Made by a program: the position numbers and the translations under genes
IMG/VR virus record: IMGVR_UViG_3300017917_000693
Location: 1 to 64,000 of that record
Reading direction: 5' to 3' (one strand)
DNA length: 64,000 nt
Source of the DNA: a virus
The notes under the pieces: model-generated
Seen by the model: the letters and a program-made list of their open reading frames with translations, nothing else
Told to the model about the DNA's origin: nothing
Databases searched by the model: none
Part shown: in pieces, positions 1-64,000 of the stretch
Layout: each line of letters begins with the position of its first letter
Position numbering within the stretch: position 1 is the stretch's first letter

Positions 1-5
1 ACGTA

Positions 6-11
6 TATAAT
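6..11 (+). promoter_or_regulatory. Probable -10 box for queD
   Basis: A TATAAT hexamer lies 20 bases before the queD start; its -35 partner would fall outside the window. It is followed by AAAGGTAG at 21-28, the ribosome-binding sequence that also precedes other promoter-headed early genes here (5704, 7169). Only half of the promoter is visible, so the call rests on the -10 match and on that shared leader. Confidence 0.5.
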
Positions 12-31
12 ATCTAAAAGAAAGGTAGATT

Positions 32-637
32 ATGAGTTGGATTATTGATAAAACATTTGAATTTTGTTATGGACATCGTGTTTGGACACAGGAACTTAAT
101 GGTGCGTATGCTGCAGACCTTAAGTGTGCTTGCCGCCACTTACATGGGCATGAAGGTAAACTACAGGTATTTTTAACAGGTAATGGCCTAGATAAAACTG
201 GCATGGTTACAGACTTTAGACACACAGAGTGGCTAAAGAAATGGTTAAATGAATATGTGGATCATCAGTTTATTTTAGATCGCAACGATCCCTTGTATGA
301 TCAAATCATTGGCAAGGATGTACCTATACTGCCTGTAAGTATTCAAAAGGGTGTAAATAGTTTTGAAGTAGTAGGTTGGCAGATTGATGAAAAGTATTAC
401 AGAGACATGCCAGGTGAACGTGTTGAATACTTTGAAGGTTTCTTCTTAGTAGACTTTGTGCCTACTAGTGAGAACTTGAGTCAATGGATTGCTCACTTAG
501 TTGACCTAAAAATGCGAGCACTGAACGTGCGTGTGCATCATGTAGATTGGTGGGAGACTCCTAAGTCACGTAGCACATACTACATGGATTTGAGTACAGA
601 AACTGGTGTGAGTGCGCACGTGTTAGGCGGTGGCTAG
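32..637 (+). CDS. queD: 6-pyruvoyl-tetrahydropterin synthase / QueD-like
   Basis: This 201-residue protein belongs to the pterin synthase fold; QueD makes 6-carboxy-tetrahydropterin from dihydroneopterin triphosphate on the way to preQ0 and queuosine. Zinc-ligand histidines are visible at H15, H38 and H40 (HLHGH), with the likely catalytic cysteine at C34 just before them. MVTDF, DHQF and a late WET motif near residue 176, usual for substrate binding, are also present. It is longer than bacterial QueD (about 120-150 residues), mainly through a middle insertion. The start follows AAAGGTAG by 3 bases. Phage relatives usually accompany folE, queC and queE and can feed 7-deazaguanine DNA or tRNA modification, but none of those partners is in this window, so the end product is unknown. 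Confidence 0.85.
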   Translation: MSWIIDKTFEFCYGHRVWTQELNGAYAADLKCACRHLHGHEGKLQVFLTGNGLDKTGMVTDFRHTEWLKKWLNEYVDHQFILDRNDPLYDQIIGKDVPILPVSIQKGVNSFEVVGWQIDEKYYRDMPGERVEYFEGFFLVDFVPTSENLSQWIAHLVDLKMRALNVRVHHVDWWETPKSRSTYYMDLSTETGVSAHVLGGG

Positions 638-786
638 TGATTAAAAAAGTTAAACGTCTATTGCAGCCTAGCGTAGAAGAAGTAAAACTAGCAGAAAAGA
701 TTAAAGACTTGTATAAGACGCACGATGTAACTATTGTGCGAAATGTTCGCGGCTGGAGTGTGAACGTTAAGAGGAAAGACAAATGA
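637..786 (+). CDS. Small basic protein, 49 aa
   Basis: This GTG-started gene overlaps the last base of the queD stop (TAGTG) and ends in ATGA with the next gene, so it is translationally coupled on both sides. The product is rich in lysine and arginine at both ends with a short predicted helix in the middle (EEVKLAEKIKDLY). AGGCGG lies about 8 bases before the GTG. The function is unknown. The perfect fit between the two neighbours is the main reason to accept it. Confidence 0.6.
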   Translation: MIKKVKRLLQPSVEEVKLAEKIKDLYKTHDVTIVRNVRGWSVNVKRKDK

Positions 787-1148
787 CCTGGGAAGTATTC
801 GTACTACTAGCACTATTTGGCATTAAACACTTTATTGCTGACTTTGTCATGCAGTATGGTTATATGATCCGTGAAAAAGGTATCTACGGTGCAGTAGGAG
901 GCTTACATCATGCAGGTGTGCATGCTAGTCTTACTTTCATTGTTCTAACACCATTTTGTGACACTGCTACTGAATTGTTGTTATTGCCATTATTTGATTT
1001 TATAGTACACTATCACATTGACTGGGCTAAACAGCAACTCAATCGTGGGTTAACTATAAAAGATCATAAATTTTGGTTTTGGTTTGGTTTGGACCAATGC
1101 CTACACTATCTAACTTACGTGGGGATTATATACGTAGCATGTCAATAA
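783..1148 (+). CDS. DUF3307-like membrane protein
   Basis: The 121-residue protein has several hydrophobic segments and the polar residues that mark DUF3307: KHFIADFVMQ at the N-terminus, a central HHAGVHA, HIDWAK after the third segment and LDQCLHYLTY near the C-terminus. It is most likely an inner-membrane protein; the molecular role of the family is not known. It overlaps the preceding small gene by 4 bases and the desaturase by 10, so the three probably form one transcript. Its place before a lipid desaturase hints at a membrane function, but that is only context. Confidence 0.65.
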   Translation: MTWEVFVLLALFGIKHFIADFVMQYGYMIREKGIYGAVGGLHHAGVHASLTFIVLTPFCDTATELLLLPLFDFIVHYHIDWAKQQLNRGLTIKDHKFWFWFGLDQCLHYLTYVGIIYVACQ

Positions 1149-1897
1149 AAAACTTTATTCACGAGTGGAAATTTACATTTTTTAATACTACAATCTACGC
1201 ACTGTTTGTACTGACTTTCTTTTATCTATCAGTACCACAGATGTTAGCGTTAGTAGTCTGGGGGTGGTTGTGTTGTTGTTTAGGCAACGGTGTAATGATG
1301 CACAGATACTATACGCATCAACAGTTTAGTTTAAGTAAACCTGTTGAATATATGTTATTACCTTTTGCTATTATTATTGGTATTGGTAGTCCTATTATGT
1401 ATGCGTTGTTACATCGTCAACACCATAGAGTCTTAGACACCGATGGTGATCCACACAGTCCAGCTAAGTTAGGTATCCTGACTGTGATTACTGGGTTATG
1501 GGAGTTCTTTCCTGCTAGATATTTTAAAACTCTTGGAACTAAAATGCCTAAAGACCTGCTGGTGCAACCCCTGCAGAGATTTGTACACGATAACTACTAC
1601 AGACTTTGGTTAGGCAGTTTAGCTGTGCTATGTTTGTTTAACTGGAAATTATTTGTAGCACTGTACGCCTGGGCCGCAGTTTATCAGAAGCTAGCAGAAC
1701 ACATTGTAGTCAATGGCATGTGCCATCCTAGCAAAGACCGCATACTTGATTGGCCTTCGTTGGGCTTTCTTACTGGTGGTGAGAGCTTACAACACTTTCA
1801 TCATGCCAAACCCAATGAAGTTCAATATACTCGTAAATGGTATGTAGATCCAGTTTATCCAATGATAAAGGTACTTCGAAATGACACTACTAGCTAA
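1139..1897 (+). CDS. Fatty-acid (acyl-CoA type) desaturase
   Basis: This 252-residue membrane di-iron desaturase carries the histidine boxes HRYYTH, HRQHH and a third box in GESLQHFHHAKP. In the third box the position usually held by the first histidine is glutamine (QHFHH instead of HxxHH). Hydrophobic stretches precede box one and lie between boxes two and three, as expected for the fold. I chose the ATG at 1139, which overlaps the DUF3307-like gene by 10 bases; a longer open frame from 1073 lies wholly inside that gene. The enzyme would introduce a double bond into host acyl chains at the membrane. A second, distinct desaturase lies at 10074. At about 250 residues it is shorter than many cellular delta-9 enzymes, which often exceed 300. 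Confidence 0.88.
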   Translation: MSIKNFIHEWKFTFFNTTIYALFVLTFFYLSVPQMLALVVWGWLCCCLGNGVMMHRYYTHQQFSLSKPVEYMLLPFAIIIGIGSPIMYALLHRQHHRVLDTDGDPHSPAKLGILTVITGLWEFFPARYFKTLGTKMPKDLLVQPLQRFVHDNYYRLWLGSLAVLCLFNWKLFVALYAWAAVYQKLAEHIVVNGMCHPSKDRILDWPSLGFLTGGESLQHFHHAKPNEVQYTRKWYVDPVYPMIKVLRNDTTS

Positions 1898-2366
1898 ATC
1901 AATTGTTAAAAATAAATGTTGGATTGTTGAACAAGATGGCAGTAAAGTTGCCAGTATCTTGTCTACACCCGAAGGTGTTACTTTGGTCCACCGAGGGCGC
2001 CGAGAAAAATTCAGCAGTTTAAAATTGCTCAGTGAACGTTATAACATTACTGTGGACAAAGCGAAGCCGCAGAAGATAATAACAGAAAGCAATGATGTCT
2101 ATGGTTATCCTTGTGAACATCGTGCTCATAATGTTCTATGGGATGTAAAGCATAAACTGCCAATCTTTACTAAAGGTAATAAAAGTAAAAGTTTTTTCTG
2201 CGCCGGTTACTATATTGTTAAATTTAATAACGGCTGGGTCAAGGCCTACTGCCCTAAATTAATCACCCTAAATCGTTACCCTTATAACGGTCCTTATAAG
2301 ACCAAAGAAGAAATGCAGGAAAACCTAAGAATTGCCAATCGGAGACACCAATGGAAAGACAATTAA
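1881..2366 (+). CDS. Conserved phage hypothetical, 161 aa
   Basis: Function not recognised. The protein has an N-terminal part rich in beta-type residues and a C-terminal part with several cysteines and aromatics (YGYPCEH, FFCAGYY, AYCPKLITL). That pattern recalls a hypothetical seen in T4-like cyanophages. The three cysteines are not spaced like a standard zinc finger. Translation starts at ATG 1881 after AAAGG, 17 bases inside the desaturase gene, and ends overlapping the next gene, so it is part of the same coupled string. Confidence 0.7.
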   Translation: MTLLAKSIVKNKCWIVEQDGSKVASILSTPEGVTLVHRGRREKFSSLKLLSERYNITVDKAKPQKIITESNDVYGYPCEHRAHNVLWDVKHKLPIFTKGNKSKSFFCAGYYIVKFNNGWVKAYCPKLITLNRYPYNGPYKTKEEMQENLRIANRRHQWKDN

Positions 2367-2575
2367 GTCTGCATCTAAAAGCATTCAACAATAAAGTTAA
2401 AGTAATGAATCAATCTAATGCTCGCGATCTTACATTAACTAAAGTTGAAGCACAGAACCTGCAGTCTGATATATTTGATTTATTATCATTAATAGCCGAA
2501 TTATCTGCCGAAAAAGAAGAAAAACCAGCTGATGTCGGAGTCATTAATGTGGGCATGGACGGAGGCGGCTTCTAA
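2351..2575 (+). CDS. Small acidic helical hypothetical, 74 aa
   Basis: No function recognised. The protein is predicted mostly helical (LTKVEAQNLQSDIFDLLSLI) with a glycine-rich tail. A GGAG ribosome site at 2341-2344 precedes the ATG, which lies 16 bases inside the previous gene. It closes the first plus-strand group: a perfect 18-bp palindrome and a late-type promoter motif follow at once. Short helical proteins of this kind are common between structural and regulatory genes in marine T4-like phages. Confidence 0.65.
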   Translation: MERQLSLHLKAFNNKVKVMNQSNARDLTLTKVEAQNLQSDIFDLLSLIAELSAEKEEKPADVGVINVGMDGGGF

Positions 2576-2592
2576 TTATCTACGTAGATAAT
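2575..2592. repeat. Perfect 18-bp palindrome
   Basis: ATTATCTACGTAGATAAT is its own reverse complement and begins at the last base of the preceding stop codon. It has no following T-run, so it is a poor intrinsic terminator. It sits 3 bases before a CATAAATA motif and could be an operator or a protein-binding site. Its role is unknown. Confidence 0.6.
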
Positions 2593-2595
2593 AGG

Positions 2596-2603
2596 CATAA
2601 ATA
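2596..2603 (+). promoter_or_regulatory. Candidate T4-type late promoter
   Basis: CATAAATA differs at one position from the T4 late consensus TATAAATA. Its end is 8 bases from the ATG at 2612, and no ribosome-binding site lies between, so a transcript starting here would have almost no leader. Confidence 0.45.
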
Positions 2604-2611
2604 ATATTACT

Positions 2612-2899
2612 ATGAGTAGACCTAAACCAACCGTGCTCTTAGAGCACGTTAATAAAACAACTTACAAAAGTGACCAGATTCTGAATTCAGAAGGTATCTG
2701 GGCGGTTTTCTACGATAACCAACCCATTAACCTAAAAACACAGAATATTTTAGTTGCTTACCCCGGACCTAAATACAAAAAGGTAAGTTTCAGTAACCCA
2801 GGGCACGCTATTAATCTTGCTAAGAAACTTAATAGTTTATTTAAAACTGATAAGTTTAGTGTAGTATTGCTCAAGCAGGGCGACCAAATTTATCCATAA
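2612..2899 (+). CDS. Conserved T4-like phage hypothetical, 95 aa
   Basis: Not assigned a function. The sequence (QILNSEGIWAVFYDNQPINL, then GPKYKKVSFSN and GHAINLAKKLN) resembles a small protein I associate with many T4-like cyanophage genomes. A strongly basic GPKYKK patch is followed by a helix that could bind nucleic acid or a partner. There is no ribosome-binding site before the ATG; a late-type promoter motif ends 8 bases upstream, which suggests a near-leaderless message. It is coupled to the next gene through TAATG. Confidence 0.7.
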   Translation: MSRPKPTVLLEHVNKTTYKSDQILNSEGIWAVFYDNQPINLKTQNILVAYPGPKYKKVSFSNPGHAINLAKKLNSLFKTDKFSVVLLKQGDQIYP

Positions 2900-3288
2900 T
2901 GGTACGCGACGCCAACAGTCCGCAAACAGTCTGGCAGTTAAAATTTCAGGAATATCCCCTTAACCCTTTTACAAATGAAAAGGCTGCCTTACGTTACCAA
3001 CGTATGGACATTCCCGAATTCTGGTGGTACAATCCTGTTAATCCTGACAGTCTAAGATTGACACGTCCGGCATTTAATGTCTTAGAAAAAGCTCGTGTTC
3101 AAAAATGGCAATTTAAAGTAAGTCGTGCTTTTTTACCTAAAACCTATTTACAGTTAGAAAAATATTTTACGGCACCGTATTACATACATGGTCAGCAGAC
3201 CATTTATGTCTACGGGGAGACTGAAGCGATCATGTTGGGATTACACGGAAGTAATTTACAGCAATATCTTGATAATCTAAGTCTTTGA
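2899..3288 (+). CDS. Conserved T4-like phage hypothetical, 129 aa
   Basis: Function unknown. The N-terminal half is rich in tryptophan and proline (EFWWYNPVNPDSLRLTRPAF); the C-terminal half has a PYYI segment, TEAIMLGLHGSNL and a YLDNL end, which recall a protein family I associate with marine myoviruses. The start shares TAATG with the previous gene, so the two are translated together. Its 3' end overlaps the convergent radical SAM gene by 12 bases, with no terminator hairpin seen between them. Confidence 0.7.
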   Translation: MVRDANSPQTVWQLKFQEYPLNPFTNEKAALRYQRMDIPEFWWYNPVNPDSLRLTRPAFNVLEKARVQKWQFKVSRAFLPKTYLQLEKYFTAPYYIHGQQTIYVYGETEAIMLGLHGSNLQQYLDNLSL

Positions 3289-5196
3289 CCACTGACCTGA
3301 CCCAGTGTACTCGTATTCAAAACTATAGTCGGGCCACTCATGTTTACCCCAATTACGATCGCGATCCTGATGATGTTGATAGCGATAACTAAAATCTGCA
3401 GCCCACTGACCATTAGCATCAATTGAAAACTTATGTTTAGCAGTATAGTCACCAGAAATTCTATGTCCCAATTCGCGTTCATCTTCTTCAGGATCAAATC
3501 GAACTTCGAAATCATAAGCACCAAATGCTAACCACATTACACGCAGTAATGGCCATATTTCATTAACTAACCCATCGGCTAATGGGTTTATGCCCGGCTT
3601 TATAATATCGTAGTCAAACTTTTCATAGGGTATCTGATAACCAATGGCCGCTGGGTTATAATTTAACTGATACATAGCAGCTATGCCTGGGCGGTCTGAC
3701 CCATAGACAGTTTGTCTAGTATTAAGATGTTGTAAAAGTATTAGGAAACTTTTTTGTCTAATTAATCTATGAAACTTGGTATTTTCTAACTCTGTTGTGG
3801 TCCAGGCACCTTGAAAATTATATTTGTGGATATTGAATTTTTCTTGGTTATTGGTTATTTCGCTGTCCGGACTTAACATCATTGTAACGCCAGGGCTAAC
3901 GTTGAACAGCCAATGACGTATGCGCCATAGCAAAGTTAAGGTATCAGCAATACCTTGACGATCTTCACTGGGGAATCCAATGATCCAATTACTGCTGTTA
4001 AGTATGCCACAGGCATGACCATGTTTTAAATTTTCCTCTATGTCTGCTACCTTAACACCTTTTTTCATGTCATCTAACACACGTTGACTACCACTTTCTA
4101 TACCGTAGTTTAATTGATGACATCCGCTGGCTTTTAAATCTTGGAAATACTCTAGATCCATACGACCATCGCAACGTGAGTATCCTTGCCAGCCTATTTT
4201 TAGTCCACGTTCGACTACGCCTAAAGCAAAGGCACGCAGTTCTTTAAGATTTCCGTTGACTAAACTATCAATAAACCAAACAAAATCAATTCCGTGCGTA
4301 CGATATTGGTACTCAATTTCATCTAAGATTGTGCCAGCACGTCTACCGCGATATTTCCAAAAATGTACCTCAGTACAGAATACACATTTGGCTACACATC
4401 CTCTGCTGATTTCACTGCTAATGCCATTGGGCATTTCATATTCATTTAAATCGTAGTGATGATAGTCAGGAAAAGGTAAACTATCAAGATCCAAACGTGT
4501 TTTGGCCGCGTATAAATCACGCTCGGGTATACGTTCGCCACGTTCACAGTGATCTAATATGTTTAGCAGTATCTGTTCGCCTTCACCCTTGACCACATGA
4601 TCATACAAGTTTTCTGTACCCGGTTTAGGTGCTATGGCCTGCGGACCGCCAGCAATAATTAGACTGTTGGGCAATAAAGTTCTCAAACGCTCGGCCATCC
4701 AATTACTAGGTTTTTCGTTAGTATAGTATAAACTGAATCCAACTACATCAGGTTGGCTCGCAACAATACGTTCAATAAATTCCTGCATTATTGGTTCAAG
4801 ATACTGATGTATTTCTTTTTCGTATCTATCGCTCTCCCACATCCACTCTCTGCTAGGATCCCAATAATCTATAGGTGCAGACTTGGTCATGCGGCGCCAC
4901 GCTCGTACATTTATGTCATACACTGCGGTATCGTAACCCGCGGCACGAGTCACTCCTGACAGCCTGCTGAGATTATATGGAGGAAAGAATATGCCCCACT
5001 CGGGCAATATAATTAAGGCCAGTTTGGTTTTGCGTGTAATCTGTTCTAGCTCAATAGGAGTCAAACCATGCTGAGGTTTAGGTCTAGCATAGGACATCAT
5101 TGAACGCACCATAGCCCAGTCTTTGCTATGGGGATCGTTGCTGGGTATAGATTCTAACTTGGTTTCCTGTACAGGATGTATTTTGATCACAGTCAT
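3277..5196 (-). CDS. B12-binding-type radical SAM protein
   Basis: This 639-residue protein has an N-terminal Rossmann-like domain of the cobalamin-binding type (residues about 50-220: FPPYNLSRLSGVTRAAGYDT, then DVVGFSLYYT and IIAGGPQA). A radical SAM core follows from about residue 260, with the cluster motif CVAKCVFC and WKYRGRRAG after it. The long C-terminal part has no assignment and ends in acidic and histidine-rich segments. Family members carry out methylations or ring changes on unactivated carbons; no substrate can be inferred here. It is alone on the minus strand between two plus-strand groups. No ribosome site is seen; CGTAAATA lies just before the ATG. Its layout differs from the six radical SAM genes at 24-32 kb. 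Confidence 0.82.
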   Translation of the reverse strand: MTVIKIHPVQETKLESIPSNDPHSKDWAMVRSMMSYARPKPQHGLTPIELEQITRKTKLALIILPEWGIFFPPYNLSRLSGVTRAAGYDTAVYDINVRAWRRMTKSAPIDYWDPSREWMWESDRYEKEIHQYLEPIMQEFIERIVASQPDVVGFSLYYTNEKPSNWMAERLRTLLPNSLIIAGGPQAIAPKPGTENLYDHVVKGEGEQILLNILDHCERGERIPERDLYAAKTRLDLDSLPFPDYHHYDLNEYEMPNGISSEISRGCVAKCVFCTEVHFWKYRGRRAGTILDEIEYQYRTHGIDFVWFIDSLVNGNLKELRAFALGVVERGLKIGWQGYSRCDGRMDLEYFQDLKASGCHQLNYGIESGSQRVLDDMKKGVKVADIEENLKHGHACGILNSSNWIIGFPSEDRQGIADTLTLLWRIRHWLFNVSPGVTMMLSPDSEITNNQEKFNIHKYNFQGAWTTTELENTKFHRLIRQKSFLILLQHLNTRQTVYGSDRPGIAAMYQLNYNPAAIGYQIPYEKFDYDIIKPGINPLADGLVNEIWPLLRVMWLAFGAYDFEVRFDPEEDERELGHRISGDYTAKHKFSIDANGQWAADFSYRYQHHQDRDRNWGKHEWPDYSFEYEYTGSGQWSKT

Positions 5197-5202
5197 TTGT
5201 AA

Positions 5203-5210
5203 TATTTACG
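5203..5210 (-). promoter_or_regulatory. Weak late-type promoter motif
   Basis: On the minus strand the bases read CGTAAATA, two mismatches from TATAAATA, ending 6 bases before the start codon of the B12-type radical SAM gene. There is no ribosome-binding site between. The match is weak and stands mainly because the same arrangement occurs at 2612 and 59751. Confidence 0.3.
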
Positions 5211-5241
5211 CAAAACGCAGTCTGTAGACAAATTATTCTGG

Positions 5242-5270
5242 TTGACTTTTTGGTAAAATTCGTGTATAAT
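5242..5270 (+). promoter_or_regulatory. Sigma-70-type promoter for SWIM gene
   Basis: TTGACT at 5242-5247 and TATAAT at 5265-5270 are separated by exactly 17 bases. Transcription would start near 5277, leaving a leader of about 20 bases that contains AGAAAGG before the ATG at 5299. It belongs to a set of near-identical promoters in this window. Confidence 0.85.
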
Positions 5271-5298
5271 GGGCACGTAAACTATTAGAAAGGTTCAC

Positions 5299-5649
5299 AT
5301 GGAAGCACTGCGTGAAGTTACTATTTGGGACGTAGATTATCGTCAACCTAATCACATTTATCTGTTTGATGGTAGCAAGGTAATAGCCTACATCAAATGG
5401 GGTGAAGGCGATCCTGTCTATTTTGATCGTCCTGGCAAGTTAGACAAGCGTGGTCGCAAGTTTGTCCCAGCTGATATCGCGCTGTTTGGTCAAGTTGAAC
5501 CAGAAGAATCCAAACTAATTGAATTTACTGGCAGCTCTGGCGGTACTTATTACGTAGATCCCAATGCCGGTACCTGTACCTGTCCAGGTTTTACGTTCCG
5601 TGGTCGTTGTAAGCACATTGAAAAAGTACTTGACAAACTGGCAGTTTGA
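5299..5649 (+). CDS. SWIM zinc-finger protein
   Basis: The 116-residue protein ends in a SWIM-type zinc finger: C93 and C95 (CTC), then C104 and H106 (CKH), the CxC...CxH pattern of the family. SWIM fingers bind DNA or proteins. The first 80 residues are beta-rich with a basic KLDKRGRKF segment and are not recognised. The gene has its own consensus promoter and lies directly before the MoxR ATPase gene, whose promoter overlaps its last codons. A role as a small early regulator or as an adaptor for the ATPase/VWA pair is possible, but nothing in the sequence proves it. Confidence 0.8.
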   Translation: MEALREVTIWDVDYRQPNHIYLFDGSKVIAYIKWGEGDPVYFDRPGKLDKRGRKFVPADIALFGQVEPEESKLIEFTGSSGGTYYVDPNAGTCTCPGFTFRGRCKHIEKVLDKLAV

Positions 5650-5658
5650 TAGTATACT
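5630..5658 (+). promoter_or_regulatory. Sigma-70-type promoter for MoxR gene
   Basis: TTGACA at 5630-5635 and TATACT at 5653-5658 have a 17-base spacer. The promoter overlaps the end of the SWIM gene. The leader carries AAAGGTAG at 5691-5698, 5 bases before the ATG at 5704. Confidence 0.85.
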
Positions 5659-5703
5659 GTAGGTTGGTAAGTTAGTTAATTAATTGAACGAAAGGTAGAG
5701 ATT

Positions 5704-6795
5704 ATGGCAGTTACAGAAAATCGTACAGTGACCTCTGAAGAAGCACGTTTGGCACTGATCCAGTGTTTTAACAAACAACGTCCGGTATTCTTGTGGGGTC
5801 CTCCAGGTATTGGTAAGAGTGAGCTTGTAGAAAGTATCACTAAAGAAATGGGCGGGTACATGATTGACCTGCGCTTGGGACAAATGGACCCGACAGACAT
5901 TCGTGGTATTCCGTTTTACAACAAAGACAACGGCTTGATGGATTGGGCTCCTCCAATTGACCTGCCCAGTGAAGAACTTGCAGCACAGTACCCTGTAGTT
6001 GTTCTATTCTTTGACGAAATGAATAGTTCGGCCCCTAGCGTACAGGCTGCGGCATACCAACTTATCCTTAACCGTCGTGTAGGCAAATACAAGTTGCCTG
6101 ACAATGTTGTAATGGTTGCAGCAGGTAATCGCGAAGGTGACAAGGGTGTTACATTTAAGATGCCCAGTCCGTTGGCTAATCGTTTTGTACACTTGGAAAT
6201 GCGTCCGGACTATGATGCTTGGTTGAGTTGGGCCGCCGATAATAACATCCACAAAGACGTGGTAGGTTATATTTCTTTTGCTAAACAAGACTTGTTTGAC
6301 TTTGATCCTAAGAGCTCAAGTCGTGCGTTTGCTACACCTCGTGCGTGGACTTTTGTTAGTCAACTGCTAGAAGGTGGCGATTTGCCTACTAACATCGAAA
6401 CTGACTTGGTAGCAGGTACAGTAGGTGAAGGTACAGCAGTTAAGTTTATGGCACACCGTAAGGTTGCTGGACAGATGCCTAACCCACGTGATGTGCTTGA
6501 AGGAAAAGTTAAAGAATTGAAAGTTAAAGAAATTTCAGCTATGTATTCTCTAACTATTAGTATGTGCTACGAGCTGAAAGACCTGAAGGCTAAAGAAGCA
6601 GATACTACTAAGTGGCACGAATACGCTGATAACTTCTTTAAGTTTATGATGGATAACTTTACAACAGAAGTAACAGTTATGGGTGCTCGTGTAGCGTTGA
6701 CAACTTACAACTTACCTTTCGTTCCTAATAAGTTGAAGACGTTTGACGAGTTCCATAAACGCTTCGGCAAGTACATTGTACAGGCTGTAGCATAG
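5704..6795 (+). CDS. MoxR-type AAA+ ATPase
   Basis: This 363-residue AAA+ ATPase has Walker A GPPGIGKS at residues 32-39, Walker B in VVVLFFDEMNSS near residues 97-108, sensor-1 in MVAAGNREGD and an arginine-finger-like ANRFVHLEM. MoxR ATPases act as chaperones that remodel or activate partner proteins, typically with a VWA-domain protein made from a nearby gene. Here the partner is probably the metallopeptidase-like/VWA gene at 7169. A strong promoter and AAAGGTAG precede the start, and an intrinsic terminator follows the stop, so it is mainly a single-gene transcript. Similar pairs occur in other phages; the target protein is not known. Confidence 0.88.
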   Translation: MAVTENRTVTSEEARLALIQCFNKQRPVFLWGPPGIGKSELVESITKEMGGYMIDLRLGQMDPTDIRGIPFYNKDNGLMDWAPPIDLPSEELAAQYPVVVLFFDEMNSSAPSVQAAAYQLILNRRVGKYKLPDNVVMVAAGNREGDKGVTFKMPSPLANRFVHLEMRPDYDAWLSWAADNNIHKDVVGYISFAKQDLFDFDPKSSSRAFATPRAWTFVSQLLEGGDLPTNIETDLVAGTVGEGTAVKFMAHRKVAGQMPNPRDVLEGKVKELKVKEISAMYSLTISMCYELKDLKAKEADTTKWHEYADNFFKFMMDNFTTEVTVMGARVALTTYNLPFVPNKLKTFDEFHKRFGKYIVQAVA

Positions 6796-6801
6796 TAGAG
6801 G

Positions 6802-6826
6802 AAAAGCCCCGCAAGGGGCTTTTTAT
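6802..6826 (+). terminator. Intrinsic terminator after MoxR gene
   Basis: AAAAGCCCC and GGGGCTTTT pair around a GCAA tetraloop and run into a T-rich tail. It stands 7 bases after the MoxR stop codon. It is the strongest GC-stem terminator I saw in the window. Confidence 0.92.
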
Positions 6827-6831
6827 ATTGT

Positions 6832-7116
6832 ATGGGAATGAACAGAGTAGTAAAATACAAAATACAAAAGATGGACCGTCGCTACAGCGGATACAAGTTA
6901 TTCTCGCATCGTATCAAAGTCTATTGGAACGAGGATTTTCTAAAGATACGTCATTGGATATATGAAAACTTTGGACCAGGATGTGAGTTGGAATTGTTTG
7001 AAATAAATCAGCACTTAGGACTTGGTTACACTTGGGCGTGGCAAACCAATGATTACCGCAGAGAACTGTACTTAAACGAGGAACAGTTAAGTGCTTTTAT
7101 CATGTACAACACTTGA
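6832..7116 (+). CDS. Small hypothetical with WIYEN motif, 94 aa
   Basis: Function unknown. The protein has a basic N-terminal third (KYKIQKMDRRYSGYKLFSHR) and an acidic, aromatic C-terminal part. A WIYEN motif followed by an acidic beta-type stretch is also found in the gene at 12226, so the two may belong to one family of small phage proteins. The start is uncertain: ATG 6832 and ATG 6838 are both possible. The only ribosome-like AGGGG lies inside the terminator hairpin just upstream, so expression may depend on read-through. The next promoter overlaps its stop codon. Confidence 0.6.
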   Translation: MGMNRVVKYKIQKMDRRYSGYKLFSHRIKVYWNEDFLKIRHWIYENFGPGCELELFEINQHLGLGYTWAWQTNDYRRELYLNEEQLSAFIMYNT

Positions 7117-7141
7117 CAAAACTGCCAAAAGATAGTATAAT
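7113..7141 (+). promoter_or_regulatory. Sigma-70-type promoter for VWA gene
   Basis: TTGACA at 7113-7118 and TATAAT at 7136-7141, both perfect matches, are separated by 17 bases. The leader holds AAAGGTAG at 7158-7165, 3 bases before ATG 7169. Confidence 0.9.
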
Positions 7142-7168
7142 TACACTATTAAATGAGAAAGGTAGACA

Positions 7169-8452
7169 ATGGCAACTAACACTACAGCACAGAAAGATAA
7201 AAGTTTTAAGGGCATAGTAACTGACCCTCAAACTGACGCGGCTGTGCGCGAAAAGTTGATTACAGCACGTATTGCTCTGCTAATGAAGGCACCGTTTTTT
7301 GGTACACTAGCAACACGATTGAAGTTGGAAAACGCTGATAGTTGGTGCGGTACTGCTGCAACTGACGGACGTCGTTTTTACTACAACAGCGAATTTATTA
7401 AGAAAATGCCACAGAAACAAGTGGAATTTTTGGTTGGACACGAAGTACTACACTGTGTTTATGATCATATGGGTCGTCGTGGAGAACGTGATCCTCGCTT
7501 GTGGAATATTGCTGATGATTACTGCGTAAATCAGGACTTGCTTGACCAACGTATCGGCGAGAAGATTCCTGTTGGACTATTTGACAGCAAGTTTAAAGGT
7601 TGGAGTGCCGAAGAAGTATACGACTACCTTTACGAAAATGCTGAAAAAATCAGCATCGACGATCTGGAAAAGATGCTGTTAGACGAGCACTTGGATGGTG
7701 ACGGCGACGATGGCGAAACTGACGGTGAAGGTAAAGACGGTGAGGGCAAAAGCAAAGGTGGTCGCCCTAAACTAAGTGAAGAAGAAAAGAAACAAATCCG
7801 CGACGAAATTAAAGAAGCTGTTATGGCTGCGGCGCAGACTTGTAAGGCAGGTGACTTGCCAGCAGGTGTTAAGCGCATGATTAAAGACCTAACTGCACCG
7901 CAACTTAGCTGGCGCGATCTGTTGCCGCAGGCTATACAAAGTACTGTTAAGTATGACTACAGTTGGCAACGTGCTAGTCGTAAAGGTTGGGACATGGATG
8001 CTGTTATGCCAGGCAACGACTACGACAAAGACATTGATGTTTGCGTAAGTATTGACGCATCGGGTAGTATGTCAGATGAAATGCTTCGAGACATCTTAGG
8101 TGAAGTTAAAGGCATTATGGAAACTTACACAAGTTTCCGACTACACCTGTGGAGTTTTGACACAGACGTGTATAACGCTAAGGTGTTTACTCCAGAGAAC
8201 TTAGATGAAATTATGGAGTGGGAACCAGGTGGCGGTGGTGGTACTATGTTTATGTGTAACTGGGAATACATGAAGGAAAATGACATCGTGCCTAAGTACT
8301 TTGTTATGTTTACTGATGGTTACTACGGTGACAGCTGGGGCGACCCGGACTACTGCGACACAATGTTTGTGGTACATGGCGGCAATACTGAAGAAGCACC
8401 ATTTGGTATTACTACACGGTATGAATTTGAAAAGAAGCGAGAGTACGCATGA
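7169..8452 (+). CDS. Metallopeptidase-like and VWA domain protein
   Basis: The 427-residue protein joins an N-terminal metallopeptidase-like domain with zinc motif HEVLH at H91-H95 (DUF2201 type) to a C-terminal VWA-like domain. The VWA part has a MIDAS-type DASGSMS near residue 296 and FTDGYYGD further on. A very acidic glycine-aspartate linker lies around residues 168-195. Proteins of this kind are made beside MoxR ATPases, and the two are thought to work as a chaperone and substrate-binding pair. The gene has a perfect consensus promoter. Its stop overlaps the next start (ATGA), so the secreted proline-rich protein is probably co-expressed. Whether the peptidase site is active cannot be judged. 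Confidence 0.87.
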   Translation: MATNTTAQKDKSFKGIVTDPQTDAAVREKLITARIALLMKAPFFGTLATRLKLENADSWCGTAATDGRRFYYNSEFIKKMPQKQVEFLVGHEVLHCVYDHMGRRGERDPRLWNIADDYCVNQDLLDQRIGEKIPVGLFDSKFKGWSAEEVYDYLYENAEKISIDDLEKMLLDEHLDGDGDDGETDGEGKDGEGKSKGGRPKLSEEEKKQIRDEIKEAVMAAAQTCKAGDLPAGVKRMIKDLTAPQLSWRDLLPQAIQSTVKYDYSWQRASRKGWDMDAVMPGNDYDKDIDVCVSIDASGSMSDEMLRDILGEVKGIMETYTSFRLHLWSFDTDVYNAKVFTPENLDEIMEWEPGGGGGTMFMCNWEYMKENDIVPKYFVMFTDGYYGDSWGDPDYCDTMFVVHGGNTEEAPFGITTRYEFEKKREYA

Positions 8453-8739
8453 TTAAACGCATTTTAATACTGCTGTCTTTAGTGCCTACTGTAGCACAAG
8501 CAGATTGTCATTGGATCGATGGTTACTACACTTGTTTTCCAGACAATAACAGTCGTTACGTAGCACCAGTAGTGCCTAATATTCCGCCACCACCAAACTA
8601 CTACTATGCGCCAGGATATGTTCCACCTCCTGTGTATGTGCCGCCAATTACCCCGGGCTACTATCCACCACCTCCTCCAGGTTGGGGTGACACTAAGATA
8701 GTACCTTTACCCGAACGTAGAAACTTGTTAGGAAATTAA
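8449..8739 (+). CDS. Secreted proline-rich protein, 96 aa
   Basis: The N-terminus is a clear signal peptide: MIKR, a hydrophobic run and cleavage likely after TVAQA. The mature part has two cysteines close together (DCHWIDGYYTC) and then a low-complexity proline and tyrosine region (PNIPPPPNYYYAPGY, PPPPPGW). It should be exported to the periplasm, or to the outside in a one-membrane host. It is not a lipoprotein by signal type, since no lipobox is seen. It is coupled to the VWA gene by a 4-base overlap. A role in the cell envelope, lysis or superinfection exclusion is possible but unproven. Confidence 0.7.
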   Translation: MIKRILILLSLVPTVAQADCHWIDGYYTCFPDNNSRYVAPVVPNIPPPPNYYYAPGYVPPPVYVPPITPGYYPPPPPGWGDTKIVPLPERRNLLGN

Positions 8740-8740
8740 T

Positions 8741-9031
8741 ATGAAAGTACTAGGCGTAGGCAACGACAAGTATATCTGTGAAATTGAGTATGATGAGATG
8801 TATGAAATACTTGGACAGATGGATGAAGAGGACTTTGAAATACAACCAGGGCAAGACATTGACCTAGCACGTGTAGTACGTGCGGCTCGTTGGATTAAAA
8901 ATTTAGACAGTGAACACATTGAACGTGCAATTAAAGAACTTAACATGGCCCTAACTGGTATACAAAAAGTTAAAACCACAGCTGAGAAACTTACGCTGTT
9001 TAGTAAACTTAAGAATGAGGAAGGTGTATGA
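8741..9031 (+). CDS. Hypothetical acidic protein, 96 aa
   Basis: Not recognised. It begins with a short beta-type segment (MKVLGVGNDKYICEI) and continues as helices with an acidic middle (DEEDFEIQPGQD). It follows the secreted protein by one base and overlaps the membrane protein gene at 9028 by 4 bases, so it belongs to the operon led by the VWA gene. It has no transmembrane segment or known motif. Confidence 0.65.
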   Translation: MKVLGVGNDKYICEIEYDEMYEILGQMDEEDFEIQPGQDIDLARVVRAARWIKNLDSEHIERAIKELNMALTGIQKVKTTAEKLTLFSKLKNEEGV

Positions 9032-9222
9032 AACCTTCAGGCGGAGCATGGTTGTTTTTAACTGGTGCTGTATACATTGAACTGTTAGTTATGAATGTTA
9101 TTGCAGGTACGCCTGTACCATCTGAATTTATTCAAATGGGCTGGGTATTAATTATGAGTTTGCCATTGTATGTTCCACCTTTGGCACGTTTCTTTAATGT
9201 TAAATGTATTTGGGAGGCTTAG
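9028..9222 (+). CDS. Small membrane protein, 64 aa
   Basis: Two hydrophobic helices are visible (AWLFLTGAVYIELLVMNVIAG and MGWVLIMSLPLYVPPLA) joined by a short loop, so it should be a double-spanning inner-membrane protein. No family is recognised. Its start shares ATGA with the previous gene. The start of the next gene (9224) follows its stop by one base, so expression is coupled. Confidence 0.6.
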   Translation: MKPSGGAWLFLTGAVYIELLVMNVIAGTPVPSEFIQMGWVLIMSLPLYVPPLARFFNVKCIWEA

Positions 9223-9223
9223 T

Positions 9224-9484
9224 ATGGCAGACAATGATAAAGATTTTGACGGTAACGATGACGACAACAAACCCGAACTTAAATTAGTATTTGCTGAAGG
9301 TTGTTTTGATGACTTTGATGGCACCCAGGAAGAATTAGATGAACTAATCGCGCATATCACTGAGTTAGCTAAATCTGGTGAACTATTAGAAAAGAGTGTT
9401 GCTTTAGATGATCTAGAAGATATGGACGAAGAAACAATTACAGAACTGTTACCTCTTTTACAATCAGGAAATACGAGGCACTGA
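9224..9484 (+). CDS. Very acidic hypothetical, 86 aa
   Basis: The start at ATG 9224 is chosen over an upstream frame start because GGGAGG stands at 9212-9217 and the upstream part lies inside another gene. The product is extremely acidic (DKDFDGNDDDNKPE, then a helix with EELDEL and DDLEDMDEE). Such proteins can mimic DNA or act as small adaptor or inhibitor proteins; nothing specific supports this here. It sits in a string of coupled early-type genes. Confidence 0.65.
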   Translation: MADNDKDFDGNDDDNKPELKLVFAEGCFDDFDGTQEELDELIAHITELAKSGELLEKSVALDDLEDMDEETITELLPLLQSGNTRH

Positions 9485-9485
9485 T

Positions 9486-10013
9486 ATGAGCACAGGACGT
9501 TTAAAAGACCAGCAAGACTTTGATCTTGAACAAATTATTAAGATACTAGATCAAGCATTAGAATCAGATGATCAGCGCATTAAAGACGCCTTACGTGCGT
9601 TGTTGACTGTTACTGTTCTATGCTCAGCACAGCATCCTGATCAAGCATTAAAGAACGGTCCGTTGTCTAGACTATTTGAGGATATGCACAATCTTAATCG
9701 TCGTTTGGGTCGCATGGAAGATGAACTAAACGATGTTAAAATGCGTATGCCCAGACCCAGAGCAGAGCCGTATACTCCGCCAACAACATATCCTGGCCCA
9801 TCAACAGGTCCATGGATTGGCACAGACCCTAATCGTCCAACCCCTATGTGGGGTCCAAGTTGGACCAGTGCAGGGGATGATCCTAGTTACAAAGGAGCAA
9901 GTGCATCAAGTGCTAACGACTTTACAGAGTGGCAGGATATGGCATCAAGTGGTACAGCTGCACTAGCAGAAGATTTCCTACGCGATTTAAACGAAAAGTT
10001 TAGAAAATCATAG
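9486..10013 (+). CDS. Hypothetical with proline-rich middle, 175 aa
   Basis: Function unknown. Residues 1-85 look helical and could form a short coiled coil (RLFEDMHNLNRRLGRMEDEL). Residues 90-130 are rich in proline, glycine and threonine and probably unstructured. The tail has a short acidic helix (ALAEDFLRDLNEKF). It starts one base after the previous stop and ends the coupled string; a 60-base gap with a small palindrome follows. Confidence 0.65.
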   Translation: MSTGRLKDQQDFDLEQIIKILDQALESDDQRIKDALRALLTVTVLCSAQHPDQALKNGPLSRLFEDMHNLNRRLGRMEDELNDVKMRMPRPRAEPYTPPTTYPGPSTGPWIGTDPNRPTPMWGPSWTSAGDDPSYKGASASSANDFTEWQDMASSGTAALAEDFLRDLNEKFRKS

Positions 10014-10038
10014 TTTAATGTTGCAATAGTTAAATTTA

Positions 10039-10054
10039 AGTAAATATGTTTACT
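10039..10054. repeat. Imperfect operator-like palindrome with GTAAATA
   Basis: AGTAAA and TTTACT pair around TATG. The left arm contains GTAAATA, which resembles a late promoter box, 27 bases before the second desaturase gene. It could be a promoter, an operator or both. The match is short, so the call is weak. Confidence 0.35.
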
Positions 10055-10073
10055 ATCTAATTTAGAGTAATAA

Positions 10074-10835
10074 ATGAAAAAACTATTGCAACCTTCTAAC
10101 GAATTTGCGTCTTTGATGCAACTAATGTTGCCTGTGTACCTTTACATAGCTTTGCAGATTGACGCACTGTGGTATTGGTGGGCGCTGGCTGTGTTTTTCT
10201 GGCTTGCTGTCTATACCTTGTTTGGTAACAATATAATTTTACACAGATACTTATGTCATGGACATTTTACTCTTGCTAAGTGGAAAGAATATCCATTGCT
10301 ATGGATGAGTTGTATGATTGGTGTAGGTGGGCCCTTAAACTACGCAATGACGCACTTGGTACATCATAATCCTAAGTACACAGATACACCAATGGATCCG
10401 CACGGACCTATTAGAGGTTTTCGTAGTTGGTTAATTTGCTTTCAAAAAACCGTAGATCCAGGCAAGACTCCTATATTCAGTCGTCGGATACTTGAGTTAA
10501 AAAATAGATATCAATGGATACACGATTACTACACTATTATTGTACTAGTTTCAGCGTTGATTCTCTATGCTATTGACCTAAAGGTATTTTTATTTTTATG
10601 GGCTATTCCTGCAAGTGCTACCTGTTGGACTATTAGTATTGCAGTATGGCGCCAACATATAGGATTAACTGCACAAAATACTCCTACACATCGTTGGGAA
10701 ATATTCTACGAAGGATTACACAAGAATCATCATGACTATCCAATGGCACCGGATACCGCAGTTAGACCCGGTGAGATTGACTGGACTTATCAAGCAAGTA
10801 AATTACTACGACCTAAATACAATTGGGGAAAATAA
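10074..10835 (+). CDS. Second fatty-acid desaturase
   Basis: This 253-residue membrane desaturase has all three histidine boxes intact: HRYLCH, HLVHH and HKNHH. Hydrophobic helices precede box one and separate boxes two and three. It would desaturate host acyl chains using two iron ions. Compared with the gene at 1139 the sequence is clearly different (TPMDPHGPIRG instead of DTDGDPHSP; complete third box), so the two may act on different substrates or positions. The start at 10074 has only a weak ribosome site. It is coupled to the next gene by TAATG. Carrying two desaturases suggests deliberate change of membrane lipids during infection. Confidence 0.88.
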   Translation: MKKLLQPSNEFASLMQLMLPVYLYIALQIDALWYWWALAVFFWLAVYTLFGNNIILHRYLCHGHFTLAKWKEYPLLWMSCMIGVGGPLNYAMTHLVHHNPKYTDTPMDPHGPIRGFRSWLICFQKTVDPGKTPIFSRRILELKNRYQWIHDYYTIIVLVSALILYAIDLKVFLFLWAIPASATCWTISIAVWRQHIGLTAQNTPTHRWEIFYEGLHKNHHDYPMAPDTAVRPGEIDWTYQASKLLRPKYNWGK

Positions 10836-11056
10836 TGCCTTACATTACCACAGAAGCAGAAGTATATGTTGATCTAGATGTGTTTGATGACGAAGAACTT
10901 ATCAAAGAAATGGATCGTCGTCGACTGCCTGTATACGGTGCACATGGTTCTACAGCACAGATTATTAATACAATGTACGAATACGAAAAAATGGGCAAGG
11001 ATATACAACCATTGATACGTGAATTATATCATACCGCTCTAGGACGTATTGCCTAA
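10835..11056 (+). CDS. Small hypothetical, 73 aa
   Basis: Not assigned. The protein begins MPYITTEAEVYVDLDVFDD and has an acidic N-terminal half and a helical C-terminal half. The start at 10835 overlaps the desaturase stop as TAATG, preceded by GGGGAA. A longer frame from 10823 lacks any reason to be used. Short conserved proteins of this type occur in marine T4-like phages; I can give no role. Confidence 0.65.
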   Translation: MPYITTEAEVYVDLDVFDDEELIKEMDRRRLPVYGAHGSTAQIINTMYEYEKMGKDIQPLIRELYHTALGRIA

Positions 11057-11066
11057 ACTTTTTAAA

Positions 11067-11095
11067 TTGACATTTTGGTTAAGATGTAGTATAAT
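11067..11095 (+). promoter_or_regulatory. Perfect sigma-70-type promoter
   Basis: TTGACA at 11067-11072 and TATAAT at 11090-11095 are separated by 17 bases. Transcription should start near 11102, only about 3 bases before the ATG at 11105, so the first gene would be almost leaderless. Confidence 0.9.
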
Positions 11096-11104
11096 AGTCT
11101 TATT

Positions 11105-11245
11105 ATGAAACATCGCAAAAGACTTAAAATGAAAACTCGTAATCATTATGCCTTGTTCAACAAGGATTTACCATTTAAGGCAAAGGTAGAACGTGATAGA
11201 ACAAAATATACCAGAAAATGCAAACACAGAAGTCAAGTTGACTAG
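11105..11245 (+). CDS. Small strongly basic protein, 46 aa
   Basis: The product is very rich in lysine, arginine and histidine (MKHRKRLKMKTRNHY, then KYTRKCKHRSQ), suggesting nucleic-acid binding. It begins 10 bases after a perfect -10 box, with no room for a ribosome-binding site, so it is read from a leaderless or near-leaderless message. The next gene starts inside it in another frame after AAAGGTAG. Function unknown; the consensus promoter makes high early expression likely. Confidence 0.6.
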   Translation: MKHRKRLKMKTRNHYALFNKDLPFKAKVERDRTKYTRKCKHRSQVD

Positions 11246-11366
11246 AAGTGAGATATTAGAGATTGCTAAACTTTACAGCATGGAATATGTACACGAAACA
11301 TATCTTATACGTTTTGTAGAACATATTGTAAGAGCAGAAAAAACCAAAGACGTTGGAAACTCCTGA
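11193..11366 (+). CDS. Small hypothetical, 57 aa, GTG start
   Basis: It starts at GTG 11193, 3 bases after AAAGGTAG, the same ribosome site used by the promoter-headed genes. It lies in a different frame inside the end of the basic gene (53 bases shared). The protein is helical in its C-terminal half (ILEIAKLYSMEYVHETYLIRF). It ends 14 bases inside the following gene. No function recognised. Confidence 0.55.
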   Translation: MIEQNIPENANTEVKLTRSEILEIAKLYSMEYVHETYLIRFVEHIVRAEKTKDVGNS

Positions 11367-11739
11367 CCTAGAACAAGACCTTAAGAACAGCGAGTCAATA
11401 CTTGCTAAAGTTCAGAGTGATCGCTATGCTCAGAACTTGTATGCAGCCTTGTGTAATATGAGGTGGCAAAAAGCAGAAGTATGGCCCGTACTCAAAGATG
11501 AACTATGGTCATGCACTTGGCGCTATGCTGGTGGTATTGTAGCAGATCTACAGGGCAAAGGTGACTATATGTCTTGGTACTGTAGTGGTATAGGCGGTGG
11601 TAACTATCTTCAAGACGACTATGACGATTTGATGGGCAAAGGCTTTGTATCAGAAAGCACCGTCACTGATGAGATTAGGACAGATTTAAAAACTTTAGGA
11701 TGGCACCCTGTGCCCTGGGATAACGAGGATGATCAATGA
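11353..11739 (+). CDS. Conserved T4-like phage hypothetical, 128 aa
   Basis: The protein has the segments WSCTWRYAGGIVADL and GDYMSWYCSGIGGG, which I associate with a widespread protein of cyanophages and related marine phages whose role is not known. The frame opens with a TTG at 11353 and no ATG or GTG lies in frame upstream, so a TTG start coupled to the previous gene is the best choice; the first internal ATG would cut 36 residues. It overlaps the next gene by 4 bases. Confidence 0.7.
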   Translation: METPDLEQDLKNSESILAKVQSDRYAQNLYAALCNMRWQKAEVWPVLKDELWSCTWRYAGGIVADLQGKGDYMSWYCSGIGGGNYLQDDYDDLMGKGFVSESTVTDEIRTDLKTLGWHPVPWDNEDDQ

Positions 11740-12086
11740 GTGAACACAAATACGAAACATTTATATATACACCAATTGAACTTGCTGAAAGTATGACCGT
11801 CACGGTTCATGATACCTTAACATATCTGCGTAATCGTGAATACATCACTGACGCAGACTATGAACATCTATCCAATACTTTGGCTGTATATCCTATGCCC
11901 AACCGCAAAGGGTTTGGCAAGCGTCTATTAGAGCGTTTCTTTGGTAAGGACAGTACAGAAAATGCTTATGTGTTTCCTATTATACAAATTGATTCTAGTT
12001 ATACCAACAACCCTGCTAACAGCAAAGGTAAGACTAAACCTAAACTAAATGTAGTAGAAGGCGAATTTGGAAAGGATAAAAAATGA
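11736..12086 (+). CDS. Hypothetical, 116 aa
   Basis: No family recognised. The N-terminal 60 residues look like a small helical domain (YTPIELAESMTVTVHDTLTYL, close to a helix-turn-helix in length but without a clear turn motif). The C-terminal part is basic and probably flexible (NSKGKTKPKLNV). It shares ATGA at both ends with its neighbours, so it is fully inside one coupled string. Confidence 0.65.
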   Translation: MSEHKYETFIYTPIELAESMTVTVHDTLTYLRNREYITDADYEHLSNTLAVYPMPNRKGFGKRLLERFFGKDSTENAYVFPIIQIDSSYTNNPANSKGKTKPKLNVVEGEFGKDKK

Positions 12087-12226
12087 GTAGACTAATTATA
12101 GTACCTTTTGCAATCATAGCGATTCCTTTTATTATTGCCTACATGTGGATTAGACATCCTGTAATGTGTTGGCGCGAAATGCGCAACAGCTGGCTGTTAG
12201 TATTCCGTGGCAAGGATGTTGAATAG
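12083..12226 (+). CDS. Small single-span membrane protein, 47 aa
   Basis: The first half is one hydrophobic helix (LIIVPFAIIAIPFIIAYMW) followed by a basic segment with two tryptophans (RHPVMCWREMRNSW). It overlaps the previous gene by 4 bases and touches the GTG of the next gene by one base. It is probably an inner-membrane protein with its C-terminus in the cytoplasm. Function unknown. Confidence 0.6.
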   Translation: MSRLIIVPFAIIAIPFIIAYMWIRHPVMCWREMRNSWLLVFRGKDVE

Positions 12227-12510
12227 TGTTAAAGCACGGCGAAGTTAATCCCTTAAATGTCTTTGGGCTACGTCGATTAGATTACTGCCCACCTCACTTT
12301 GAACGTGTAACGTTTGATCCCTACGTTCAAGAAAAACCAGTCAGTGATTGGATCTACGAAAATCTTGCTGGCCGGTTTTACGTAGGATTTTATGATCAAA
12401 TAGTTGACAACAAATCCATGCAACGACAAATGCTAGTTGGGTTCGAATTACCCAGTGAAGCTAGCTACTTTAGTCTCTTTCTGCCCCAAATCAACGTTCA
12501 CGTTTATTAA
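12226..12510 (+). CDS. Small hypothetical with WIYEN motif, 94 aa
   Basis: This GTG-started gene begins on the last base of the previous stop and has AAGGATG about 8 bases upstream. The protein carries WIYENLAGRFYVGFYD and, later, GFELPSEASYFSLF. A hypothetical family I associate with cyanophages has the same build: a WxxEN motif, a short insert, then an FE...A..F segment. The gene at 6832 shares the WIYEN part. Role unknown. Confidence 0.65.
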   Translation: MLKHGEVNPLNVFGLRRLDYCPPHFERVTFDPYVQEKPVSDWIYENLAGRFYVGFYDQIVDNKSMQRQMLVGFELPSEASYFSLFLPQINVHVY

Positions 12511-12532
12511 AAAATTTTTCCACCAGAGATCG

Positions 12533-12550
12533 CACAGTTAAATAACTGTG
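12533..12550 (+). promoter_or_regulatory. Palindrome containing late-type GTTAAATA
   Basis: CACAGTTA and TAACTGTG form a perfect inverted repeat around two A residues. GTTAAATA at 12537-12544 lies inside it and resembles a T4 late box (TATAAATA) with mismatches at the first two positions. A start near 12550 would leave a leader with AAGGAG before ATG 12571. Confidence 0.4.
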
Positions 12551-12570
12551 TTCCCTAAGGAGATATTTAC

Positions 12571-12831
12571 ATGACCGAAGAAGTAGTAAACGAAACGGCT
12601 GATAACCAACAACCGTCTGCTGAAGAAGCACAAGCGAGCACACCGGGATTAACTCTACAAGATTTAATTACTGTGGCTCAAATCATCCAGTTAACCAATC
12701 AGCGTGGCGCTTTTCGCGCTGAAGAATTACAAAGTGTAGGCACTTTGTACAATAAATTAATTGCATTTTTAGAGAGCGTGGGTGCAATTAGCAGACCCGA
12801 AACCACTGCTCAGGAGACCTCAAATGATTAA
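12571..12831 (+). CDS. Conserved T4-like phage hypothetical, 86 aa
   Basis: A flexible acidic N-terminus (residues 1-28) is followed by a compact helical part with LTLQDLITVAQIIQLTNQRGAFRAEEL and YNKLIAFL. I associate this layout with a small protein of marine T4-like phages that lies beside the two following genes; its function is not known. An AAGGAG ribosome site is well placed. A palindrome with a late-type box precedes it, so it may begin a late or middle transcript of three genes. Confidence 0.72.
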   Translation: MTEEVVNETADNQQPSAEEAQASTPGLTLQDLITVAQIIQLTNQRGAFRAEELQSVGTLYNKLIAFLESVGAISRPETTAQETSND

Positions 12832-13468
12832 ACACGTAGGCAGACACAATCAACGTAAAGTAGTGATTGTATTTAGAACTGTACCCGACGAAGATCACAT
12901 GGCATTAGTACTTTATTCTGACTCGTTACCAAGTATGTTACACGACGAAGTAATGAAAGTATTAGAAAGCGAAGCAGGACAAAATGCTAAAGAATTAGCT
13001 GACGCACTGTTCCGTCATACCATGGCAGATGGCAACAACTGTTTAACTACTATTCATAGATCTAGTTATATGAAAAAAGTTCCAACAAACCAAGTTATTG
13101 TTACACCAGATGCTAAATCAACAGTACGTTTAGATGAACTTAACAAAATTCTAGCCGAATTAGAAGCCGGCAGCGAAGCCGCAAGAAAAATGGCCGAATT
13201 TGATGCTGGCCGTGGTTTAGCTGATCCTACAAAGAAAGTTAATGCTCAATCTAAAACTACCAGTGAAAGTGTAAATACTAGTAGCGGTGATGTATTATCA
13301 GATGCTGATATCGCTCAACAACGCCTTGACCAAGCTGCCCGTATGGAAGCCGAAGCTAAAGGTCTGTTAGCAGAAGCCAAACGCTTAAAAGAAGAAGCTA
13401 AAGCACTTACACCAGCAAAGGCGAAAAATGTCAGAACAACCAAAACAACCAAAAAAGCTACAGCGTAG
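12824..13468 (+). CDS. Conserved T4-like phage protein, 214 aa
   Basis: The start at ATG 12824 follows GGAG and overlaps the previous gene by 8 bases; a longer frame from 12782 has no support. The N-terminal domain (KHVGRHNQRKVVIVFRTVPDEDHM, residues 2-25 in part, then LHDEVMKVLES and KKVPTNQVIVTP) resembles a protein I associate with cyanophages and their relatives, always of unknown role. From about residue 150 it turns into an alanine- and glutamate-rich coiled coil and a lysine-threonine tail. It could be a scaffold or a nucleic-acid-bound protein; this is only a guess from composition. Confidence 0.75.
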   Translation: MIKHVGRHNQRKVVIVFRTVPDEDHMALVLYSDSLPSMLHDEVMKVLESEAGQNAKELADALFRHTMADGNNCLTTIHRSSYMKKVPTNQVIVTPDAKSTVRLDELNKILAELEAGSEAARKMAEFDAGRGLADPTKKVNAQSKTTSESVNTSSGDVLSDADIAQQRLDQAARMEAEAKGLLAEAKRLKEEAKALTPAKAKNVRTTKTTKKATA

Positions 13469-13781
13469 TCGAGCTAAAAAAATTACAATAAATCCAGCAA
13501 AAAGCTGGAAAGATATTGTTGATAGCATCGATAATAAAAAGGAAGTGCCAGTTACTGTGTTACAACGTATAGTTGTAAAATTAGTAGATGGCACTGATCT
13601 GAGTATTAATATTAAAGAGCTAATCGATGATGGCAATGATCCCGATGAAATAGAAGCCTTGCTAAATGCTAAATTTCAAGACTTAGACGAATACATTGAG
13701 AACGTTGATTTCTTTATTGATATTGACAGCGTAGTTAACACAATACAACCTGAAACAGACAAGGTATTAAAAGATCTATGA
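13428..13781 (+). CDS. Conserved T4-like phage hypothetical, 117 aa
   Basis: A very basic N-terminus (KQPKKLQRSRAKK) is followed by a small domain with VVKLVDGTDLSINIKELI, DPDEIEALLNAKF and IENVDFFIDIDSV. The gene follows the 214-residue gene and I associate the pair with other marine T4-like phages. It overlaps that gene by 41 bases in another frame, with AAAGGCG before the ATG, and overlaps the DHFR gene by 4 bases. The function is not known. Confidence 0.72.
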   Translation: MSEQPKQPKKLQRSRAKKITINPAKSWKDIVDSIDNKKEVPVTVLQRIVVKLVDGTDLSINIKELIDDGNDPDEIEALLNAKFQDLDEYIENVDFFIDIDSVVNTIQPETDKVLKDL

Positions 13782-14287
13782 TTAAAGCTATATTAGCCGC
13801 TACCAGTACTGGCGGTATTGGTAATCGAGGTACCTTGCCTTGGCCAAAACACAGCGAAGATCTTCGTTGGTTTAAGGAACACACAGATGGACATGTAGTG
13901 GTAATGGGCCGACGCACCTGGGATGATCCTAAGATGCCTAAGCCCTTGCCTAATCGCATCAACTGTGTGGTTAGTAACAATATTATTAACGAGTACACTG
14001 TTAGACGTTTGCATGGTGATATCAGTCAGTCTGTATTAGATTTGCAACGGCAGTTCTCAGATCGAGACATCTATATCATTGGCGGTAAAACCTTATACGA
14101 AGCCACTGCTGACATTGTTGATCAAGTAATATTAACACGCATGAAATTGAATTCATGGTGCGATACTCGTATTAATTTAGACAGATATCTAGCACCTTTC
14201 CGTATACGATCAGTTAGACCTGGAGAAAACTGCACCTATGAAATATGGGGCAGAGATGTGTTCTTTAGAGTTGACAATCAATCATAA
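13778..14287 (+). CDS. Dihydrofolate reductase
   Basis: The 169-residue protein starts like DHFR: IKAILAATSTGGIGNRGTLPWP holds the substrate-loop and LPW motifs, and VVMGRRTWDD matches the NADPH-binding VMGRxTW motif. DIYIIGGKTLY corresponds to the conserved IxGGxxxY segment near residue 105. It regenerates tetrahydrofolate used up by thymidylate synthase, whose gene follows 18 bases later. The pair matches the frd-td arrangement of T4-like phages. The promoter of thyA lies within its final codons. Confidence 0.9.
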   Translation: MIKAILAATSTGGIGNRGTLPWPKHSEDLRWFKEHTDGHVVVMGRRTWDDPKMPKPLPNRINCVVSNNIINEYTVRRLHGDISQSVLDLQRQFSDRDIYIIGGKTLYEATADIVDQVILTRMKLNSWCDTRINLDRYLAPFRIRSVRPGENCTYEIWGRDVFFRVDNQS

Positions 14288-14299
14288 ATCTGTTATAGT
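14271..14299 (+). promoter_or_regulatory. Sigma-70-type promoter for thyA, leaderless
   Basis: TTGACA at 14271-14276 and TATAGT at 14294-14299 have a 17-base spacer. The -10 box ends 6 bases before the thyA ATG at 14306, so transcription would begin at or within a base or two of the start codon. Confidence 0.8.
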
Positions 14300-14305
14300 A
14301 TTAAA

Positions 14306-15307
14306 ATGAAAACATATCTAGATGCACTAAAATACGTTCTGGAGAACGGCGAACGACGTGATGATCGCACAGGCACAGGTACTATTGGTGTCTTTGGCAT
14401 GCAGCAACGTTACAATCTACAGGAAGGATTCCCTGCTGTTACTACTAAGCGACTAGCATTCAAGGCCTGTTTAAGTGAGTTACTGTGGTTCATCGAAGGT
14501 TCGGATGACGAGCGCAGACTTGCTGAAATCTTACACGGGACACGTGATTTAGAAAAGAAAACTATATGGACAGATAATGCTCTGGCTCCCTACTGGTTAG
14601 AGCGTAAACCACAGAAGACACCAGGTGTTGTAGTCAATGTAGATTCACCACACGAAAAAATGCAGCACATGTTAGAAAGTGATGTAGCCGCTATTTCAGG
14701 TAATGATATGAAACTAGGTCGTGTCTACGGTGTGCAATGGCGTCGCTGGCGTCGTGCGCAGGAAATGAGTTTTTATGACACCTGGGAAAATACTGCCGAC
14801 GGTATGGTAAGTAAACCTAACCCAAATGTACATGTGGATCAATTAGCTCAATTAATTGAAGGCATTAAACGAGATCCTTTTGGTCGTCGACACATACTAA
14901 CAGCATGGAATCCGGGCGAGCTAGATCAGATGGCACTTCCGCCCTGTCATTGTTTTGCACAGTTTTACGTAAGTGCAGATCGTAAATTAAGTTGTCAGAT
15001 GTATCAGCGTAGTTGCGATATGTTTTTGGGTGTTCCATTTAATATTGCAAGTTACAGTCTACTAACACATATGATTGCTCAGGTGTGTGACCTAGGCGTA
15101 GGCGAGTTTGTTCACGTGCTCGGCGATGCGCATATATATTCTGATCACGTGGAGCAGGTAAAAGAACAGTTGGGACGTGAACCATTGCCTCTCCCCACAT
15201 TGTGGATTAATCCAGACATTAAAAACATTGATGACTTTACTATGGAGGATTTTAGATTAGATGGATACGTCAGTCACCCACCAATCAAAGCCCCAATGGC
15301 GGTTTGA
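14306..15307 (+). CDS. thyA: Thymidylate synthase
   Basis: The 333-residue protein is ThyA, which methylates dUMP to dTMP with methylene-tetrahydrofolate. It has RDDRTGTGTIGVFG near the start, the catalytic cysteine near residue 214 in PPCHCFAQFYV, QRSCDMFLGVPFNIASYSLL and HVLGDAHIYSDHVEQ. It is about 70 residues longer than the E. coli enzyme, with an insert around residues 95-165 that also occurs in other full-length ThyA proteins. There is no ribosome-binding site and the promoter places the transcript start at the ATG. With DHFR and the dCMP deaminase at 20368 it completes a route from dCMP to dTMP for phage DNA. Confidence 0.95.
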   Translation: MKTYLDALKYVLENGERRDDRTGTGTIGVFGMQQRYNLQEGFPAVTTKRLAFKACLSELLWFIEGSDDERRLAEILHGTRDLEKKTIWTDNALAPYWLERKPQKTPGVVVNVDSPHEKMQHMLESDVAAISGNDMKLGRVYGVQWRRWRRAQEMSFYDTWENTADGMVSKPNPNVHVDQLAQLIEGIKRDPFGRRHILTAWNPGELDQMALPPCHCFAQFYVSADRKLSCQMYQRSCDMFLGVPFNIASYSLLTHMIAQVCDLGVGEFVHVLGDAHIYSDHVEQVKEQLGREPLPLPTLWINPDIKNIDDFTMEDFRLDGYVSHPPIKAPMAV

Positions 15308-15584
15308 GCGTCCACACCGTGTGAGATTGTTTGCTTGGCGTAGTCATATACAAGAAGCACTAAAGTCCAGCACACGTGAAATGTACATGCAGGCCGCAGA
15401 ACAGTTTAGTAAAACTGAGAAGTATGCTTGGGCTGAACGTAACGGTGTTAAACTAGATTTTGACATTGACGAACGTGCTGTTGATTGGTTTAAGCAAGTT
15501 CGCTTTTATGCAGACTTAGATGAAACACAATATACAGATTATTGCCTAAGATTTTTTGATCACCACGACGAGAATTGGAAATGA
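15261..15584 (+). CDS. Hypothetical, 107 aa
   Basis: Function not recognised. The protein begins inside the thyA gene (47 bases shared, different frame) with GAGGA about 10 bases before the ATG. It is helical, with a repeated aromatic theme (RLFAWRSHIQEAL, MYMQAAEQF, AVDWFKQVRFYADL). A shorter version from the internal Met near residue 41 cannot be excluded. It is followed by another small gene 4 bases inside its end. Confidence 0.6.
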   Translation: MDTSVTHQSKPQWRFERPHRVRLFAWRSHIQEALKSSTREMYMQAAEQFSKTEKYAWAERNGVKLDFDIDERAVDWFKQVRFYADLDETQYTDYCLRFFDHHDENWK

Positions 15585-15739
15585 CAAATTTAAAAGACCT
15601 AATGAAAGCCGCTCTTGAAAAGAAACAAGCAGAGCAACACACAAATAACAATAAACCACTGGCTGACAAAGGACATCATGCAAAGAGTCAGGTAGGCAGT
15701 AACAAACCAGCAAAGAAATCAGCAGGAAGAGGTCGATGA
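15581..15739 (+). CDS. Small hydrophilic protein, 52 aa
   Basis: The product is a short helix (LKDLMKAALEKKQAEQH) with a lysine-, asparagine- and glycine-rich tail ending AGRGR. It shares ATGA with the gene before it and with the epimerase after it. It resembles a small nucleic-acid-binding or ribosome-associated protein only in composition; no function is known. Confidence 0.55.
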   Translation: MTNLKDLMKAALEKKQAEQHTNNNKPLADKGHHAKSQVGSNKPAKKSAGRGR

Positions 15740-16710
15740 AAATATTACTCACTGGCGGTGCTGGTTTTATCGGGCACAATGTAACACGCATGTTGTCCGA
15801 ACAGGGGCATCAATGTGTAGTCGTTGATTCTTTCACTACATATAATTTTGTGCCAAAAGAAGAATTACAATACCTAACAGACAACAGACTAACAGAAACA
15901 CGTATGGGTCGTGGCGTAGCAGTATATAATAACGATATCCGTGATACTGTTGTACTTCCTGATCTATTCAAAGAACATCAATTTGATACAGTCATCCATT
16001 TAGCAAGTTATCCTAGACAAAAAGTTGTTAGTGTTAACCCGTTATTAGCCAGTGATGTCATGAGCACTGGATTAATTAACCTGTTGGAATCTAGTCGCGA
16101 ACACAATATTAAAAAGTTTGTCTACATTAGTTCTAGTATGGTCTACGGTGACTTTGACGCAGATGTTAGCGAATCAGCAGAATGTCGTCCTATTGGACAG
16201 TATGGCATTATGAAGTATATGGGCGAGAAACTAGTAGAAGATTACAGTCGTCGGGGTTATTTCAAACATGTGATTATTCGTCCAAGTGCTGTCTATGGCG
16301 AGTGGGACGTAGAGGATCGTGTAGTCAGCAAGTTTATGACCAAAGCCATGCGAGGTGAGACTCTTAAGGTCAATGGTGCCAACGAGGTACTTGATTTTAC
16401 CTACGTAGAAGATACTGCTCAGGGTATTGCGTTAGCCGCAACAAATGACCAAGCTCACGGTGTCTACAATATCACACGTAGTGATAGTCGTATGTGGACA
16501 TTAAAAGAAGCAGCTGAACTTGCTATTAATATAGCAGGACAAGGTACGTTAGAAATTGCTGATCGTGATCTTAGTTTTCCTAAACGTGGACGTTTAGATA
16601 TTAGTCGGGCACAACAAGAACTAGGCTATAATCCAAAAGTAGGTGTAGAAGAAGGTTTCCGTAGGTATTATGAGTGGTACAATCAAAATCCCGTTCTTTG
16701 GCGTAGATAG
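15736..16710 (+). CDS. NAD-dependent nucleotide-sugar epimerase/dehydratase
   Basis: This 324-residue extended short-chain dehydrogenase has the NAD-binding motif GGAGFIG at residues 7-13, HLASYP after strand four, the catalytic serine in YISSSMVYG and the YxxxK pair in YGIMK. VIIRPSAVYG and FTYVEDTAQGI fit a GDP- or UDP-sugar epimerase or dehydratase. It prepares an activated sugar, probably for the aminotransferase made from the overlapping next gene. The two genes converge with the glycosyltransferase and radical SAM operon on the other strand, which would use such sugars. The exact reaction cannot be told. Confidence 0.88.
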   Translation: MKILLTGGAGFIGHNVTRMLSEQGHQCVVVDSFTTYNFVPKEELQYLTDNRLTETRMGRGVAVYNNDIRDTVVLPDLFKEHQFDTVIHLASYPRQKVVSVNPLLASDVMSTGLINLLESSREHNIKKFVYISSSMVYGDFDADVSESAECRPIGQYGIMKYMGEKLVEDYSRRGYFKHVIIRPSAVYGEWDVEDRVVSKFMTKAMRGETLKVNGANEVLDFTYVEDTAQGIALAATNDQAHGVYNITRSDSRMWTLKEAAELAINIAGQGTLEIADRDLSFPKRGRLDISRAQQELGYNPKVGVEEGFRRYYEWYNQNPVLWRR

Positions 16711-17776
16711 GCAGTACAGCAACATACGCGAAGAAATCTTAGATGTCACTGACAGTGTCTATTCGTCTGGACAAGTCTTAGATGACATACAGACTAAAAA
16801 CTTTGAATCTGTTGTTGCTAAATTAACAGAACGACGTCATGCTGTGGCAGTTAACAGTGGCACACAGGCACTTATATTTGCCCTGCGTTGTGTAGATTTT
16901 TACAGTATATTTTCTAAACACAAAGTACTTGTACCTACACAGAGTTTTGCCGCAACACTTAATGCTATTCTTGAAGCAGGATTTGATCCTGTATTCTGCG
17001 ATGTTGATCCAATCACTGGACTAATGGACATAAACAGCATACCTGTAGAACCAGATGAACTAGCCGCTGTACTATATGTAAACTTATTTGGCAACATCGT
17101 TGACTACGACAAGTTAATGACCTATCGAGAGTATTGGAACACACATAACATTCCTATCATCGAAGATGCCGCACAAAGTTTTGGCGCATACTATCGTGGT
17201 GTACCCAGTGGTAAGTTAGGTGACATCAGTTGTCTGAGTTTTGATCCCACCAAGAATTTAAACAACTATGGTTCGGGTGGTATGGTCTTAACCGATGATA
17301 TCGACTTTGGTGAACTTATACGCAGTCTTCGTAACAATGGTAAAGCGCACGATCATGCCATGAGTGGTACTAACAGTCGTATGAGTGAAGCAGACTGTGC
17401 GCAGATGCTGATCAAATTAAAATATTTTAATGAATGGCAGGCACGTAGAAGAACTATTGCTGAATACTACACAGAATCTTTAGATGGGTGTGTTGATCTA
17501 ATACCCATTGACAGCAAAGTAGAACATGCCTGGAGTAAGTACGTCATACATCATCGTGCTCGAAATGGTATTAGACATCACCTTAAAGAGCAGGGCATTG
17601 AATCGCGCATACACTACGAAGTACCCCTACACCTATTAGATTCTGCAGGTCCACAGGGTATTTTTGAAGGTGCTGAAGAATTTAGTATGAGTTGTTTAAG
17701 TTTGCCTATCTATCCAGAACTGACAGACAGCGAAGTTGAATATATTGTTGACTCAGTTAAAGAGTATACTTTTTAG
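16670..17776 (+). CDS. DegT/DnrJ/EryC1 sugar aminotransferase
   Basis: The 368-residue PLP enzyme has NSGTQALIFAL near residues 62-72, EDAAQSFGA, and the PLP lysine in SFDPTKNLNNYGSGG, all typical of DegT-family aminotransferases that add an amino group to a keto-sugar nucleotide. GQVLDD near the start is also usual. The start at 16670 lies 41 bases inside the epimerase gene after GTAGG, so the two are coupled and likely act in sequence. The last 20 bases overlap the convergent 872-residue gene, with no terminator between. Confidence 0.92.
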   Translation: MSGTIKIPFFGVDRQYSNIREEILDVTDSVYSSGQVLDDIQTKNFESVVAKLTERRHAVAVNSGTQALIFALRCVDFYSIFSKHKVLVPTQSFAATLNAILEAGFDPVFCDVDPITGLMDINSIPVEPDELAAVLYVNLFGNIVDYDKLMTYREYWNTHNIPIIEDAAQSFGAYYRGVPSGKLGDISCLSFDPTKNLNNYGSGGMVLTDDIDFGELIRSLRNNGKAHDHAMSGTNSRMSEADCAQMLIKLKYFNEWQARRRTIAEYYTESLDGCVDLIPIDSKVEHAWSKYVIHHRARNGIRHHLKEQGIESRIHYEVPLHLLDSAGPQGIFEGAEEFSMSCLSLPIYPELTDSEVEYIVDSVKEYTF

Positions 17777-20375
17777 CCCAGTATTCCTGTAACCACGCCC
17801 ACTCAAAGCTCCGTAATAGCTCCGTGTAATCTCCGTTGACCAGCTTGTAATATTCCACAGCATCTTCTGCGCCACGGATACTCCACTCTGCATGTGTACC
17901 TTCTGCCTGAGTCAGCCATACTTTCAATCTGTGATTGCTTTCTACACTACCCGTCTTTTCAACATCGTCTTTGAGTTTTATAACTTCGCGGAAGGCAGTG
18001 CGCCATGTTAGTTCAGGTGTAGTATTATAATGTGCGGTAGCACTTAACACAGGGACCACAGCATGTGGTTTGCTTAGAGTAAAGTCTAGGCCATGTTCAT
18101 CTGTCTCAAGTACTAATCTCTTGTTATAGGCGATAACACCCATGTGTCCATACTCAAGTCCGTTTACAGGATTCTTACTGTGGAAAATATAGTGCTTAGG
18201 TTCCTGTAGCATGTCAGGTTGCCAATCCCAATCGAACCCTGGATCAACTTCTATCTTAGCAAACACAGCAAAGAACCAAGGCGTCTTACTTAGGTCAGCT
18301 GCTGCCTTATACGCGGCACTACGACCGTTAACATTGGCTACGCGATGTACTACTCTACGTGTTGGATCTATACAGTCCGTTAGATGTTTGTACCAACGCT
18401 CAGCATCAGGTTCGCCGTTACTAATGTAAACAATATCCAAAGGAGTATCTAAAATCATGAGTATTTTATCAACATACGGATAATCATAGGCTTGTGTATT
18501 AATGTAATTTTTCGCCTCTCTTGGCACTAAAACTGTGCTGTTTCTAGACGAAAACGACATGATTTTCTTGTCTTTTTCACCCCAAATGCTTGGGTTATAC
18601 GTTATATCACGAATGTACTGTGTAAACCATGTATATGGATGTTTAAATTCGTGCTGTTTAATTGCGCTGATTAAGTCGTCACCGTCGTAGGTAACAAACG
18701 GCATAGGCAAGCGTGGTACACGCTGTTCTTCGCAGTAGTTAATAACGTTAAACCAATCAAGCAAGTCTAGTTCAACCATTTGCTTCTTAAATGACTCTAC
18801 ATGTATATAGAATGTATCACCTCGAGTTTGATTGGCACTAGGGAATACATGTATCATTTCGCGTTGCCAAGGTTCAGGTTGCCATGAAAAATCAAAGCGT
18901 GTATAGTCGCATAAACTGCTGATAATCCATACGTATTCTGTTGTTGCGGTGCTCATAATGCGTTTAAAAGTATCCAGGTAGGTGTTGACATACCTAGTTG
19001 TTTTAATCTTAGGATAACGCTGTTTTGTGTGGGCTATAACGTCATTTAAATTACCATGATCTACGTAGTAAATATCATGCAAATCATCAGGTACATACAC
19101 CTGCTGATCTTTAACAAAATTAAGGTTAGGAAACTGTTCTAATCCTGATGCCCACGCACTGTTACGCTCAAATTCCCACTTGTTTATAAGGAAAGTATCT
19201 GACCATTTTTGCCATTGACTGCCAAATACATGTGTCATGTAAGTTTGCCAGGGCTGTGCGTGCCAACTAAAGTCAAAGTCATCGTAGATGTTTTCGCTAG
19301 AGATCACCCAAAATTTGGTGGTTTTTGTGCGTTGTAGACACCGTTTAATTGTGTCCATCATACTATTAGCATAGCGTATTTTCTGTATGTGCGGATACTT
19401 CTCCTGTAGTCGCTCAAAACGTTTACTACTACTGCTATTACTTTTGTCTACATAAAATATATCTAATACTTCTAGCACAGGTTTGTCATGTTGCCCAACT
19501 ATTGGTATAGGGCCAGCAAACTTAATTTCTGTAGCGCCGGGTACAGTATAGGTTAATCCTACACTCTGCTGAAACTCTGTACCAAAATGATAGATGTAAG
19601 GTGGATCCTGTGGGTGTGGTACCCAACTAAAATCTACAGTGTTGGCATTTACTTCTTCAGGCACGGTCCAGTGTGTTTGATCAGGTAAGGTCTTGGCTAC
19701 TAGGACATCAATGAATTTTTCTTTGGTTGCGCCAGGCACATGATATTCTGGTCCTCCTACAGGATTCCATACTGTAGGGAATTTATATATGTAAGGTTCT
19801 TCTGCTGGATGTGGCACCCAACTAAAATCAAAACTTTCTTGATCTATATTGTCAGGTACTACCCAGCGACTCATATCACTGCGAGTGCTGGCGTAAAAAT
19901 AATCTACATATTTGATTTCTGTAGCACCTGGCACGCGATATTCGGGGCCGCCGATACGTTCCCAACCCCACTTGACAGGAAATTGATAGATGTAAGGTGG
20001 ATCCTCAGGATCGGGTGCCCAGGTACAGTCGATGCTGTCAGGATCTATGTTATCAGGAATATACCAATAGTCTGGATTAGGCATGCGGTGGGCATACATA
20101 TCATTGTGATAGTTGTATACTTTTTGATCCACAGTCCACTTGTTAGCCAAATAAACTCTGCCATCTTGTTGCCATTGATTAGGCCAAGTGTGTATGTGAT
20201 GCGCTTCCCATGGAACAGGACGATAGTTAAAGTTAAACTGCTGGTAATCATTTTGCCCATCAATATACCAAAACCAGCGTGTGCGACTTTGATCTGCCGC
20301 ATCAGCTAAACTAGTTGCTGGTTGTTCGTATGGAAACAGTCCTGGTTTAGGACCTTGATAGAATACATCAAACAT
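17757..20375 (-). CDS. 872-aa modular repeat protein, transferase-like end
   Basis: This protein is built from repeats of one theme, (F/Y)DFSWxPxPW. An N-terminal unit is at residues 1-85. Three short units (about 103-155, 170-222, 236-286) each end in VPGAT and share DPPYIY-type cores. Two longer units (about 293-400 and 422-530) carry FYVD or YYVD and (F/V)WIISS or FWVISS-type strands, and a divergent C-terminal domain starts near 650. The C-terminal domain (DIVYISNGEPDAE, SAAYKAAADLSKTPWF, GLEYGHMG, TWRTAFRE) is paralogous to the 297-residue protein at 32346. The layout of the longer units recalls nucleotide-diphospho-sugar transferases, without a clear DxD. It is the last gene of the long operon. 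I infer a glycan-related function. Confidence 0.7.
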   Translation of the reverse strand: MFDVFYQGPKPGLFPYEQPATSLADAADQSRTRWFWYIDGQNDYQQFNFNYRPVPWEAHHIHTWPNQWQQDGRVYLANKWTVDQKVYNYHNDMYAHRMPNPDYWYIPDNIDPDSIDCTWAPDPEDPPYIYQFPVKWGWERIGGPEYRVPGATEIKYVDYFYASTRSDMSRWVVPDNIDQESFDFSWVPHPAEEPYIYKFPTVWNPVGGPEYHVPGATKEKFIDVLVAKTLPDQTHWTVPEEVNANTVDFSWVPHPQDPPYIYHFGTEFQQSVGLTYTVPGATEIKFAGPIPIVGQHDKPVLEVLDIFYVDKSNSSSSKRFERLQEKYPHIQKIRYANSMMDTIKRCLQRTKTTKFWVISSENIYDDFDFSWHAQPWQTYMTHVFGSQWQKWSDTFLINKWEFERNSAWASGLEQFPNLNFVKDQQVYVPDDLHDIYYVDHGNLNDVIAHTKQRYPKIKTTRYVNTYLDTFKRIMSTATTEYVWIISSLCDYTRFDFSWQPEPWQREMIHVFPSANQTRGDTFYIHVESFKKQMVELDLLDWFNVINYCEEQRVPRLPMPFVTYDGDDLISAIKQHEFKHPYTWFTQYIRDITYNPSIWGEKDKKIMSFSSRNSTVLVPREAKNYINTQAYDYPYVDKILMILDTPLDIVYISNGEPDAERWYKHLTDCIDPTRRVVHRVANVNGRSAAYKAAADLSKTPWFFAVFAKIEVDPGFDWDWQPDMLQEPKHYIFHSKNPVNGLEYGHMGVIAYNKRLVLETDEHGLDFTLSKPHAVVPVLSATAHYNTTPELTWRTAFREVIKLKDDVEKTGSVESNHRLKVWLTQAEGTHAEWSIRGAEDAVEYYKLVNGDYTELLRSFEWAWLQEYWAKKYTL

Positions 20376-20880
20376 CTAATCGTTCGACTTGGATTCCGGA
20401 ATCACGAAGAAACCTAATCCCACTGTCATCCCTATAATCAGTTGCGTAGAAGACATGCTTAATACCTGACTGATAAATGATTTTGGCACAATCGAGGCAA
20501 GGACTATGTGTAACAAATAGAGTTGCGCCGAGACCAGACTCACTGCTCCTAGCGAGTTTCGCAATAGCGTTCGTTTCTGCATGTAATACCTCTGGTTTAG
20601 TTTTTAATCTATATCTGCCAGTACTGTCTACGTCTGGCCACTGTTTTTCAATTTCATCAGGGTCTAGCCAGCCGCCTGCATCTGCGTTCATGTACTCTAT
20701 ATATTCACAGTTGTTATCCCAGCCGCTGGGCATACCATTATACCCAATACTAATAATTCTATCGTCTTTAACTACAATAGCACCGACTTTTAATCTACGT
20801 GCATGACTTAGGTTAGCGTAGATGTGTGCGGCCTGCATGTGTGCCTGTTGATATTTAGGTTTCATTCCTCTAATATCCAT
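20368..20880 (-). CDS. dCMP deaminase
   Basis: The 170-residue protein has the zinc and catalytic residues of the family: HAE at 100-102 in EVLHAETNAIAKL and PCLDC at 127-131. GYNGMPSGWDN at residues 46-56 matches the substrate-binding loop of dCMP rather than cytidine deaminases. It deaminates dCMP to dUMP for thymidylate synthase. It is unusual in lying inside the sugar/radical SAM operon, away from DHFR and ThyA on the other strand. A start at the second methionine (20865), sharing ATGA with the kinase gene, is also possible. Confidence 0.9.
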   Translation of the reverse strand: MDIRGMKPKYQQAHMQAAHIYANLSHARRLKVGAIVVKDDRIISIGYNGMPSGWDNNCEYIEYMNADAGGWLDPDEIEKQWPDVDSTGRYRLKTKPEVLHAETNAIAKLARSSESGLGATLFVTHSPCLDCAKIIYQSGIKHVFYATDYRDDSGIRFLRDSGIQVERLDV

Positions 20881-21296
20881 ATTAAGTCGGCAATCATTGC
20901 GCAGGTTTTTTCAAAATCGTCAAACGATTGTACATGAAAGTAAGGTCTTTCCGTTGGAGGCTCAAACAGTGCATTAGTATCTGCATAAGAACTTTCTTTG
21001 ATAGTGTCTAACCAAACTAGCACTGTGGGGTCAAATATTTCTCTGAACTCTGCTGTTGGGCATACAAAATTACAAATTGGTACAATACTGTTATACTCGG
21101 CCGCGGTAGCTAGGTCACGCATACGTTCAGCTTGACGACGTCGACCTTCTAGTGAAAAATCAAAATCTTGCAGTTGTTCTCTTACAACATCTGCATCAAA
21201 AATTTCCACTGCCATATTTTTAGATACTTCTTTGGTTAACATTTCAGCAAAGGTAGTTTTACCACTACCTGGCAATCCCATAATTAATATTCTCAT
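20862..21296 (-). CDS. APS-kinase-like P-loop kinase
   Basis: A Walker A motif (GLPGSGKT, residues 7-14) opens this 144-residue protein. FDADVVREQL, LQDFDFSLEGRRRQAERM and VCPTAEFRE follow the plan of adenylylsulfate kinases and related small kinases. It is shorter than CysC (about 200 residues), so the substrate could be another small alcohol or a sugar. Its stop and start overlap with its neighbours, and it is co-translated with a carbamoyltransferase gene. Small CysC-like kinases are frequent in cyanophage sugar-modifying clusters. Confidence 0.75.
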   Translation of the reverse strand: MRILIMGLPGSGKTTFAEMLTKEVSKNMAVEIFDADVVREQLQDFDFSLEGRRRQAERMRDLATAAEYNSIVPICNFVCPTAEFREIFDPTVLVWLDTIKESSYADTNALFEPPTERPYFHVQSFDDFEKTCAMIADLIWILEE

Positions 21297-22789
21297 GAAA
21301 AAACTCGTACTCCATATAACTGTTCAAAGCGGTCAGCATCTGCGCGATCATTGACCATTGGCTCACCTCTGATGTTCAGACTTGTGTTTAGTAACATAGG
21401 ACAACCTGTCCATACATACCACTGCTCTAAGAGTTCTCTAATTCCCGATCCATTTCTAGGTACTGTCTGAACGCGACTGGTACTGTCAACATGACAAATA
21501 GCAGGGAACTTAGCAGGCTGCTTGCATCTAGCGACAACCTGCATGTATGGGCTGTTATCCCAGCCGACAGGCATGTCAAAATATTCATGTACAAGTTCCT
21601 CAAGAATAACTGGAGCGAATGGTCGAAACTGTTGTCTACGTTTGATTTCATTTACCTTAGCCTTAATATCTGCTCCTCTAGGATCTGCTAATAAACTCCG
21701 ATTACCAAGGGCTCGCGGCCCGAACTCCGCTCGTCCGCTCGCCACGCCACAGATTTTACTTGTGGCTAGCTCGCTAAGAATATCCTTAACAGGATAACTA
21801 CCAGTAATATTGTGCCCAAGATAACTATCACGCCAGGCCAGTCGTCCTCCATAAACCAACGCAGCGGCACCAAGGCTACTGCCAGCATCACCAGGACAAG
21901 GCATAATCCATATACTATTAAAATATTCACCGAGTATTCTATTGGCCACACAGTTAAGTGCAACCCCTCCCATATAAACTAAATTACGACTCTTTCCTAG
22001 ATCCTGAGCTTTTCTTATTATACTGGCTATTAGATCTTCTGTCAACTCTTGTACATGATAGGCCATGTTTACATTGTCAGCAGGATAGGCAACTTCCTTG
22101 GGCACACCCAAATGAAAGTTATGTTTGAATGTTATATCGCGTTCACTCTCTAACACAGTACTACGTAGTCTGATGTCAGCGATGCTGTCATATTTGCCCC
22201 AGCCGGCCATGCCCATTAAGATGTATTCTTCGTCTAAGGGTTTTAGTCCTGCCTGTTGTGTAAAGGCACTGTACATTAGTCCTATGCTGTGTGGATAGCG
22301 TTGACTCCAAAGTTTCTTGTATCTTGCTCCGCCGCCACTGCCATCATAGTATGCTGACCAAATACTAGCAGTGTCCCACTCACCGATAGCATCAATTACC
22401 ACAACCGTAGCCTCAGTGTAAGGACTTGTTTGGAAACCTGCGGCGGCATGGCTTAGGTGATGATTGTAATACTTTATAGGTAGAGTGTGTAGTCCTGCTC
22501 GGGGAGCAAGATTTAATAATTGTCTGCGTAGATCATGAGACTTAAACACTTCACCGTACTGGCCAGCATATAGCTGTCGGGTACGCTTTAGCCAAGGTTT
22601 TTCATAGTAGGCCATACTATCAAAATGCCCAGCGTGAGCTAGTGCATCTTGTATTAATCCAGGGTGCAGTTCACTATCATGTTTGCATTTACTATAACGT
22701 TCGCTGTGTCCGGCAAATACTATTTTGCCATCACAGATGGCTGTTACAGCTGCATCATGGAAACCACTCGAAACGCCTAATATATTCAT
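21293..22789 (-). CDS. NodU/CmcH-type carbamoyltransferase
   Basis: The 498-residue protein begins MNILGVSSGFHDAAV, the usual start of carbamoyltransferases of the NodU/TobZ group. NHHLSHAAAGF holds the metal-binding histidines of the N-terminal ASKHA domain and DAIGEWDTASIW is the nucleotide-binding part. The C-terminal domain has RAEFGPRALGNRSLLADPR, RPFAPVILEE and NTSLNIRGEP. It transfers a carbamoyl group from carbamoyl phosphate to a hydroxyl on a sugar or antibiotic. At about 500 residues it is shorter than the usual 570-600, mainly in the middle. It overlaps the SGNH gene by 35 bases. Confidence 0.92.
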   Translation of the reverse strand: MNILGVSSGFHDAAVTAICDGKIVFAGHSERYSKCKHDSELHPGLIQDALAHAGHFDSMAYYEKPWLKRTRQLYAGQYGEVFKSHDLRRQLLNLAPRAGLHTLPIKYYNHHLSHAAAGFQTSPYTEATVVVIDAIGEWDTASIWSAYYDGSGGGARYKKLWSQRYPHSIGLMYSAFTQQAGLKPLDEEYILMGMAGWGKYDSIADIRLRSTVLESERDITFKHNFHLGVPKEVAYPADNVNMAYHVQELTEDLIASIIRKAQDLGKSRNLVYMGGVALNCVANRILGEYFNSIWIMPCPGDAGSSLGAAALVYGGRLAWRDSYLGHNITGSYPVKDILSELATSKICGVASGRAEFGPRALGNRSLLADPRGADIKAKVNEIKRRQQFRPFAPVILEELVHEYFDMPVGWDNSPYMQVVARCKQPAKFPAICHVDSTSRVQTVPRNGSGIRELLEQWYVWTGCPMLLNTSLNIRGEPMVNDRADADRFEQLYGVRVFS

Positions 22790-23432
22790 AGATTTTCTCA
22801 GCTACTACTTTATGCCCTTGCTCAAGGAAATGTCCCCCAGGGCCAATGGGTAATCCTTTGGTCCAGGTTACCATTGCTTCGTCATACCACCCAATAAAAT
22901 ATTTAGAATTTACTTCTTTAAAAAGATGTCGATGATAATGTCGAATACTACAGTTCCAGTGTTCGGTTTGATGTGTTTGTACCATTAAATATCTTTGATC
23001 TTGCGTTTTGAAAAAAGATTGTAACAGTATTACATCTCGCAACCATTGACCATAATACCAAGCATCTATCAGTTCAGTGTTCTGTGCAGTTGCTAGCCAC
23101 TTTAACGGAATACTGCGTTCATCTCTATGAGACATTCTTTCGGTATTTTTCTCGGCCCAGATGTCAAAAATACCATGGTCATCAGCTAATTCAATACGTT
23201 TTGGGTTAGTCCAGGCTACAATTATCAATTCAGGTTGATGTTGTAGTGTAACATCAATAGCTCGTTTGACAATTCTGGTATTACCCACACCACCGCGACC
23301 CAGGTTGTTAACTTTAACATTTAATTTTTGTTCTAATAATGCAGGCCATGCGTCAGGGCAATAATAGTTATGACTAACATAACTGCTTAGTTCATCACCA
23401 GCAGTAAAACTATCACCGATGCAGTAAATCAT
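22755..23432 (-). CDS. SGNH/GDSL-like hydrolase
   Basis: The protein (225 residues) starts with the nucleophile motif GDSFTAGDE (GDS at residues 6-8), followed by a GRGGVGNTR block with the oxyanion glycine and IIVAWTNPKR near the third block. The late histidine block reads GGHFLEQGH: the histidine is present but the usual aspartate three residues before it is replaced by proline. Family members remove or transfer acyl groups on sugars and polysaccharides. It is coupled to the 33-residue gene before it (ATGA) and to the carbamoyltransferase after it. Confidence 0.8.
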   Translation of the reverse strand: MIYCIGDSFTAGDELSSYVSHNYYCPDAWPALLEQKLNVKVNNLGRGGVGNTRIVKRAIDVTLQHQPELIIVAWTNPKRIELADDHGIFDIWAEKNTERMSHRDERSIPLKWLATAQNTELIDAWYYGQWLRDVILLQSFFKTQDQRYLMVQTHQTEHWNCSIRHYHRHLFKEVNSKYFIGWYDEAMVTWTKGLPIGPGGHFLEQGHKVVAEKIYEYIRRFEWFP

Positions 23433-23530
23433 TTGTAGATAAATGGATCTCGTTTACGCAATTCTTTTAATTTTTTACGGTATCTAATTTCCATTTTAAT
23501 TCTTGCGTATATACTTTTTAACCAGTTCAT
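23429..23530 (-). CDS. Tiny basic helical protein, 33 aa
   Basis: The frame MNWLKSIYARIKMEIRY...ELRKRDPFIYK fills the gap between the 396-residue gene and the SGNH gene exactly: it starts 2 bases after the former's stop and ends in ATGA with the latter. AAGGAA stands just upstream. The product is almost entirely one basic helix with a conserved-looking KRDPFIYK end, which recalls tiny proteins beside sugar-modification genes in marine phages. Function unknown. It is too short for most gene finders and easily missed. Confidence 0.7.
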   Translation of the reverse strand: MNWLKSIYARIKMEIRYRKKLKELRKRDPFIYK

Positions 23531-23532
23531 TT

Positions 23533-24723
23533 TTATTCCTTACTACTGTGATCATATCCAGGTCGCATCATATCTATTTGTTGTTGTTTGTAATCAGGAT
23601 CACTCCAACAATAGTCAAATACTCCGGTAACATCGTCAACTGTAATCTTATAGATATCAAGATGCGTACTTAATATTTCCCAAATTTTAAACATATCTTC
23701 TGTGCCAAAACTTGATTTTAAATCAACACGACCTACTGGAAGATATCCCAGACTTAGTTCTGGATTATTTGGGTCCAATTTATTTTTAACTAGCCACTCG
23801 TTAAACTCTTGAGCAAATTTTGTAACCCAGGGATAGTTATCAGCCAGAGTTACAGACTTAGCCCATTCAATATCAAACTCACCTGAGTAGTATTTGAGAT
23901 GTGTAATTGCTTCGCAGACTGTATCAGTTAAATCCGGAGCACCTTCATCTCGGAACACTTCTATTAGAGTTTTTCCTATCTGAGCCCAGTGCATGTATAC
24001 ATGGCCGAATCTGCGATCGTATCCATTTTCTAAAAACAATTTTTTATGTTCTGCTGTTAGTTCATAACGATCAGCATGTAAAAACGTTGTAATTTGACTA
24101 GGACGCACCCACTCAGGAGTACTTGCCTGTTTGCGTTGACTTAGTATTAAACTTTCCATTTCATGGCAGATTGTATTCAACTGTCGTATTGCCCATTTAG
24201 TTTCGTAATCGGCCACTCGATAATACGGACTTAGTGAATCTACTGTGCCTTGTAATCGTTCAAAGTGATTATGTAGTTGATTTAATATACCATGCTTTGC
24301 GTATAAACCTATGTTGGTTCTACGTGTACCATCTACTGTACCTGGTTTTAATTGTGTACCTTCAACAGGATATGTTGCTGGAAAACGCACTGCATTTGGA
24401 TGGAACCATTCCTCAATAATATAATTTTCTAATCCGTGTTGAGTAAAATCAAAATTATTAATTACTGTTACGCTTTTGTTTAGCTCTTCACATAGATAAT
24501 CTAAAGTTCTAGCCGAGTCTGGGAAACCCATAAAACAAAAGTTTTTTTCTAATAGATTACCCGACTCTAATAATTTTTTAAGAGCTACGACCCAGTCTTG
24601 TGCTAGCTGGTGTTTGTCAGGAATAATATAATAATTAATTTGATCAGTATAGTCTAACGGATTCCGTAGAGTAACTGTGATTTTAGATTGATTGGTACCA
24701 TTCATACGCTTGAGGACGCTCAC
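23533..24723 (-). CDS. Conserved hypothetical, 396 aa
   Basis: Not assigned. The first half has a beta-rich region (ITVTLRNPLDYTDQINYYIIP) and a VINNFDF segment; the second half is helical with RFGHVYMHWAQIGKTLIEVFRDEGAPDL, LKYYSGEFDIEWAK and FGTEDMFKIWEI. The combination resembles proteins next to radical SAM genes in marine phage and bacterial sequences, which would make it a candidate substrate-handling partner. The GTG at 24723 overlaps the radical SAM gene by 41 bases; ATG 24705 is the alternative start. No catalytic motif was seen. Confidence 0.7.
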   Translation of the reverse strand: MSVLKRMNGTNQSKITVTLRNPLDYTDQINYYIIPDKHQLAQDWVVALKKLLESGNLLEKNFCFMGFPDSARTLDYLCEELNKSVTVINNFDFTQHGLENYIIEEWFHPNAVRFPATYPVEGTQLKPGTVDGTRRTNIGLYAKHGILNQLHNHFERLQGTVDSLSPYYRVADYETKWAIRQLNTICHEMESLILSQRKQASTPEWVRPSQITTFLHADRYELTAEHKKLFLENGYDRRFGHVYMHWAQIGKTLIEVFRDEGAPDLTDTVCEAITHLKYYSGEFDIEWAKSVTLADNYPWVTKFAQEFNEWLVKNKLDPNNPELSLGYLPVGRVDLKSSFGTEDMFKIWEILSTHLDIYKITVDDVTGVFDYCWSDPDYKQQQIDMMRPGYDHSSKE

Positions 24724-25975
24724 TTAATATATCTGCTAATGTATACTTATCGTTGCGTATCTGCTCTAGTTGTAGAATGCGATTTTTGCCTTTCACAAGA
24801 GCAGTCTGCCATTCATTAGGCCACTGCTCCTGAAATGTAGGGCGTGTCTTTAGTTGCTCTAGTATGTCCCTAAGCGAGCTGTTAGATGGCAAGCTACCCA
24901 ATATTTCGTCTACCCAGGGATGTAGTATATCCCGAGGTAGGGCCAAAGGCGACATAATTATATCTGGTGAGAAACTAAAGACAACTTTAGCCAGTACGTC
25001 TACTTCCAGCTCTTGAGCAAGCTGGGCAATTCTTGTGACTTCAAACATACCTGGTAGGGTGAGCGTGAAGTCAATGCGCATCTGACGTCGGTGACTTGCG
25101 ATTTCAACTCCCTGACGGAAGTTCTCAAGCCATGAATTGTAATCAAGTCCTGTTCTAATATATTCACCAATTGCTCCTGTTCCATCGAGACTGGCGCAGA
25201 TTTGCCAATCACGTAAGTGACGTAAAATATCGTTATAAAGATTGGTACCGCGATAGTTAACGCGGCTAAGATTAGTGTTGTACCTTGCGTAGACATTTGG
25301 TCCATCTCCTAGTTCAACAATACGCTGCATATAGCGCCAATGTTGCTCATACATCAGGGGCTCTCCACCTACCCAATATACTTCTTCTACTCGATGTTCT
25401 TCTACCGCTTGAGCAAATTCGGCTTCAATTTGATTTTCTTGAAACTGTTCAATTTGTTTTTTGATTTCAGGACGCATCCAATTATTTTTTGGATTGTGCC
25501 AATTGATCATGTTATGTTGACGCTGTTCTGACTCCCATGCGCTAGATAACATATCTCCACACATGCGACATTTGAAATTACATAGATTACTGAAACGATA
25601 GTCCCAACTTACTGGCTGTACTGTAGTTGATCCATCTGGTGCAGTGTTCTCTAATACATACTCATACTTATGTCCAAAGAGACTGTTAAAATAACTACGG
25701 TAAACTGATGTGTTGAGTAATTTATCATTACATACTTCACACTCAGATAAAGTTTCTCCTGCCATCATACGTCTGCGCACACTACGCATATGATCGCTGT
25801 TCCAATGTTCTTCAAGCGTAATTGGTATGTACTTGCCTGTGCCACTTGCTGTATCTATATACTGTTCAAAGTTCTGAGCAGGTTCACGACTAGCACAGCA
25901 CATTCTGCGCTCAGTCTGAGGGCTTAGGTATGTGTGTACCCAAGGCGCCATGCAAAATGTCGCAGGTCTACTCAT
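24683..25975 (-). CDS. Twitch-type radical SAM protein (RS6)
   Basis: The 430-residue protein has an N-terminal cysteine region (C8 with MAPW, C26-C27, C79 and C82) that resembles a twitch-type auxiliary iron-sulfur domain placed before the catalytic part. The radical SAM cluster motif is C132, C136, C139 in NLCNFKCRMCG. GGEPLMYEQHW and ASLDGTG mark the SAM-binding core. Known relatives of this N-twitch form are common in marine phages and have unproven substrates. It is the last of six such genes in a row, overlapping its upstream neighbour by 8 bases and the 396-residue gene by 41 bases. The CC pair places it in the larger subgroup of this cluster. Confidence 0.9.
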   Translation of the reverse strand: MSRPATFCMAPWVHTYLSPQTERRMCCASREPAQNFEQYIDTASGTGKYIPITLEEHWNSDHMRSVRRRMMAGETLSECEVCNDKLLNTSVYRSYFNSLFGHKYEYVLENTAPDGSTTVQPVSWDYRFSNLCNFKCRMCGDMLSSAWESEQRQHNMINWHNPKNNWMRPEIKKQIEQFQENQIEAEFAQAVEEHRVEEVYWVGGEPLMYEQHWRYMQRIVELGDGPNVYARYNTNLSRVNYRGTNLYNDILRHLRDWQICASLDGTGAIGEYIRTGLDYNSWLENFRQGVEIASHRRQMRIDFTLTLPGMFEVTRIAQLAQELEVDVLAKVVFSFSPDIIMSPLALPRDILHPWVDEILGSLPSNSSLRDILEQLKTRPTFQEQWPNEWQTALVKGKNRILQLEQIRNDKYTLADILSERPQAYEWYQSI

Positions 25976-27170
25976 ATCCCATTGCTCGGGCTATTTCAGG
26001 ATGTGTAGTAAGGAAACTTTGTTTGCGGTACTGATCAGTTATTTTCATTTTTTCTAAAAACTCTGACCCATCACTGCCCTGTCCATTTTTAATGAATTGA
26101 ACAATTCGATCAATTTCTACACGATGCTCTGCGCTGAAATCTGCTGTGGTTAATCTATTAATTACTAGCTGTTGAGCCGCAGGGGTCATGCGATTAATAC
26201 ACATATGATTTGGATCATGTAGCATATTAAAATACGTATGATTAAATGTTTGTGTGTTTACCCAATTACACAGCTCTGGCAGATAGTAAACATTTTGTAC
26301 ATTGATAGTCATACAAATTTGTGTAGATATCTGCGGACTCCGCATGGCATTAAACCGTTCTATGTTGGATTCCACCTCTGCCCAGTCAGCTCCAAATCGC
26401 TCATACTCAAACCGTTGACCAACATTATCAATGCTAAATGCTATTTCCACATGCCTGAACTTGCGCCACAATTCTTCAGCATCGTCTGGAAATACCGTAC
26501 CATTGGTATTATAATGAACTTCAATATGTTGGCTATCACCTGTGTCTGCTGCAAAACGCAGAAGATCAAAGTGCTGTTCAATTAAGAAGGGCTCCCCGCC
26601 GGTGAATTCAAAATACTTTATATTGGGCAATAACTGCTTTAGGTTATCCCAGAATGCTGGGCTTTCACGAGGCCAAGCACCATCAGTCAGAAATTGATAT
26701 GCTAGATGTTTTTTTCGATCGCCACCTACATAGTCCATTTCTTCTTTGGCCCATTTACTGCTTGACCAAGATCCGCAGATGCGACATTTAAGATTACAAA
26801 TGTTACCTAGTTTAAGATCAATAAACCAAAGTTGATCAGGATTGGTATTTGTCCAATCTACACTGTCATAATATTCTTTAAGTCTAACGCGACTGTTCAT
26901 ACGTTTGCTAGTACGTCCGGCGGCTTCTTCGTCCCAGCAACGTTTGCAGGTTGATGGTTTTTCTCCACGTAAAAATTTTTTCCGTAGATCCTGCATGTAA
27001 TCACTGTGATATATTTCTTCTAAGGTATGCTCGCGTAATAGATACTTGCTACCGTCAGACTTGGTTATTTCGTCAATGGCCAAACAGCATGGTCGTGCTG
27101 TACCTATAGGACTAGTTTCAATACTAATCCAAGGTAACATACAAATTGTTTGAGGCAAACTACTTGACAT
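25968..27170 (-). CDS. Twitch-type radical SAM protein (RS5)
   Basis: The 400-residue protein shows the same plan as its neighbours: C10 with MLPW, C28-C29, C75 and C78 (CKRC) in the N-terminal cysteine region, then C125, C129, C132 (CNLKCRIC) for the SAM cluster, and GGEPFLIEQH after it. HYNTNGTVFP and AFSIDNVG fit the barrel strands. It lies between two similar genes and shares 8 and 11 bases with them. The cysteine pair CC and the CNLKCRICGSW segment group it with RS2, RS4 and RS6. Confidence 0.9.
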   Translation of the reverse strand: MSSSLPQTICMLPWISIETSPIGTARPCCLAIDEITKSDGSKYLLREHTLEEIYHSDYMQDLRKKFLRGEKPSTCKRCWDEEAAGRTSKRMNSRVRLKEYYDSVDWTNTNPDQLWFIDLKLGNICNLKCRICGSWSSSKWAKEEMDYVGGDRKKHLAYQFLTDGAWPRESPAFWDNLKQLLPNIKYFEFTGGEPFLIEQHFDLLRFAADTGDSQHIEVHYNTNGTVFPDDAEELWRKFRHVEIAFSIDNVGQRFEYERFGADWAEVESNIERFNAMRSPQISTQICMTINVQNVYYLPELCNWVNTQTFNHTYFNMLHDPNHMCINRMTPAAQQLVINRLTTADFSAEHRVEIDRIVQFIKNGQGSDGSEFLEKMKITDQYRKQSFLTTHPEIARAMGYE

Positions 27171-28494
27171 ATGATCTTAGATCCTTGTACTCCGGAAATA
27201 CATCTTCAAACTTTTCTTCTCTGACCACATCCATACGATCATTTTCCTTAAAGAAGTCAGATAGGAAATGACTGTTATCATGTTGTTGTAGGAAATTAAT
27301 CAATCCACGATAACCACCTGTGGCACGACTAATACGATCTAACGGTTCTAGCCAAGCAAGGTGATTTTCAATTTTTTCAATAGCCTGTGCTTTATAGTGG
27401 TTAGGCAAGACATCAGCTCGTATGCGATCAGGGCTCTGACATAAATTAATATTCCAATCCTGCGGTCTGACAAAGCCACGCTCGACCCAATCTCTATGAA
27501 AGTCTGTTACGTGCAGTAGATTGTATAGGCTAACTGTACTACTAACATAAAAATCTACGTTAGGACAAATCTCTATCATACGACGTCTATTGTCTTCGGT
27601 CTCTGACCATACTTGTCCTTTACGCATATATTCGCCACGTGCGTGACTATCGTCTAAACTGGCTCCAACACTAACTGTGTCAAATAATTTCCATAGTTCA
27701 AATACATCTTGATCTTTATATTTGAGTACACTAAAGTTTGTATTATAGATCAGTCGCACGTGGAACATTTTGCGTTTGACTAACTCGTTTAAGATCATGT
27801 AGTGTTCTTCCATGATCAAGGGTTCGCCGCCGGCAAAGTAAATCTGTTCTAGATTTGGTATGTGAGGTAACATCTGTTCCCACATGTCATATTTGTGTCG
27901 TCCAGCATATTCAACACTGTCCATTTCGCGTCCAAGTACTTCGGGTTTACGTCCGTATAATTTAACATGATCCGCAAACCAGTTGCTGCTGAATAGTGGG
28001 CCACAACTACGACAACGGAAGTTACATAGGTTACTAAAACGCAGATCATAGTAGCGTAGTTTAAAATCATTTAAACTGCCGTCTTCATTGGTCTCATCTG
28101 TGAGCTCAATTAAATGTCCAAAATCTTTGCTAAAACTATTGCGCATACTGAAGAATCCGTTATCTTCTAGCTCGTAACATTTAACACATTCTTTACAGGG
28201 CTTTTCGTTAAGCATGTTAGTACGCATGGTACGCATAGGCTTATCGTTCCAGACTTCTTCCATGGTCTGCTGACGTAGATCCCCAATTGGTTGCCACATG
28301 TCGCCCAAACAACAAGGATAAGCACGACCATCGGGCAGTCCGTGTAGGTGTATCCAAGGCAGTATACAGAAGGTCTTGCTTTTAGTTAGCAATTCTTTAT
28401 GACGGTCAGTTAACTCATTGGGATCACAATAGATTGGCATGGTACTATTGTAGTCGTAGTTTTTAAAATTAGGTTTAGTCTTTTTTATTTTCAT
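27160..28494 (-). CDS. Twitch-type radical SAM protein (RS4)
   Basis: The 444-residue protein has a longer N-terminal tail (about 40 residues) before the first cysteine, C43 with ILPW. C61-C62, C100, C103 and C106 follow in the cysteine region, one cysteine more than in its relatives. The SAM cluster is C157, C161, C164 (CNFRCRSC), then GGEPLIMEEHY. The protein ends with KFEDVFPEY, a tail type also seen in the others (ETFPQM, TFPQLADW). It overlaps RS3 by 4 bases and RS5 by 11. Confidence 0.9.
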   Translation of the reverse strand: MKIKKTKPNFKNYDYNSTMPIYCDPNELTDRHKELLTKSKTFCILPWIHLHGLPDGRAYPCCLGDMWQPIGDLRQQTMEEVWNDKPMRTMRTNMLNEKPCKECVKCYELEDNGFFSMRNSFSKDFGHLIELTDETNEDGSLNDFKLRYYDLRFSNLCNFRCRSCGPLFSSNWFADHVKLYGRKPEVLGREMDSVEYAGRHKYDMWEQMLPHIPNLEQIYFAGGEPLIMEEHYMILNELVKRKMFHVRLIYNTNFSVLKYKDQDVFELWKLFDTVSVGASLDDSHARGEYMRKGQVWSETEDNRRRMIEICPNVDFYVSSTVSLYNLLHVTDFHRDWVERGFVRPQDWNINLCQSPDRIRADVLPNHYKAQAIEKIENHLAWLEPLDRISRATGGYRGLINFLQQHDNSHFLSDFFKENDRMDVVREEKFEDVFPEYKDLRSYVK

Positions 28495-29831
28495 AGAGTG
28501 TCATACCAATCTGCTAGTTGTGGAAATGTATATTTAAAATCTTTTCCACGACGTTGGTCATATTGTTGATAAAAAAGTTTAAAGTCACGCTGTAAGATTT
28601 CACGGCTTACTGCGCCACTGTGCGGGCTGTCTACTTCTACTAGATATGTATTTAATCTAACAATATGTTCGTATTCAAATTCATGTATGTGTTCGATGTT
28701 ACGACTAAGAAATGCTATTAATCTTTCACGAATATTCTTACGCACTTCTAAAGGCAATATCAGTGGGCTTTGGAAACTCGGAAAACGTAAGATGTTTAAG
28801 GTGAAGTTAATTGCGTCTCGACCGTACTTACGTTTTAATTCTACAATCCAGTCTAGTAATTCATCTAGTGAGAATAGGCATAAGGCATTGATGGTACACA
28901 TAACATGTAGGCCTCGCAGTTTGCCACTATCCAGTAGATATAGTACATTGCCAGTCCATTCATCCCAATCCAGGCCATCACGAATATACTCTGCATGACC
29001 ATTCCACGACTCATTGCTGGTATATAAGTCAAGCTCAATGCCTTCACACGCATCCAATAATCTTTCAAGTTTTTCACGTTCAAATCCTAAGTTACTGTTA
29101 ATAGCAAGACGTGTTGTACTCTTGCCTCTGTTGTCTTTAAACCAATCAATTAAGCGCCAGAGATATGGGCTCATTAACGGTTCGCCACCGGTAATGCGTA
29201 GTTCCTTTAGGGTTCTGTGGAGGTCTGATTCCCACCACTTGAAGAACGCTTCAACGTAAGGATTGACGTCAGTAGGACCATACAGTTGACTACTATCGTG
29301 ACTGTGAGTAAAGTGATTGCGTCCGTCAGATACGAGATCTGCATAGGCTCCATTGCGCTTAATATCGCGTACCCAGGCTGTACTGAAAGCAGGGTTACAA
29401 TAGCTGCAAGCAAACTGACAAGTTCTGTCAAATGCGATTTCAAGTGTTTGTAGATTAACATCATCTTGGTAATTAGTTTTATAAGCAAGATCTAAGTCCT
29501 CATCTGAATATATAATTGTTTTGTAAATTCTATCACTTGATGCGTTAGCATCTTCCAACTTCCAGCAGTACTCACAGCCACCGGGACGTTCACCTACCTG
29601 CATTTGACGACGCTGTTCTTTCTTTTCTTTTGTGTTGTGTATAGCCTTAGGATTAAACTTAATTTCCTGTACATCAATAGCATGTGGTAGTGGATGGTGA
29701 CAACTAGTAGTCTGTCCACTGCCTAACCATATGGTAGCGTTGTACCATTTAGCTGCACAGAAGCTACTACTCTTAGTGTCTATTACACGTTCTTTATATT
29801 CTAATAATGTTTCGTTAGGCTTTTTTGGCAT
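28491..29831 (-). CDS. Twitch-type radical SAM protein (RS3), SCHHP subgroup
   Basis: This 446-residue member differs in the N-terminal region: C25 with AAKW, then SCHHP at residues 43-47 in place of the CC pair, then C86 and C89 (CEYC). KEQRRQMQVGERPGG is nearly repeated in RS1. The SAM cluster is C138, C142, C145 in CQFACSYCNPAFST, and GGEPLMSPYLW follows. The histidine pair next to a single cysteine could be a different cluster ligand set. It overlaps RS2 by 17 bases and RS4 by 4. Confidence 0.9.
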   Translation of the reverse strand: MPKKPNETLLEYKERVIDTKSSSFCAAKWYNATIWLGSGQTTSCHHPLPHAIDVQEIKFNPKAIHNTKEKKEQRRQMQVGERPGGCEYCWKLEDANASSDRIYKTIIYSDEDLDLAYKTNYQDDVNLQTLEIAFDRTCQFACSYCNPAFSTAWVRDIKRNGAYADLVSDGRNHFTHSHDSSQLYGPTDVNPYVEAFFKWWESDLHRTLKELRITGGEPLMSPYLWRLIDWFKDNRGKSTTRLAINSNLGFEREKLERLLDACEGIELDLYTSNESWNGHAEYIRDGLDWDEWTGNVLYLLDSGKLRGLHVMCTINALCLFSLDELLDWIVELKRKYGRDAINFTLNILRFPSFQSPLILPLEVRKNIRERLIAFLSRNIEHIHEFEYEHIVRLNTYLVEVDSPHSGAVSREILQRDFKLFYQQYDQRRGKDFKYTFPQLADWYDTL

Positions 29832-30966
29832 AATAATCTTTTAGTTCGGGTAATACATTTAAAATAGATACGTTTCGAATAGTATCTCTAATAGCTATTT
29901 CTTTACAAAAATCTTGCCAGAGTTGATTATCAAATGCCGGCTGTTTATTAAGAGCTGTTACTATTGTATCTGCAATTGGATCTGACAGTTTAACCAATTT
30001 ATTCTTTGACTCTTGCAGCAGTTCTGGTGGCATATTATATGCTCTGAATATCTCCGGTTCTGCCAGTGGATAGATACTTAAATAATAATTATTTTCTCTG
30101 GCCCAGGCAATTAATTTATCAATATGTAATATATTTAAATTTAATATTGTGGCATGTATTATTAAATTTATTCCTGGAATCTTTGATAGTGTTTTTACAT
30201 TATTTTCAACTGTAGCCCAGACACTGTTATGTCTGATATATTCTCCCAAAGATCCAGTGGCATCAATGCTAATCATCATTCTTAATTTTGGAATATTAGA
30301 TAATATGTTTAACCAATTTTCAGTTAATGTAGTAGCATTAGTTGTTAAATGAACCTCGGTATTGTCTAATAACTTGTTATCCAGAGCCCAAGTTAATAAT
30401 TTTTTAATCTCGGGTACCATTGTTGGTTCACCGCCGCGAAGATTAATCAGTCTGGGCGCAGTTTTTAACCAATTTTTAATTTCTTTAATCTCTGGATTAT
30501 GTACTTCATAATCTTTCTGATCAATTCTACTTATTTTGAGTAATTTATTTTCTGTTGCAATCGAACTACTCTCTTTCTCGTTACACATTAGACATTTTAA
30601 ATTACATAAATTAGTTAACTGCAATTCTAATTCTACAGGCAACGCTTTAGGATAGTCATAATGTTTTAAAATTTTGTCAGCATAATTTTCTAATATTGAA
30701 TATTCACTATTAGCTTTTTGTCTAGGGCTAGTGATTCCGTTATTTTCTTGTACGTAGCAATATTGACAACTCTCAACGGTTTCACCAAGTAACATTTTTT
30801 TACGCACTTCGGCAAGTTCTTGGCTATTCCAATAATCTTCAATGGTAGAAGTACGAAGGTTATATTTACGTTCTTCTGTACTAGAACAACACATAGCAAT
30901 ATCGCCATTGGTGCAGACGACACTACTAGTCCATGGTTTTATGCAAAAAGTTTTATTTTTCAGCAT
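29815..30966 (-). CDS. Twitch-type radical SAM protein (RS2)
   Basis: At 383 residues this is the shortest of the six. C8 with IKPW, C26-C27, C67 and C70 (CQYC) form the N-terminal cysteine region; C121, C125, C128 (CNLKCLMC) bind the SAM cluster; GGEPTMVPEI and MISIDATGS follow. Codon use is visibly more AT-rich than in the neighbours (runs of AAA and TTA), a possible sign of separate origin. It overlaps RS1 by 14 bases and RS3 by 17. Confidence 0.9.
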   Translation of the reverse strand: MLKNKTFCIKPWTSSVVCTNGDIAMCCSSTEERKYNLRTSTIEDYWNSQELAEVRKKMLLGETVESCQYCYVQENNGITSPRQKANSEYSILENYADKILKHYDYPKALPVELELQLTNLCNLKCLMCNEKESSSIATENKLLKISRIDQKDYEVHNPEIKEIKNWLKTAPRLINLRGGEPTMVPEIKKLLTWALDNKLLDNTEVHLTTNATTLTENWLNILSNIPKLRMMISIDATGSLGEYIRHNSVWATVENNVKTLSKIPGINLIIHATILNLNILHIDKLIAWARENNYYLSIYPLAEPEIFRAYNMPPELLQESKNKLVKLSDPIADTIVTALNKQPAFDNQLWQDFCKEIAIRDTIRNVSILNVLPELKDYYAKKA

Positions 30967-32353
30967 GGTATTTGCATTCGTTCCAAAATTCTCGCATCTG
31001 CGGAAATGTTTCTAAAAACGTTCCTACTCCATATTGCAAGGTTGCATTACGTTTATCGTACTCGTTAAAAAAACGATAAAAGTCAGCACGTTGTTGTTCA
31101 ATATACTTAGGATCTAAGGTACTGCCTTGTGCCATCCATGCTAGGTTACGTTCCATACGCTGTATTTCGTAGTCTTTGAATCCTACAAAACTACCTTCAG
31201 GCATCAGATGCCCTTTCATCCACGCAATCACATCTTCAAGTACATGACAATAACTGTCGGGCAGTATCTGTAAACTCTGCCAGGTGGGTTGGCGTAGTAG
31301 CGGAGTGTCAAACCAAACACGCTGGTAGGTATGACTGTGTAGCTCGCGCAATTCTAAAATGTGTTCTAACAGTCTTCGTAACCCTAGAATGTTTAGATTA
31401 TTCATTGTTATGATGTAGGTTAAACTATTGCGATAGGGCACTTCTGTCAGGTAACGATGAACATAGGTGTTTACACGATGCGGGCCTACACCTCTACGAA
31501 TGTATGCAGCTTGCTCAGGATTACCCGAATCAAAGCTAACATACTGCATAAAATGTTCTATTCGTTCACCAGTACATAGTTGTTTTACTTTGTCCAGGTA
31601 CTTATTAAACAATTCTGGTTCAACACTAAAGTTACTGGTTACATCTACGTGTAGATCACTTTTAGGAAAGTTTAAGATATAGTCAAACACCCGATGTGTG
31701 TTTTTATCCATTAGTGGTTCGCCACCAGTCATACGGAAATGTCGTAAACTACCGTACAGACTTGGCCACCACTCCCAAAACGCTTCCAGCCAAGGATTAT
31801 GCTCGCGTGCAGGTATAGGACGACGACGTCCTTCAAAGTGTTCCGGAGCATTGTGCGGTGTGCTAGTAGGATAAGCACCCCAGCGTGTTATGTCCTTACC
31901 CCACTCAGTACTAAACTGTGGACTGCAATATGAGCAGGCTAGATTACATGCGTGATTAAAATTTACTTCTACATAACTAGGTGTAGCATCCATGTCCCAT
32001 GGTGCATTAACAATCTCATCATAGTGTTCTGCAGCCCAGGGTTCACCTGAACGATAGTGTCGATCACTTAGTTGTCCGTTGTCCTCAGCTGACCAGCAGT
32101 AACTACATTCTGGTGGACGTTGCCCTTCCTTCATAAGTCTGCGCTGTTCTTTTTTATGATCTGTATTGTGTAGTGCGCCAGGATAAAACTTCAATGGTGC
32201 CACAGGAATTTCATGTAGGGGCGGATGATAGCAACTATTGGTCATGCCTGTGGTTAGGTGCAGACTAACCTGTTGCCATTTAGCTAGACACAGTGCTGAG
32301 CCTAATTGTTCCCGCATTTGTTCTGCGGTTGACATGAAGTCACTTTTACTCAC
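30953..32353 (-). CDS. Twitch-type radical SAM protein (RS1), SCYHP subgroup
   Basis: This 466-residue protein is the first of the six to be transcribed. C22 with LAKW, SCYHP at residues 40-44, C83 and C86 (CSYC) form the N-terminal region, and C136, C140, C143 (CNLACSYCSPQFST) bind the SAM cluster; GGEPLMDKNTH follows. The SCYHP and KKEQRRLMKEGQRPPE parts match RS3 closely, so RS1 and RS3 form one subgroup and RS2, RS4, RS5 and RS6 another. It overlaps the glycosyltransferase-like gene at 32346 by 8 bases. Confidence 0.9.
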   Translation of the reverse strand: MSKSDFMSTAEQMREQLGSALCLAKWQQVSLHLTTGMTNSCYHPPLHEIPVAPLKFYPGALHNTDHKKEQRRLMKEGQRPPECSYCWSAEDNGQLSDRHYRSGEPWAAEHYDEIVNAPWDMDATPSYVEVNFNHACNLACSYCSPQFSTEWGKDITRWGAYPTSTPHNAPEHFEGRRRPIPAREHNPWLEAFWEWWPSLYGSLRHFRMTGGEPLMDKNTHRVFDYILNFPKSDLHVDVTSNFSVEPELFNKYLDKVKQLCTGERIEHFMQYVSFDSGNPEQAAYIRRGVGPHRVNTYVHRYLTEVPYRNSLTYIITMNNLNILGLRRLLEHILELRELHSHTYQRVWFDTPLLRQPTWQSLQILPDSYCHVLEDVIAWMKGHLMPEGSFVGFKDYEIQRMERNLAWMAQGSTLDPKYIEQQRADFYRFFNEYDKRNATLQYGVGTFLETFPQMREFWNECKYHAEK

Positions 32354-33239
32354 GTGCCATTGGTCCTTGATTACGGAAATTACTCTTATAGTGATGTTTG
32401 AAGAACTTACTTTCTTCTGGGTCCATGTCTACGATAGGCAAGCTCAAACGTGTACGAAGTTTTTCACCTATAGCACGACAATGATCAGGTCCATGGTCTT
32501 TGTATTCTTCCCACAGAGTTGCTAACTTGTCAAAGTCCTGTACATCTTTATGATTCCATTCAGTAAGCATAGTTTTAAATGTACCAAGACGTGCGCCGTA
32601 TATTGCCCAGAAACCATTTTCCGCATCTGCGCCGACTGTTTGCCAAACGCACAAATGGTCATAGTTACGGCTGTGTACACGTTGATTAAACTCTTCTATG
32701 CTTGGCTTCGTACCTCTATCTAAACACATTTTAACACCTTCGCGGAAGCCTGCTCTCCAGGCCTGAAAAGGTGTTTGGTTAGGATATGTTGTGCTGTAGC
32801 AGTCATTCATAGCCCAATAGTCAGGATAAAAGCAAAACTCTACGTCGTTTTCCGCTGTGCCGTCTGAGGCTTCGTGGGTCTGCATCGCGTAGACAAACTC
32901 CTTGGTCCAGCAGCTGAGTCCTCCGTTGCCGTATTGCAGTCCGTTAATGATATTCCGCGCTTTCCAACGAAACACTTTAGTATTGTTGCTACTATCAAGA
33001 TTAAGTTGAAGGTTAAAAAATTCACTATCCGGGATATTATCGCCGTCAATGAGTACAAACCTGTCTGTGTCGCTTGCGTCAGCCGCCGCTTTGTGTGCTG
33101 CATCACTTCCTTTTACTCCATCAACACGTTTTGCCCATGGAACCATGTTTTGAATCTTAATCCAAAACTCTTCTTTTTTTGGTTCATCATAACTTAGATA
33201 GATGCAATCTAAGTCAGCAATATCAATTATTTCTGTCAT
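32346..33239 (-). CDS. Nucleotide-sugar-transferase-like protein, 297 aa
   Basis: Its opening (DCIYLSYDEPKKEEFW, then HKAAADASDTDRFVLIDGDNI) follows the start of a GT-A-type fold, with IDGDN as a possible DxD metal motif. GLQYGNGGLSCWTKEF and QAWRAGFREGVK match segments of the C-terminal domain of the 872-residue protein (GLEYGHMG, TWRTAFREVIK), so the two share an ancestor. The likely role is sugar transfer or binding, but no donor can be named. It joins the glycosyltransferase-like genes upstream to the radical SAM string by short overlaps. Confidence 0.7.
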   Translation of the reverse strand: MTEIIDIADLDCIYLSYDEPKKEEFWIKIQNMVPWAKRVDGVKGSDAAHKAAADASDTDRFVLIDGDNIPDSEFFNLQLNLDSSNNTKVFRWKARNIINGLQYGNGGLSCWTKEFVYAMQTHEASDGTAENDVEFCFYPDYWAMNDCYSTTYPNQTPFQAWRAGFREGVKMCLDRGTKPSIEEFNQRVHSRNYDHLCVWQTVGADAENGFWAIYGARLGTFKTMLTEWNHKDVQDFDKLATLWEEYKDHGPDHCRAIGEKLRTRLSLPIVDMDPEESKFFKHHYKSNFRNQGPMARE

Positions 33240-33588
33240 AGTATTCTACTTCGCTGTATTCTTCGCAGGATTCTACCACAACACTTGCATGGTATTTTAC
33301 TACTTTAACACCTTTATCCGATTTAGTCAATGGAAAATAGTAGTAATATTTAGGTGGCTCGTGTACTATTTTACCATCTACTACTTTTAAATCGCGCCAA
33401 TTGTGTGTCATGTACAATTCACGATCAATATGAATCCAATTATCTCCTGTAGGAAATCCACTGGCTGTAAATCCTGTTACCCAGCCATCCTCATCGTAAT
33501 AGGCGCGATATTCTTCAACTGTTTCTACAACAGGAATGTTATCAAATGCCTTAAGAAATTCTTCTTCAGCTGATAAAATTTTTGTCAT
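33223..33588 (-). CDS. Conserved hypothetical, 121 aa
   Basis: I chose the ATG at 33588 (MTKILSAEEEF); a longer frame to 33642 lies within the upstream gene. The protein has EYRAYYDEDGWVTGFTASGFPTG and WIHIDRELY followed by KVVDGKIVH, a pattern I associate with a small family of marine phages. No enzymatic motif is visible. It overlaps the gene upstream by 23 bases and the one downstream by 17, so its expression follows the operon. Confidence 0.65.
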   Translation of the reverse strand: MTKILSAEEEFLKAFDNIPVVETVEEYRAYYDEDGWVTGFTASGFPTGDNWIHIDRELYMTHNWRDLKVVDGKIVHEPPKYYYYFPLTKSDKGVKVVKYHASVVVESCEEYSEVEYYDRNN

Positions 33589-34372
33589 GGTAGTGTACTG
33601 GACTATATTGGTTAACATTATTAATGCGCAACATATTACCATCGCGCTCTACATTTACATAATCAAGCCAAGTCTGATGATCGTTCCAGCCTTGTACAGC
33701 CGACTTCATGTGTACAAAGTTAAAAAAGTCTAAGGTTGGTATGTAACATTTTTCTTCGCCGACGAGCTTACTGGTTAAGGCAAATACTACATCAGTACTA
33801 GGCAACTCAGGACACTGCACTAAATTTTCTCGTACGGTATTCCAATTTCTATAGATGCTACCAGCAGTACGAAAAAAGTCCGCAGCAGTTTGACTATATC
33901 TAAAATAGTACATGCCGGTATAGATATCAGGAAGTCTGTTCAATTCAAAAAATCTTCTATATGGTGTACGCTCAACAGTCTGTTGTTGATAATTTTTACA
34001 ATGATAGCTAAAACAGACTTCACGCAGACGTAGCGCATCTAACCAATGTCCGACATCTCTGGTAAACAGTAAATCGCTTTCTAACTTAATAGTTTCCTTG
34101 TAAGGAGTTAAATTAAACACCTGCCACTCATTTGACTGCTTCCACGATTCATCTTTAGCAAGGTCGTGGGGTAAAGTAATAACGTAATCAAAGGTTTTTC
34201 TATGCGCATCAGTCAACAGACTAGCAGTCTGTTCATCAACAATTACGCTGTACGAAGCACTGGGCTGTGTTGCTTTTACATTCTGCGCTTGTAGATAAGC
34301 AAGCTGTAGATAATCTACATCAGTATTCTGCGCTATGGTTAAGAACCCAAACTGTTCTTTAAATTCACGCAT
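33566..34372 (-). CDS. Glycosyltransferase-like protein, 268 aa
   Basis: The protein has a Rossmann-type first half (FGFLTIAQNTDVDYLQLAYL, SVIVDEQTASLL) and NLTPYKETIKLESDLLF, where ESD takes the place of a DxD motif. The same segment reads LSPYDQTILLDSDYF in the next gene, so the two are paralogs. The second half has aromatic segments and HMKSAVQGWND. It may transfer a sugar to a phage or host target. Because ESD replaces DSD, activity is less certain than for its paralog. Confidence 0.7.
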   Translation of the reverse strand: MREFKEQFGFLTIAQNTDVDYLQLAYLQAQNVKATQPSASYSVIVDEQTASLLTDAHRKTFDYVITLPHDLAKDESWKQSNEWQVFNLTPYKETIKLESDLLFTRDVGHWLDALRLREVCFSYHCKNYQQQTVERTPYRRFFELNRLPDIYTGMYYFRYSQTAADFFRTAGSIYRNWNTVRENLVQCPELPSTDVVFALTSKLVGEEKCYIPTLDFFNFVHMKSAVQGWNDHQTWLDYVNVERDGNMLRINNVNQYSPVHYHDKNFIS

Positions 34373-35141
34373 CTATAGCATCCTTGATAAATTGTTCACA
34401 CTGTTCACTGAGCAACCATGCTTTACTCATAATGTGTAGATTTTGCTTAGGCAACACATAGGCCTGTCCTAGACTTTTTAAATATATTTTATTGTCTTTA
34501 AGCTCTAGAGAATCTATAGTATTCTGTACACTTAACATTGGCCAGGGAATATAGTTTTGTGTGTCTTGAGCATAGCCATTTAACACAAGATCTGCAATAG
34601 TAAACGCATAATCGTTTCTGAAATTTTTTACAGAAATATTATAAAGCTGTCTGTAGTATGCGTAGTTTCTTTCTACTCGTGCGACCATATCAAACAACAT
34701 CTGTGTTTTAGGTGTACGATTAAACACTACTACGGTTGCCCATAGATGAGGTAAACTGTACTTGCCCATCGGCGTATTTGGTTGTCCATCAACATATCTA
34801 TTGTGGCGCACAATAGAGTAGTCTTGTACTGTGTCAAGAACTTTTAATAAACTGTCGTCTAAAACAAAGTAATCGCTGTCTAACAGTATAGTTTGATCAT
34901 ATGGACTTAACTCATATGCACGATGTCTGCCTAGATTATTCCAGCTTTCAAACTTGTTGTTGTCCACAGAATATCTAAAGTTATTGGACACATCGCTACG
35001 TATTATAGTGGTAGGCAGGCCAAGATAGTGTTGTATTAGGCGACTAGAACGTTCAGCTATAGCTTCGTAATCTATAGCATCTGTGTTAGTGGCAAAAATT
35101 ACAACGCCCTTAGATTTTTCTAATGCGTCGTAGTTCTTCAT
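34365..35141 (-). CDS. Glycosyltransferase-like protein, 258 aa
   Basis: The 258-residue protein has the start GVVIFATNTDAIDYEAIA, then LSPYDQTILLDSDYFV where DSD matches the metal-binding DxD of GT-A glycosyltransferases. Later parts (LPHLWATVVVFNRTPKTQ, NDYAFTIADLVLNGY) fit the acceptor half. A sequence so short holds only the catalytic domain, so the acceptor must be soluble or brought by a partner. It overlaps the paralogous gene downstream by 8 bases and the first gene of the operon by 32. Confidence 0.78.
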   Translation of the reverse strand: MKNYDALEKSKGVVIFATNTDAIDYEAIAERSSRLIQHYLGLPTTIIRSDVSNNFRYSVDNNKFESWNNLGRHRAYELSPYDQTILLDSDYFVLDDSLLKVLDTVQDYSIVRHNRYVDGQPNTPMGKYSLPHLWATVVVFNRTPKTQMLFDMVARVERNYAYYRQLYNISVKNFRNDYAFTIADLVLNGYAQDTQNYIPWPMLSVQNTIDSLELKDNKIYLKSLGQAYVLPKQNLHIMSKAWLLSEQCEQFIKDAIDA

Positions 35142-35424
35142 GTTGAATATGCCATGAGTTCATAACACTGTGGTATTGTTCTCTTGCCTGTGTTAAAAAC
35201 TCGTCTCGTTGAATTTTAATTGGATTATTATAGACATCTTCAAGGAACAGTTCTGATTCTGGCCAAGTAGCAACAAAAGATATTACGGTTGGGTCAAGAC
35301 GGAACAGTCCGCCATTGTAGGCAAGATGCAGATCTGTCAGGATCTTTTCTCTGAGTAATTGTTTGTTTACTTGATAGTCAGTAGCAGTTCTAATCTGTGC
35401 TACAAGTTCTTCTGGAGTAGTCAT
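35110..35424 (-). CDS. Conserved phage hypothetical, 104 aa; first of operon
   Basis: The protein is helical at both ends with a middle LFLEDVYNNPIKIQRDEFLTQA and a final EELRRIRKI. I associate proteins of this build with marine T4-like phages, next to sugar-modifying genes, with no known function. It is the first gene behind the promoter at 35482-35510; the leader is about 50 bases and AT-rich. It overlaps the next gene by 32 bases. Confidence 0.7.
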   Translation of the reverse strand: MTTPEELVAQIRTATDYQVNKQLLREKILTDLHLAYNGGLFRLDPTVISFVATWPESELFLEDVYNNPIKIQRDEFLTQAREQYHSVMNSWHIQHEELRRIRKI

Positions 35425-35455
35425 AATAATAATTATCTAAGTTGTTGATAGCCAA

Positions 35456-35484
35456 AATAAAAGCACCATGTAGATGCTTTTATT
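35456..35484 (-). terminator. Terminator hairpin overlapping a promoter
   Basis: AATAAAAGCA (35456-35465) and TGCTTTTATT (35475-35484) pair around a 9-base loop, and the minus-strand transcript continues with a T-rich tract. It lies 35 bases after the last tail-fibre gene and would end late transcripts. Its promoter-side arm overlaps the -10 box of the next promoter by 3 bases. Confidence 0.75.
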
Positions 35485-35510
35485 ATACAGTACTGCGAAA
35501 TTCCTGTCAA
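35482..35510 (-). promoter_or_regulatory. Perfect sigma-70-type promoter of the 18-gene operon
   Basis: On the minus strand TTGACA (35510-35505) and TATAAT (35487-35482) are separated by exactly 17 bases. Transcription should start near 35475, within the terminator hairpin, so a message begun here contains only one arm and is not terminated. It is the only strong promoter found ahead of the operon. Confidence 0.9.
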
Positions 35511-35519
35511 CTATGCTGG

Positions 35520-36488
35520 CTATAATCCTGTAATGGTTGGCGTACCCCAAGTATTGGTTAAGTTTGTTGTTTCCGGAGGGGTAATGATTATGTCTGAATT
35601 GATTGTCATGTTAATAGCATCAAGTGTATTTGACACTGGCGGAACACCAAGGTCTTGTGTGTCATCTGCGGCGCCGTCGACATAATCGATTGTGAATAAA
35701 ATCTGGGCTCCTAGACCACCATTTGAGCCGGTGGCGCCAGTAACTCTTACTGCGATATTAACATAGTTACCTGTGTAGTTAGTACCAGTACTGGTAAGTC
35801 TGATTATTGTTTGATTAGTAGTAGTTATATCCCAGAAACCAATACCAAGACCGTTAGTAGTTAGTGTACCACCTGTACCCGTACGTGTACTAGTAAGAGC
35901 ATCAAAGTGTAAGGTTCCTAAATTTGTACCTAGTAGTGTGGTCCAATCACTTTCTTTGTTGTTATTAGTGCCATTGGTAGTACTAAATGCAATAGAAATA
36001 CGTCCGCCGGCATTAAAGAAATAACGTGCTTGATCCGCTGATCCAAACTCAATAGTACGAGTCTGTTGGAATGTGGTTGGAGTAGCACTATCCCATACAC
36101 TGTTTAAGTTAGTTGTACTTGGTGTACCACGTGTGTTGTTAAAGTTTAAACGGTTGTTATAAGCTGTGGTAATGTTTGTGCTTAACAACACAGAGGCAGC
36201 GATGGTAGCACCGGCTGTTGGGCTAGTAATACCACTACCCGAACCTGCTTGGTGTGTTAGTATACTGTTCAAACGAGCAATCATTGTTGACCACTGTGTA
36301 GCTGTTACTGTGTCACCGGCATTAACTGCGCTAAGTACTGTACTTTGACCGTATCCTTTGTCACCATTGCCTACGCCCCACACACTGTTAATGTTAGCCA
36401 CAGCATGGTTAGCTGTACCGTCTGCATTACCAGTTGCAAAAGTGTTATAGTGATCTCTTAGTATTAAGTCACCAGATGTATATGCCAT
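35520..36488 (-). CDS. Probable tail-fibre/structural protein, 322 aa
   Basis: The protein is rich in asparagine, threonine, serine and glycine, with beta-type patterns typical of phage fibres. The N-terminus has AVANINSVWGVGNGDKGYGQS. A later region (EFGSADQARYFFNAGGRISIAFS, then FDITIDY-like strands near VDGAADD) resembles a fibre domain repeated in marine myoviruses. It is the last gene of the late minus-strand block and ends before a terminator. The exact place in the virion is not known. Confidence 0.7.
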   Translation of the reverse strand: MAYTSGDLILRDHYNTFATGNADGTANHAVANINSVWGVGNGDKGYGQSTVLSAVNAGDTVTATQWSTMIARLNSILTHQAGSGSGITSPTAGATIAASVLLSTNITTAYNNRLNFNNTRGTPSTTNLNSVWDSATPTTFQQTRTIEFGSADQARYFFNAGGRISIAFSTTNGTNNNKESDWTTLLGTNLGTLHFDALTSTRTGTGGTLTTNGLGIGFWDITTTNQTIIRLTSTGTNYTGNYVNIAVRVTGATGSNGGLGAQILFTIDYVDGAADDTQDLGVPPVSNTLDAINMTINSDIIITPPETTNLTNTWGTPTITGL

Positions 36489-36497
36489 GTTATATCC

Positions 36498-38258
36498 TTA
36501 ACTGTTCAATTTGACGATTGCTTCTACTAGACCTTCGTCGTCTGTGGTTTTGTTTTCAAGTGCGCGACCAAGAACGTTAAATGCTGTAATTTCATCTCTT
36601 GAGGCTGCACGTGCCAGACCGTTTCCAGCACTTACTAGGCGATCACCTTTGCGACATTTACCAACAACGCGAACCGGAACTCGTCCATTTACTGCCACTG
36701 GTGGGTGTGTGCGATCATCGCCGGCTGTGCCGTTTAATAGGAAGCCCGGTAATGTACTTATCACGCCAAATACGCTCTCACTTAATTCTCGAACCGCACG
36801 TGTAATTTCTTTCAATCCGCCAATCTCAACTACAGTACCTGGCTCATAGTATTCGTCGGCTTCAAAGCGTTCTGCCAAGTCAGCGTATTGTGCTGATGTT
36901 GCTTTAGCAAATATCGTATTGAAACCATTGCCTAAACTACCAATGTTACCTACACCTGCTGTACCACCGTTGGCAATAGCAGTAGCACCATTGGAGCTAT
37001 TAACTGTAATTGAACCTGTGTATACACCTGTAGTACCAGTGTATGCACCACCTGTAAATGTTGAACCTACATAGGTACCTGCAAATATGGTGTTAAATCT
37101 GTTGTCTGTTTGACCAATGTTGCCTACTAATGTTGTACCTGTTTTAGTAATACCTGGTACCACAGCATTAGTAGTTGAGCTTACGTTACCTACAATGCTG
37201 GCTGCATAGATAGTGTTCCAGTATCTAGTAGTGCTACCTAAATTAATTGTAGCATTGCCGCTAGGTACTAGTGCTGTGCTTATCTGCGCACTGGTCATAT
37301 TCGTCCAACCAGTTACATTTAAGTTACCAGTTACAGACCCAACACCAGACACACTTAATGCACCGTCAACAGTTACAGCACCTGTGGTACCGTTAATATT
37401 GATTGCACGTGTATCAACACCACCTTTGTTTATATTAAAGTTAATGTCTGCATTATTGACTGCGCCAAAGAATCTTACAGCACCACTGGATACGCCAATG
37501 TTAAGGTTATTACTTGCACCAACTGTGAATCCTGTGTTGTTTAGTACACCAAATGTTTGGCTAGTTGTTTGAGCAATATCACTGCGCAAGAATTGACCAG
37601 CTGTTAATAGACTAGATCCAGAAATTAGAGTCTCTGCGGCAGTTGCGTTACCAGAGAACACTGCACCAGCTACTACGCTTGGGCTGGCAAGATTTACACC
37701 CGGTCTAATTGTTGGAAAGCCTGCTATAGCAGGACTTGGAGTAAATGTAGCATCTTTGCTGATAATTGCTACTGTAGCATTGGCTACGTAGAAACGAACA
37801 ATAACATGACTGCTTGAGCCATCGCTTATGGTTTCAACTGCTGGGCCCGATGTGCCAGTACCAGTTGTAGTCAATGGGCCAATAAGAACCCAACTACTAC
37901 CACTGTAAACTCTTAGCTGTCCGTTGGTAGTATCCCACCATAGGTCGCCTGTGATTGCACCAGTTGGTGCAGTTGATGATGATGTTGAAGTACCTACTGG
38001 TTTCCAACTACCACCACTTGTGTATACTTTTAAAATTGTGTTTGCACTGTCGTACCATAACTGACCAGCAATAGCTTTGTCGGGTGCAGTACTGTTAGCA
38101 AAATTTTCTAGCAACTTAACATAGTTTTCATTTAAAAACACACCGTAGCCGGCGTAGTTTTTACCAATTAATGTTAAGTTAGTAGCACTTTGGTTAACTG
38201 TGCCGTCCTGAACGGTTGCTACTAGCGAACCGGCGGTGTTAATAATGTTATATGCCAT
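36498..38258 (-). CDS. Tail-fibre-like protein, 586 aa
   Basis: The N-terminal 130 residues (LTLIGKNYAGYGVFLNENYV, NSTAPDKAIAGQLWYDS, GDLWWDTTNGQLRVYSGSSW) match those of the 462-residue protein at 38297, so this is a shared attachment domain. The middle has repeated GNVSVTGN-type beta strands. The C-terminus begins at YADLAERFEADEYYEPGTVV and GRVPVRVVGKCRKGDRL, a segment found at the ends of fibre proteins and reminiscent of self-cleaving chaperone domains. A GATAAATA late motif precedes it. It is a likely host-recognition fibre. Confidence 0.78.
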   Translation of the reverse strand: MAYNIINTAGSLVATVQDGTVNQSATNLTLIGKNYAGYGVFLNENYVKLLENFANSTAPDKAIAGQLWYDSANTILKVYTSGGSWKPVGTSTSSSTAPTGAITGDLWWDTTNGQLRVYSGSSWVLIGPLTTTGTGTSGPAVETISDGSSSHVIVRFYVANATVAIISKDATFTPSPAIAGFPTIRPGVNLASPSVVAGAVFSGNATAAETLISGSSLLTAGQFLRSDIAQTTSQTFGVLNNTGFTVGASNNLNIGVSSGAVRFFGAVNNADINFNINKGGVDTRAININGTTGAVTVDGALSVSGVGSVTGNLNVTGWTNMTSAQISTALVPSGNATINLGSTTRYWNTIYAASIVGNVSSTTNAVVPGITKTGTTLVGNIGQTDNRFNTIFAGTYVGSTFTGGAYTGTTGVYTGSITVNSSNGATAIANGGTAGVGNIGSLGNGFNTIFAKATSAQYADLAERFEADEYYEPGTVVEIGGLKEITRAVRELSESVFGVISTLPGFLLNGTAGDDRTHPPVAVNGRVPVRVVGKCRKGDRLVSAGNGLARAASRDEITAFNVLGRALENKTTDDEGLVEAIVKLNS

Positions 38259-38283
38259 ATTTCTTACCTATTATATACTTTTA

Positions 38284-38291
38284 TTTATCTT
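38284..38291 (-). promoter_or_regulatory. Candidate T4-type late promoter
   Basis: The minus strand reads GATAAATA, one base from TATAAATA, 25 bases before the ATG of the 586-residue fibre gene at 38258. An AGGTAAG ribosome site lies between. Confidence 0.5.
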
Positions 38292-38296
38292 AAATC

Positions 38297-39685
38297 CTAC
38301 ACTGTTCCGGTGCTTGGTGTTGATGAGTACTGGAACCAGAAATCACCATTACGTGATCCTGCATCATTTACACCTGCCTGTGGTGCGTCAACACTGACAA
38401 ATTTAGCACTACCTCCCCACCACTGGGTAGCATTTTTTACAAATTGTGTTGTTGCAACTCGAGCATTGCCGGTACCATTATAGGTGTCTGGTTGTGTTAT
38501 TGCAGTTGCACCTGCAAACAGATTAAAACCAGACGCACTAGCGGTAGCTACTTCAATTCCGTCAACAACTACAGATATTGATCCGGTACCTGTGTCAATA
38601 ACTTCAACATAGCTATTGCCTTGATAAATCTTATTTTTCTTAAGACCTGATAGCCCGCTGGTTACAAATTCAGTTGTAGCCAACATATTATTGCTGGTTT
38701 CTTCGGGCGCTGTAGGAGCTACTGGGACGCCAGTCAATACAGTATTGTTAAATTTGCCATCAACATATTGTTTAGTGGCAACACCCAAACTAGTCATCGG
38801 GTCTGCGTTAGCTACTACTTCGCCACCACTGTCGATAGTTAATGCAAGGGTATCTGTGCCACTGTTATTAACATAAAATTCAATTGAACCACCTGAGGTT
38901 TGATTTCTAATTTCAGCAATATTATCTGAAACAGACAATGTCAGGTCGTTGCTTACGCCAACAGTAATACCAGTGTCATTGACTATTGTTAGGTTACCTG
39001 TGCCTGTGTTATTTTGATTGTTGCGCCAGAAGTTTGCCGCTGGTTGGCCACCTAAGAAACTAGCATTATTTGCAGTTCCGTTGAATGTACCGCTAGAGTA
39101 CATTGTATAGCCCGGGGCGATTGTTGTAAATCCGCTGACTCCGGCGGCTATAAATGTAGCATCTGTGCTAACAATACCTGTTCGTACCCCGTCTAGGTAG
39201 ATAGATAGTACGTTATGAAGACCGCCGCCGGTGTCAGATATTCTTTCCCATATAGCACCACTTTTGCCATTAATTTTGCTGTAGCCTGGGCCAACTAAAA
39301 TCCAACCAGCAACATTATAAGGTGTTGTTCCGTTATAAACATATAACTGTTCATCGTCTGTGTCCCACCAAATATCACCGGCAATAGTTGTTGTTGGTGC
39401 ACTCGGTGCTGCTGTAGCACTGCTGATAATTTTAAAATATGTACCTGTGTAAACTTTTAATAGGTTGTTACCTGTGTCCCACCAAAGCTGACCTGCTATT
39501 GGATTACTAGGTGCTATGCTGTATGCAAAGTTTTCTAATAGGGCAACAAGATTATCAACCATTAGTTGGCCATAATTGCTATAGTTGCGTCCAATTAGTG
39601 TTAAACTAGTTTTTGACGTGTCAACTGTACCGTCTAGTATTGTACCTAACGTTGATCCATCTGTTTTTCTTATGATATACGACAT
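38297..39685 (-). CDS. Tail-fibre-like protein, 462 aa
   Basis: The protein begins with the same domain as the 586-residue gene (LTLIGRNYSNYGQLMVDNLV, IAGQLWWDTGNNLLKVYTGTYF, GDIWWDTDDEQLYVYNG), so the two arose by duplication. The second half has a beta-rich stretch with TGNLTIVNDTGITVG and QYVDGKFN, and it ends with a GDFWFQYSS segment. It is a likely short tail fibre or an adaptor for one. An AGGAT ribosome site precedes the ATG, and its start is 20 bases from the end of the upstream gene. Confidence 0.75.
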   Translation of the reverse strand: MSYIIRKTDGSTLGTILDGTVDTSKTSLTLIGRNYSNYGQLMVDNLVALLENFAYSIAPSNPIAGQLWWDTGNNLLKVYTGTYFKIISSATAAPSAPTTTIAGDIWWDTDDEQLYVYNGTTPYNVAGWILVGPGYSKINGKSGAIWERISDTGGGLHNVLSIYLDGVRTGIVSTDATFIAAGVSGFTTIAPGYTMYSSGTFNGTANNASFLGGQPAANFWRNNQNNTGTGNLTIVNDTGITVGVSNDLTLSVSDNIAEIRNQTSGGSIEFYVNNSGTDTLALTIDSGGEVVANADPMTSLGVATKQYVDGKFNNTVLTGVPVAPTAPEETSNNMLATTEFVTSGLSGLKKNKIYQGNSYVEVIDTGTGSISVVVDGIEVATASASGFNLFAGATAITQPDTYNGTGNARVATTQFVKNATQWWGGSAKFVSVDAPQAGVNDAGSRNGDFWFQYSSTPSTGTV

Positions 39686-39704
39686 GTTTTTATCCTAGTT
39701 ATGC

Positions 39705-40391
39705 TTATATAGTACTCAGGTTAGTTAGTGTTTGAATACGCACTGTATAATCAATTTGTATCAAACGGTTTAGTGATTTTTGTACTGGACTAAAAATCAC
39801 ATGAGTTAGTAGTGGGCCTGTGCCTTCGCCGGCACTGCTCCAACCTTTTAGGCCAAGTTCATCAAACACAAACTGGCCATTTAAATCTTGGCTGTTATCA
39901 AAAACTGCCTGCCCACTGGGCTCACCATAGTCTAACAAACAACTTACAACAATATCACTGTAGATCTGTCCTGGAATATGAGTAGGAACAATTTTATTTC
40001 GAGTTGGGTCGCTGTTAGCAGCATTAGTATCGTCTACAATTTTATAGTACTGCGGACTGTATAAGTCGGCATTCTGTACATTAGTATTAGTAGGCAAATA
40101 TGTAATAACCCCTGTAGGGTCAACTGTAGTACCACCGTTGCCAAAGTGCATTTCTGTAATAAAGTTAGTGCTTTTGTTAGCTAAACTAAAGGCAATAGCT
40201 TCACTCATGTTTTCATAGTGAATCGCGTTGCGTTTATCCACAAATACTTCCTGAGTTTCAGGGTCAAAAATCTTAATATGCCCTTGAATGTGGATGCTAC
40301 CACGCTCATCGGGCTGTTTAAAATTTGGTTGTTGTACCGTTGACTGTTGCATTTTTTTGTCCATACTCTTATTTATTTCGTTGTTGATCAT
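39705..40391 (-). CDS. Conserved structural protein, 228 aa
   Basis: The protein has an extended N-terminus (NKSMDKKMQQSTVQQPNFKQ), then GHIKIFDPETQEVFVDKRNAIHYENMSEAI and FITEMHFGNGGTTVDPTG. I associate this layout with a protein of marine T4-like phages lying beside tail-fibre genes; its place in the tail is not defined. The ATG at 40391 has AGGA upstream and is coupled to the gene before; ATG 40364 is an alternative after an AATAAATA motif. It may link fibres to the baseplate, an inference from position only. Confidence 0.65.
   Translation of the reverse strand: MINNEINKSMDKKMQQSTVQQPNFKQPDERGSIHIQGHIKIFDPETQEVFVDKRNAIHYENMSEAIAFSLANKSTNFITEMHFGNGGTTVDPTGVITYLPTNTNVQNADLYSPQYYKIVDDTNAANSDPTRNKIVPTHIPGQIYSDIVVSCLLDYGEPSGQAVFDNSQDLNGQFVFDELGLKGWSSAGEGTGPLLTHVIFSPVQKSLNRLIQIDYTVRIQTLTNLSTI
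40370..40377 (-). promoter_or_regulatory. Candidate late promoter inside gene
   Basis: The minus strand reads AATAAATA, one base from TATAAATA. It lies within the first codons of the gene that starts at 40391. If used, the start would be the internal ATG at 40364. It may be a chance match in AT-rich coding sequence. Confidence 0.3.
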
Positions 40392-40399
40392 GGGTCATC

Positions 40400-42103
40400 C
40401 TACGGATTTTCAATGTTGTAAATTCTTTCGGCTAATTGATTAATTGCATCTTCAATTGAATAAACCGGGGTAGTCCAATGAGTTGCATTTGCCATGGTAA
40501 ATGATACACTACCATTTACATATCCATTAGACGGCAATGAAAGATTTCCATCTTCTGTGAACTGCCACGTGTGAGTAACTGCGGTGTTTGCATTATGTAT
40601 GGTTACATTTGCAAAAGTTTCAGTAATTTCAACTGTGTTAAATATTGAAATGTTTCCGCTAACAGAACTAATAGCAGCAGCACCGTTGCTAGGGGCTAGC
40701 AAAACTGCTGCATTTCCAGCTAAGGCTGTTATACCATTTAAGACACCGCCAAACGGCAACTCAATTCCTGCGGCTACGGATAATCCACCAGATGTAAATA
40801 TTCTGTCGCCATTGCTGGTTAGATTAGCATCATTGATATATAGTGTATTTTGTATGTAAGCATCATTCCATCTAAAATTGGTTGATCCTAAATTGTAAAC
40901 AATATTAGCACCAGGTATTACGTTTGCTAGTGCTGTAGTGCCGTTGACAATATTAGCTACGTTAGCGTTAACTAGAGTAATACTTCCATCAATTGATGTA
41001 ATGTTACCTTCTAAGGTTGTAATATTGCCTTCTAAGGTTGTAATGTTACCTTCTAAGGTTGTAATATTGCCTTCTAGTGTAGTGATATTACCTTCTAGTG
41101 TAGTAATGTTGCCTTCGATAGTTGTAACATTGGCTGTTAAATTTGCCAAGTCTGAAGTAATAGCTGTTACATTTGCCTCTATATTTGCTATAGGGGACAG
41201 ATCAATATTTGCTAAATCGCTTTGTACATTTGCTAAGTCACTTTGTAAATTAGCAACGTTGGCTGTAGCATTGGTAATTTCATCTATGTACGCTTGGCTA
41301 AATGCGGTATCTTGTTGTGAGTCATCTGGCCAAACTATTGCGCCGCCTTGAGCATACAACCATGTAAATGGAGGATCGCCATAGTTAAATCCAGCTACAT
41401 TAATTTGTGCCGAAATGTTACTAACAATAACGCTAGAAGTTACGTCAGCATTAGCATCAATAGCATTTAACCCAACAATACCATCATTTGGACTGTTTAG
41501 TGCTAATCCGTAAGTACCAGGTTGGCCAACTACTTCGGTTTCATCAATGTAACTGCCTTGGCTAAATGTGATTTGTGTGTCGGCGACACTTAAGGTATTC
41601 GCTGTAATATCAGCGGCAATTGGTAACGTAGTTTGAATATTACCACTGACAACACTAATTTCAGCACCACCTAAATAAATTGTACTACCGCTTAGATACA
41701 GATCTTTCCATTGTGCAGATGAGCTACCTAAACTATAAGTTACATTAGCCCCAGGTACTAAATTGCCAAATGTAGCAGTACCATTGGTTACATTAGAAAT
41801 TAAATTATATTGTACTGCAACGTTTGCTTCGATTGTTGCTACATTACTTTGTAGATTTGCAACATTACTCTGTAGTGTAGATACATTAGATTGTAGTGAG
41901 GAAATATTAGAATCTTGTGAGCCGGCGTTAGCTGTTAGGTTAGCTACATCTGTAGCCAAAGTACCTATAATATAGGTCTTTACTTGATCTACATTGCCTT
42001 GTAGTGTAGTCAATGTTCCTGAAACATTGGCCACTAATGGCAAAATAACGTTGCCAGTTATTGTGGTTGCGTTTCCAAGTTGACTAATCTTAATTGTTGC
42101 CAT
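40400..42103 (-). CDS. Coiled-coil tail-fibre protein, 567 aa
   Basis: The protein has two coiled-coil regions: SNVSTLQSNVANLQSNV near residues 67-95, and a run of six near-exact 7-residue repeats (TTLEGNI) near residues 325-370. Beta-type segments (NVTYSLGSSSAQWKDLYLSGSTIYLGG, repeated as NIVYNLGSTNFRWNDAY) flank them, and the end (HWTTPVYSIEDAINQLAERIYNIE) is helical. This is the build of a trimeric fibre. The start follows the giant gene by 2 bases, and the GAGGAA at the end of that gene acts as its ribosome site. It probably assembles with the fibres below it. Confidence 0.78.
   Translation of the reverse strand: MATIKISQLGNATTITGNVILPLVANVSGTLTTLQGNVDQVKTYIIGTLATDVANLTANAGSQDSNISSLQSNVSTLQSNVANLQSNVATIEANVAVQYNLISNVTNGTATFGNLVPGANVTYSLGSSSAQWKDLYLSGSTIYLGGAEISVVSGNIQTTLPIAADITANTLSVADTQITFSQGSYIDETEVVGQPGTYGLALNSPNDGIVGLNAIDANADVTSSVIVSNISAQINVAGFNYGDPPFTWLYAQGGAIVWPDDSQQDTAFSQAYIDEITNATANVANLQSDLANVQSDLANIDLSPIANIEANVTAITSDLANLTANVTTIEGNITTLEGNITTLEGNITTLEGNITTLEGNITTLEGNITSIDGSITLVNANVANIVNGTTALANVIPGANIVYNLGSTNFRWNDAYIQNTLYINDANLTSNGDRIFTSGGLSVAAGIELPFGGVLNGITALAGNAAVLLAPSNGAAAISSVSGNISIFNTVEITETFANVTIHNANTAVTHTWQFTEDGNLSLPSNGYVNGSVSFTMANATHWTTPVYSIEDAINQLAERIYNIENP
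41001..41126. repeat. 21-bp tandem repeat in coiled-coil gene
   Basis: Six 21-bp units (41001, 41022, 41043, 41064, 41085, 41106) code for TTLEGNI-type heptads. The first four alternate ATGTTACC and ATATTGCC openings, so the period is partly 42 bp. Such repeats can gain or lose units by slippage and change the length of the fibre. Confidence 0.85.
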
Positions 42104-42105
42104 TT

Positions 42106-45100
42106 TTATTCCTCAATGATAATATCGCCGTCTTCGGTTGTTAGTATATTTACCGCGTTCTCGGTGATGATACCTACAGTATAGGTTGCTGGTTCTTCTT
42201 TTAAGAATAGTATCTGCGGAGATACCGTATCACGTTCATATATACCTGCGCTGACATTGGCGCTGACATTACTCCATACATTCGCTGTTACTAAAATGTT
42301 ACCTGAACCAATGGTAGCGTTACCCACGGTATCAATATCGTATCCAATAAATTTATTCATTAGCGGATAAACATTACCAGTGTAAGTTCCGTTGATAGCA
42401 ATATTGCTAGTTAATACCGGATCAACTGTTGAAACTGCTGGAACTACATTGGCGTCTACACCATTAACAAACACATTACCTGATGTATCTAATAGATCAA
42501 CGGTGGTGTAGGCTACGATTATATTTGCATCGCCCGAATTGGTTACCATCACCAGCAGATTAGCATCTGTACTTTCTTGCGTAATGTAATCACCAACATT
42601 AGCTGAAATATTGCCACTCATTGTGATGATAACATTACTGTAATCAAATTGATTAGCGTTGTTATAATTAATCCATACTAGGTCGGTTGTGCGATCACGA
42701 CCAACTACTGTAGCATTTGCACCACTGGTTGACTGTGTGATGTAATCGCCAACATTAGCAGTGATTTCACTGGACAATCTTAGCTGGTATGGTGGCGTAG
42801 TAGTTACTGTAAATTCTGTGTTAGCACTAATAGTTACGTTACCAACTACAGTACCTGGAATTTCTTGTAACAGGCTAGCATCGTAGACCAATGTACCTGC
42901 AGCGTGTACGTCAGGTGCTCCTGTACTCTGTGTACCACGACGTATCTGTTTTAGGGTGTTAGTATCTAGATCATTGATCCAGTATGTAATACGCTCGCCA
43001 CCAATGAATACTACTCCAGGAATTTGATTATCAATACTTGGAACAGCTAGTCTGCTTGAATCCACTACAGCAATTTCAGTATCAGACAGTGTCAAGTCCT
43101 GGGCTAGTGTTGTGGTGTATCTATCAGCAATACGTAGATAACTAGTCTCATTAACAATTTCATCAAAGAAATAATAGCTACGGTTGAATATTCTGTAACC
43201 AAGCACGTCAACGTTACCATTAACTTTTGTATAAACCTGCATATTAAGTGTTTCGTACATAATACCAGGTATTAATTCTTCAGGAGCATGACTACTATAA
43301 CGATCTACATAGGCACCGCCAACAATATTAATGTCCTCAGGGCGGATTCCTAGGTTAACATCTGTGTAGGTACTTTGAATAACAGCATCGTAACTGCTGT
43401 CGCTCATGACTGGAAGTCCAGCTTCGTCGTAGGCCACCGGATCAAACACAGATGAATCGTATGGACTAAACTCTGTAGAGCTAATTAGTTCGTAAACAGT
43501 TGGATAGCTGTTTGCCCAGCTGCCATCAATTTTAACGTTACCGCTGCCTAGCGTAAAGTCTTCTGAACTGACTATAGCTCCAGAAACTTTAGTATTGCTC
43601 CAAACACGAGTAACTGTAACATTTGCTCCTACGGTTGTTTCAGCACCAACAGCACTAACATTTCCTGTGCCATAGGCTATGTTAGATCCATTGACCTGAA
43701 TAGTATATTGATCATCTAGTAGAACGTTTGCTTCAGTGTCTGTGACAAATGGAATGCCATTATTACTGATGGCTAACACTTGATAGCTGTCCGTGACACT
43801 GGCATAAACAGTTGCGTTAGCGCCATTGGCAAATGGTTGAGTAATAAAGTTTCCAGCTGCGGCAGTAATTTCTCCGTCAAATGATAGTATTGTATCATAA
43901 GGCAATGGTTGTACAATACTGCTGCCCACCGATACATTTACATTTGAACTAAATGTTATGTTTGCCTGTGTAACACCAGAGAAGCCCGGTGATTGTTCAA
44001 ATCCTAGACCTAAAACATTTACACCTGGATATTCTACACCTTTGATTAACTGTTTCAAATCTCGCGGAGTCATACGAGTTGTTGGCTGGTAGTAGGACAT
44101 GATGCGATCGTTGGCATTCTTAATGTTAGCCGCTGGATAAACATCATAGTCAGTGGCAACAAACTTAGTACCCGATGTAGCATTAGATTTAATTGTGTAG
44201 GCTATACCATTATAGGTGATTACATCACCAGCAATGACATAACCGTTGTCATCAAACACTGTTTGAACATAAGCTGTGTTGGCTGTCCAATCTTTAACAG
44301 CACTAGTATAGTTAACACGGTCAAACTTCATTGATGTGTTAATACTACGAACTTGTTCGTTTTTCAATCTAGCATAAGCTGTAGCGCCTACGCCGTTGCC
44401 GTTAATTACTACAATAGGAGTTAAGGTATAACCACTGCCTGGATTGTCTACTACAATCTCCGTTACCGATCCAGTGTCACCGTCGATGATAGCGTGTGCT
44501 CTGGCACCAGAACCATCACCGTAGATTTCAACTACTGGAATTTCAGTGTATCCACTACCTGGATTTTCAACAGTAATAGCCGCAATAGAATGTTTTCTAT
44601 TTTGATACCACTGATTGTATGGATCTGTTTGCCATAACTGTTCGTCTTTTTCAACAAAACCAAAGTCGCCACTTGGACTACGGAAAATTCTTACATCAGT
44701 GTCGTAATATGCTGGCAGGTCGAAGTCAGTTACACTACCCTCAAAAGTATCATTACCGTTGTAGTTAATTAAGTATTCACGTATTTTAACTGCATATGGT
44801 TTAACTTCTTCAATATAGCTTTGGTAGTATGTTTGGTTATCTTTAATGTAGTTTGGTGGTTGAATTAAACCACGTAGTTGATGCACTACACTAATGAAAC
44901 TTGTCTTAAAGATCCAGTCGACATATTTCTGCTCACTGAAAATATAGTTTACCAGACTAAAGAATAAATTGTTAAACTGTCCTTCTAGTTCACCGGTAAA
45001 GATGTCTTCTATTAGGCCATTAATAATGTAGCGTATTTCTTCGCTAGGAACATCAACAGTGTTGGTCAATTTATTGGCGTTCAGTTGAACGGTACCATTT

Positions 45101-48100
45101 TGACGACCAATGGTAAAGAATTCTCTGTTGTCATTAACTAATACTAGTTCCCATAGACCGGCACCAGCGTTGTTAATTTTAATAATATCGCCAGGTGCGT
45201 ACGGAAGTTTTAACGCATCCACTAGTGTGTCAACAGCATAGGTTGCCTTGACACTGCTGTTATATCCTGTGTAGTACCAGTCTACGTAATCCCAGAACAA
45301 ACTAGTTTTGTAGCTTTGTGTTTGTATAATGTTCCAAGTTCTGTCGGCAGTTAACTCATGTAAGGTCCAACGACCTTCTAATGTAGTATTTGTCAAGACC
45401 AGTACACGATAACCTGTTGGATCATTTAAGAATACGCCATCTTTATCGTACAAGTTATAAGTGTCAATAAACTGTAACAGATCCTCAGTGTCAACTGCTT
45501 CATTATATTCATCTAATTTAATATTAGGTTTAGCTTCTTCGGCTAAGAAGTTTGTTAAATTAAATTGAACACTTATTGGATACTGTTCAAATAAATTATT
45601 GGTAAATTCAATTAGCACATTCAGAGCTGCAATACGATCCACAAACATGCTTTGTCTTGGTCTAATCTCAATACCGTAACGATCTGCTACACTAAGATTT
45701 AAATCGGGTACAGTGTTTCCTGCAGAATCTTTTGTGCTTAGACTGTCTATTAATTTATTAACAATACGTTCAGGTACACGACTATCGGCGTTATTTTTTT
45801 GTATTAATTCGTACTCACTGTGAATAATACTATCATTGCGTATTAACTCATAGTCAATGTGTAGAATGGTATTATCGGCGCTTAGATAGTCACTGATGTT
45901 ATAGACGATCACAGAGTTTTCTGCAATAATCGCCGCATAAGGAGTACCGTTGCCCTTAGGGTTTTCAATTAATGTTGTAATTACAGTTAAAGGTAATTTT
46001 CTATTAGGTAAATTTTCATCTAAGTTTGGTTTATTAATTACCCAGAAATAGTATTTGTTTCCAATGATGTTAGTAACTGGATCTACATTTATTATTTCTA
46101 CGTAGGCACTGTTATTTGCATACTTAGGTACACCTTGTCCTGGATATGTTTCAACATACAAGGACGGTAATACGTCACTTTCAACCCACTCACATACTTC
46201 AACAGTTGATCCCGGGAATAGACGACCCCAGTTAAGACTGCGATAGATTAACGAATCTTGCTCGTAGTCAATAAAGCGAATTGCATCAAGGTTCCACCAA
46301 ACTTCGCCTACCTGCGCAGGGCCCCAGAATACATCTCTCTGTATTGTTTCAACTGTGTCACTGCCACGATTGTAAACCGCAGGATCGTAGGCAGTTTTAT
46401 ATTTGATTTCTTGTTCAGCTTGTCCTAAAATCTTACCCTTGGCTGGGTCAATAAATTCTAAGTTACTTAAAATTGTATTTGTATTATTATTGTACAGATA
46501 GATTCGGTTCACGCTGTCAACATCGACTGTAGGTTGTTGATAACGAATTAAGTTCCAACCACGACCACCAGTCTGGTTATTGAATACATAAACGCTACCA
46601 GTGTCTGTACCACTAGTGTCGTCGGCAGTAGATGTAACTACTAAAAAGTCTCCAATGATATCAATAGCAGCACCATATCTATCGCGAGGATTTAAGTCAC
46701 CTGGGTCAATCTGTTGACAGAATGCGTAACGTCCTGGGTGTTCAACTTCATCTCTAGGATCATCATACAGTTCGTACGTATAGACACTACCGCTGCCAGG
46801 AATGCTATCAAATATTCCAGTGGTACGAGTGTCAAAGAATGTTACATCACCGTCAAAGGTAGTGTAACGTCTTGTTGTACCGCGTTCACTGGATATTAAC
46901 AACATATAGGCGTTACGTGCCAGAATAACCTTGGTACCAAAGTATTCGCCAGGATTGCCATATGGATTAATAATAATCTGCATGAATGCAAATACTGCCA
47001 TTTCAGCATCAGCATAAACGTTGTTACCGTTTACGTTACCATCTGTGTTTGTACCAGTTAAAGTACGTAACAAGTTTTTAGCAACTGTTTTGTCTGTGGT
47101 TAAGCGCAAGAACCCGTTGAGGTTAACAGCACTAATACCTAATAGGTTAGCATCATTAACTGTGCCAACAAATTCGTCGAGTGTAGTAACTCTTGGAACT
47201 ACTCCAGCATTAACACCGTTAACAGAGATGTTGCCAGACCCAATGGTAAACAAGTTTGCTGTATTTGCATAGGCACTGATGTTAATATAGGAGCCCTCTG
47301 GTGCTACAGAGAAGTAATAAGTATCACCGGTGTAGAAAGGACTAGCCACTGTGGAATCAGTTTCAATAGTAATGATGTCACCATTGACTGCAATATCTGT
47401 AACTCGTGTTCCAGTTACAATGTTATTACCAGTTACATACCATCCGACCTGAACGTTATTGATATCAGTATTAAATGATACAGTAGTTGTAAAGTTTGCC
47501 GAACTAGGTATAGACACATTGCCTGTATCGTGTACTGATCCTGTGCTGTTTACTCCTGTTACTCGTACATTAGCACCTGTGCTAGGCTGAGTAATATAGT
47601 CGCCTTCTTTGACAATGACATGTCCATTAACCGCAAGACCTACACGAACTTCAAAGTTGTCTAGACGAATTGTATCGCCTGGTGTAAATGTAGGATCTTT
47701 CTTAAAGCCAGTATTGATACCGTACAAGCGTCCCTTGTGGTGGAACTTCCATACCGCACCAGTGTTGTATATAGTGCCGTTGTCGTAGAATGGCGCACCT
47801 ACGTAGAACGCACAGTTATTTGAACAGATAGTAAATGCTGTACCAAATCTTGTGTTAAACTGAATAGCGTCCAGACCACCTTCCAAGCTGTCAATACCAA
47901 TTAGTTTTTCAAGCAAGGTAAACTTATTAGTTTCAATATTAACAACTTTACCAATGCCCAGCGGAACATTTAATGTTAAAGTTTTGGTTCCTGTTGTAGT
48001 TGAGAATTCTGTTGGCGGTAATTCTAAGCCATCGACTGTAACACGAGTAACCGCAGGTATAGGTTCAACTGTGGTATAGACTGTGCTGTCAGTGCTGTTG

Positions 48101-51100
48101 AATGCTTCAATGATACGATCAATTACATAGACCGCACCAGCACCAGTAAACTCTGTGTACTCGGTGCGAGGGAATACGTTTCCTTCAAAGGTAATACTAG
48201 GAGTATCAGTGCCAATTGGTATAGATTTTTTAACTGAGGTTATACCATCGCTGAATATACCTACGTTAACTGTAGCGTTAGGTGCACCAACACCTAGCTG
48301 TGCACCATCTAAGCTGGCATCAATTGCGTAGCCAAATTCACTGCCCACCGGACAGCCAACATCGGTACTTTCTATTGTAGTTAATAGTCTATAGTATGGT
48401 TGCTGTGTAATTGTTAGCGTTGTGCTAGTAGCAAAGGCCACGGTAAAAGTCAGTGTAGTTCCAGACAATGTGTAGTCAATGTTTGGAATATATGTTCGTG
48501 TAGCTGAAGTTACTAATAACGAATTAGCATCGTTAGTAACTTTAGGTGTAAACGGAACCGTAACTGAGGTGCCTGAGCTAACAGTAACGTTTCCTGAAGC
48601 TCTGGGAATATATCTATCTAAAGCATAAACGTAACAATGGTCGTTACCTGGTGCACCAACGTATAGCCAGTGACCGTGTTCATCAAATGCAAAACTAAAT
48701 CCAAAGTGATCGCCTGTGGCATTTACATTACCAACTACAATCTGACCACGTTGCCATTCAGTTGAGTCTACAGTTTGATTGTATATGTAGACTAATCCTA
48801 CGTTGGCACTACCGCTAGCGCCGGTACTCTTAGGAGCACTTACCGCTATGGTTTTAGCGTATCCATCAACTTCTGGATCGTTGTGAATTGCAGTATCAAG
48901 ATGATAACCGTAGTTGTATGTATTGGCTCCATCTGGAGTAATTTTTAGTGTGTTGATCCATTCGCCGTTGTCATTGCGGTCAAATATATCTATTAGTCCG
49001 GTATTGGTTGACACAGAAAGGTTAGCATACAAGTCGCTGCCAACAACGATACTGTTTTCGCCGTCGTCGAACATTTTCACAGATCTTCCGTAGCCAATGT
49101 TTGATACAGTTTCCAGTGATGTTTTTTCTAGTCGTTGTTTTAAGCCATACGGAAATTGTTTTTCGTAGACTTTCCAGAGATTGTTACCAGTTTCAAAAGG
49201 TTGCCCTTGTACAAAACTTGTAGGTGCGTCAAGGTCGATCCAGATTTTTTCACCAGCTTTCCAACCGTGTGGTGGCACATATTCACGTGCATTTTCCATG
49301 TATAGGAATCGTAGACTGTCCAAGCGGAATAGTATACCATTACCAGTTAAGGTAGTTAACTCTGTGGTGTCGCCAGTATAGGCCACTGTAAATTCTGTTA
49401 AACTTACTACGTCAATTACCTGATAGAAACCATCGAAGGCATCTCCAAAGTTACGTATCAATACAACACTATTTTCTTCAACACCGTGTGGTACATCTGT
49501 ACGGAATTTAATAAAACCGTCTAATAAATTATCAACTTCAACAACCTGAATATCTGTTTCTGTAACACGATAAACGTTCCAGCGTCGTTGGAAATCTTTA
49601 GCTACCCAGATAGTGTAGCCACTGCCCACGTTGTCAATAATTGAATCAAGATTCTTGTAGTCAGCTAAATCAAAAATTGTAGCATCAACGTCATCTAAGT
49701 TTACATAGCCCGCTGTAGGAATGTCGTTATCGTAGTCACTGCTGTCATTTCTAATAGACGCAATAGTTCCGTTGTAACGATCAGTAGATCTATATAGGTT
49801 TTCTGCAGAGAACACAGTTACTCCGTCAGACGCTGCGCTGTTGGTTGTAAACTCAGCACGAGCAGGATTAACCGCAAAGGCTTTTTCATCTAACTTAATT
49901 TCTAAGTATGGATTAATTGTAATAGCACCATACTCGCCAACACGCACTGCCCACTCTTCGTAGTACTCAATGGCACTGTTTAAATTGTTAAATTCTGCTT
50001 TAGTTAACGCATCAACAGCATTGGCACTGCCTTTCTGCTTGATGTAACCTTTATAGAATTCAACCTGTGTAGTTTCGTTTAGTCCAAGGTCATCTAAATA
50101 CGGACGTGGTTTAAATCCAATTAATCCGTGACTGTATTTTACATTTTCAGCGTCGTTGAAGTAGCCGTAGCTGTCATAGTAACTCTGTGCTCTGACTGCA
50201 TTACTACTTAAGTTAGGCAATAATCCTTTCTTAATTTGATCGTAGTCAGCAACTTTCCAGAGACTAAAATTAAAAGTGTCACTGGCTATAACATTTTCTA
50301 TGGCAACATAGAATTGATCTTTATATTGTACTAGTTCGCCTTTGAGATAATCTTTGCCGGCAACCCAGAGATCAACTTTACCTGAATTATAGACAAAGCC
50401 TGGAGCATACAGACTACCATCCCACTCAGCAGTTTTTTGACCAATAAGTTTTAATCGATATTGTCTATTACCCAGTTCTGGTTTATAGATAATGTCATTG
50501 AACACTGTGGTGTTGTCAAAGATTAACGCATGTTCAAATTGAACTAGGTCTAATTCTAAATAACCAATTACCTGATCGTTTGATAATTTAACCTTGGTAT
50601 TTTCAGGTGTACGATATACAAGATAGTTATTATTCTTAACTAATTTAAAGTTCTGATCTAATACCTTAGTACCGTACTGACTATCTGAAATACCATCAGT
50701 GATTGCACCAATGGTAATAGCATTTAGATTATCACCGACTGGGCTTAGTACTAGTATACTGCCCACTGGCCAGCCCTGCTGTACCCAGTATAAAAATTCT
50801 TTAGAACTTAATTTAAAGTTGCGTGTATCTCTTAGAGTTTCGTCGCGATCTTCAAAGGTAAATCCTGAAGCTTGCAAGAAACGTTCGTAGCTGATTAAGA
50901 AATCAACTACCTGTTGAGATGAACTAAATTCATAGCCGTAAGGTACAGTAATCTTGTATGGTTGATAATCGCGATAGAATGTAGCACTTAGATTTAATAC
51001 ATCTACACGTTGAGCATTAGTATTTGGAATACTAGGAATAATTGTAAAATAAGGATTTGATAAATTATATCCTCGTACACTAAAACCACTTTCAGTTCTC

Positions 51101-54100
51101 TGTACAATTACCGCACTGTAGACTAGTTTATTAACCGGTGATGACTTGTGCAGATAAACTTCATAGTTTTCGTTTGGTATAATAATACTGTCGTTAGTAC
51201 TGGTTGGGCTACTTTGTTCAGCTAATACCTGCAGATATTTCTTGTCGCTGTAGCCAGCCATCTTGTAGGACAGGTTAACTGTATAATTAGCCAACAGTTG
51301 ACTGATTCTAGTGGCAGGATTAATTCCTAAATTTGTCAGATAATCTGCTATCCAGTTTACATAGCCAGCGGCTCTGGTTATTGTGCCACTGGTTGTATCA
51401 CCGTTGAATTTAATGTCAGACTGTTTCAAGTGATCATTGGTGTCTGTCAGATACTGACCAATAGTTGAATTATAGTTGTATCTGGAAACGTCAGTTAGAA
51501 GACCAAAATATTTGCCAGGTACAGCCAATGCCAATGCCTGCTGTACGGCAAATGGGTACTCACTGCTACGACGCCATGCTGTTTCTACAGGACCCCACTC
51601 ACCAATAGCCCAGGCTTTAGCGGTGTCTCGACTGCTGAAACTAGCTGTCATAACCTGCACAGGGCTTTTTAGATTGCCGTTGTCATCTACAGGAATTACA
51701 CGACTAAGTCCAGGTCTGGCATAGCGTAGGTCAACGCCGGCACGTTCGCCGTCAATGATGCGTCCTGCTTCTAAGTCATCCCATAGTAGACTGTTACCAC
51801 CAGTGTATGGCGCAGGACCATAGTAGTCTTCCCACCAACTTGGTTTAACACTGAATCCTAGCATTTCCCAAGGACGTAAATGCGGTGCATCTGTGTCATA
51901 GAAATAGTGGAAACATGCTCGCCAGCCGCCAGGTAGAAGTTCGCTGTCAATTTCATCTGCAAAACTACTGTAGTTCCAGGTAAACGCATCCGATCCTTCA
52001 AACGTGTCGTTCAGACTAAAATCCAACTGATTGTTGCCTGCCCAGCTTAACAGTCCTCGTCCTAGTATTTGATTCATTTCAGCAATAGTATAATCACTGT
52101 TTCTGAACTTGCCTGGCATCACCGAATAAATTTCTAAATATGTCTTGCCATCGGCTAGTTTAATATTGTTGTAAATACGACGTTCTAATTCTAATAAGAA
52201 CTGATCTCTATAGTCGTTGAAAGCAGGTGTTAGGCTACCATCGTGTCCTCTGATAACATTAATCTCTTGTCTATAGGTGTCATCAGAGAATATCTCAGGA
52301 ATAAACTTAGGATAAAGACCTAACTTACTAGGAGTTTCAGGAATGTAGTTACCATCAGTATTTTGATACTCGACAATAGTCAACAGGTCGTCAGTGTTTA
52401 GGTCTACTAAATCTAAAATTGTCACTGCTGGGCGGTCAGTATTAAACACATAGTCACGATCTAATACAAGCTGTTGACCATTTAGATATACCAACACCGC
52501 TTGATTGCTTAATGTTGTACTGCTAAACACATTGGTTATTTCGTAGGTTCTTACCAATGGGTCAAAAATAGTGTAGCCGGTATCATTGATAACTGTTTTC
52601 AATGGACCGTATGGTACCATATCGCTATAGTACCAAGGAAAATCTCTATTTTTTAATTTATTGATTTCAGTTAAAATTAAATCAACACTAGCCACTGGAT
52701 CTGTTGGATCTATACCAACTAGATTTGTACTGTACTCTAAGAATTTATTTTTAAATCTTGTGTATTCTTGTTGCGCATAGCGTAGTGCGTTAATGAAGTT
52801 TGTATCTTCATTTAATAATGCTAACATAGCATGCGTTACAGGTGCACTATGTTGTAAGATGTCGCCACCTTGCTGTTTAACTTCAATGTCACGTAGATTA
52901 TTAGGACCTAGAATGTCACCTACTAGATCTTTGGTGTTAGTACTAGTATCAATAACATGGTTACGTAATTGACCCAATGTTAAGGTTGTTAGGTCTATAT
53001 TCTGAGCGTTTAAATCCAAGTTCAGTGGAACTTGATAATATCCTAAAGCACTTACCTGTTTACTGTAAATTAATAAATCAATTTTATCGCCAGCGGCCAA
53101 TGTTGAATTTACAGTAAGCACCAACGAAGTGTTATCAAACGAGTATTGATTGCGATCTAATATTCTATTGTTAACATAAACTTTAATATATGGTACTGTA
53201 GCTTCGGCAGCAGGTGCTACATCAATCACAAATTGATTTGATGCTTCGTAGATAAAAGATATCAGCTGATATTGTTTACTTGGTTCAACTACAGTACGCC
53301 AGGTATTAATAGGATACTTAGTATCTCTGTCAGTGATTTTGTGTATAAGCCCGGTAGATACTGGCTGTGTTACAGTCTGGCTGTCAACGATATATGTATA
53401 ATTTTCAGAATCGTAATAGTTAACAAATTCAATATCCCCTTGGGTTCCAAAATTACGATAGCTTAGTGGGAATCCTAAGACTGGATCATTAACGCCAGTG
53501 GGGTTACGTTTGTAGCCAAATAGTCGTGTACCCTCAAAACTGCTACCAGTTAATTCAGCGATACTTGTACCGTTGTTGTTAAACACATCAAATAACGGGT
53601 CCTGATTAACCGTGGTCTTTTGTTGACTTTCGAGCCAGTTGGTGCCATTGAACCACCATTGACTTCCTTTGAATCTACCCTGTGCTACTACCAATGTGTC
53701 ATATGGTTGTGCTACACCGTCGTCGGCGATAGTTAGTTTAATCTGCGCATCACCAGTTGGTCGTCCAAGTTCGTCTACCTGTGTTCTAACTAAAGATATT
53801 TCATAAATTTTGTCGCGCACCAATGGGTCGGCATCGCTGGCAAATAAAACACGTAATCCATCTGTCAGAGTAATGCCAAATGCTGTAGCGGTAATAACTC
53901 CGTTGATGTCAGGAGGAAATCTTAGTCCTTCGTACTCAGTAAAAGCATTAGTTGAGTCAACATCTAAGATATCAATATGACGCTTGCCAATACGGCCGCT
54001 GTTGTACAGTTGCATGTCTTTTTCAAACTGTATGATAGGGCGTTGCGCACGTTGCTGTTGATCAAATTGAGGAACGGTATTGTTATATCTTGCAGTGGCT

Positions 54101-55908
54101 TCAATTACATCTCGGTGGAACCAACGATTGTTACGTGACCAGGCATTTAGGTCAATACTACAACGATTAATTGTTATATAATCTGGAAACACATCGTCAG
54201 GATAATTAACAGCCTGCTCATCAATGTACAGTTCTGGTGTAATTAATAAATCTACGTCTACCAGTCTGATACTATCACCGATATTCTCAGCATAGTATGT
54301 TTTGTTTTGATAGGCTGCAGGAGTTACATCTGTGCCGAATCTAACTTTAAGTCCAGAAGTAAATTCTACACCGTTTGGACTAGTGTAGAATTTTTGTCCT
54401 AAGATATCTTCTTCTATGTCAATAGACCAATTGGCAGCTTCAACAATACTCAACTGTGTGTACATTGATGGGTCAGCGGCATCTTGAATATACAGAGTTC
54501 TCTGTAGACTTGACAATAAAGGAACTTGATGCCAGAATCCATCAAAATCTTTGTAGTATTCTTTATTAGCGTTAGCTACACCGTAGCGAATGTATACCTT
54601 GTTATTGATACCTATGTCACCAAACACCGCTGGTCCATTGACCGCTGAAGTATGAGGTATGCTCAGAGAAATAATATTATCTGACGTAATAGATTCTACC
54701 ACAGCTCCGTCAGCAATTCCAGGACCAGTCACACTGGCTCCAATGTGTATAGCCAAATTGTTAAATGTATCTGTGGTATTCAGAACTTTACTTCCAGCGG
54801 TACCTGTACAACCGTTTACCGTTCTTGTTACAGGCGCTAGTCTGATCAGTGGATCGTTGTCCACTCCGCTGTCAACAAACTGAACTCGCCATACTCCATA
54901 TCTGTAATTTTCAGGAACTACAGTACCATCATCGTAGCCGCCAATTTGGAATCCACTGGCATCATACACACCTTTGGCTGTCCAGGCATCTTCGCCAAGA
55001 GCTGAGTAATTTTGTGGGTCAATAAAAATTAAAGTTTTGCCGTTGAGTGTTCCTGTAATACCTGCGTATTGTGGGTACTTGTCAACAAATATACTAAGTA
55101 AACTGTTGTGTAGATCTGTGTATGGCAGTGGAGCAGCATAGTCTACATTGTAGATTAACTGCATACTGGTAAATCTATCTTGTGCATCAGCTGGGGGCAC
55201 GTTAAAGACAATCTGTCCTACGTCGGCACCATTGTTTTCTACACCTAGTACTTCTCTCGATGACAGATTAGGTGCGGCATTTAACCGTCCGTCAATTCCT
55301 AATTCCGTTTGTATCCAAAAAGGAACTCCAGGTTGATTTACTTCAAATGTATAGCTACCGCCGCGTGCTAAAATTAGCGTATTGTTTACAGTGCCGCCTG
55401 AAGAATATGTATATTGTCTTGTTGCAGGATCGCGAGTTACGGTAATTGTTTTAGACAGTTCAACTGAACCTGTGGATACATCCACTGGATCAGGACCGTT
55501 AGGTAACCAAAAATACTGTGTAAAATTGATAAACTTATCAAACGAAATGTGCGGATCAAAGGAGTAGTATTCGCTGGAGAATAAACGATCGTGATTGTTA
55601 ACCAACCCACCGTAGTATTCTATTTTGTTAATCAGATCAAGATAGCTGGCAAAAAATGTTATGTTTTTCTGATCATCTCGAACTAGCAAGCTAGGTTCAA
55701 GTTGATAGTTTTGACGGTCTGCTGTATCTTCAACAACATAACTATCTTTTGCTTTGAATGTAGGAGCAAATTTTCTACCTATGTAACCATGAACAGTTTT
55801 TAGGTTAGGCTCACTGACCAATTGGTCAAGTGTAGCTGATAAGAATTTACTGTTTACTTCAGTTTGAAATACTGTAGGTAAAAATTTAAGCGTTTTTCTT
55901 GCGGCCAT
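42106..55908 (-). CDS. Giant virion structural protein, 4600 aa
   Basis: This single 13.8-kb frame codes for a beta-rich protein, placed after gp6 where T4 has its wedge gene 7. It is far larger than T4 gp7 (about 1030 residues). From about residue 2270 to 3120 it has FG-GAP-like blades (GYGRSVKMFDDG, GDHFGFSFAFDEHGHWLYVGAPG, GSEFGYAIDASLDG, DRYGAAIDIIGDF), a beta-propeller. PGSGYT repeats near 3785-3850 and four GDYITQ/ANATV-type segments (near 2770, 4012, 4385, 4437) follow. It is almost certainly a baseplate or tail component; the homology to gp7 is by position, not sequence. It reads without a break, so it is a real gene. Confidence 0.85.
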   Translation of the reverse strand: MAARKTLKFLPTVFQTEVNSKFLSATLDQLVSEPNLKTVHGYIGRKFAPTFKAKDSYVVEDTADRQNYQLEPSLLVRDDQKNITFFASYLDLINKIEYYGGLVNNHDRLFSSEYYSFDPHISFDKFINFTQYFWLPNGPDPVDVSTGSVELSKTITVTRDPATRQYTYSSGGTVNNTLILARGGSYTFEVNQPGVPFWIQTELGIDGRLNAAPNLSSREVLGVENNGADVGQIVFNVPPADAQDRFTSMQLIYNVDYAAPLPYTDLHNSLLSIFVDKYPQYAGITGTLNGKTLIFIDPQNYSALGEDAWTAKGVYDASGFQIGGYDDGTVVPENYRYGVWRVQFVDSGVDNDPLIRLAPVTRTVNGCTGTAGSKVLNTTDTFNNLAIHIGASVTGPGIADGAVVESITSDNIISLSIPHTSAVNGPAVFGDIGINNKVYIRYGVANANKEYYKDFDGFWHQVPLLSSLQRTLYIQDAADPSMYTQLSIVEAANWSIDIEEDILGQKFYTSPNGVEFTSGLKVRFGTDVTPAAYQNKTYYAENIGDSIRLVDVDLLITPELYIDEQAVNYPDDVFPDYITINRCSIDLNAWSRNNRWFHRDVIEATARYNNTVPQFDQQQRAQRPIIQFEKDMQLYNSGRIGKRHIDILDVDSTNAFTEYEGLRFPPDINGVITATAFGITLTDGLRVLFASDADPLVRDKIYEISLVRTQVDELGRPTGDAQIKLTIADDGVAQPYDTLVVAQGRFKGSQWWFNGTNWLESQQKTTVNQDPLFDVFNNNGTSIAELTGSSFEGTRLFGYKRNPTGVNDPVLGFPLSYRNFGTQGDIEFVNYYDSENYTYIVDSQTVTQPVSTGLIHKITDRDTKYPINTWRTVVEPSKQYQLISFIYEASNQFVIDVAPAAEATVPYIKVYVNNRILDRNQYSFDNTSLVLTVNSTLAAGDKIDLLIYSKQVSALGYYQVPLNLDLNAQNIDLTTLTLGQLRNHVIDTSTNTKDLVGDILGPNNLRDIEVKQQGGDILQHSAPVTHAMLALLNEDTNFINALRYAQQEYTRFKNKFLEYSTNLVGIDPTDPVASVDLILTEINKLKNRDFPWYYSDMVPYGPLKTVINDTGYTIFDPLVRTYEITNVFSSTTLSNQAVLVYLNGQQLVLDRDYVFNTDRPAVTILDLVDLNTDDLLTIVEYQNTDGNYIPETPSKLGLYPKFIPEIFSDDTYRQEINVIRGHDGSLTPAFNDYRDQFLLELERRIYNNIKLADGKTYLEIYSVMPGKFRNSDYTIAEMNQILGRGLLSWAGNNQLDFSLNDTFEGSDAFTWNYSSFADEIDSELLPGGWRACFHYFYDTDAPHLRPWEMLGFSVKPSWWEDYYGPAPYTGGNSLLWDDLEAGRIIDGERAGVDLRYARPGLSRVIPVDDNGNLKSPVQVMTASFSSRDTAKAWAIGEWGPVETAWRRSSEYPFAVQQALALAVPGKYFGLLTDVSRYNYNSTIGQYLTDTNDHLKQSDIKFNGDTTSGTITRAAGYVNWIADYLTNLGINPATRISQLLANYTVNLSYKMAGYSDKKYLQVLAEQSSPTSTNDSIIIPNENYEVYLHKSSPVNKLVYSAVIVQRTESGFSVRGYNLSNPYFTIIPSIPNTNAQRVDVLNLSATFYRDYQPYKITVPYGYEFSSSQQVVDFLISYERFLQASGFTFEDRDETLRDTRNFKLSSKEFLYWVQQGWPVGSILVLSPVGDNLNAITIGAITDGISDSQYGTKVLDQNFKLVKNNNYLVYRTPENTKVKLSNDQVIGYLELDLVQFEHALIFDNTTVFNDIIYKPELGNRQYRLKLIGQKTAEWDGSLYAPGFVYNSGKVDLWVAGKDYLKGELVQYKDQFYVAIENVIASDTFNFSLWKVADYDQIKKGLLPNLSSNAVRAQSYYDSYGYFNDAENVKYSHGLIGFKPRPYLDDLGLNETTQVEFYKGYIKQKGSANAVDALTKAEFNNLNSAIEYYEEWAVRVGEYGAITINPYLEIKLDEKAFAVNPARAEFTTNSAASDGVTVFSAENLYRSTDRYNGTIASIRNDSSDYDNDIPTAGYVNLDDVDATIFDLADYKNLDSIIDNVGSGYTIWVAKDFQRRWNVYRVTETDIQVVEVDNLLDGFIKFRTDVPHGVEENSVVLIRNFGDAFDGFYQVIDVVSLTEFTVAYTGDTTELTTLTGNGILFRLDSLRFLYMENAREYVPPHGWKAGEKIWIDLDAPTSFVQGQPFETGNNLWKVYEKQFPYGLKQRLEKTSLETVSNIGYGRSVKMFDDGENSIVVGSDLYANLSVSTNTGLIDIFDRNDNGEWINTLKITPDGANTYNYGYHLDTAIHNDPEVDGYAKTIAVSAPKSTGASGSANVGLVYIYNQTVDSTEWQRGQIVVGNVNATGDHFGFSFAFDEHGHWLYVGAPGNDHCYVYALDRYIPRASGNVTVSSGTSVTVPFTPKVTNDANSLLVTSATRTYIPNIDYTLSGTTLTFTVAFATSTTLTITQQPYYRLLTTIESTDVGCPVGSEFGYAIDASLDGAQLGVGAPNATVNVGIFSDGITSVKKSIPIGTDTPSITFEGNVFPRTEYTEFTGAGAVYVIDRIIEAFNSTDSTVYTTVEPIPAVTRVTVDGLELPPTEFSTTTGTKTLTLNVPLGIGKVVNIETNKFTLLEKLIGIDSLEGGLDAIQFNTRFGTAFTICSNNCAFYVGAPFYDNGTIYNTGAVWKFHHKGRLYGINTGFKKDPTFTPGDTIRLDNFEVRVGLAVNGHVIVKEGDYITQPSTGANVRVTGVNSTGSVHDTGNVSIPSSANFTTTVSFNTDINNVQVGWYVTGNNIVTGTRVTDIAVNGDIITIETDSTVASPFYTGDTYYFSVAPEGSYINISAYANTANLFTIGSGNISVNGVNAGVVPRVTTLDEFVGTVNDANLLGISAVNLNGFLRLTTDKTVAKNLLRTLTGTNTDGNVNGNNVYADAEMAVFAFMQIIINPYGNPGEYFGTKVILARNAYMLLISSERGTTRRYTTFDGDVTFFDTRTTGIFDSIPGSGSVYTYELYDDPRDEVEHPGRYAFCQQIDPGDLNPRDRYGAAIDIIGDFLVVTSTADDTSGTDTGSVYVFNNQTGGRGWNLIRYQQPTVDVDSVNRIYLYNNNTNTILSNLEFIDPAKGKILGQAEQEIKYKTAYDPAVYNRGSDTVETIQRDVFWGPAQVGEVWWNLDAIRFIDYEQDSLIYRSLNWGRLFPGSTVEVCEWVESDVLPSLYVETYPGQGVPKYANNSAYVEIINVDPVTNIIGNKYYFWVINKPNLDENLPNRKLPLTVITTLIENPKGNGTPYAAIIAENSVIVYNISDYLSADNTILHIDYELIRNDSIIHSEYELIQKNNADSRVPERIVNKLIDSLSTKDSAGNTVPDLNLSVADRYGIEIRPRQSMFVDRIAALNVLIEFTNNLFEQYPISVQFNLTNFLAEEAKPNIKLDEYNEAVDTEDLLQFIDTYNLYDKDGVFLNDPTGYRVLVLTNTTLEGRWTLHELTADRTWNIIQTQSYKTSLFWDYVDWYYTGYNSSVKATYAVDTLVDALKLPYAPGDIIKINNAGAGLWELVLVNDNREFFTIGRQNGTVQLNANKLTNTVDVPSEEIRYIINGLIEDIFTGELEGQFNNLFFSLVNYIFSEQKYVDWIFKTSFISVVHQLRGLIQPPNYIKDNQTYYQSYIEEVKPYAVKIREYLINYNGNDTFEGSVTDFDLPAYYDTDVRIFRSPSGDFGFVEKDEQLWQTDPYNQWYQNRKHSIAAITVENPGSGYTEIPVVEIYGDGSGARAHAIIDGDTGSVTEIVVDNPGSGYTLTPIVVINGNGVGATAYARLKNEQVRSINTSMKFDRVNYTSAVKDWTANTAYVQTVFDDNGYVIAGDVITYNGIAYTIKSNATSGTKFVATDYDVYPAANIKNANDRIMSYYQPTTRMTPRDLKQLIKGVEYPGVNVLGLGFEQSPGFSGVTQANITFSSNVNVSVGSSIVQPLPYDTILSFDGEITAAAGNFITQPFANGANATVYASVTDSYQVLAISNNGIPFVTDTEANVLLDDQYTIQVNGSNIAYGTGNVSAVGAETTVGANVTVTRVWSNTKVSGAIVSSEDFTLGSGNVKIDGSWANSYPTVYELISSTEFSPYDSSVFDPVAYDEAGLPVMSDSSYDAVIQSTYTDVNLGIRPEDINIVGGAYVDRYSSHAPEELIPGIMYETLNMQVYTKVNGNVDVLGYRIFNRSYYFFDEIVNETSYLRIADRYTTTLAQDLTLSDTEIAVVDSSRLAVPSIDNQIPGVVFIGGERITYWINDLDTNTLKQIRRGTQSTGAPDVHAAGTLVYDASLLQEIPGTVVGNVTISANTEFTVTTTPPYQLRLSSEITANVGDYITQSTSGANATVVGRDRTTDLVWINYNNANQFDYSNVIITMSGNISANVGDYITQESTDANLLVMVTNSGDANIIVAYTTVDLLDTSGNVFVNGVDANVVPAVSTVDPVLTSNIAINGTYTGNVYPLMNKFIGYDIDTVGNATIGSGNILVTANVWSNVSANVSAGIYERDTVSPQILFLKEEPATYTVGIITENAVNILTTEDGDIIIEE

Positions 55909-55934
55909 TATAGTCCAATCTCAATCTGTATATA

Positions 55935-55942
55935 GTATTTAA
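55935..55942 (-). promoter_or_regulatory. Weak late-type motif before giant gene
   Basis: The minus strand reads TTAAATAC, related to TATAAATA but with mismatches at two positions. It lies in the 39-base gap between gp6 and the giant gene, 26 bases before the ATG at 55908. No strong ribosome site was found there. Confidence 0.25.
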
Positions 55943-55947
55943 GCCTA

Positions 55948-58900
55948 TTAAATCTGGTTGATTTGCGCCAATGTAATAGCACCAATCACCTGTACATTAT
56001 CTACTGTAGCACTGCTAATAATGATTTCATTGAATTCAGCGTTGATCTGTAACAGGCTACCAAACACACTGGATTCACTGGCAGGAACAATAGTAATACT
56101 TGCAATATTTGGTGCTAATACCTGGTGTAGATAGGCACTTAATTCACTGAAGTAGAATGTTTCGCCAAAGTCCCAATTGGCCACATCAAAGTAATCGTTA
56201 ATAGCAGCAATAACGCTAGTCTTGACATCATTGTCGCTGATAATAACACTAGGATTTTTAACTACTTTGAATGTAGCCTGAAGACTAGCTTCTGCTTTGT
56301 CGCCAAATATAGGTTTAAATTTAGCAGGGTTGTAAATTAGTGTATCTGAAATACTCTTGTATTTGTCTAGTGCGGCAAACTCCAGTGACAATGCTTCGCC
56401 TGTGGGGGCCACTGGCTCAGTTAATTTGCCTGAAGTATCGCGAATCCATGCAACATAGTCTGTAGCGTACTGATTAGTTAGTAGGTACAGGTCAATAATA
56501 TTGTTTGGACTTGGGTCAATACGTCTAGAGTTAGGACTGTTATGACGATATTGGAAATATAGATCCTGACGTCCTAGTTTTGCTGTGTATCCGGCAACTT
56601 CTGCCACGGTATATATATCACCATTTACAGTCAATTGATAGAATTTATCCAGATCTGGAATGTAGAATAATTGTCCATTTCTGTACAGAGTCTTGTCATC
56701 TTCAATCTGTAACAATGTAGTATAAGTAGAAATTACCAACTCGTTACTAACTGGGGTTTGTACTACAAAATTATCATATCCTGCGGTAGCCTGGAAGTAA
56801 ACATATTTTGCCGGAGTGTTAATTGCAGGGTTTACAATCAAGTCAAACAATTCAGGATTATCAGGAATACCGTCATTGTCGTTGTCTGGGAAAGTAACAA
56901 GAATTTTACTTGGGTTACTGTATCCATCAGACTCAACAATGTTTTTATAGATATACCAGGTATAGTCTAGTGCTAGTGGTTCATTGCTATCTGGCTCGGT
57001 GTTAACTTTTAAAATTTTAATTTGGTCTGTGATTGTCAGACCAGTCTTGGCATCATATACTTTAGTAGCTTCATCAAAATAGAAGTTAGTTTCAATAACA
57101 CTTTGGAAAATATATTCAAGACCACGGTAGGTTACTGTATAGGTTTCACCTACTGTTCTGAAATAAATTAACCAGCTTTGATCTAGTGCAGCACCACTGG
57201 TGTTTCCGGCAAAGGCTAGACTAAAGTCTCCGGTGTTGAGATCCTGCGGTCTAATAATTTCCCAGGTGCTGGTTTCTACATCGTAGCGTAGTCCAAAGTC
57301 CTCAAACGCTTCAATATAAGACACTGCTGTTTCAACCAAGGTAGTTGAAAAACTATTATTAAACACAGCAAATACTTCTACTGCTATAGCATCAGTAGGA
57401 ACAGTTTGATTTAATGTAACAGGACCTGAACCATTGGCCAGGTTACCTTGTCCGTTGTTGGTACCATCAGATAACACATTTTCTACTGCGGCATAAAGGA
57501 AAAGTTTGTCACCACTTTGACTTGGAGTGCCTGCTAGAATTTGATTTCTGCTGTCAAAATAATTGCCGGTACCTGCTGAGAATTTTACAATAGCACCAGC
57601 TTTGATATATTTGTTATTATTGTTAATAATATCACCAATCTGCAGAATCTTGCCTGTGTCATCATAGAAATATCCAGTACTACCATTGGCAATCAATGAG
57701 CTTTGATTCCAGTAAACATTTGTCAATGAAATCTTAGGATAGAAAGTATAAAAGAACTGCAGCATTTCTTTGCTGGTTACTAACGGAGCAACACGATTAT
57801 AGATAACGCGATAGATATCATTTCTGGTTAGATATTCAAAACTAAATGTGCGCTCAAATGTATCTCTGTAAAGATAACCATCACTACAGAAAATATTTGT
57901 TGATGAATACTTACCAGTGGTATCAATAACGTCTAGGTAACGACTCACGCCAGAACTAGTACGATTAACAGCTTTAACTTTTAATACATTACTAAACAGT
58001 GTATAGGGCAAGATGTTATAGTCTTCGCCTGTGACCATACGGTCTTGTGTGTAGTATTGCTGTGGTGCTTTTTGTCTAATGTCTTCCACTGTTTCACGAC
58101 TGCTAGCATTGGCTACTGTGTACTGTAGGCTAGCAGTAATATTAATAGTTTCAACGCGGCCACTGCGGCTGGTATAATTAATTGGAACAATTATACTCTG
58201 CATTTCGTTAGGTGTAATTTTGTAGTCAAGACCGTTGCTGACACGATAGTACAAACGGAAGGTACCCTGCGGTACGTTAGCAAAGCTACCGTCACCAAAG
58301 ATCAAATCAATCTGGTCGCCAGCACGTGTGTTAACTTGGTAGACGTTTTTATTAGTTGACTTATTATAGATAATATTTGTTACACCAACAGCTGGTACCT
58401 GTTCCCACAAAGTGCCCAGTGTACCGTTGCTGTTTAAACTGTATAGCCAGATGTCATTGTTGTTAATGTTATTAACATTTACATTGTATACACGGTTAGG
58501 AATACTTTCAGCAAAATTAAAATCTACAGACTTTAATTCGCCTTGTTTAAAGTACAGGAAGAAACCAGTGTTAGTACTACTGTTGCCCAGATTGTCATTT
58601 TTATACAGTAGATTAAAACTTTGATTAGGACGAGGGTCAACTTCGTATAGATATGACTCGCCAAAGCTAGTAGGACTCACAACTTCAAAGGCCATTTGAG
58701 CACCTTCGATAATGCTGTTATATCTATAGGTGGCAATAATATTTGGTACTAGATTAATTTGATATTCGTTGGTTAATATGCCATTTAAAATTTGACTGTT
58801 ACTGGGTTTACCAATTACTTGATTATCTTTTAGGGCAGCATTTAACACTGCGTTGAATTGTTCAAGCCAGTTATCGTTACCTGCGTCAGCCCAGCTAATT

Positions 58901-59322
58901 AATAGACCTGCTAGGTTTTGACCGTTGCTGTCGAATACGGTTTCAGTTGTACTTACGCTGTCAACTTTTAGGTATCCGTTGGCAGGAATGTTACGTTTAG
59001 GAGTGTAGCTAATTAGTCGTGCTAGTTTAAAAATACTGTCACGACGCTGTGCAGTATCAATATAGTTTTCACGAGCATTTAGGTCAGTACGGAATGCAAG
59101 ACTCTGCCCCATAAAAGCAATTAAATCAATTAACGCAATAAATTCACTGCTTTCTGTGAAGTCGTTAAAATCTTCTGGGTAGTAGGTACGTAAATAGTCG
59201 ATCATCGACTTACGTAGAGTTTCATAGTCGTAGCTTTGAAAGTCCGCATTACGGAATGTTTGATAGATCTTAGTCCAATCTTCCGCTACTAATAAACTGG
59301 TTTGTCTTGTGGTAATAGCCAT
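55948..59322 (-). CDS. Baseplate wedge protein gp6-like
   Basis: At 1124 residues this is the T4 gp6 / phage Mu J type wedge protein, in an enlarged form (T4 gp6 is about 660). The N-terminus (LRKSMIDYLRTYYPEDFNDFTESSEFIALIDLIAFMGQSLAFRTDLNARENY) is the most conserved part of the family; the quoted residues lie at about 37-88. The central region has AGDQIDLIFGDGSFANVPQGTFRLYYRV, again typical. The C-terminal part ends in a short helical domain. It follows gp25 as in other T4-like phages and would form the inner ring of the baseplate. An AATAAATA late motif and AGGAAA precede the start. Confidence 0.88.
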   Translation of the reverse strand: MAITTRQTSLLVAEDWTKIYQTFRNADFQSYDYETLRKSMIDYLRTYYPEDFNDFTESSEFIALIDLIAFMGQSLAFRTDLNARENYIDTAQRRDSIFKLARLISYTPKRNIPANGYLKVDSVSTTETVFDSNGQNLAGLLISWADAGNDNWLEQFNAVLNAALKDNQVIGKPSNSQILNGILTNEYQINLVPNIIATYRYNSIIEGAQMAFEVVSPTSFGESYLYEVDPRPNQSFNLLYKNDNLGNSSTNTGFFLYFKQGELKSVDFNFAESIPNRVYNVNVNNINNNDIWLYSLNSNGTLGTLWEQVPAVGVTNIIYNKSTNKNVYQVNTRAGDQIDLIFGDGSFANVPQGTFRLYYRVSNGLDYKITPNEMQSIIVPINYTSRSGRVETINITASLQYTVANASSRETVEDIRQKAPQQYYTQDRMVTGEDYNILPYTLFSNVLKVKAVNRTSSGVSRYLDVIDTTGKYSSTNIFCSDGYLYRDTFERTFSFEYLTRNDIYRVIYNRVAPLVTSKEMLQFFYTFYPKISLTNVYWNQSSLIANGSTGYFYDDTGKILQIGDIINNNNKYIKAGAIVKFSAGTGNYFDSRNQILAGTPSQSGDKLFLYAAVENVLSDGTNNGQGNLANGSGPVTLNQTVPTDAIAVEVFAVFNNSFSTTLVETAVSYIEAFEDFGLRYDVETSTWEIIRPQDLNTGDFSLAFAGNTSGAALDQSWLIYFRTVGETYTVTYRGLEYIFQSVIETNFYFDEATKVYDAKTGLTITDQIKILKVNTEPDSNEPLALDYTWYIYKNIVESDGYSNPSKILVTFPDNDNDGIPDNPELFDLIVNPAINTPAKYVYFQATAGYDNFVVQTPVSNELVISTYTTLLQIEDDKTLYRNGQLFYIPDLDKFYQLTVNGDIYTVAEVAGYTAKLGRQDLYFQYRHNSPNSRRIDPSPNNIIDLYLLTNQYATDYVAWIRDTSGKLTEPVAPTGEALSLEFAALDKYKSISDTLIYNPAKFKPIFGDKAEASLQATFKVVKNPSVIISDNDVKTSVIAAINDYFDVANWDFGETFYFSELSAYLHQVLAPNIASITIVPASESSVFGSLLQINAEFNEIIISSATVDNVQVIGAITLAQINQI

Positions 59323-59342
59323 ACTGATTTCCTGTTATAATG

Positions 59343-59350
59343 TATTTATT
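59343..59350 (-). promoter_or_regulatory. Candidate T4-type late promoter for gp6
   Basis: The minus strand reads AATAAATA, one base from TATAAATA. Its end is 20 bases before the ATG at 59322, and a CAGGAAAT ribosome site lies between, giving a normal leader of about 14 bases. Confidence 0.55.
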
Positions 59351-59373
59351 TTAGGAAAAAAGTGGGTATTTAA

Positions 59374-59751
59374 TTAGAGTGATGTTAGAGTTCTTGTCTG
59401 CGAATCAAACTGTAGACGCATGGTTGTTGACTGATTTGTCTGTACATAGCGCACAGAAATTTCCAACATTATACCATTTTCGTATTCAATGATATTAACG
59501 TTGTCAACACTGATTCTAGGATCGTAGCTGATAATAGCATTTACATCAGCTATAATTGCACTTTTAAGTTCTTCAGTAAGTTGATCGTAGATTACGTTCC
59601 AAATAATAGTGCCAAAATTTGGGTTCATTAGTTTTTCGCCTTTGCGAATACTAAAATGATTCAATAGATCTCGCTTAACTAATTCTTGATCCGTGATACG
59701 GAACTTCTTAGTTCTGTCTACTGTACTAAATCCACGATAAAAGGTAACCAT
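59374..59751 (-). CDS. Baseplate wedge protein gp25-like
   Basis: The 125-residue protein matches the GPW/gp25 family in length and layout: DQELVKRDLLNHFSIRKGEKLMNPNFGTIIW, with the conserved turn at NPNFGT, then YDPRISVDNVNIIEYENG and the closing beta strand. It sits in the inner baseplate ring next to gp6. The product is read from a start with no ribosome-binding site: a GATAAATA motif ends 5 bases before the ATG. The upstream gene (gp5-like) ends within that motif. Order gp5, gp25, gp6 is the same as in cyanophages. Confidence 0.92.
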   Translation of the reverse strand: MVTFYRGFSTVDRTKKFRITDQELVKRDLLNHFSIRKGEKLMNPNFGTIIWNVIYDQLTEELKSAIIADVNAIISYDPRISVDNVNIIEYENGIMLEISVRYVQTNQSTTMRLQFDSQTRTLTSL

Positions 59752-59756
59752 AAAAA

Positions 59757-59764
59757 TATTTATC
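59757..59764 (-). promoter_or_regulatory. Late promoter with leaderless start (gp25)
   Basis: The minus strand reads GATAAATA, ending 5 bases before the gp25 ATG at 59751. Its distance places the transcript start at or next to the ATG. The stop codon of the gp5-like gene (TAA) is inside the motif. Confidence 0.55.
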
Positions 59765-61850
59765 CAGCGTTAATCGCACTAACTTTAGGAGCCATCTGAC
59801 TGATAGCATACTTTCCACGTTGGAAATACTCTGCATAAGGATTTCCGTTTTTGTCTACGTCAGGTAACTTACCTTCGCGCCACTGTTTAGCATTACCGGC
59901 GCCAAACCACGATACCTGTAGTAGACCTCCAACATCTTCAGGTGTATCTTTTTGTGTGATCACACCGTCTTTGACCAATTGATTATAATTGCGTTGCATG
60001 TATTCAAGGCCCATTTTTTCCTGCACATCAGTGGCCGCATAGTAATCATCAACGCTGTCTAGTCCATCTTTACCTGTCCAGCTATTTGGATTAGACAGTT
60101 GACTATTACTCGACACACTGCTTTTAACATAGCCCATGTCAATTAATGCCTGATAACCAAATTGATACTTGCCCACATAGCCTAGATCATTTTTAGCTTT
60201 ATATGGCTCAGCTTCACCGCCGCTTTCACTGCGCCCTAACTGTGCCATTAGTGCTGTAGTTTGATCTTTAGTTAAGGTACCTACAGTAGTTGATGCTTCT
60301 GGTTGACTACGTATATCATCTTCAGTGACTTTATTGCTGCTGGCTGTACCAGCCATGCGTTTAGTAGAATCACCTGCGCCAGTGTAGGCCGACTGTGGTT
60401 TAATTTTTCCGCCAGGTTGTTCAGGAGCAGGTGGTGATAGTTCGCGCAGATAAAACGGCTCATGTCCAGGTGCAATACTTACAATACTACTAATTTTTCC
60501 TGGGTTTACTTTCCACAGACCTGACCCAGCATCTTCTAGGGTGTCAGGTAGAGAATTAACTCTAATTGGCATTAATTTTTTAACTTGATCGCCGGGTATT
60601 GTATTGTCATATATTGTGCCAGCTTCTAGGATAATCTTGGGTCCGGCTTTGAGACTAATTTTACCACCAGAGTCGACTGCCAGTTTATCGCCAGTTTTAA
60701 TTTCCATTTTAGCATCGGTCTGTAGATTAATTCCACTGCCCGACAATAGATTAAACTTATCTGGTGTATCAAATTGAATACGCCCTTCGGCACGTACACT
60801 AAACTTACCACCGGCATTGATATTAATGTTTTGGTCGGCGTGTAAGTTGATACCACCCTTGGTGCGCAGATTCACTCCGTCAGTGCTAAAAATATCTATA
60901 CGACCGGTTTCGTTAAATTCAATCCAGACCGTACCATCTGCGTTGGCAATGTACAGTATGTTATCTGAGTCGTGCATCATTATCTGATGTCCACGAGCCG
61001 AGCGCAGTCTGACTAGTTGATCGGTTCCGCCGGCGGCACTGCCATCGTCCATGATAAAGGTATGTCCACCTTTGCGTGATGTAACGGCATAATCGTCCTG
61101 CGTCAGCGACCCATCTTTGACTTTTTGTGCAAATGTAGGATCATCTGCTGGATCGTTCTTAAATGGCCGCCCAGGAGTACTAATACCAAATACATTACTA
61201 GGCGTTTCACGTTGACTGCCACTGGTTATTGTGCCTCGAGTATTATCGCGGTCCAGTCCCTGTGTTCGCAGTATACGAAATTGCGGTTCATGAATAGGTT
61301 TAGGTAGCTTAGTAAAATTAGTTAGATTTATGTTATCAGCATTGATATTGAATTCTGTTACCGGATACTGAAATCCTGGAACTAGAGATCTTTTAATATC
61401 TGCACTGGCTGCGGCTGTATCTATTAGAGTTGAACTACTCAACCCAGGCATCATTGATCTAGATATGCTGTTGTTTACACAGGCAATATAGTAGCCGCGG
61501 TCGGTTTGACCGGCTATGAATACTACAATAACTTCTGTGCCTATATCTGGAGACCCAAACCACATACCGTAAGAGTGCGATGCTTGCTCAAAAGTATTTT
61601 GTTTATTTTTCTTTCTAAGGTTAGTTGCTCCCATGAAAGGAGTCGCACAACCTACTGTGGTCCAGTTTTGTGGATCATCTTCGTCGCCGCCAATGTCCGG
61701 GATCCAAACCTGAAGTCTACCCATTCTAGCTGGGTCGATGTTATTTTTAACTATGCCAATATAAGGGTGTGGATCAATACGTATAGCGTTGCTGTCTTCC
61801 TGACGATAAGACTTTTCGACTTTACTGCCTATTCTATGATCGATTGCCAT
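59760..61850 (-). CDS. gp5-like spike with C-terminal cell-wall hydrolase
   Basis: This 696-residue protein has an OB-fold domain at about 25-160 (YIGIVKNNIDPARMGRLQVWIPDIGG, then GTEVIVVFIAGQTDRGYYIACV) like gp5 and VgrG. A region of repeats (about 265-405: VWIEFNETGRIDIFSTDG, GINLHADQNININAGGKF) should form the triple beta-helix. The C-terminal domain (from about 525: QLGRSESGGEAEP and DLGYVGKYQFGYQALIDMGY) resembles a transglycosylase or lysozyme-type domain. T4 gp5 carries its lysozyme between OB-fold and helix; here it comes last. It is coupled to the hub gene by AAGGAAA and ends within the gp25 promoter. Confidence 0.85.
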   Translation of the reverse strand: MAIDHRIGSKVEKSYRQEDSNAIRIDPHPYIGIVKNNIDPARMGRLQVWIPDIGGDEDDPQNWTTVGCATPFMGATNLRKKNKQNTFEQASHSYGMWFGSPDIGTEVIVVFIAGQTDRGYYIACVNNSISRSMMPGLSSSTLIDTAAASADIKRSLVPGFQYPVTEFNINADNINLTNFTKLPKPIHEPQFRILRTQGLDRDNTRGTITSGSQRETPSNVFGISTPGRPFKNDPADDPTFAQKVKDGSLTQDDYAVTSRKGGHTFIMDDGSAAGGTDQLVRLRSARGHQIMMHDSDNILYIANADGTVWIEFNETGRIDIFSTDGVNLRTKGGINLHADQNININAGGKFSVRAEGRIQFDTPDKFNLLSGSGINLQTDAKMEIKTGDKLAVDSGGKISLKAGPKIILEAGTIYDNTIPGDQVKKLMPIRVNSLPDTLEDAGSGLWKVNPGKISSIVSIAPGHEPFYLRELSPPAPEQPGGKIKPQSAYTGAGDSTKRMAGTASSNKVTEDDIRSQPEASTTVGTLTKDQTTALMAQLGRSESGGEAEPYKAKNDLGYVGKYQFGYQALIDMGYVKSSVSSNSQLSNPNSWTGKDGLDSVDDYYAATDVQEKMGLEYMQRNYNQLVKDGVITQKDTPEDVGGLLQVSWFGAGNAKQWREGKLPDVDKNGNPYAEYFQRGKYAISQMAPKVSAINAG

Positions 61851-61862
61851 GATGTTTCCTTG

Positions 61863-63971
61863 TTATTGAACTGCATTCTGCCCAGGTACTTGATTACCAC
61901 GAACACTAATTGGTGTGAAGTTGGGCGACTGCGATGGAATGTTGTAAGTTCCTGTGCTAGCATCAAATGTTGCGCCTTGAATAGCGTCTTGGAACGGAAG
62001 ACGATTACCTGTGTCTGCTGGGGGTATCGGTCCGGTATTATTTGGTATATTAGCCACATCTGCGTTAGCAGGAGTTGACGGTGCAGGAATTACGCTAACT
62101 GGAGGGCTAGTCTGCGTACCTTGATCTGTCCAGCCTGCTGTTTCGTTGCGCTCATTGTTGCCTTTATTCTTTTCTCCATCATCTTGATTGGGCAATCTAA
62201 TCAGATGTAGTGTCTGCGTAAATCTACCATTTTCAAAATTATTCATTACTGTTAATACTCTGTAAAATCCACTGAATCCACTGGCTTTATATCGAGTATC
62301 AAATTTCATTAATCCATTGGTGTCATCAATGTCTGTAGGGGTTTTAAATTCTAATAGAACTATAACATCTTGTGTGTCACTGACAATACTACCATTGGGC
62401 GTCACGTAACGTGTAGCGATTTCTATTTCGCCATTGGCGTTAAATGCAGGTTTGTAAAAAATATCATCTTGTTTAATAAAATCGGGGTCACCAATGATTT
62501 TTAAATCCACTGATAACATATCAGCCTGCGCCATACTAGCTAAACTTGCAGACAAGTCGGCAGCGGCAATTTCCTGCGCTGTTTTAGATCCACCAGCAGA
62601 TATGTGTCGTTTGTCTGTGTGTCGATACTTAATCTGGTTAGGTGTAATTGTTTTTGCTGCAGGCGGCGCAACATCACATGTGCCGTCACCATTTGCAGTA
62701 ACATTATTATAATAACCATCAACTCCGTAGACTCTCATGAGATTTGATCTATACGTAGTCTTGGTTGTATAGTACATAGCATTTAATTCAATATTGAGAT
62801 CTAATATATCGTCGTTTTCGCCGGTGTAGATATACTGATACAGTTTTACAGCATCTTCAATACGTGCTTTGCCTTGAGGCGCTTCATCAAACCTTACGTT
62901 ACGAATTTCATAAGGCACAACATTGTAGGTAATTTCTTTAGCAAAGCTATTAGTGAAAGGATCAAATCCAATCAATTTAATACTAGGTATAATCTTAATC
63001 CACTCCAGTGGTTTATTTTTGTTACTGTCGCGCTCGTTTACATACTGCTCTTCTGTTTTATAATCACGAGTCTTCATTTGTTCAACAATATATTGACTAT
63101 TCTTGACCATATGATGTATAACACTTTCAATTGAAGAACCTTGTCTAATAGGGAACTTACGCTGTTTTAGATTTAATGCAGCACTGGCCGCACCTTGATT
63201 ACCAGCGATCACACTTGAATATGTTGATACATCTGCCATTTTTAATTCGTTAGGACTTACTGATTTTTCATCAGCAAACAGCGGAGAGTTACCAATTCTT
63301 GTATCAAATTTAAAATCGTAACGATCGCTGACTAGTACTACCTGACTTATCTGTTGCTGAATTTTATATGCGTTTAGTGCATCAGCATAGCTTCTGGCAG
63401 TGTACACTTGATCTTTACTAAATTCTTTGTTAAACTCGGCAATTCTAGTAGGACTAAACAATGCTGTTGGTGCCGGAGTTTCCTGGCCATCGGGTCCTAT
63501 AATTACTCCACGCTGTGTTCTTTCTCCACCGGCATCATTGATTTGTTGTGCTAAATCATTGGCGCCAGTTAAGGTTGCTTTAAAGAAACCATTGACTGTG
63601 CCAGCAGTAATTTCTAAGTTAATTGGAGTACTGATTATAGATTCAGTAAAGGCCTGGTGATTAAAAGGCATTGCCGAAACTTTGTATTCTGCTCCATTGG
63701 CGCCCATTTTAATATCCATCGACAAGATTTTAATTGGTATACGTTTAGTGATGTTTGGAATAGGCTGTTGTATATTACCTGCATCATCTGTGCCAAAGAA
63801 ATCAATTTGTAATAGATAGGGATTTTCTAGATAGTTTGTAGAAAACACTGCCTCACTGGCATTAAGCAAACGATCTAATAGAGTTAGTCCGTAGGGCTCA
63901 ATGATAGTAAAGTCAATATCAATGGCATTAGTGGATCTATTGTGTTCACCCATGCCAATGACCGTGGTCAT
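61863..63971 (-). CDS. Probable baseplate hub protein (gp27-like)
   Basis: The 702-residue protein has a first half (EPYGLTLLDRLLNASEAVF, NPYLLQIDFFGTDDAGN, RIPIKILSMDIKMGANGAEYKV) that recalls the hub proteins of contractile tails: a barrel holding IDFFG-type strands. The C-terminal third (from about 640) is proline-rich and flexible. Its position just before the gp5-like gene matches the gp27-gp5 pairing. It would sit at the tail tip and hold the spike. The similarity to gp27 is weak at sequence level, so the assignment is mainly by context. Confidence 0.6.
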   Translation of the reverse strand: MTTVIGMGEHNRSTNAIDIDFTIIEPYGLTLLDRLLNASEAVFSTNYLENPYLLQIDFFGTDDAGNIQQPIPNITKRIPIKILSMDIKMGANGAEYKVSAMPFNHQAFTESIISTPINLEITAGTVNGFFKATLTGANDLAQQINDAGGERTQRGVIIGPDGQETPAPTALFSPTRIAEFNKEFSKDQVYTARSYADALNAYKIQQQISQVVLVSDRYDFKFDTRIGNSPLFADEKSVSPNELKMADVSTYSSVIAGNQGAASAALNLKQRKFPIRQGSSIESVIHHMVKNSQYIVEQMKTRDYKTEEQYVNERDSNKNKPLEWIKIIPSIKLIGFDPFTNSFAKEITYNVVPYEIRNVRFDEAPQGKARIEDAVKLYQYIYTGENDDILDLNIELNAMYYTTKTTYRSNLMRVYGVDGYYNNVTANGDGTCDVAPPAAKTITPNQIKYRHTDKRHISAGGSKTAQEIAAADLSASLASMAQADMLSVDLKIIGDPDFIKQDDIFYKPAFNANGEIEIATRYVTPNGSIVSDTQDVIVLLEFKTPTDIDDTNGLMKFDTRYKASGFSGFYRVLTVMNNFENGRFTQTLHLIRLPNQDDGEKNKGNNERNETAGWTDQGTQTSPPVSVIPAPSTPANADVANIPNNTGPIPPADTGNRLPFQDAIQGATFDASTGTYNIPSQSPNFTPISVRGNQVPGQNAVQ

Positions 63972-64000
63972 GTTTAAATTAGAAAAATAAAAATCGTCGC

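Follow-up and report, generated by a model that had tools for sequence, protein, structure and literature searches.

What can a series of six N-twitch radical SAM enzymes, encoded head to tail in a single phage operon, do together? Such proteins are widespread among aquatic phages. The window, i.e. the complete 64,000-nucleotide stretch analysed here (positions 1 to 64,000 of IMG/VR record IMGVR_UViG_3300017917_000693), stems from a T4-like aquatic phage and holds six consecutive overlapping reading frames of this type, RS1-RS6, on the minus strand (24683-32353, Table 1). Based on family profiles, phylogeny, gene order in related contigs and the surrounding genes, we propose that five of them, RS1, RS3, RS4, RS5 and RS6, form a co-inherited set that acts together, probably sequentially, on one sugar or glycan, a reading to which we assign a probability of about one half.

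Six overlapping genes of one family

Successive genes overlap by 14, 17, 4, 11 and 8 bases from RS1/RS2 to RS5/RS6, in agreement with the single series and the overlaps of 4-17 bases in the original prediction, and the series continues at both ends, as RS1 overlaps the preceding gene by 8 bases and RS6 the following one by 41. In a profile search all six proteins exceed the curated cut-off (170 bits) of NF033640, the NCBIfam model for N-twitch (twitch domain-containing) radical SAM proteins, with E-values of 5e-78 to 4e-116, which excludes chance and places them in one family rather than in different, unrelated ones. The N-terminal cysteines, CxxxCxxC and GGEP motifs that had been read in each protein are indeed invariant alignment columns in 6/6, four N-terminal cysteines among them, and an N-terminal auxiliary cluster is predicted for all six (C22, C41, C83 and C86 in RS1, and their equivalents). 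The alignment of the six holds no stretch conserved enough for a collection scan. Among the Pfam models, SPASM (PF13186, cut-off 21.5 bits) is exceeded by RS2, RS4 and RS5, with RS6 at 16.3 bits and no match for RS1 and RS3; Radical_SAM (PF04055, cut-off 29.5 bits) is clearly exceeded by RS2, RS3 and RS5, with RS6 at 29.5, RS4 at 25.4 and RS1 at 22.9 bits.

Table 1 Features of the radical SAM array and the surrounding island.
Feature	Position	Strand	Remarks
NAD-dependent NDP-sugar epimerase/dehydratase	15736..16710	+	Epimerase 152 bits; GDP_Man_Dehyd 126 bits
DegT/DnrJ/EryC1 sugar aminotransferase	16670..17776	+	268 bits
Repeat protein, possibly multi-domain GT, 872 aa	17757..20375	-	In at least 47/81 contigs
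APS-kinase-like P-loop kinase, 144 aa	20862..21296	-	APS_kinase 44.7 bits; in at least 38/81 contigs
O-carbamoyltransferase (NodU/TobZ/NovN type), 498 aa	21293..22789	-	Carbam_trans_N (PF02543) and _C (PF16861) over cut-off; phrog_1601
SGNH/GDSL-like protein, 225 aa	22755..23432	-	Lipase_GDSL_2 E 6.5e-7, just below cut-off
Microprotein ending RDPFIYK, 33 aa	23429..23530	-	Downstream of 396-aa gene in 96/114 loci
Conserved protein, 396 aa	23533..24723	-	In all 81 contigs (set-defining anchor); AlphaFold pLDDT 85.5
RS6, N-twitch radical SAM, 430 aa, core class 5	24683..25975	-	NF033640 302 bits
RS5, N-twitch radical SAM, 400 aa, core class 4	25968..27170	-	NF033640 352 bits
RS4, N-twitch radical SAM, 444 aa, core class 3	27160..28494	-	NF033640 388 bits; SPASM-type N-domain 42.9 bits
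RS3, N-twitch radical SAM, 446 aa, core class 2	28491..29831	-	NF033640 302 bits
RS2, N-twitch radical SAM, 383 aa, accessory	29815..30966	-	NF033640 286 bits
RS1, N-twitch radical SAM, 466 aa, core class 1	30953..32353	-	NF033640 263 bits; GTG start
GT-A-like protein, 297 aa	32346..33239	-	Directly upstream of RS1; AlphaFold pLDDT 83
Glycosyltransferase-like protein, 268 aa	33566..34372	-	Weak, sequence reading only; in 74/81 module contigs
Glycosyltransferase-like protein, 258 aa	34365..35141	-	Glycos_transf_2 E 0.073, below cut-off; in 70/81 module contigs
Thr/Asn/Gly-rich protein, 322 aa	35520..36488	-	18.9% Thr, 3.7% Lys+Arg, no Cys

A conserved core of five classes

The order RS1, RS3, RS4, RS5, RS6 is kept in 72 of the 81 viral contigs that span the locus, a set defined by two anchors, one of them the gene of the 396-aa protein. 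All five classes are also present in a marine locus (L166), with HMM margins above 200 bits, and at least 10 contigs encode RS4 and RS5 as one fusion protein (837-857 aa), with two family matches within one frame (G015, G017). RS6 is the most conserved class, its viral homologues being 72-82% identical. RS2, in turn, is the best match for only 19 proteins, 17 of which lie below 45% identity, and is an accessory insertion outside the core. Other accessory N-twitch slots vary in place and number among the contigs, where neighbouring genes come and go, and further such genes are found elsewhere in these large phage genomes. Hence, that the conserved unit comprises five enzymes is well supported. 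We note that gene order common to one phage group is partly a matter of descent. No homologue of RS1 or of the 297-aa protein was found in INPHARED.

With identities of 18-33% to RS1, the core classes represent old paralogues, and they form separate clades with viral and bacterial members. RS1 and RS3 group together as sister clades with a support of 0.95, so two real subgroups exist among the six, as had been proposed; their interleaving is caused by RS2 alone and vanishes once this gene is set aside. All seven cluster cysteines, auxiliary and SAM, are 100% conserved within each core class (84-113 orthologues each), which suggests that the proteins are active enzymes. RS1 retains Cys 22, 41, 83, 86, 136, 140, 143 and 460 in 110/110 orthologues; the cluster cysteines are likewise invariant in 107 orthologues of RS3, in 84 of RS5, there together with C286, and in 113 of RS6, where C260 reaches 99%.

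The classes recur in chromosomes of Bdellovibrio-like bacteria. In a Bacteriovoracaceae MAG all five lie in one chromosomal operon (L169) beside obgE and L27, scoring 608 (RS1), 654 (RS3), 479 (RS4), 334 (RS5) and 539 bits (RS6) against 152-323 bits for the next class, and these bacterial members exceed the NF033640 cut-off, too. Taken together, the five-class order, the invariant active-site cysteines, the RS4-RS5 fusions and the bacterial operon indicate an old set that is kept together, compatible with several steps on one product. The idea of a multi-step pathway is therefore retained from the original prediction as an old, diversified unit, with the six genes now resolved into five plus the accessory RS2.

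Sugar-type genes around the array

The island is located between tail-fibre genes on one side and thyA on the other; in L254 it is missing as a block, so that fibre genes and thyA meet directly, and the block is absent from L240 as well. Several of its genes point to sugar chemistry. The carbamoyltransferase has both domains of the TobZ, NovN, GdmN and NodU family, with NovN, GdmN and TobZ as closest solved structures; it differs in its shorter length, in being part of a sugar island and, in relatives, in its association with the microprotein. The epimerase/dehydratase and the aminotransferase, which recur at the same locus in L166, would likewise fit a sugar substrate, as would the GT-A-like neighbour of RS1. 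Of 14 tested virus records that carry the module, 11 have the aminotransferase; it is not present in every contig. For the 297-aa protein, Foldseek returned weak glycosyltransferase matches (best E 2e-3, probability up to 0.99, TM at most 0.39), and the match of a bacterial homologue to Glyco_tranf_2_2 is weak as well (E 0.0026). Neither the 268-aa nor the 872-aa protein has a Pfam match, and the glycosyltransferase calls on 32346-35141 are weak or made by sequence reading only; within the window, glycosyltransferases of a recognised family appear as weak matches only, with clear GT8 members in Vibrio phage K566. The Thr-rich protein accompanies the GT genes in 36/36 control loci and is a candidate acceptor of the decoration. 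The 396-aa protein has a confident AlphaFold model, yet no fold match in the PDB better than E 2.5. A B12-binding radical SAM protein (3277-5196), considered as a seventh pathway member, was rejected, its close homologue occurring in only 1 of 14 module records.

Independent support is provided by Vibrio phage K566, in which four N-twitch enzymes, two of them over the NF033640 cut-off, are interleaved with three glycosyltransferases (two GT8, one weak GT4). In a locus from a complete chromosome (L282), the radical SAM enzymes are accompanied by three SGNH proteins, an APH-type kinase and an NTP transferase. By contrast, the bacteria G003-G005 have radical SAM sets without the GT-A-like protein and without the 396-aa protein.

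Alternative explanations

Peptides, too, are modified by SPASM/twitch radical SAM enzymes. The array could thus install radical crosslinks, epimerisations or thioethers on a ribosomally made substrate (e.g. a short peptide, the 396-aa protein or one of the fibre proteins), similar to RiPP maturases, and the SPASM-type N-domains of RS2, RS4 and RS5, the 396-aa gene directly after RS6 and a microprotein with an invariant C-terminus would agree with this. However, the array leaves no gap for a precursor, with overlaps in 468 of 639 pairs of adjacent radical SAM genes, and the neighbours are of sugar type. Moreover, in a scan of viral sequences 103 of 118 microprotein loci have a carbamoyltransferase gene, in all 103 on the strand of the microprotein and mostly within 10 bases, and most of these short loci show no N-twitch gene. 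As the microprotein is thus tied to the carbamoyltransferase and not to the array, we consider it an improbable RiPP precursor and peptide modification as a whole unlikely. An INPHARED search with the microprotein gave no match, although the low-complexity filter of BLAST may hide it. Accessory enzymes that boost host metabolism, unrelated to each other and sharing the operon only for expression, have been proposed for Campylobacter phage clusters (PMC2853527), and the scattered accessory N-twitch genes of these large genomes could be seen in the same light; the five classes, though, keep their order while others come and go, fuse (RS4-RS5) and co-occur in bacteria, making this explanation quite improbable.

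Hypermodification of DNA, with the enzymes and the carbamoyltransferase acting on a modified cytosine or thymine, is suggested by phages with a 5-hydroxymethylcytosine carbamoyltransferase of the same enzyme family: genes for a carbamoyltransferase, a dCMP deaminase and a member of the thymidylate synthase family are all present in the window, the set described in connection with carbamoylated DNA (PMC8670742). The modified contigs mostly have Asp at synthase position 177 (PMC8670742), whereas the synthase here has Asn at the corresponding E. coli position (VPFNIA), the mark of an ordinary thymidylate synthase, which weakens this reading; with the deaminase in only 19 of 81 module contigs and the island adjoining fibre genes, we regard it as very unlikely. 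Recent tandem duplication without functional divergence, as head-to-tail genes of one family may imply, is contradicted by the tree: at 18-33% identity to RS1, in clades shared by viruses and bacteria, the classes are ancient and diversified rather than recent copies, and we reject this origin as having next to no likelihood.

Proposed mechanism

Surrounded by sugar-transfer genes, the five-enzyme set therefore probably makes or alters an unusual sugar decoration. In the favoured glycan-tailoring pathway, the SAM cluster of each enzyme would generate a 5'-deoxyadenosyl radical for hydrogen abstraction at an unactivated carbon, either in a nucleotide sugar or in a glycan chain, with the N-terminal auxiliary cluster binding the substrate or passing electrons. 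Such a reaction would probably result in dehydrogenation, epimerisation, deoxygenation or the formation of a C-C bond. Assembly, decoration and transfer of the product may be carried out by the NDP-sugar dehydratase/epimerase, the aminotransferase, the carbamoyltransferase and the SGNH and GT-like proteins. The target of this transfer would most likely be a virion protein encoded nearby, for which the Thr-rich protein is the candidate, or the host envelope. Differences in the product between phages would then be due to RS2 and the other N-twitch insertions. The sugar or glycan substrate, the sequential action and the acceptor are presumed.

Relation to known systems

The NF033640 model unites the six proteins, the L169 members and two of the four K566 enzymes, but neither separates the five classes nor gives a function, and we found no known substrate in the literature for any enzyme of this family. 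Campylobacter phages CP220 and CPt10, both T4-like, each carry five radical SAM genes in a block-replaceable region of about 10 kb; by description, those clusters are exchanged and unrelated between the two phages (PMC2853527), in contrast to the fixed five-class set here. Pelagimyophages have radical SAM cassettes and glycosyltransferases beside tail fibres in a host recognition cluster, described in the available sections of that report without class structure or a fixed set (PMC7029224). Likewise, the marine T4-like phage TARA_ERS488813_N000010 has 12 radical SAM genes, which the available text explains via Fe-S metabolism, without operon analysis (PMC5332604). Our literature search found no report of the five-class core or of its bacterial counterpart, and nothing relevant on Bdellovibrio radical SAM clusters; phage radical SAM clusters as such have been reported.

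In conclusion, what looked like many radical SAM genes in a phage becomes, through a fixed set of five enzymes and its bacterial counterpart, one defined, testable pathway, for which the bacterial operon and Vibrio phage K566 represent alternative test systems. More tentatively, and at odds we consider rather against it, this may be a five-step radical SAM pathway to an undescribed sugar or glycan, common to widespread aquatic T4-like phages and Bdellovibrionota, which phages diversify via extra N-twitch insertions. If glycan tailoring is indeed its role, the set would produce a sugar of the phage or cell surface by a route unusually rich in radical steps and could provide new sugar chemistry.

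The radical SAM array and its conserved core

The virus record totals 71,142 bases, 64 kb of which the window covers, and its source is, judged from baseplate genes and a gp46/47-like gene pair, a T4-like myophage. In agreement with the original prediction, six minus-strand reading frames, RS1 to RS6, overlap one another by 4-17 bases, and a profile search places all six products over the 170-bit cut-off of the N-twitch radical SAM family NF033640; the record as a whole has these six such genes and no others. The predicted motifs and two subgroups were likewise found in the six proteins.

The conserved unit is, however, smaller than the six genes proposed. IMG/VR contains at least 600 homologue stretches for RS6 and at least 450 for RS1, and fetching the best 80 for each yielded 118 contig groups. 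The exact order RS1>RS3>RS4>RS5>RS6 is kept in 72 of the 81 contigs spanning the locus. This count partly reflects common descent among related phages, and because RS1, RS4 or RS6 served to retrieve the loci and two flanking genes to select the 81 contigs, it is free of selection bias only for RS3 and RS5. Another N-twitch gene occupies the RS5 place in 5 further contigs. Accessory N-twitch genes number 0-3 in variable slots, and as RS2 is one of them, the core comprises five classes; without RS2 the subgroups, thought to be interleaved, follow in succession (RS1, RS3, then RS4, RS5, RS6). RS4-RS5 fusion proteins of 837-857 aa occur in at least 10 contigs, verified in two genomes (G015, G017) as two family matches within one frame. 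RS1-class proteins of 645-903 aa, apparently with another domain fused, were also observed (L070, L074, L082).

Identity of the six proteins to RS1 is 18-33%. A tree of 225 proteins keeps the core classes apart and puts marine and Bdellovibrionota members within or next to each of them. At the deep nodes RS1 (0.99) and RS6 (0.97) are well supported, RS5 (0.81) and RS3 (0.72) fairly so and the bacterial RS4 (0.11) poorly, although this bacterial protein scores 479 bits with the RS4 profile, against 159 bits for the next class. Among 84-113 orthologues per core class, each of the four auxiliary and three SAM-cluster cysteines is invariant (100%). On this sequence evidence the core classes appear old, with intact clusters. 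Additional, almost invariant cysteines (RS1 C460, RS3 C318, RS5 C286, RS6 C260) could, by analogy to known radical epimerases, be hydrogen donors.

Features of the window and of compared loci
Feature	Sequence	Position	Strand	Remarks
RS1-RS6	window	24683-32353	-	six N-twitch genes
297-aa protein	window	32346-33239	-	just before RS1; weak GT-A fold match
396-aa protein	window	23533-24723	-	conserved; confident predicted model (pLDDT 85.5)
Microprotein	window; also L287-L406	23429-23530	-	33 aa, ends RDPFIYK
Thr-rich protein	window	35520-36488	-	322 aa, 18.9% Thr, cysteine-free
Seventh radical SAM gene	window	3277-5196	-	B12-binding domain; outside array
4600-aa ORF	window	42106-55908	-	baseplate genes on one side, fibre genes on the other
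Two other radical SAM genes	L209	17295-19291		immediately after the 297-aa GT-A-like gene
Four N-twitch proteins	Vibrio phage K566 (L409)	12013-18749		two over cut-off, two just below

Genomic surroundings

The island extends from fibre genes, recognised by phrog tail-fibre matches, to the thymidylate-synthase gene thyA. In one relative lacking it (L254) thyA directly follows the fibre genes, and in another (L240) the next conserved genes do. An N-twitch gene over the cut-off was found in 14 of 14 relatives with the module and in none of five tested without it; L209, a relative without the module, keeps the GT-like genes. The B12-binding radical SAM gene has no regular presence among module phages.

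Besides the array, the island encodes an NDP-sugar epimerase/dehydratase and a DegT aminotransferase, a pair also clustered in a marine locus (L166), an O-carbamoyltransferase whose nearest relatives are NovN/GdmN/TobZ, an SGNH protein and an APS-kinase-like protein. A PDB fold search with the model of the 396-aa protein gave no match. Vibrio phage K566 is an independent case: its N-twitch genes are interleaved with three glycosyltransferase genes, two of them clear GT8 members and the third a weak GT4 member.

When viral sequences were scanned for the RDPFIYK tail, the microprotein lay on the carbamoyltransferase strand in all 103 loci with the phage carbamoyltransferase, most commonly with a 4-base stop/start overlap; residues ahead of the searched tail are conserved as well. 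It is likely a translationally coupled partner of the carbamoyltransferase, and a search for a description of it found none.

Bacterial counterpart

A Bacteriovoracaceae MAG contig (L169), which also carries obgE and L27, contains a compact operon in the order RS3, RS6, generic member, RS4, RS5, small protein, RS1, RS3. On a 2.66-Mb contig (G031), RS4, RS6, two RS3 and RS1 lie inside 20 kb, together with an NTP transferase, a kinase and three SGNH proteins. Of 144 genomes sampled from the Bdellovibrionota phylum, 6 have RS6-class matches above 500 bits, and several genomes of this phylum hold 10-33 N-twitch matches each, many clustered (G003-G007; L282, L183-L188). The enzyme set can work without the 297-aa and 396-aa proteins, since these were not found in G003-G005 and G003-G006, respectively.

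Proposed function

In the radical SAM superfamily, the SAM cluster produces a 5'-deoxyadenosyl radical, and auxiliary clusters serve substrate positioning or electron movement. Because both phage settings, and some of the bacterial ones, have sugar-type neighbours, a nucleotide sugar or glycan is the most likely substrate of the N-twitch set; several radical steps could accomplish its epimerisation, dehydrogenation, deoxygenation or joining of carbons. We give a peptide substrate about one chance in five, and DNA modification by the island enzymes is less likely because the synthase in the window carries Asn at position 177. Accessory metabolism in which the genes are unlinked would leave gene order, fusion and bacterial recurrence unexplained.

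For a nucleotide sugar or glycan product, the Thr-rich protein may be the acceptor. It is present in 36 of 36 control loci with GT genes; of 14 control loci without them, 11 lack it and the other 3 are cut off or end nearby. As the genes are neighbours, this co-occurrence is a pointer only. The host envelope is an alternative acceptor.

Radical SAM clusters have already been reported in Campylobacter phages (PMC2853527), and two further reports describe twelve radical SAM genes in a marine T4-like genome (PMC5332604) and clusters adjoining glycosyltransferases in pelagimyophages (PMC7029224). As far as our searches reach, the core of five classes in fixed order is new, and so are the accessory insertions and fusions seen in it and the bacterial operon.
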